Source: a virus. Taken from it: DNA of 23,317 bases. Shown here one piece after another: positions 1 to 23,317 of the stretch. The DNA is taken from positions 1-23,317 of the IMG/VR virus record IMGVR_UViG_3300027797_000148; one strand, given 5' to 3'. A program made the position numbers and the translations under genes. Below the pieces are notes generated by a model. It saw only the letters and a program-made list of their open reading frames with translations, was not told where the DNA came from and searched no databases. Within the stretch, counting starts at the first letter, position 1; the number at the start of each line of letters is the position of its first letter.

Positions 1-1119
1 ATATGCAGAATCAGCTTCAAAACGTTCGGCCAAGTCAGCGTATTGTGCTTGAACTGATGTACCAACAAAACTTGTAGCAAATACGTTACTGAATCTGCTG
101 GTTGTTGATCCAATATCAATACTTACATTACTTACTGGTAACAGTTTTGTAGAAATAATTGCTGTGCTCATGTTACTGAATCCAGTAACAGTTAGGTTAC
201 CTGTAACAGAATGATTAGTACCTACTGTTAGACTACCTGGGATCGAAACTGCTCTGGAACTACCAGTAATACCAATGGCTACATTACTTGTACCACCTTG
301 GTTAACATAAAGATTAAAATCACTGTTGTTAAGTGTATTAGTTAAACGAACTGCACCACCTGCAACACCTACGTTTAATTCACCGCCACCACCAACAGTA
401 ATACCTGAGTTGTTTTGAACTGCTAGAGTATATGTTGTGGTGATGTTAGTGTCACTACGTAAAAGCTGTGTTGAAGCTAATCCGTTTAGTGTAAGTGCGT
501 TACTTGCGTCACCTGTATATTGTATGCCAGTTACAGCACTGGTAGCAGCTAGATTTAAACCTGGTTTAATTGTGCTAAATCCGCTGATGCCTGTTAATGG
601 AGTAAATGTGCTGTCTCTACTTAAAATAGCAATTCTTGCATTACTAATATAAAAACTTACTACTACGTGTGATCCACTAGCAGAGTCTATAATACTTTCA
701 ACAATAGCGCCCGATGTACCTGCTGTGCTTGTATATGCTGGACCAACAACTAAAAATGTACTACCAGTGTATACTTTTAATTGAGCACTAGCTGTGTCCC
801 ACCATAGGTCACCAGTTACTGGGCCCGAAGGTTCTGTATTTCCGCTAGCTGAACTTGAAATTGGTTTCCAAATAGTACCATTGTAAACTTTAAGAATAGT
901 GTTCAAACTATCATACCAAAGCTGACCTGCAATAGGCGCACTTGGTGCTGATGTATTTGAAAAGTTTTCTAACAGTTTTATATAGTTTTCATTTAGAAAA
1001 ACGCCGTAGCCTGCATAGTTTTTACCAATCAGTGTTAAACTGGTAGCACTAGTGTTTACGGTACCGTCTGAAACAGTTGCTAGGGCAGCCCCAGCTGTTG
1101 TAGTAATGTTGTATGCCAT
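1..1119 (-). CDS. Tail-fibre-like virion protein, paralog of the upstream gene (3' end outside window)
   Basis: The frame reads open from an ATG at 1119-1117 to the left edge, giving 373 visible residues and no stop, so the C-terminus is missing. It starts MAYNITTTAG and aligns almost gap-free with the N-terminal ~110 residues of the neighbour at 1160-2539. Both carry two W-rich motifs: here GQLWYDS (residues 65-71) and GDLWWDT (103-109). A shared 'FTPLT.I.GF.TIKPG' block follows near residue 180-200. The middle is a Gly/Asn/Thr-rich beta-type fibre sequence. The last visible part has the fibre motif DIGSTTSRFSNVFATSF and then QAQYADLAERFEADSAY. That YADLAE pattern opens a C-terminal domain seen in many phage tail proteins. 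The start is supported by TAGGTAAT upstream and by a late-promoter motif 24 nt before the ATG. A receptor-binding or fibre role is inferred from family resemblance and position. Confidence 0.85.
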   Translation of the reverse strand, partial: MAYNITTTAGAALATVSDGTVNTSATSLTLIGKNYAGYGVFLNENYIKLLENFSNTSAPSAPIAGQLWYDSLNTILKVYNGTIWKPISSSASGNTEPSGPVTGDLWWDTASAQLKVYTGSTFLVVGPAYTSTAGTSGAIVESIIDSASGSHVVVSFYISNARIAILSRDSTFTPLTGISGFSTIKPGLNLAATSAVTGIQYTGDASNALTLNGLASTQLLRSDTNITTTYTLAVQNNSGITVGGGGELNVGVAGGAVRLTNTLNNSDFNLYVNQGGTSNVAIGITGSSRAVSIPGSLTVGTNHSVTGNLTVTGFSNMSTAIISTKLLPVSNVSIDIGSTTSRFSNVFATSFVGTSVQAQYADLAERFEADSAY

Positions 1120-1143
1120 TTTTATTACCTAATTATTATAATG

Positions 1144-1151
1144 TATTTATC
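1144..1151 (-). promoter_or_regulatory. Putative T4-type late promoter (GATAAATA)
   Basis: The minus strand reads GGATAAATACATT in the 40-nt gap between the two fibre paralogs. The motif ends 24 nt before the ATG at 1119. GATAAATA differs from the T4 late promoter TATAAATA only in its first base. The position suggests that the second paralog can be transcribed separately from the first. No -35 element is expected for this promoter class. Confidence 0.7.
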
Positions 1152-1159
1152 CTAACTCT

Positions 1160-2539
1160 TTATGCTTCTCTCTGAAACCAAAAGTCGCCGTTTTCACTTC
1201 CAGCATCATTAACTCCTGGATTTGGTTCGTCTGTGCTGACAAATTTAGCAGATCCGCTCCAATAAGTTGTTGCTGTTTTAACATACTGTGTTGTAGCCAC
1301 AGTTGCATTACCAGTACTGCTTCTAGTTTGTACTTGAGTAACAGCAGACGCACCATGGGCTAGTGCAATACCTGATTGGCTACCAGTAAATACGGTAGCA
1401 CCATCTACTACTGCTACAATATTGCCTGCTGTAAGACCAGTGTCATTAACTTGAATAAAGCTGTCTTGACCAAATATTTTACCATTATCAAACGCCGCTT
1501 GAACAAAAGCAGTAGTAGCTAGTTGCGTTGTATTTGTACCTGAACTTGCTGTTGGTGCTGTTGGTACTCCAGTTAGGGTAGAATTCACAAAACTGTTGTC
1601 TACATAATTTTTAGTAGCTATGCCTGAAGCTGTGGTTGGATTATTAGCTACTTCAATAGCACCTGTTGATCCTTCAATGTGTATAATATTAGTGCTGTTT
1701 CCGCCAACGTTGGTATATACATCAATGTCACCATTTTGTCTACTATTAGTAATTATTGCTGACCCTGAGGAATTAGTTGTGATAGACAGATTACTGTTAA
1801 GACCAATAGTTAGTCCACTATTATTTTGAATTGTCAATGCACCTGCTGTAGTATCTGATTCATCTGATCTTAAATAGTTGGCTGCGGGTTGACCACCTAA
1901 ATAGCTGGCATTATTTGCAGTGCCATTAAATGTACCTGCGCTGCTAAGATTATATCCTGGTTTAATTGTGGTAAATCCAGTTATTGCTGTTAATGGTGTA
2001 AATTCGCTGTCAGTGCTGACAATACCTGTACGCACACCATCCAAATACATAACTACAACGTCATGCACTGATGATAATGTGTCTGTAATTTGTTCCCAAA
2101 TTGCGCCACTCTTACCTTTGGATTTTTTGTATGGAGGTCCTACTAGAATCCATCCTGCTGCATTGAAAGGACTTGTACCATTGTATGTATAAAGTTGTTC
2201 TTCATTGGTGTCCCACCATAAGTCACCTGCAATAATTGTGCTAGGTGCAGTAGCTTGAGCAGTGGCACTGCTGATAATTTTCCAACCAATGGTACCACTT
2301 GCATAGACTTTAAGTCTTGTTTGACCGCTGTCCCACCATAATTGTCCTGGAAGTGGGTTGCTGGGTGCTGTTGAGCGAGCAAAATTTTCTAATAGATAGA
2401 CCAAATTGTCTGTCATTATTTGACCGTAATTGCTATAATTACGACCAACTAAAGTAAGACTGGTTGTACTATCGTCATAGTTACCATCACTAATGGTTCC
2501 TAAAGTTGCTCCGCTGTATTTTCTAATTATATACGCCAT
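1160..2539 (-). CDS. Tail-fibre-like virion protein with WWD motifs and tail-fibre repeats
   Basis: This is a complete 459-residue protein. Its N-terminus MAYIIRKYSG, the motifs GQLWWDS (65-71) and GDLWWDT (105-111), and the 'FTPLTAITGFTTIKPG' block match the downstream partial gene, so the pair looks like a tandem duplication. The C-terminal half differs. It has ATKNYVD followed by a P.APTA..GTNTTQLATTAFVQAAF segment, a pattern typical of phage tail-fibre repeats, and ends with NGDFWFQREA, resembling the 'GD.WFQ' endings of fibre proteins. There is no signal peptide or membrane segment. The start is favoured by TAGGATAA about 6 nt upstream and a 13-nt gap from the preceding stop; no late-promoter motif was seen directly upstream, so it is probably co-transcribed with the 229-residue gene. 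A structural fibre role is likely; the receptor is unknown. Confidence 0.88.
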   Translation of the reverse strand: MAYIIRKYSGATLGTISDGNYDDSTTSLTLVGRNYSNYGQIMTDNLVYLLENFARSTAPSNPLPGQLWWDSGQTRLKVYASGTIGWKIISSATAQATAPSTIIAGDLWWDTNEEQLYTYNGTSPFNAAGWILVGPPYKKSKGKSGAIWEQITDTLSSVHDVVVMYLDGVRTGIVSTDSEFTPLTAITGFTTIKPGYNLSSAGTFNGTANNASYLGGQPAANYLRSDESDTTAGALTIQNNSGLTIGLNSNLSITTNSSGSAIITNSRQNGDIDVYTNVGGNSTNIIHIEGSTGAIEVANNPTTASGIATKNYVDNSFVNSTLTGVPTAPTASSGTNTTQLATTAFVQAAFDNGKIFGQDSFIQVNDTGLTAGNIVAVVDGATVFTGSQSGIALAHGASAVTQVQTRSSTGNATVATTQYVKTATTYWSGSAKFVSTDEPNPGVNDAGSENGDFWFQREA

Positions 2540-2552
2540 GGTATTATCCTAG

Positions 2553-3242
2553 TTATGCTGTACTACTCAAGTTCGTCAATGTCTGTATACGAACTGTATA
2601 ATCAATTTGTATCAATCTGTTTAAGGATTTTTGCACCGGGCTAAAAATCACATGTGTTAATAGTTTACCAAGACCTTCGCCTGCTGAACTATAACCTTTA
2701 AGACCCAACTCATCGAAAACAAACTGTCCATTTAAGTCTTGGCTGTTATCAAACACAGCCTGACCTGCTGGCTCACCGTAATCTAATAGACAACTGACTA
2801 AAATATCACTGTAGATCTGACCTGGAACATGTGTTACTGTGATTTTATTTCTCAAAGGATCACTGTTAGCCGCATTAGTATCGTCTACGATTTTGTAATA
2901 TTGTGGACTATACAAGTCAGCATTTTGTACGTTGGTATTAGTTGGCAAATAGGTAATAACACCAGTAGGGTCAACTGTAGTGCCACCATTACCAAAGTGC
3001 ATTTCTGTAATAAAATTTGTACCTTTATTACTTAAACTCTGTGCAATAGCTTCGCTCATGTTTTCATAATGAATAGCGTTGCGTTTGTCCACAAAAACTT
3101 CTTTAGTTTCAGGATCAAATATTTTTATATGCCCTTGTACGTGGATTCCACCACGTTCATCTGGCTGCTTGTTAGGTTGAGTATTCACCGTTGTTTCCTG
3201 TTGTTTTTCATGCATATTCTTATTTATCGCGTTATTAGTCAT
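2553..3242 (-). CDS. Virion structural protein of unassigned role, 229 residues
   Basis: The N-terminal ~30 residues are polar and low in complexity. A compact body follows, beginning GGIHVQGHIKIFDPETKEV and then VDKRNAIHYENMSEAIAQSL (roughly residues 31-70). I recall this 'KRNAIHYENMS' block from conserved structural proteins of T4-like marine phages, but I cannot assign it to a numbered T4 gene. The C-terminus is beta-rich, and no enzymatic motif is visible. The start is ambiguous. The ATG at 3242 lies 7 nt after the stop of the upstream fibre gene, with only a weak ribosome site (GTAGAAC), so coupling is plausible. A second in-frame ATG (Met10, 3215-3213) sits 5 nt after a GATAAATA motif embedded in codons 4-7. 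The late transcript could therefore make a 220-residue form. Confidence 0.82.
   Translation of the reverse strand: MTNNAINKNMHEKQQETTVNTQPNKQPDERGGIHVQGHIKIFDPETKEVFVDKRNAIHYENMSEAIAQSLSNKGTNFITEMHFGNGGTTVDPTGVITYLPTNTNVQNADLYSPQYYKIVDDTNAANSDPLRNKITVTHVPGQIYSDILVSCLLDYGEPAGQAVFDNSQDLNGQFVFDELGLKGYSSAGEGLGKLLTHVIFSPVQKSLNRLIQIDYTVRIQTLTNLSSTA
3221..3228 (-). promoter_or_regulatory. Putative late promoter inside the 5' end of the 229-residue gene
   Basis: The minus strand reads GCGATAAATAAGAATATG. The GATAAATA motif lies within the reading frame of the longer 229-residue version and ends 5 nt before the in-frame Met10 ATG. In T4 the late start point lies about 5-6 nt after the TATAAATA box, so transcription here would begin at or beside that ATG. 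This favours a start at 3215 for the late product. Confidence 0.6.
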
Positions 3243-3249
3243 GTTCTAC

Positions 3250-4977
3250 TTATGGGTTTTCAATATTATATAAACGCTGTGCTAACTGATTTAGTGCAGC
3301 AGATATAGTAGTAACATTACTGGTCCAGTGTGCATTATTAGCCATGGTAAAATTGCCAGTAAACGCTGTTGATTGTACAGTAGCATCTGGGAATTGAATT
3401 ACGCCCACGTTGCCTACATTAGCAAATTTCCAACTGTGTAAGGTAGCGGAATTTGGGAATATGCCTACATTGACTACAAATGGACTGACTTCAACAAAGT
3501 TACGTAAAACAGTATTGCCAAAATTTGGTACTGCTACCATAGCAGCATCACCGCCTGTGGCTGCCAACAACACTGTGGTATTGCCACCACCAGTAGACGA
3601 CACAGGCATAACTCCATCTAGTACTGCGCCACCTTGGCCAAAGTTTAAACTACCTGAAGTTGAATTAAAATTAATAACTGATCCGACATCTACATTTGCG
3701 CTGGTTGTAATTGCACCTGATGCTGTAATACGATTTACTGCTATGTTACCATTGACTGTTACGTTTGATGCTGTTAGTTGCGTTGTGGTTACAGCATTGG
3801 CTGTAAATCCATTTGATGATATGTTACCTGCATATGAAGGCAAGTAACTAGCTACATTGCTGTTGCCATAACTGGTTGCATATACGTTGGCTGCTATTGC
3901 GGCTAAACTGCCACTGACTGCGCCTAAATTAGCTGTGATGCCATCTATAGTTGGACTAGTTAATTCATCTGCATAGACATTTAACCACGGAAAATCTTCA
4001 GTACCTAATGTGTATTGACTTGGATTGCTTGGAACGATACCGTTACCGTCAGCGTTGTTAGGCTCAACTATCAGAGCACCTTCTTTGCCCCATGCACCAC
4101 CATCACTGCTAACATAAAGTGCAACTGTACCTGCGGCATTTGCACCATCGTATCCAGTTTCACGTAGTACAAGATTACCTGTCAACTCACTGATACCATC
4201 ACCTGTTAGCCCACCAACAACCACTAGTGGAGGAGTAGTTAAGCTAGATCCGTCAGATGTAATTGATAGGCTATCTATACTGAGATCTGTACCTGTGACT
4301 GCTATATTTCCATCCACAGATAAACCACCCGAGGTAGTAACAATACTATCTGTAGTAACAGCTACATTAGTAATAGTAGTTGAGCTAGTAGATGTTTCTG
4401 TAATATAAACATCACCAAATCCTATCCAGCCCAATGTGCTGTACATATATCCAGTTTCTAACAATATCTTAAGATTTGCTGCTCCACCGCTGGTAGGAAG
4501 AATAACATAGTCAGAGCCATAAGACAAGTTCACTACATTTAGATTACCACTTGACCCATCAACATAAGTTAATGTTGCAGATATTGTGCCGCTACCATTG
4601 GCTAGTCCACCTTGAACTTGTATATTAGCTGGTACTACATTGTTTGTAGTAATTTGAGTATCAAATAAAACTATTGGAGCACTAGCAACTGTAATACCGC
4701 CGGTAGCAGAGCTAATTGTACTATTACCTAGATATAAGGTACTACCGCTTAGATGTAAATCTTTCCATTTGTGTGTAAGATTTCCCAAATTATAAGCATT
4801 GTCGCTGGTAGGTATAATATCACCGTAGGTTGTTTCACCGCTGGTAATATATTCAGCCAACTGTGCAACGTTGCCTTTTACTGTAGTAAGTGTTCCGGTG
4901 GCGTTGCTAACAAATGGAATTATAGTATTTCCATATATAGTTGTTACGTTAGCAAGTTGACTTATCTTAATTGTCAT
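3250..4977 (-). CDS. Tail-fibre-like virion protein, 575 residues
   Basis: The N-terminus MTIKISQLANVTTIYGNTII leads into 'DIIPTSDNAYNLGNLTHKW' and then KDLHLSGSTLYLG (about residues 53-84). This is the 'LG....W.dl..sg.tiylG' signature of T4-like phage fibre proteins. A second, weaker copy (QYTLGTEDFPWLNVYADEL) lies about 340 residues in. The rest is Asn/Thr/Ser/Gly-rich beta-type sequence. Near the C-terminus are a 'W.F...G.iQFPDATVQSTAF' fibre motif and a short helical end (LNQLAQRLYNIENP) that could help trimerise the protein. The start is well supported by TTGAGGAATAGAAATG: a strong Shine-Dalgarno site 5 nt before the ATG overlaps the stop of the giant gene, so translation is probably coupled. 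It also has its own upstream GATAAATA motif. It is likely a baseplate-attached fibre; the binding target is not visible. Confidence 0.87.
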   Translation of the reverse strand: MTIKISQLANVTTIYGNTIIPFVSNATGTLTTVKGNVAQLAEYITSGETTYGDIIPTSDNAYNLGNLTHKWKDLHLSGSTLYLGNSTISSATGGITVASAPIVLFDTQITTNNVVPANIQVQGGLANGSGTISATLTYVDGSSGNLNVVNLSYGSDYVILPTSGGAANLKILLETGYMYSTLGWIGFGDVYITETSTSSTTITNVAVTTDSIVTTSGGLSVDGNIAVTGTDLSIDSLSITSDGSSLTTPPLVVVGGLTGDGISELTGNLVLRETGYDGANAAGTVALYVSSDGGAWGKEGALIVEPNNADGNGIVPSNPSQYTLGTEDFPWLNVYADELTSPTIDGITANLGAVSGSLAAIAANVYATSYGNSNVASYLPSYAGNISSNGFTANAVTTTQLTASNVTVNGNIAVNRITASGAITTSANVDVGSVINFNSTSGSLNFGQGGAVLDGVMPVSSTGGGNTTVLLAATGGDAAMVAVPNFGNTVLRNFVEVSPFVVNVGIFPNSATLHSWKFANVGNVGVIQFPDATVQSTAFTGNFTMANNAHWTSNVTTISAALNQLAQRLYNIENP

Positions 4978-4979
4978 TT

Positions 4980-7900
4980 CTATTCCTCAATAATTGTATT
5001 GCCTGATTCTGTAGTTAGTGTATTTATCGCATCTTCAGTACCTAGCTCGTCAGGTATGATATTAATTACCGTATTAGTAGCTGTGGCTTCTTTTAAGAAC
5101 AGCACAGGTATTGTAGTTGACCCTTCAAATCCTGTACCGTCTGTGGCTACTCCAGAACCTAAATTATACCAAACATTAGCTGTACGTAGTGTGGTATTGG
5201 CGGTAATGGTCACATTTCCATAAAGAGTTATAGGATCTGTAGCTACTTCACCAATTGGAGCTATGCTCACAGGGTAAACTGGAGTAGCTAATGCAGATCC
5301 ATTGATTAACAATGCATCTGCCATATTTGGGCTATACCCAACTATCTGTGGTCTAACTGTTTGTTCTACTCCATTTATGCTTATGTTACCTGTTAGGTCT
5401 AGAACACTAACAGACCCTACAAGATATACTGCACTTACATTAGCACTCGCAGTAGTTACTGCAATCACTCTTAGATTTGCACCGCTGGAAGCCTGTGTAA
5501 TATAGTCACCGTGAGTGACTGTTACGCTGCCGTTCATTTGAATAGCCACATTTGTGATATTTGTGGTAACGAATCCTGGCATCATAATCACATCTAGTAT
5601 TTGTTTATCAACAACATTGGTGTTTATGACCATAACGTTAGAGCCCGATGTGGTCTGAGTAATATAATCTCCTACATTAGCAGTTATATTTCCAGTAAAT
5701 CTCACACGTTGCGGTGGAGTTCTTGTGGTCACGAAAGTTGTATTTGCCGCTACATTGACATTTCCTGATGCAGTTCCGGGGATTATCTGATCTAAACTAC
5801 CATCTACAACCGGTTTACCTGCTCCATGTATGATTGGTGTGCTGGTTCCTTCGGTTCCTCTACGTAGGTATCCTAAGGTGTTGGTTGTTAAATTTCTAGC
5901 CCAGTAGGTAATACGCTCACCACCTATAAATACCACACCAGGGATAGCACCACTGGGATTAGGTATTGGTAATACACTAGCATCTTCTACATAAATTAGT
6001 GTGTCAGTGATTGATAATGTCTGAGCTAGTGTTGTAGAATAAGCATCTGCAATTCTTAGATAGCTGGTTTGACGTAGCATATTGCTGAATATTCTATAAC
6101 CTACCACATCAACATTGGCATTAATTCTAGTATAAACCTGTATGTCCAAGGTATCAAACATTATACCAGGAACAAATTCTTCTGGTGCATGGCTTGAGTA
6201 TGTGTCTACATAGGCGCCGCCATCTACATCAATATCTTCTGGGCGTGTACCAAGAGCAGAATCTGTATAATTGCTCTGGATGATTGTATCAACTGCGGAA
6301 TCATCTAATACTGCGTTGCCGTTTTCATCGTATTGAATTTGATCAAACATACCAATATCATATTTGGTACCATCTCCAAATCCTGGTTGAGTATCAAAAG
6401 TAATTCCAGTAACTTCAACGCCAGGATAATCAAGTCCATATAATAATTGTTGTAGATTGTTTTCAACAACATTCAATACAGTACTGGTAGAAAGAGTCTG
6501 TGGACGATCCACAACCATCCAAACATTTCCACTAGTCACATCCATATCTAGCGATAGTATTCTACTAGAAATCACATTGGTGCCTGTTAGATACATGCCT
6601 GGTTTAAGATTTTTAATATCATTTACATAGACTGTAGTATTTGCTGTCACCGGATATTCAACAACCACAGTATAATTTGCTGTTTCAATAGCGGGCATAC
6701 TATCTGATGGATTATAGTAAGCCATAATTCTATCATTGGCATTCATAAAATCTGCAGATGGATAAACTTCATAATTTGAACTTAAGAAAGTTGTACTAGT
6801 AGTAATATTACTAGTTACCAAATATCCTATACTTTGATATGTAACAATATCTCCAGCTAGATATGAAGTGTTAGCTGACCATTCTTTAACTACTGTGGTA
6901 TATCCTATACGATCAAATTTCATTGTAGTACTAATACTACGTACTTGATTATTTTTCAATACTGCATAGGCTCTAGCTGGGGTTTCATTACTGCCATTGA
7001 TAATAACTGTTGGAGTAACTACATACCCACTACCGCCGTTTATTAGATTAATAGCAGTAACAGCACCAGTATCACCATCAATTACAGCTTCTGCTGTAGC
7101 ACCACTGCCACCTTGGCCGCCTGTTACAATACTAACTATTGGTGGGGTTGTGTAGCCACTACCACCAGCTTCAACTATTATGCTGTTGACTGTTAGTGTT
7201 CTGTTGGTATACCATTGATTGTAATCATCAGTTTGCCATAACGCTTCATCTTTCTCAGGTTCTTCACCGCTAGGGCTTCGGAACACTCTTAAATCAGAGT
7301 CATAATATCCAGGCAAATCAAAATCTGTTACACTGCCGTCAAATTCATCAGTGCCTATGTAGCCAATTAAATATTCTCTAATTTTAGTCTTGTAAGGTTT
7401 GACTTCTTCGATGTAATTTCTATAGTAGGTCTGATTATCTTTAATATAGTTAGGTACCTGTGCCAACCCTCTTAACTGATGAACCACACTGATAAAGCTG
7501 GTTTTAAAAATCCAATCTACATATTTTTGTTCTGTGAATAGATAATTAACCATTACAAAGAATAAATTATTAAATTGTTCTTGTAATTGGTCTATAAAAA
7601 TATCATTTTTAATCGCTAACAGTATAGAACGAATTTCAAGATTTGGATTTTGATCATATCTACTAGTATCAAATCCCTGATTGCTAAATCCTAGTTCGTT
7701 GTCTGCAAAATTACTTAGACTACTATCTAATTGCACTGTACCGTTTTGAATACCTACAGTACTAAATTCTCCAGCATCTGTGAATACCAATAGTTGCCAC
7801 TCACCTGAACCAGTATTGTTAACACGTATAAGATCATCTGTGACCAATCCTGCAACAATTCTCTTAGCATCATTAACAGTATCTACTACATAATCAGCTT

Positions 7901-10900
7901 TGGTACTACTACTATATCCTTCTGCATACCAGTCTGCATAACTCCAATACAATGTAGATTTGTAACTTTGTACACGAATAATTTTCCAAGATTTATCTAC
8001 TTGTAATTCGTGTAGAGTCCATAGATTATCCTGTTCTGTGTTGGATTCTACTAGAACCAAATAGTTGGTGGATAATTGTGTAGTGTCAAGATATAATAAT
8101 TCTTCTTCTGTAGCTACAGCGAGATCGTATTCATTTAGTTTTATACTAGGTCTAGGATCTTCTGCTGCAAGACCAGTTAAATCAAACTGTTTAGCTATGG
8201 GGTTTTCTAAAAAGATTTTATTGACATAACCAATTAGATTGTTCATAGCAGTTATTCTGTCATTGAACATACTTTGTCTTGGTCTAAAACTAATACCGTA
8301 TCTATCTGCAACACTGAGCTTAGGATCAGGCACAATAGCACCTGCAGCATCAGCGCCGGCTAAACTATCAATCATTTTGTTAACAACTTTGATAGGCACT
8401 AGATTATTAGGATTACCTTTTTGTATTAATTCATATTCACTGTGAATAATACTGTTGTTTTTAATAGTTTCATAGTCTAGATGTAAAATTGTAGTGTCTG
8501 CGCTTAGATAACTGCCAACGTTGTACAACACAAATGCTGACGGACTGATCATAGCTGCATAGGCAATACCATAAGATTTAGGATTTTCAATAATACCCTG
8601 AATAGTATTGATTGGTAATTTTCTTGTGCTGTTTACTTTGTCTAGAGTTGTTTTATCTTTGACCCAGAAATAATACTTGTTGGTAATAATATTTGTTGTT
8701 GGGTCTACAAATATGTCTTCAACATAAGCAGTGTCATCGGCGTATTTAGGAACACCTTCGTAACCAGCATCAACATATTGACTTGGTGGCACAGGACTTA
8801 CCACCCATTCTAAAACTTCAATAATACTACCAGGGAATAGACGTCCCCAATTAATACTACGATAAGTTAATGTTGATTGTTCATAATCTATAAATCTTAC
8901 CTGAGATAAATTCCACCAAACTTTACCAACCTGTAGATCTCCCCAATAGACATCAGGAGTAACTTCAATGCCGTCGGTTACTCCACGATTATAAACAGCC
9001 GGATCATATTCTGTCTTGTAGGTAATTTCCTGTTCAGCTTGTCCTAGTATTTTACCTTTAGCTGGGTCAATAAATTCTAAATTTGTTAGAATAGTATTAG
9101 TAGATTTATTATAAAGGAACATACGATTCACACTGTCTACGTCTACTTTAGGTTGTTCATAACGAATTAAGCCCCATCCTCGCTTGTAGGTTGGGTTATC
9201 AAATATGTAAACACTTCCGCTGTCAGTTTGTGTGTAATCATCGCCAGGTGCAGTGACAATAATCTTATCGGCACGCACATCAATAGCCGAACCAAATAAA
9301 TCATCAGGATTTAAATCACCAGGGTTCAATTGTTGAGCAAATGCATAGCGTCCTGGGTTTTCAACTTCATCGCGTGGGTCATCATATAGTTCATAGATGT
9401 AAGTACTGCCACTGCCACGTACTACATCCGTAAATATTGTGCTGTCATCATCAAACATTGTGTCAGCATCATCAAATATCATGTTAAGTTTAGTTGTTCC
9501 GCGTTCGCTGGAAATTACCAACATGTAGGCATTTTGTGCTAGAATTACATGACTACCAAAATATTCGCCAGGGGTGTTATAAGGATTAATAATAATCTGC
9601 ATGAATGCAAATACTGTCATACCAGCATTATCATATACTCCTGCACTGCCAGTGGTGTTAGAACCTGATAAAATACGTAATAGATTTTTTGCCACAGTTC
9701 TGTCAGAATCAATTCTTAACTTACCGTGTTCATTCACTGCACTGATACCTAATAGGTCAGCACTATTAATTTCTTCAACAAATTCATCTAATGTAGTAGC
9801 TCTTGGATATACGTTTGCAGTGGTACCATTAACGCTGATGTTTCCTGAGCCTAAGGTAAACACATTAGCATTATTGTATGCACTGATTTTAACATAAGTT
9901 CCGTCAGTGATTGATTCTGTTATTGTAACATTAGCGCCACTTGAAGCTTGGGTGATATAGTCGCCCGCATTAGCTGATAAGTTTCCGCTGACTCTAAGGT
10001 TGACTTTGACTTCGTAGTTATCCAAACGAATTGTGTCATTGGGGGTAAACGTTGGGTCTTCTATGGCTGCAGTGTTAGTACCATACAATCTACCACGGTT
10101 ATGGAATTTCCAAACAGCACCAGTATTATAAGTAGTGCCATTGTCATAGTAAGGTGCACCTACGTAAATTGCACAGTTGTTAGAACAAATAGTTAAGCTA
10201 GTACCAAATCTTGTGTTGCTTTGAATAGCGTCTAATCCGCCCTCGATACTATCGATACCAATTAATTTTTCCAATAAGTTAAATTGATTAGTTTCAATAT
10301 ACACCACACGACCAACACCAATTGGTTTGTTAAATGTAATTTCGTAACTGCCAGTAACTTCGTAATCTGTAGTTTCAATGTCATCAACTGTTACTCTATA
10401 TACATCTCTAATTTCACCGGTGGTAGTATAAACATTGCCGTCGGTGCTATCAAATGCTTCAATTACTCGATCATATACATAAACCGCGCCTGATCCTACA
10501 TATTCAGTGTAAGATACTACATTGGCAGTTGGAGGGCCAACTGGGACACTCATTTTTACGCCATTAGACATTACAGCAACATTAACTGTGTCATTTGGCA
10601 CACCTACTGCTAGCTGTGCGCCATCATTGCTGCTGTCTACAAAGAATCCAAATTCAGCACCTGTATTTGCACCAATGTTTGTGGTGTCAATAGTCTGCAT
10701 TAATGCGTAATACGGTCTTTGTGTTATAGTTACATCACCCAAGGCCACATTGCCTGTGTTAAACACAAGAGTTCCGCCTAATAGGTTAAAATCTATAGTA
10801 GGAATATAAGTTTTGTTTCTTGAAATTACAGATATTGAATGAGCACTATTAGCCACAAAAGGAGTAAAGTCTAAAGAAATATTTGCCACATGACTAGCTG

Positions 10901-13900
10901 ATGAATATGTTATTGGATATACGTTTGCGGTAGAGCCATTAACAAACACATTACCTGACAATAAAGTTAATTTAGTAGCATCACCCATAACATTAAATGT
11001 TGTTGATGTAGTAGATACAGAAATATTGCTGACTGTTAGATTTGCTGAACTGTTAGACTGCGTGATATAATTACCAACGTTTGCAGTTAAATTGCCACTA
11101 AAAGTAATTGTATATACAGGTTCGATAACAATCTGTTGTGTTTCTACTGGCACACGTGTGTTTAGGCCATAAGCATAAACTCTATCATTGCCTAATGCGC
11201 CAACATACAACCATGTAGCATGTGCATCAAAGGCTATATGATGACCAAACTTGTCCCCAGCAGTATTAGCAGTTAATATTTGATATCTATTCCAACTGGT
11301 GGTTCCCTCTGATTTGTCGTATACATAAACCAATCCAATATTGCCTTGACTAGTAGGAGCACCTACTGCAAGTCTTTGTTGACCAAAACTTAGACTAGTA
11401 CCAAATCCAAAAGTATTACCGCCATCAGGGCTTAAAGTCACATCCTGAACATATTCTCCTTCGTAATTTTTAGAAAATATGCTCACAGCACCTACACCAG
11501 TGGTGGTAATTCCGCCTGCATCTCTATCTGTGCGTGATGCCGTAGGACTACCAACTGCGGCACTTAGTCCATCAGCAGTTAATTTAGCACTACGGCCAAA
11601 TCCATCAGTACTGGTATATTCTGTTTCGCCTTTGAGTAATCTTTGTCTGAGTTCCCAAGGCATGTTCTTTTCATAGACTTTCCAAAGATTATTTCCGGTA
11701 TCATAAGGTTGCCCTTGTACTAAGCTAGTTGGGGCATCAATGTCAACCCATATTTTCTCACCAGCTTTCCAACGATGCAGTGGAGATGATAGGCCAAACA
11801 CGCGAACATCTTCCATAAATGTAAATCTTAGACTGTCTAACTTAAATATTTCGCCAGATCCATCTATGGTAGTTAAGGTAGACGTATCACCAGCATAGGT
11901 CACCATAACCTTTGTTAACGTAATAACTTTGTAGACCTGATAGAATCCGTCAAATGCCTCATCAAATGATTTAATTAAAAAGATGTCATCTTTTTCTAAA
12001 CCATGTGGTAAATCTGTGGTAAATGTTATGTATCCATCTAGATCGTTGCTGACTAGATTTACATGATTATCTGTTTCTGAAACTCTGTATACATTCCATT
12101 GTTGACTAAAATCTTTAGCTACCCAAATGGTGTAACCTGTACCAATATCATCTATTCTGTCGTTTAATTCTTGATAATTTTCTAAACTAAAAATATATGT
12201 GTCAACGTCATCAATATTAACATAACCTGCCGTGGGAATGTCATTAAAATAGTCGCTGGTATCATCTCTAACTAAAGCAATATTACCATCAAATTGTTCT
12301 GTAGTTTTATATAACTGTCCTTTGTCAAATACTGTGATGCCATCTGCTCTGTTACTTTCATTGGTAGGCACAAATTCTGCTACAGCAGGATTTACTGAAA
12401 ATTCTTTTTCTGCTAGGGGTACTTCGATATAAGGATTAATATCTAACGCACCATACTCACCTATACGTATTGCCCATTCTTCATAATAGTTGATAGCACT
12501 GCTAAGATTATTAAATTCAGCGTTGGTTAACGCTTCTATGGCATTAGCAGTACCTTTTTGTTTGATATAACCTTTGTAAAATTCAACCTGTGTGGTTTCA
12601 TTTAATCCTAGATCGTCTAGATACTGACGAGACTTAAATCCGATTAATCCATGACTGTATTTTATCTGTTCTGCATCATTAAAATATCCATAAGGATCAT
12701 AGTGAGATTCTAATCGCACTGCGTTGCTGTTAGGATTTGGTAATAGTCCTGTTTTAAATTGTGTATAATCTGCCTGTTTCCAGTATGCAAAATCAAATGT
12801 GCCAGTGGCAATAATATTTTCTAGTGCTACATAGTATTGATTTTTATATTTTACTAATTCGCCTTTAAGGTAGTCTTTGCCTTCTTGCCAGTCTTGTATA
12901 TTACCTGAATTATATATAAATCCTGGAGCATTTAAACTGCCATCCCAGGCCGCAGTTTTTTGACCAATTAATTTTAATCTAAATTGACGATTGCCCAATT
13001 CTGGTTTATAGATAATGTCATTGAATACTGTGGTATTATCAAACACCAATATGTGTTCATACTGTACAAGATTAAGTTCTAGATAAGCAATTACACTACC
13101 ATTAGTTAGAGTAAATTTAAAATTAGTTGGAGTACGAACAATATTGTAGTAGGTATTTTTTATTAATTTAAAATTTTGATCTAGTACTCTACTGCCGTAT
13201 TGACTGTCAGTGACTTCGTCCACTATACTGCCGTTGGTTACCACATTGATAACATTAGATACTGGACTCATTACTAATATACTACCTTCTTTCCACCCCT
13301 GCTGTGCCCAGAATAAAAATTCTCGTACACTTAACTTCCAATTTTTAATTTCAGCAAGTTCTTCTTCAATGTCATTGAATGTGAATCCTTGTGCTATTAA
13401 AAATCTTTCGTAGCTGATAAGAAAGTCAACAATTTGTTGCATGCTATTAAATTCATAGCCATAAGGTACTGTTAATTTAAGTGGTTGATAATCAAGATAT
13501 ACAACTCCTTCTTTATTCAATACAACTATCTTTCTAGCATTACTGTTAATAACACTTGGAATAATTGTAAAGTAAGGATTATTTAAATCATATCCTCTAA
13601 CACTATAACCGTTAGATGTTTTTTCAATAATTACTGCACTGTAGACAATCTTATCTACAGGAATAGATTTAAACAAATGAATATTATAATTTTCATTTGG
13701 CACAATAATGCTATCATTGGTGCTGGATGGACTACTTTGTTCTGCAAGCACCTGCAGATATTTTTGATCACTGAATCCTGCCATCTTATAGGCTAGATTT
13801 ACATTATAATTTTGTATCAATGGATAGATTTTTGTAGCAGGATTGATACCAAGATTTAGTAGATAGTCTGCAATATAGTTTAAGTAGCCCGCAGTTCTTG

Positions 13901-16900
13901 ATATAGATCCTGATGAGGTATCTCCATTGAACACGATATCATTTTGTCTTACATGATGATTACTATCTTCTGTTAAAAACTGATTTAATTCTGTATTTTT
14001 TCTATAACTTTGTAGATCTATTTTACTACCAAAATATTTTGCTGGTTTGGTCAATGCCAATGCCTGTTGAACAGCAAATGGAAATTCGCTGCTACGACGC
14101 CAAGAAGTTTCTACTGGGCCTTGGCTACCTATTGCCCAACTGTTTGCGGCTTTTTTAGCATTAACGCTTCTAGCTAGTACAGCCACAGGGCTTAATAAAA
14201 TACCGTTGTCATCTACAGGAATAATTGTAGATAATCCAGGACGTGCAAACATAAGATCTATACCTGCTCGTTCACCATCAACAATACGTCCTGCTTCTAG
14301 ATCGTCCCATAAGAGTTTGTTACCACCAGTATACGGTGCTGGACCATAGTAGTCTTGCCACCAATTTGGTTGTTCAGCAAAGCCTAACATTTCCCACGGT
14401 GTTAGATGTGGTCTAGCAGTGTCATAGAAATATCTGTAGCAGGCACGCCAACCACCTGGTAATTTTTCTCCTGAAATTCTATCAGTGAAATTTGAGTAAT
14501 TCCAAGTAAAAGGATTATTGCTGTCAAATGTGTCATTGTCACTATAATCTAGTTTGTTATTACCTACCCAATTTAAGAAATTTTTAGTTAGTACACGATT
14601 TGCTTCATCTAACGTATACTCGTTATCTCTGAATTTGCCTGGCAATACTGTGTAGATATCTTCGTGTGTGATATCTACGGGCAATTTAATATTATTGTAG
14701 ATACGGCTTTCTAATTCTAATAAGAAGTAATCTCTGTAGTCATTGAATGCTGGAGTTATGCTACCGTCATGACCTTTGACTACACTGATAGGAGTAACAT
14801 AAGTATCATCTACAAAAATATTAGGAATAAACTTAGGATACAATCCTAATTTACTTGGAGTTTCAGGAATATAATTACCATCAGTGTTGCTATATTCTAC
14901 AATTTTAATTACATCATCTATTTCCAGTGTTACCGTATCCAAAATTGTAATTGCTGGTCTGTCGGTATTGAATGTATAGTCTCTATCAAATATTAATTGT
15001 GTGTCATTTAAATACACCAACACTGCTTTGTTGCTGAGATTATTATTATCAAATACGTTGGTAATTTCATACTCGCGTGTTAGTGGATTGAAAACTGTAT
15101 ATCCAACATCATTAACTATGGTTTTTAATGGACCGTAAGGTACCATGTCGCTATAGTACCATGGGAATGATGAATTTTTAATTTTGTTAATTTCTGATAG
15201 AATTAAATCAACACTGCTAGCAGGATCTAGTGGGTCAATACCTACCAAGGTCATAGCTAGTTCTAAAAATTTATTTTTAAATTTACTATATTCTCTTTGA
15301 GCAAATCTCAGTGCTTCTATAAAATTAGCTTCGTTGTCTAATAAAAACAGTGCAGCCAATGGAATGGGTGCGCTGTGTTGTAGAATATTACCACCCTGAC
15401 TTTTAATTTCAATGTCTCTAAGATTGCTACTACCAAGAATACTACCTATTAGGTTTTTGTCGTTATGACTTAATTCTATTAGATGATTTCTTATCTGACC
15501 TAAAGTTAATGTGCTAAGATCTATGTTCTGTGCATTTAGATCTAGATTTAGTGGGATCTGATAGTAACCCAATTTACTTAATGACTTACTATAGATTAAA
15601 ATATCAACTTTATCACCAGCAACTAGTCCGGTGCCTAGTAGAGTAATAGTTTTGTTAGTTGAATTTAAACTCCAAGAGTTAGATGATATAATACTGTTGT
15701 TAACAAATACCTTAGTATAAGGAATGGTACTTTCTGTTTCAGGTAAAATATCTATAGTTAGTGTAGTATTTGTGCCGTCTAGAATAAAAGTTAAAAGTTG
15801 ATATTGCTTAGTTGGTTCAACTACTCGACTCCAACAGTTTCTTTTTGAAAATGTAGTTCTGTCTCTATTGGTATGAAATAACCCTCTACTGATTGGCAAT
15901 GTGTATGTGGTTTGATCTACTACATAGGTAAATTGATCTGAATCATAGAAGTTTTGAAATTCAATATCGCCTTGTGTTCCAAAATTTCGATAACTTAAAG
16001 GGAAACCCAACACAGTGTCATTAACACCTAAGGATTTTCTTACATACCCAAATAAACTAGTTCCAGTAAAGCTAGATCTTGGATAGGTTGTGTAACTAAC
16101 ATCATTTTCATCAAAAACATCAAACTGTGGTTCCTGTTGAACTTGAGTTTTTTGCTGACTTTCTAACCAGTTAGTTCCGTCGTACCACCACGCACTACCT
16201 TTGTATTGACCTCTTAGTACAGTAACGCAGTCATCGATTTCACTGTCACCATCATCAGCCACTGTTAGTTTAATATGTTTGTCGCCTGTTGGTATCCCCG
16301 TAACAGGATCTGCATCAAACTGTTCAAGATTTACAACATAGATTTTATCTCTAACCAACGGATCGGTGTCGGCGGCAAACAATACACGACAGCCATCAAA
16401 TAGTTCAATACCAAAAGCACTGGTGTATATTTCACCTTCAAGTTGATTAAATGCATCAGTATAATTGGTATCTAAGATATCAATATGGCGTTTACCTATA
16501 CGACCATTATTAATCAATTGTAGATCGCTTTCAAATTGCACTATCGGTCTTTGAGCTCTTAACAGTTGATCAAATCTAATAGGAGTGTTGTTATATTCTG
16601 CTGTGGCTAAAATAACTTCTGCATGGAACCATCGATTATTACGTGCCCAAGGATTTAAATCCAATGCATCTCGTTTGATTGTTATATATTCTGGGAATAC
16701 TGTATTATAGATAATATCTATGGTAGTGGTGCCACTAGGAATACCCGGACCAGTTACTGCTGTTCCGTTAGCTATGCCTAATACATCATCTAAGGTTGTA
16801 AAATCTGTACGTCCTGCAGCAATTTCTGTGTCTGTGGCTGCTTGAACATTGCCAATTGTAATTACCTCACCAGGATCTATGGTTTCTGTAACAGCATTAC

Positions 16901-18419
16901 TTAATATCACACGTTTTAGAGGATAGTTGACAGCATTTTCACTGTTGTAAGTTTCTGGAGTTACAAGTAGTGTTACATCAACTAATCTAATACTGTCACC
17001 AACATTTTCTACATAGTATTCTTTGTTTTGATATGCGGGCGGAGTTACATCATCTTCAAAACGAATTTTAAGTCCACTAGTAAATTTAACTCCGTTGGGG
17101 CTGGTATAATTAGGTTGACTAATAATGTCATTTTCTACGTCAATTAACCAGCTAGCAGAATCAACAATTTTTATACTTTTGTAGATGCTTGATTTTGTGC
17201 CGTCTTGAATATACATAGTATCCAGTAGACTAGTCATTACTGGCATACTATAGAAGAATCCATCAAATTCTTTATAGAATTCTTTGTTAGCATTTACTAA
17301 CCCGTATTTGATAAAAACTTTTTCTCCAATATCAATATTTTGAACATAGACTAATTTAATTATAGGGTCATCTGTACCGCCATTGGTAAATTGTACACGC
17401 CACACTCCGTAACGTTGACTGTCAGGTACTATTGTTCCTGCATCAAATCCGTCAACTTGTAGGCCGTCTCTATCAAATACACCACCGGCTGTCCATGCTT
17501 CTTCGCCGGACAATTCTATAGTATCCTGATCTACAAATATCAGAGTTTTGCCGTCTAGGCTGCCAGTAATACCAGCATACTGCGGAAACTCTTCTAAGAA
17601 TTTACTTAGTAATTGATTGTGTAGATCTGAATATGCTATTGGTGCAGCGTAGTCTACATTGTAGACCAAATCCATATCGGCAAATCTATCTTGTGCGTTA
17701 CTTTGTGGTATTTGAAATTCTATAGTACCTGCATCATCGCCGTTGTTAGTTACTCCAAATACATCTCTGGTACTAATAGTAGGAGTAGAATTATTTTGAC
17801 CGTCGATACCTAATTCTGTTTGTATCCAGAAAGGATAACCTGGTTGATCAACTTTAAATGTATATTGACCGCCTCTAGCAAATATCAATGTTTCTTTAAC
17901 TTCACCGTTAACTGTAAATTTATATTTGTCTGTAGCCGAATCTCTTGTGACAATAAAAGTTTGACTAAGATCAACATCACTAGTATTAACTGTTACTGGG
18001 TCGGGTCCGTTAGGTAACCAATAGTATTGTCCAAAGTTAACAATTTTGTCATAGCTGATATGTGGATTGAATGAATAGTATTCATTATCAAACAAACGAC
18101 TATGATTATTAATTAATCCACCGTAGTAGTCTATTTTATTAAGTAAATCTGTATAGCTAGCAAAAAATGTTATGTTGTTGGAGTCATCACGTACAACAAT
18201 ACCGGGCTCTAACTGATAATTTTGTCTATCAGCAGAATCTTCTATAATATAACTGTCTCTTGCCTTATAAGTTGGCGCAAACTTTCTACCAATATAACCG
18301 TGAACTGTTTTTAAATTTGGTTCGCTGACCAATTGATCAACCGTAGCCGATAGAAACTTACGATTGACTTCAGTTTGAAATATGGTTGGTAAAAAATTTA
18401 CTGTTTTTCTTGCGGCCAT
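4980..18419 (-). CDS. Giant 4479-residue mosaic baseplate/fibre protein
   Basis: One open frame with no internal stop. The N-terminus (MAARKTVNFLPTIFQTEVNR) is followed by a cupredoxin-like segment (about 165-240) and a conserved 'PHLTPWEMLGFAEQPNWW' block (about 1337-1355). Next come a CBM5/12-like segment (about 1840-1880) and seven FG-GAP-type propeller repeats (about 2265-3080), with GDYITQ modules inserted at 2437-2504 and 2804-2874. A 'Y.EEVKPYKTKIREYL' block lies near 3670. The C-terminal part has GGSGY repeats (3740-3820), a second CBM-like segment (about 3843-3887), a 'GERITYWARN...RRGTEGT' block (about 4160) and two more GDYITQ modules (4237-4362). There is no signal peptide or membrane span. 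The start is backed by TTAGGATAGATAATG, 18 nt after the gp6 stop. Its place right after gp6 corresponds to T4 gp7/gp10 wedge genes, but T4 gp7 has only about 1030 residues and I cannot show homology. It is inferred to be a peripheral baseplate or adhesin component. Confidence 0.85.
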   Translation of the reverse strand: MAARKTVNFLPTIFQTEVNRKFLSATVDQLVSEPNLKTVHGYIGRKFAPTYKARDSYIIEDSADRQNYQLEPGIVVRDDSNNITFFASYTDLLNKIDYYGGLINNHSRLFDNEYYSFNPHISYDKIVNFGQYYWLPNGPDPVTVNTSDVDLSQTFIVTRDSATDKYKFTVNGEVKETLIFARGGQYTFKVDQPGYPFWIQTELGIDGQNNSTPTISTRDVFGVTNNGDDAGTIEFQIPQSNAQDRFADMDLVYNVDYAAPIAYSDLHNQLLSKFLEEFPQYAGITGSLDGKTLIFVDQDTIELSGEEAWTAGGVFDRDGLQVDGFDAGTIVPDSQRYGVWRVQFTNGGTDDPIIKLVYVQNIDIGEKVFIKYGLVNANKEFYKEFDGFFYSMPVMTSLLDTMYIQDGTKSSIYKSIKIVDSASWLIDVENDIISQPNYTSPNGVKFTSGLKIRFEDDVTPPAYQNKEYYVENVGDSIRLVDVTLLVTPETYNSENAVNYPLKRVILSNAVTETIDPGEVITIGNVQAATDTEIAAGRTDFTTLDDVLGIANGTAVTGPGIPSGTTTIDIIYNTVFPEYITIKRDALDLNPWARNNRWFHAEVILATAEYNNTPIRFDQLLRAQRPIVQFESDLQLINNGRIGKRHIDILDTNYTDAFNQLEGEIYTSAFGIELFDGCRVLFAADTDPLVRDKIYVVNLEQFDADPVTGIPTGDKHIKLTVADDGDSEIDDCVTVLRGQYKGSAWWYDGTNWLESQQKTQVQQEPQFDVFDENDVSYTTYPRSSFTGTSLFGYVRKSLGVNDTVLGFPLSYRNFGTQGDIEFQNFYDSDQFTYVVDQTTYTLPISRGLFHTNRDRTTFSKRNCWSRVVEPTKQYQLLTFILDGTNTTLTIDILPETESTIPYTKVFVNNSIISSNSWSLNSTNKTITLLGTGLVAGDKVDILIYSKSLSKLGYYQIPLNLDLNAQNIDLSTLTLGQIRNHLIELSHNDKNLIGSILGSSNLRDIEIKSQGGNILQHSAPIPLAALFLLDNEANFIEALRFAQREYSKFKNKFLELAMTLVGIDPLDPASSVDLILSEINKIKNSSFPWYYSDMVPYGPLKTIVNDVGYTVFNPLTREYEITNVFDNNNLSNKAVLVYLNDTQLIFDRDYTFNTDRPAITILDTVTLEIDDVIKIVEYSNTDGNYIPETPSKLGLYPKFIPNIFVDDTYVTPISVVKGHDGSITPAFNDYRDYFLLELESRIYNNIKLPVDITHEDIYTVLPGKFRDNEYTLDEANRVLTKNFLNWVGNNKLDYSDNDTFDSNNPFTWNYSNFTDRISGEKLPGGWRACYRYFYDTARPHLTPWEMLGFAEQPNWWQDYYGPAPYTGGNKLLWDDLEAGRIVDGERAGIDLMFARPGLSTIIPVDDNGILLSPVAVLARSVNAKKAANSWAIGSQGPVETSWRRSSEFPFAVQQALALTKPAKYFGSKIDLQSYRKNTELNQFLTEDSNHHVRQNDIVFNGDTSSGSISRTAGYLNYIADYLLNLGINPATKIYPLIQNYNVNLAYKMAGFSDQKYLQVLAEQSSPSSTNDSIIVPNENYNIHLFKSIPVDKIVYSAVIIEKTSNGYSVRGYDLNNPYFTIIPSVINSNARKIVVLNKEGVVYLDYQPLKLTVPYGYEFNSMQQIVDFLISYERFLIAQGFTFNDIEEELAEIKNWKLSVREFLFWAQQGWKEGSILVMSPVSNVINVVTNGSIVDEVTDSQYGSRVLDQNFKLIKNTYYNIVRTPTNFKFTLTNGSVIAYLELNLVQYEHILVFDNTTVFNDIIYKPELGNRQFRLKLIGQKTAAWDGSLNAPGFIYNSGNIQDWQEGKDYLKGELVKYKNQYYVALENIIATGTFDFAYWKQADYTQFKTGLLPNPNSNAVRLESHYDPYGYFNDAEQIKYSHGLIGFKSRQYLDDLGLNETTQVEFYKGYIKQKGTANAIEALTNAEFNNLSSAINYYEEWAIRIGEYGALDINPYIEVPLAEKEFSVNPAVAEFVPTNESNRADGITVFDKGQLYKTTEQFDGNIALVRDDTSDYFNDIPTAGYVNIDDVDTYIFSLENYQELNDRIDDIGTGYTIWVAKDFSQQWNVYRVSETDNHVNLVSNDLDGYITFTTDLPHGLEKDDIFLIKSFDEAFDGFYQVYKVITLTKVMVTYAGDTSTLTTIDGSGEIFKLDSLRFTFMEDVRVFGLSSPLHRWKAGEKIWVDIDAPTSLVQGQPYDTGNNLWKVYEKNMPWELRQRLLKGETEYTSTDGFGRSAKLTADGLSAAVGSPTASRTDRDAGGITTTGVGAVSIFSKNYEGEYVQDVTLSPDGGNTFGFGTSLSFGQQRLAVGAPTSQGNIGLVYVYDKSEGTTSWNRYQILTANTAGDKFGHHIAFDAHATWLYVGALGNDRVYAYGLNTRVPVETQQIVIEPVYTITFSGNLTANVGNYITQSNSSANLTVSNISVSTTSTTFNVMGDATKLTLLSGNVFVNGSTANVYPITYSSASHVANISLDFTPFVANSAHSISVISRNKTYIPTIDFNLLGGTLVFNTGNVALGDVTITQRPYYALMQTIDTTNIGANTGAEFGFFVDSSNDGAQLAVGVPNDTVNVAVMSNGVKMSVPVGPPTANVVSYTEYVGSGAVYVYDRVIEAFDSTDGNVYTTTGEIRDVYRVTVDDIETTDYEVTGSYEITFNKPIGVGRVVYIETNQFNLLEKLIGIDSIEGGLDAIQSNTRFGTSLTICSNNCAIYVGAPYYDNGTTYNTGAVWKFHNRGRLYGTNTAAIEDPTFTPNDTIRLDNYEVKVNLRVSGNLSANAGDYITQASSGANVTITESITDGTYVKISAYNNANVFTLGSGNISVNGTTANVYPRATTLDEFVEEINSADLLGISAVNEHGKLRIDSDRTVAKNLLRILSGSNTTGSAGVYDNAGMTVFAFMQIIINPYNTPGEYFGSHVILAQNAYMLVISSERGTTKLNMIFDDADTMFDDDSTIFTDVVRGSGSTYIYELYDDPRDEVENPGRYAFAQQLNPGDLNPDDLFGSAIDVRADKIIVTAPGDDYTQTDSGSVYIFDNPTYKRGWGLIRYEQPKVDVDSVNRMFLYNKSTNTILTNLEFIDPAKGKILGQAEQEITYKTEYDPAVYNRGVTDGIEVTPDVYWGDLQVGKVWWNLSQVRFIDYEQSTLTYRSINWGRLFPGSIIEVLEWVVSPVPPSQYVDAGYEGVPKYADDTAYVEDIFVDPTTNIITNKYYFWVKDKTTLDKVNSTRKLPINTIQGIIENPKSYGIAYAAMISPSAFVLYNVGSYLSADTTILHLDYETIKNNSIIHSEYELIQKGNPNNLVPIKVVNKMIDSLAGADAAGAIVPDPKLSVADRYGISFRPRQSMFNDRITAMNNLIGYVNKIFLENPIAKQFDLTGLAAEDPRPSIKLNEYDLAVATEEELLYLDTTQLSTNYLVLVESNTEQDNLWTLHELQVDKSWKIIRVQSYKSTLYWSYADWYAEGYSSSTKADYVVDTVNDAKRIVAGLVTDDLIRVNNTGSGEWQLLVFTDAGEFSTVGIQNGTVQLDSSLSNFADNELGFSNQGFDTSRYDQNPNLEIRSILLAIKNDIFIDQLQEQFNNLFFVMVNYLFTEQKYVDWIFKTSFISVVHQLRGLAQVPNYIKDNQTYYRNYIEEVKPYKTKIREYLIGYIGTDEFDGSVTDFDLPGYYDSDLRVFRSPSGEEPEKDEALWQTDDYNQWYTNRTLTVNSIIVEAGGSGYTTPPIVSIVTGGQGGSGATAEAVIDGDTGAVTAINLINGGSGYVVTPTVIINGSNETPARAYAVLKNNQVRSISTTMKFDRIGYTTVVKEWSANTSYLAGDIVTYQSIGYLVTSNITTSTTFLSSNYEVYPSADFMNANDRIMAYYNPSDSMPAIETANYTVVVEYPVTANTTVYVNDIKNLKPGMYLTGTNVISSRILSLDMDVTSGNVWMVVDRPQTLSTSTVLNVVENNLQQLLYGLDYPGVEVTGITFDTQPGFGDGTKYDIGMFDQIQYDENGNAVLDDSAVDTIIQSNYTDSALGTRPEDIDVDGGAYVDTYSSHAPEEFVPGIMFDTLDIQVYTRINANVDVVGYRIFSNMLRQTSYLRIADAYSTTLAQTLSITDTLIYVEDASVLPIPNPSGAIPGVVFIGGERITYWARNLTTNTLGYLRRGTEGTSTPIIHGAGKPVVDGSLDQIIPGTASGNVNVAANTTFVTTRTPPQRVRFTGNITANVGDYITQTTSGSNVMVINTNVVDKQILDVIMMPGFVTTNITNVAIQMNGSVTVTHGDYITQASSGANLRVIAVTTASANVSAVYLVGSVSVLDLTGNISINGVEQTVRPQIVGYSPNMADALLINGSALATPVYPVSIAPIGEVATDPITLYGNVTITANTTLRTANVWYNLGSGVATDGTGFEGSTTIPVLFLKEATATNTVINIIPDELGTEDAINTLTTESGNTIIEE
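5021..5028 (-). promoter_or_regulatory. Putative late promoter within the 3' end of the giant gene
   Basis: The minus strand reads GCGATAAATACACT inside the last codons of the giant gene, 43 nt before the ATG of the 575-residue fibre gene. It matches the GATAAATA 8-mer found beside four other gene starts. It would allow the fibre genes to be made independently of the 13-kb giant cistron. Confidence 0.65.
5332..5530 (-). repeat. GDYITQ module, copy 4 (C-terminal)
   Basis: Residues about 4297-4362 of the giant protein. The segment runs from 'SVTVTHGDYITQASSGANLR' to 'TGNISINGVEQTVRP'. It directly follows copy 3 and shares the opening GDYITQ..SGAN and the closing G-N-I-S-x-N-G pattern with copies 1 and 2. 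The fold is unknown; the alternating polar and hydrophobic pattern suggests an all-beta unit. Confidence 0.7.
5530..5710 (-). repeat. GDYITQ module, copy 3 (C-terminal)
   Basis: Residues about 4237-4296 of the giant protein, beginning 'VRFTGNITANVGDYITQTTS'. The opening half matches copies 1, 2 and 4 closely. The closing 'VNG.TANVYP' half is degenerate, ending instead in VAIQMNG where copy 4 begins. Copies 3 and 4 therefore form a tandem pair. Confidence 0.7.
6760..6897 (-). other. CBM5/12-like segment 2 in giant protein
   Basis: Residues about 3841-3887 contain EWSANTSYLAGDIVTYQSIG followed by Y, fitting W-x4-Y-x2-G-[DE]-x-V-x-Y-x3-Y. This is the signature spacing of family 5/12 carbohydrate-binding modules. 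A matching segment lies about 2000 residues earlier in the same protein. Sugar binding is inferred, not shown. Confidence 0.55.
6960..7190 (-). repeat. GGSGY repeat pair in giant protein
   Basis: Residues about 3740-3820 contain 'VEAGGSGYTTPPIVSI', then GGQGGSGATAEAVI, and then 'LINGGSGYVVTPTVII'. This is two units of the 'GG.GY...P.V.i.gg.GsGA.a.a' repeat found in many secreted and phage structural proteins. It precedes the second CBM-like segment directly. Confidence 0.75.
9795..10010 (-). repeat. GDYITQ module, copy 2 (inside propeller)
   Basis: Residues about 2804-2874 of the giant protein, beginning 'VSGNLSANAGDYITQASSGA' and ending 'GNISVNGTTANVYP'. It is inserted between FG-GAP repeats 5 and 6. 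It is nearly superimposable on copy 1 at both ends. Confidence 0.75.
10905..11110 (-). repeat. GDYITQ module, copy 1 (inside propeller)
   Basis: Residues about 2437-2504 of the giant protein, beginning 'FSGNLTANVGNYITQSNSSA' and ending 'GNVFVNGSTANVYP'. It is inserted between FG-GAP repeats 3 and 4. The motif reads GNYITQ here, where the other copies have GDYITQ. Confidence 0.75.
12780..12902 (-). other. CBM5/12-like segment 1 in giant protein
   Basis: Residues about 1840-1880 contain DWQEGKDYLKGELVKYKNQY, with the W-x4-Y-x2-G-[DE]-x-V-x-Y-x3-Y spacing of chitin- and cellulose-binding family 5/12 modules. A 'Y-A' and a later aromatic 'YW' complete the resemblance. Glycan binding on the host surface is a reasonable inference but unproven. 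Confidence 0.6.
17700..17927 (-). other. Cupredoxin-like segment near N-terminus of giant protein
   Basis: Residues about 165-240 read 'GGQYTFKVDQPGYPFWIQT' and then 'GVTNNGDDAGTIEFQIP'. This 'G..YtF.v...gHPF.i.t....GV.nnG...Gti.f.vP' pattern belongs to a cupredoxin-like family common in marine phage and bacterial proteins. Tyr replaces the usual His before PF, so metal binding is doubtful. Confidence 0.5.
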
Positions 18420-18437
18420 TATCTATCCTAATATCTA

Positions 18438-21400
18438 CTATACTACTGTTGATTGATTAATCTGTGCGGCAGTAATAGCACTGATAATCTGTACATTGTC
18501 TACGGTTGCTGCACTGGTAATAATTTCATTGTACTCAGCATTGATCTGTAATAAACTACCAAACGTGCTGGTTTCACTGCTAGGCACAATAATAATACTA
18601 GCTATATTTGGTGCTAGTGTAGAATGTAAATAAGCACTGAGTTCACTGAAGTAAAATGTTTCACCAAAGTCCCAGTTATTAACATCAAAGTAACTGTTGA
18701 TAGCTGCAATTACAGATGTTTTAATATCATTGTCACTGACAACCACTGATGCATTCTTAACTACTTTAAATGTTGCTTGTAGTATTGGGTTTGCCTTAAT
18801 ACCAAATATTGGTTTAAATTTAGCAGGATTATAAATTAAAGTATCTGAAATACTTTTGTATTTTTCTAACTCACTAAATTCTAGTCCTAGTTGGTCACCG
18901 GTTGGTAGTGCTGGTTCTTCAATGGTATTACTACTGTCTTGTATCCATGCTACATAGTCTGTAGCATATTGTTTAGTCAGGATATACAAGTCAATGATGT
19001 TATTTGGACTTGGGTCAATACGACGATAGTTAGGACTATTATGTCTATATTGGAAATAAATGTCCTGGCGTCCACGTTTAGCTGTATATGCTGTTGACTC
19101 ATTTAAATTATAAACACTTTCGTTAATACTCAAAACGTAAAATTTATTTTCAATGGGTGAATAGAAAATTTGTCCATCTTGATAAAGTGTAGCACTAGTC
19201 TGCATTTCTCTAAGAGTATTGTAGTCTGTGACTACCAGGTCACTACTCACAGGAGTCTGTGCAATAAAATTGTCATAACTTACAGTATTTTCAAAAAATA
19301 CAAATTTATTTTTGATATCTAAGTTAGGTGACACAATCAATTCAAATAGTTCAGGATTGTCTGGAACACCATCATTATCACTGTCTGGGAACGTTACTAG
19401 TATTTTGCTGGGATTTTCATATCCATCAATTTCAGTAATGTTCTGATAGATAAACCAAATATAGTCTAGTGCTAGTGCTTCTGTGCTGTCAGGCTTATGG
19501 TTTACTTTTAATATTTTAATTTGATCATGTACAGTTATTCCTGTTTTTGGATCAAATATCTTAATACTATCATCAAAATAAAAGTTAGTTTCTAACACAC
19601 TTTCAAATACATAACGTAGACCTCTGTAGATCACAGAATAAGTCTGCCCTACAGTTTTAAAATATATTAACCAGCTGGAATCTAATCCCTGACCACTGGT
19701 GTTACCTGCATAGTTTAAACTAAATTCTTCTGTGCTTAGATCCTGCGGTAAAATTAATCGCCATGATCCAAGTTCTACATCATACCTTAGACCAAAATCC
19801 TCATAGGCCTGTATATAACTCAACATGCTTTCTACTAATCCAGTACTAAAGTCATTGTTGAATACCGCATATATACTTTCAGCAATAGCGTCCTGTGGTA
19901 CTTCTTGATTTAATGTTATAGGACCTGTGCCGTTGGCTAGGTTACCCTGACCTCCGTTGGTACCATTACCAACAACTTTTTGTACGGCCGCATAGATAAA
20001 ATACTTGTTGGTAATGGTGCTTGGAACACCTGTTTGTATTCTATTTCTGCTGTCAAAGTATTTGCCTGTGCCAGGACTAAATTTAATAATCGCACCTGGT
20101 TTAATATATTTTAAGTTACTGCTGACAGTGGATCCTACTTGTAGAATATTATCAGCACTGTCAAAGAAATATCCTGTGGAACCATTAGCAATTACTGTGG
20201 ATTTATTCCAGTAAACATCCGCCAGAGATATCAACGGATAGTTAGCATAGAAAAATTGCAGTGTTTCTGTAGCACTGGCAATAGGGCTTACCTTATTATA
20301 AATTACTCTATAGATATCATTTCTAGTCAAATAGTCAAAACTAAATGTTTCAGAAAAAGGATCTATATACAACATACCATCTTGTGCAAAGATATTTGTG
20401 CTGGAATATTTGCCTGTGGTATCAATAACATCAAGATATCTAGACACGCCTGAGCTGGTTCTATTTACAGACTTGGCTTTTAGTACTGTAGAGAATAAGG
20501 TGTATGGCAAAATATTATAGTCTTCACCCGTGACCATACGATCCTGTGTGTAGTATTGTTGTGGTGCTTTTTGACGTATTTCGTCTAGGGTTTCACGGCC
20601 GCCGGCATTGGCTACTGTATATTGTAGACTTGCGCGAATAGTGATAGTTTCAATTCTACCACCGCGACTAACATAATTAATTGGTACAGTCACGCCTTGC
20701 ATTTCATCAGGTGTAATTTTATAAGTTTGACCATTACTAACGCGATAATAAAGTCTAAAATTACCTTGGGGTATGTTACTAAAAGCACCGTCACCAAATA
20801 CTAGGTCAATTTGATCACCGGCACGTGTGTTTATTTGATAGATATTTTTGTTAACGCTCTTATTGTAGATTATATTAGTAATACCTACAGCTGGCACATG
20901 CGACCAAAGCACACTAGGATTGCCTGCACTGTCTATACTATATAACCAAACGTCAGTATTGTTGATATTGTTAATGTTAATGTTATATACTCGATTGGGT
21001 ATGCTTTCATCAAATTTAATATCAACAGATTTTAATTCGCCTTGTTTGAAATATAAAAAGAAACCTGTGTTATTACTGCTGTTGCCTAGATTGTCATTTC
21101 TATAGAGTAAATTAAATGGACTGTTGGGTCTTGGGTTTGATTCATAGACATAGGTCTGACCAGCACTGGTAGGACTTACAATTTCAAAATTAGTACTAGT
21201 ACCTTCAACGTCAGCATCAACGCCGTAGGTAGCTACTACGCTGGGTACTAGATTTATCTGATATTCATCATTGACTATGCCATTGATAGTCTGACTGTTG
21301 CTGGGTTTACCAACCACTTGATTGTTATTGAAACTGGAGTTTAGTACAGAAGTAAATTGTTCTAACCAATTGTCGTTACCACTGTCTGCCCATTCAATAA

Positions 21401-21821
21401 CCAAGCCTGACAGATCAACTCCGTTGCTGTCATAAATTGTTTCAGTAGTACTGACAGATTCTACTTTTAATAATCCACTAGCAGGAATGTTACGTTTTGG
21501 AGTGTAACTGATTAGTCGAGCTAATTTAAGAATACTGTCACGACGTTGGGCAGTATCAATAAAGTTTTCACGTGTGTTTAAATCTGCGCGGAATGCTAGG
21601 CTTTGTCCTAGAAAAGCCACTAGGTCACTTAAAGCAATAAATTCACTGCTTTCAATAAAATCGTTGAAATCTTCTGGATAATATAAACGCAGATAGTCAA
21701 CCATACTTTTACGTAGGGTTTCGTAATCATAGCTCTTAAAGTCTGCATTACGAAATGTTTGATAGACCTTGGTCCAATCTTCTGCAACTAATAAACTTGT
21801 TTGTCTAGTGGTAATAGCCAT
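18438..21821 (-). CDS. gp6: Baseplate wedge protein gp6-like (baseplate J family)
   Basis: This 1127-residue protein would form the wedge ring around the baseplate hub, as gp6 does in T4. The N-terminal ~130 residues carry the recognisable gp6 pattern: DYETLRKSMVDYLRLYYPED, then SEFIALSDLVAFLGQSLAFR and the 'RENFIDTAQRRDSILKLARL' block. A baseplate-J core motif, 'DLVFGDGAFSNIPQGNFRLYY', lies near residues 338-358. The C-terminal region has the expected 'FYFSELSAYL' segment and ends QINQSTVV. T4 gp6 is 660 residues, so this version is much longer; it carries inserted material, including a DSDNDG calcium-loop-like motif at 813-824. The start is supported by TTGGAAAAC shortly upstream and a GATAAATA motif 21 nt before the ATG. 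The giant gene follows after only 18 nt, so the two are probably on one transcript. Confidence 0.93.
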   Translation of the reverse strand: MAITTRQTSLLVAEDWTKVYQTFRNADFKSYDYETLRKSMVDYLRLYYPEDFNDFIESSEFIALSDLVAFLGQSLAFRADLNTRENFIDTAQRRDSILKLARLISYTPKRNIPASGLLKVESVSTTETIYDSNGVDLSGLVIEWADSGNDNWLEQFTSVLNSSFNNNQVVGKPSNSQTINGIVNDEYQINLVPSVVATYGVDADVEGTSTNFEIVSPTSAGQTYVYESNPRPNSPFNLLYRNDNLGNSSNNTGFFLYFKQGELKSVDIKFDESIPNRVYNININNINNTDVWLYSIDSAGNPSVLWSHVPAVGITNIIYNKSVNKNIYQINTRAGDQIDLVFGDGAFSNIPQGNFRLYYRVSNGQTYKITPDEMQGVTVPINYVSRGGRIETITIRASLQYTVANAGGRETLDEIRQKAPQQYYTQDRMVTGEDYNILPYTLFSTVLKAKSVNRTSSGVSRYLDVIDTTGKYSSTNIFAQDGMLYIDPFSETFSFDYLTRNDIYRVIYNKVSPIASATETLQFFYANYPLISLADVYWNKSTVIANGSTGYFFDSADNILQVGSTVSSNLKYIKPGAIIKFSPGTGKYFDSRNRIQTGVPSTITNKYFIYAAVQKVVGNGTNGGQGNLANGTGPITLNQEVPQDAIAESIYAVFNNDFSTGLVESMLSYIQAYEDFGLRYDVELGSWRLILPQDLSTEEFSLNYAGNTSGQGLDSSWLIYFKTVGQTYSVIYRGLRYVFESVLETNFYFDDSIKIFDPKTGITVHDQIKILKVNHKPDSTEALALDYIWFIYQNITEIDGYENPSKILVTFPDSDNDGVPDNPELFELIVSPNLDIKNKFVFFENTVSYDNFIAQTPVSSDLVVTDYNTLREMQTSATLYQDGQIFYSPIENKFYVLSINESVYNLNESTAYTAKRGRQDIYFQYRHNSPNYRRIDPSPNNIIDLYILTKQYATDYVAWIQDSSNTIEEPALPTGDQLGLEFSELEKYKSISDTLIYNPAKFKPIFGIKANPILQATFKVVKNASVVVSDNDIKTSVIAAINSYFDVNNWDFGETFYFSELSAYLHSTLAPNIASIIIVPSSETSTFGSLLQINAEYNEIITSAATVDNVQIISAITAAQINQSTVV
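19350..19385 (-). other. DSDNDGVPDNPE calcium-loop-like motif in gp6
   Basis: Residues 813-824 of the gp6-like protein read DSDNDGVPDNPE. Its D-x-D-x-D-G core matches the calcium-binding loop of EF-hand and thrombospondin type-3 repeats. It appears only once, in a region that T4 gp6 does not have room for. Calcium binding is inferred from motif alone. Confidence 0.6.
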
Positions 21822-21842
21822 GCTTGTTTTCCAATTATATAG

Positions 21843-21850
21843 TATTTATC
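21843..21850 (-). promoter_or_regulatory. Putative late promoter for gp6 and the giant gene
   Basis: The minus strand reads CGATAAATACTATATAATTG in the 52-nt gap after gp25. The motif ends 21 nt before the gp6 ATG, leaving room for a short leader with a GGAAAA ribosome site. This is the largest intergenic gap in the window. It contains nothing else that I can support. Confidence 0.75.
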
Positions 21851-21873
21851 GTTGGAAAAAACTGCGTAGTTAA

Positions 21874-22251
21874 TTATGCGGCTAATAGGGTATTGCTTTG
21901 ACTATCAAATCTAAGATTTAAAAGATTAATTTGATTGGTTTGAAGATAACGTAGTTCTAGTTCAATCTGTAGGCCTCTGTCGTATTCAGTAATGATTACA
22001 TTGTCTACGCTGACTCTAGGATCATAACTAGCTACATCTTTTACGTCAGAGGTAATCACTGATTTTAAATCGTCAGTTAATGGCTCGTGTAATACATTCC
22101 AAATAATTGTACCAAAATTTGGATTCATTAGTTTTTCACCTTTACGTATGTGAAAGTGATTGATTATGTCGCGTTTTACCAGCTCAATGTCTGTCAGACG
22201 AAATTTTCTATTTCGTCCTACTGTGCTGAATCCTCTATAGAATGTTGTCAT
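21874..22251 (-). CDS. gp25: Baseplate wedge protein gp25-like (GPW/gp25 family)
   Basis: At 125 residues it has the length usual for the family (T4 gp25 is 132). The hallmark block 'RKGEKLMNPNFGTIIWNVL' followed by HEPLTDDL occupies about residues 37-63; this R-x-G-E...P-x-F-G motif defines GPW/gp25 proteins, which are lysozyme-related in name only. A basic stretch (GRNRKFRLTDIELVKRDI) precedes it. In T4, gp25 joins the inner baseplate with gp6 and gp53 and helps start sheath assembly, so the adjacent gp6 gene fits. The ATG at 22251 lies only 8 nt after the upstream stop and 5 nt after a GATAAATA motif that contains that stop codon. No good ribosome site sits at the usual distance, apart from GGA 11 nt away. 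Confidence 0.95.
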   Translation of the reverse strand: MTTFYRGFSTVGRNRKFRLTDIELVKRDIINHFHIRKGEKLMNPNFGTIIWNVLHEPLTDDLKSVITSDVKDVASYDPRVSVDNVIITEYDRGLQIELELRYLQTNQINLLNLRFDSQSNTLLAA

Positions 22252-22256
22252 GTAAA

Positions 22257-22264
22257 TATTTATC
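22257..22264 (-). promoter_or_regulatory. Putative late promoter overlapping the stop of the hub gene
   Basis: The minus strand reads GGATAAATATTTACATG. The TAA stop of the hub/lysozyme gene lies inside the GATAAATA motif, which ends 5 nt before the gp25 ATG. If the start point follows the T4 rule, gp25 late mRNA would begin at or next to its start codon. Confidence 0.65.
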
Positions 22265-23317
22265 CAGCGTTGATTGCAGGCATTTTAGCAGCTAATACAG
22301 ATGCCGCATACTTGCCTTTTTGGAAATACTGCTCACCAGTAGTGCCATAGGCATCTGAACCACCAGAGCCTGAACGCCAGTTTTTAGCACCAGTAGCACC
22401 CAATAAGTGACTGACCTGTAGCATGCCACCAACTTCTTCGGGTGACATATCTGCTGTGACACTGCCATTTTGAATCATTCGATCGTAGTTAGTTTTGGTA
22501 AAACTTTCCATGGCCTGCTCTTGAACTCCTTCGCTGGTTAGCCAAGATTGTTTATTTGCGATACCGTCTTTGCCAGTCCAACTGTTAGGATCATTTAGTT
22601 GACTGTTGCTGGTAACATTAGATTTTACATAGCCGCCATCAATCAGTGCCTGATATCCAAATTGGTACTTACCAACAAACCCAAGAGTATTTTCTGCACT
22701 ATAGTTGCCACTGCTTTCACTTTGCCCTACTTGTGCATAATACGCAGTCAATTGATCTTTAGATAAGTTACCAATAGTAGTTCTAGCCTGTGGTTGATCT
22801 CTTAATGCCTTGTCTGATGCGCCACCTGCCGCACCAAGTGGGCGTGTGCCCTCACTTAATGATGTACCGCTGGCATTCTTAACTGCATCAAAACTACCTT
22901 TAAATTTATCTGCGGGTCTTAATCCTGTTGTTGATGAATCTACACCTGCATCTGTTGTGCCTGGAGCAGCTGTGGTTAGTGCGTAGCGTTCCAACCGCGG
23001 ATAAGGTTCGTGTGATGGAGCAATAGAAACAATGGTATTCAAAGCCTTTAGTTTAACTACATATAAGCCCAAGGTCTCATCATACACTGTGTCATTTAAC
23101 TGTTTCATTGGCAGCTCTGCAGGTTTGGCCACTGTGACATCACCACCAGAATTTTCTAGTATACTTGGAGCTGTTAGTGCTATTTTTGTAGCAGATTTAA
23201 TACTGGTACCGGTACCAGCTTCAATATTAACAGCAGAATCTGCTTTTAGTCCAAAGGAAGTGCCTGCTCCTAAATTTATAGCAGAGCCTGCAAGTAGATT
23301 AAATGTTGATCCTGTAT
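22260..23317 (-). CDS. gp5: Baseplate hub/spike protein with C-terminal lytic transglycosylase-like domain (5' end outside window)
   Basis: The frame is open to the right edge (351 visible residues), so the in-frame GTG at 23132 is internal and not the start. Visible residues 1-61 are a short-period Gly/Ala/Ser-rich repeat (GSAINLGAG, ADSAVNIEAG, SATKIALTAP), as in the triple beta-helix of T4 gp5 and VgrG-type spikes. A linker with IAPSHEPYPRLERY follows. From about residue 182 to the end is a lysozyme/SLT-like domain: QSESSGNYSAENTLGFVGKY then QFGYQAL, where the Glu (visible residue 200, codon 22718-22716) is the probable catalytic acid. A 'SWTGKDG' segment and a C-terminal helix-rich part complete it. 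The role would be to pierce the envelope and cleave peptidoglycan during injection. In T4 gp5 the lysozyme precedes the beta-helix; here it follows. The N-terminal OB-fold is presumably outside the window. Confidence 0.85.
   Translation of the reverse strand, partial: TGSTFNLLAGSAINLGAGTSFGLKADSAVNIEAGTGTSIKSATKIALTAPSILENSGGDVTVAKPAELPMKQLNDTVYDETLGLYVVKLKALNTIVSIAPSHEPYPRLERYALTTAAPGTTDAGVDSSTTGLRPADKFKGSFDAVKNASGTSLSEGTRPLGAAGGASDKALRDQPQARTTIGNLSKDQLTAYYAQVGQSESSGNYSAENTLGFVGKYQFGYQALIDGGYVKSNVTSNSQLNDPNSWTGKDGIANKQSWLTSEGVQEQAMESFTKTNYDRMIQNGSVTADMSPEEVGGMLQVSHLLGATGAKNWRSGSGGSDAYGTTGEQYFQKGKYAASVLAAKMPAINAG

Follow-up and report, generated by a model that had tools for sequence, protein, structure and literature searches.

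In phage T4, gp7 is a three-domain monomer of the baseplate wedge that contacts gp6, gp8, gp9 and gp10 (PMC3004832). T4-like cyanophages carry, after gp25 and gp6, a giant gene that is annotated as gp7 (5195 aa in P-SSM2 and 4446 aa in P-HM1), together with a separate gp8 in both phages. A second gene annotated as gp7, of 2425 aa (L071:26525-33802), is present in P-HM1 besides the giant one. Giant genes are also known from PHROG 10938, a family annotated as 'virion structural protein', which is not known to have an assigned function. Its members include RaK2 ORF070, 121Q gp582, phAPEC6 gp245, CBB_236, PA5oct EST35_0128 and Atu_ph07 AUZ94962. In virion proteomics, phAPEC6 gp245 (381.88 kDa) was detected by 17 unique peptides and is listed next to gp244, 'baseplate wedge' (PMC7247149), and CBB_236 was detected by 21 peptides, its neighbour being the wedge protein CBB_237 (PMC5259590). 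The PA5oct homologue EST35_0128 is annotated ESI-MS/MS.

The gene described here is a further member of this already known, functionally uncharacterised family. The IMG/VR record from which it comes is only a 23,317-base fragment of a virus, and the window analysed spans this entire record. The scaffold of the window giant is homologous to those of the PHROG 10938 members named above, and they have in common the place after gp6, the size class and the presence of a phrog_11259 gene in the genome. At the same time, a clear array of seven FG-GAP blades, together with GNxTAN modules, occupies the main insert site of the window giant, whereas in several PHROG 10938 isolates the insert at this site is short or unrelated.

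The giant gene and its genomic place

The gene occupies complement(4980..18419) as one uninterrupted minus-strand frame of 13.4 kb, which runs from ATG to stop over 4479 codons, just as the original prediction had described it; the calculated mass of the 4479-aa product is 498 kDa. At the base composition of the window, an open frame of this length would arise by chance with p ~10^-145. The genes follow one another on the minus strand in the order gp5-type lysozyme C-terminal part, gp25, gp6, giant, fibre-like protein, phrog_11259 protein and two paralogous fibre-like proteins:

22260..23315, minus strand: gp5-type hub/lysozyme, C-terminal part, open at the window edge (phrog_27932)
21874..22251, minus strand: gp25-family baseplate wedge protein (PF04965)
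18438..21821, minus strand: gp6-family baseplate wedge protein, 1127 aa (phrog_10646, E=0)
4980..18419, minus strand: giant virion protein gene, PHROG 10938 family, 4479 aa, about 498 kDa
3250..4977, minus strand: fibre-like protein, 575 aa, no family given
2553..3242, minus strand: phrog_11259 protein (in 9/9 giant-bearing genomes tested)
1160..2539, minus strand: tail-fibre-like protein, paralogue of the neighbour at 1..1119
1..1119, minus strand: tail-fibre-like protein, cut by the window edge, with 46% identity to the adjacent paralogue across 297 aa

The profile match of the product encoded at 18438-21821 confirmed the predicted neighbourhood of the giant and gp6. This gp6 is enlarged in comparison with that of T4 (1127 against 660 aa), and aligns with the latter by its N-terminal part only. 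The two tail-fibre-like genes at 1-2539 are arranged in tandem.

Misassembly or a hidden frameshift could join separate genes into a false giant, or several internal starts could divide a true frame, and two observations are in line with such an artefact: the frame is split in one relative, L023, and some Salmonella phage records give the giant as two or three features, owing to sequencing error or true splitting. For the window gene this explanation is barely credible, and for the giant family as a whole it is already refuted. Two contigs from other samples, found in a scan of viral contigs, are identical to residues 1-1422 and 1-482 of the giant, and 49 further relatives were found in the same scan. 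Among the fetched loci, the frame is complete in 78 relatives (3186 to 6194 codons, median 4508), and one further open frame of a relative comprises 6254 codons. Coding constraint extends across all segments of the gene: when it was compared with four close relatives, third codon positions differed most in 12/12 segments, including the propeller and the C-terminus. Additionally, no Shine-Dalgarno-like site was found upstream of in-frame ATGs within the giant frame. Several separately started proteins, an outcome considered in the original prediction, are unlikely, because none of these internal ATGs has such a site and the frame is intact across the 78 relatives.

Distribution and architecture of the family

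Comparison of the giant with PHROG 10938 gave E=0 and 1229 bits in three stretches over the conserved scaffold. With this scaffold profile match, the place after gp25-gp6 and a single frame of more than 3000 codons, the window gene is typical of a family of giant virion proteins that occurs in hundreds of jumbo-phage sequences. Homologues were found by tblastn in about 60 phage records, namely in the RaK2/121Q/GAP32/CBB group, PA5oct and its relatives, Atu_ph07, Phosso, SCTP-2, Vibrio 2.275.O and XacN1, and a profile scan of viral contigs gave at least 597 stretches that encode a relative. Giants are encoded by hundreds of aquatic virus contigs, and their genes are among the longest single phage structural genes. 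The length that had been called exceptional among phage structural genes is so in comparison with T4, but among jumbo phages and cyanomyoviruses such a size is the rule for a gene in this position; in the relatives L149, L107 and L126 the giant frames exceed 6100 codons. Searches of NCBIfam and of the sequences of solved structures with the giant gave no match. When bacterial genomes were scanned for the host, all matches fell in metagenome bins, which belonged to five different lineages, and no host is therefore proposed.

In the same locus of related phages, the giant follows gp6 in PA5oct, 121Q, Atu_ph07, Vibrio 2.275.O, Phosso, RaK2 and XacN1, and, among the regions opened, SCTP-2 has an unassigned gene in place of gp6 before the giant. 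This SCTP-2 gene 141 (L057:4633-13923, 3096 aa) occupies the place expected for gp25 and gp6, upstream of the SCTP-2 giant. Its interpretation as a fused gp5-gp25-gp6 was rejected, as no similarity to gp5, gp25 or gp6 of the relatives was found.

The block and insert-site lengths were taken from an alignment of 33 full-length giant homologues. The giant chain is composed of a conserved scaffold and length-variable insert sites: blocks of near-constant length (residues 1-120, 600-1080, 1200-1820, 3090-3420 and 3480-3715) lie between sites of very variable length, and the most variable of the latter, at 2060-3090, ranges from 115 to 1601 aa among the homologues. From the N-terminus to the C-terminus, the following features were recognised:

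18060..18419, minus strand: conserved N-terminal block, residues 1-120 (118-146 aa in 33/33 aligned homologues)
15180..16619, minus strand: conserved scaffold block, residues 601-1080 (homologue alignment)
15525..15818, minus strand: fibre-like beta module 1, residues 868-965 (repeat of module 2, profile match 95%)
14835..15122, minus strand: fibre-like beta module 2, residues 1100-1195 (repeat of module 1)
12918..14819, minus strand: conserved scaffold block, residues 1201-1834 (the predicted model has no convincing counterpart among PDB folds)
12744..12908, minus strand: CBM5/12 chitin-binding-type module 1, residues 1838-1892 (1ed7 fold match, TMt 0.74)
12420..12602, minus strand: FY.G.I..KGT / EEWA motif, residues 1940-2000, conserved in almost all family members
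9195..11612, minus strand: seven FG-GAP blades, predicted to form a seven-bladed beta-propeller that contains inserts; this insert site varies most in length
10830..11114, minus strand: GNxTAN module 1, residues 2436-2530, between propeller blades
9720..10004, minus strand: GNxTAN module 2, residues 2806-2900
8160..9152, minus strand: conserved scaffold block, residues 3090-3420 (homologue alignment)
7185..7982, minus strand: conserved scaffold block, residues 3480-3745, with predicted helices and the EEVKPY.TKIREY motif
6900..7217, minus strand: two GSGY beta modules, residues 3735-3840, also in cyanophage giant gp7
6750..6893, minus strand: CBM5/12 module 2, residues 3843-3890 (1ed7 fold match, TMt 0.72)
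5820..6032, minus strand: 'PGVVFIGGERI..RRGTEGT' block, residues 4130-4200
5250..5714, minus strand: GNxTAN modules 3 and 4, residues 4236-4390

The conserved blocks and the five or more repeat or binding segments of the original prediction were recovered in this list, the latter as seven FG-GAP blades, two CBM5/12 modules, two GSGY modules, four GNxTAN modules and the paired fibre-like beta modules. The FG-GAP array (PF14312, E=1e-9; seven repeats by pattern, at residues 2274, 2337, 2391, 2590, 2738, 2954 and 3042) shares with integrin-alpha-type propellers the FG...VGAP pattern and the number of blades, seven being the integrin-type number. Unlike those propellers, the array of the giant is interrupted by other modules and its blades are devoid of the DxDxDG loop, none having been found in residues 2270-3075; this calcium-binding loop is not known to be required in FG-GAP_2. 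In Pfam scans, which covered the insert regions of the homologues, FG-GAP was present at the giant insert site in 9/10 homologues, in some of them weakly, and no FG-GAP was found at the main insert site of the Atu_ph07 giant. The CBM5/12 assignment (PF02839, E=4.3e-6) comprises two modules and is confirmed by the fold of 1ed7, a chitin-binding type 3 domain. The same scans of marine homologues revealed weak T7-fibre-N-terminal matches and a long coiled coil in the C-terminal insert; in one of these homologues the coiled coil lies inside the giant chain, at L039:22442-25072.

Relation to the T4 wedge proteins

One explanation of the giant offered in the original prediction was that several baseplate genes of the T4 type (gp7 with gp8, gp9 and/or gp10) had fused. 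Such a fusion would agree with the failure to detect T4 gp7 and gp8 in other parts of the giant-bearing genomes tested, in most of which the gp10 profile likewise had no match. When slices of the giant were compared with T4 gp7, gp8, gp9, gp10, gp11 and gp12 by sliding profile-profile comparison and hmmsearch, there was no significant similarity, and 0 slices matched any of gp7-gp12; the gp6 families, used as the positive control in the same profile comparison, gave a 94% match. Moreover, PA5oct carries the giant alongside a separate gp10, cyanophages carry giant gp7 alongside a separate gp8, and the fold searches of predicted models described below had already weakened this explanation. Fusion of T4 wedge genes is therefore very improbable and was rejected. 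The T4 gp7 and gp8 profiles had no match in 7 giant-bearing isolate genomes or in 6 large, possibly incomplete, environmental records, with E=0 or below 1e-180 in the T4 and Aeh1 controls. Replacement of gp7 and gp8 is likelier than fusion, because similarity to gp7-gp12 was not found and these two profiles came out empty in the giant-bearing genomes tested.

Another explanation is that the giant is a true but hugely expanded gp7, in which the wedge initiator core is kept and the rest is insertion. It is suggested by the position, since the gene of T4 gp7 (1032 aa) also lies directly after gp6, and by the cyanophage genes annotated as gp7 at the same place, which resemble the window gene in the gp25-gp6-giant position, in size and in the GSGY beta modules. 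The core of the T4 gp7 profile, at positions 716-800, is matched by P-SSM2 gp7 (E=1.3e-4), and the P-SSM2 giant thus retains a trace of gp7, which PHROG 10938 giants seem to lack. A conserved FY.G.I..KGT motif (1947-1957) is found in the window giant, and T4 gp7 likewise has a KG motif after a predicted helix; the best profile alignment puts KGT on KGI of the gp7 core. However, this alignment falls short of significance (probability 0.4%, E 0.17), and the resemblance to the KG motif of gp7 and P2 gpI is at the motif level only; PF09684 (Tail_P2_I) matches P2 and has no match in either the giant or T4 gp7. The T4 gp7 KGIEASYKFLFK core had no profile similarity in the giant, compared with 94% for the gp6 control. 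The core is kept near residue 190 in P-SSM2, whereas none was found near the N-terminus of the window giant, whose motif is near 1950. T4 gp7 is more than four times shorter than the giant and has no significant sequence similarity to it; no scaffold homology between the cyanophage and window giants was detected, GSGY being the sole module that they share; and gp7 was unmatched in the 7 giant-bearing isolate genomes. We therefore regard an expanded gp7 as rather unlikely, while giving it appreciable weight.

Structure was predicted by segments, and AlphaFold models were obtained for residues 860-2059 (pLDDT 70, pTM 0.53) and 3070-4220 (pLDDT 65, pTM 0.37). The search of PDB folds with these two models of 1150-1200 residues gave no match with E below 0.001, and the CBM5/12 modules alone stood out. 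No T4 wedge protein was among the best 50 listed PDB fold matches of these models, with their pLDDT of 65-70, and the BFVD search returned giant homologues and weak fibre matches only. The predicted folds are too weak to settle the kinship with gp7, and a gp7-like core may still be contained in the giant, since the model confidence is modest.

A proposed peripheral wedge arm

With moderate confidence, the giant is most likely the peripheral wedge arm of the baseplate in jumbo myoviruses. We infer a location in the baseplate where the conserved scaffold blocks would dock on the gp6-gp25 ring at the site at which T4 has gp7 and gp8. The scaffold would take the place of gp7, and perhaps that of gp8 too, and its proposed role would be that of T4 gp7 in the wedge. 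The exchangeable insert domains (beta-propeller, CBM5/12 and beta-repeat modules) would protrude, holding fibres or touching the host surface. Mass spectrometry of homologues and the domain content support the original view of the giant as a mosaic virion protein that is encoded at the gp7 position and bears adhesin-like modules. Presence in the virion has been published for homologues only, and the window giant is probably a virion component as well. Note that the neighbours and the proteomics of homologues indicate a virion protein only, and not its placement in the baseplate. Points against a wedge arm are that no wedge protein matched the giant in sequence or fold, the modest model confidence, and the PHROG category of family 10938, 'head and packaging'.

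The adhesin-like modules could also belong to a free-standing protein (an adhesin, a fibre or a whisker) whose gene lies next to gp6 by chance. The FG-GAP propeller, the CBM5/12 and beta-repeat modules and the weak T7-fibre-N-terminal matches in the C-terminal insert of homologues are compatible with such a protein, and CBB, a RaK2-like phage, bears tail whiskers (PMC5259590). However, in several isolates the propeller is absent or reduced while the scaffold stays, so that what is constant in the giant is not its adhesin-like portion, and the long, strongly constrained scaffold blocks better suit a structural platform. A free-standing adhesin is accordingly improbable, and the wedge arm is the preferred reading.

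A broader proposal, put forward tentatively, is that in a large branch of jumbo phages a single unrelated polypeptide of ~0.4-0.7 MDa, whose scaffold folds would be absent from the PDB, may have replaced the peripheral wedge of gp7 and gp8 and would combine a structural arm with an exchangeable adhesin platform. If gp7 and gp8 are indeed replaced, conservation of the outer baseplate in contractile tails would be far below that of the gp6-gp25 core, and host-range determinants could naturally be sought in the variable insert sites. Additionally, the phrog_11259 protein (2553-3242 in the window), which in relatives is often encoded just downstream of the giant, is a candidate partner of the giant.
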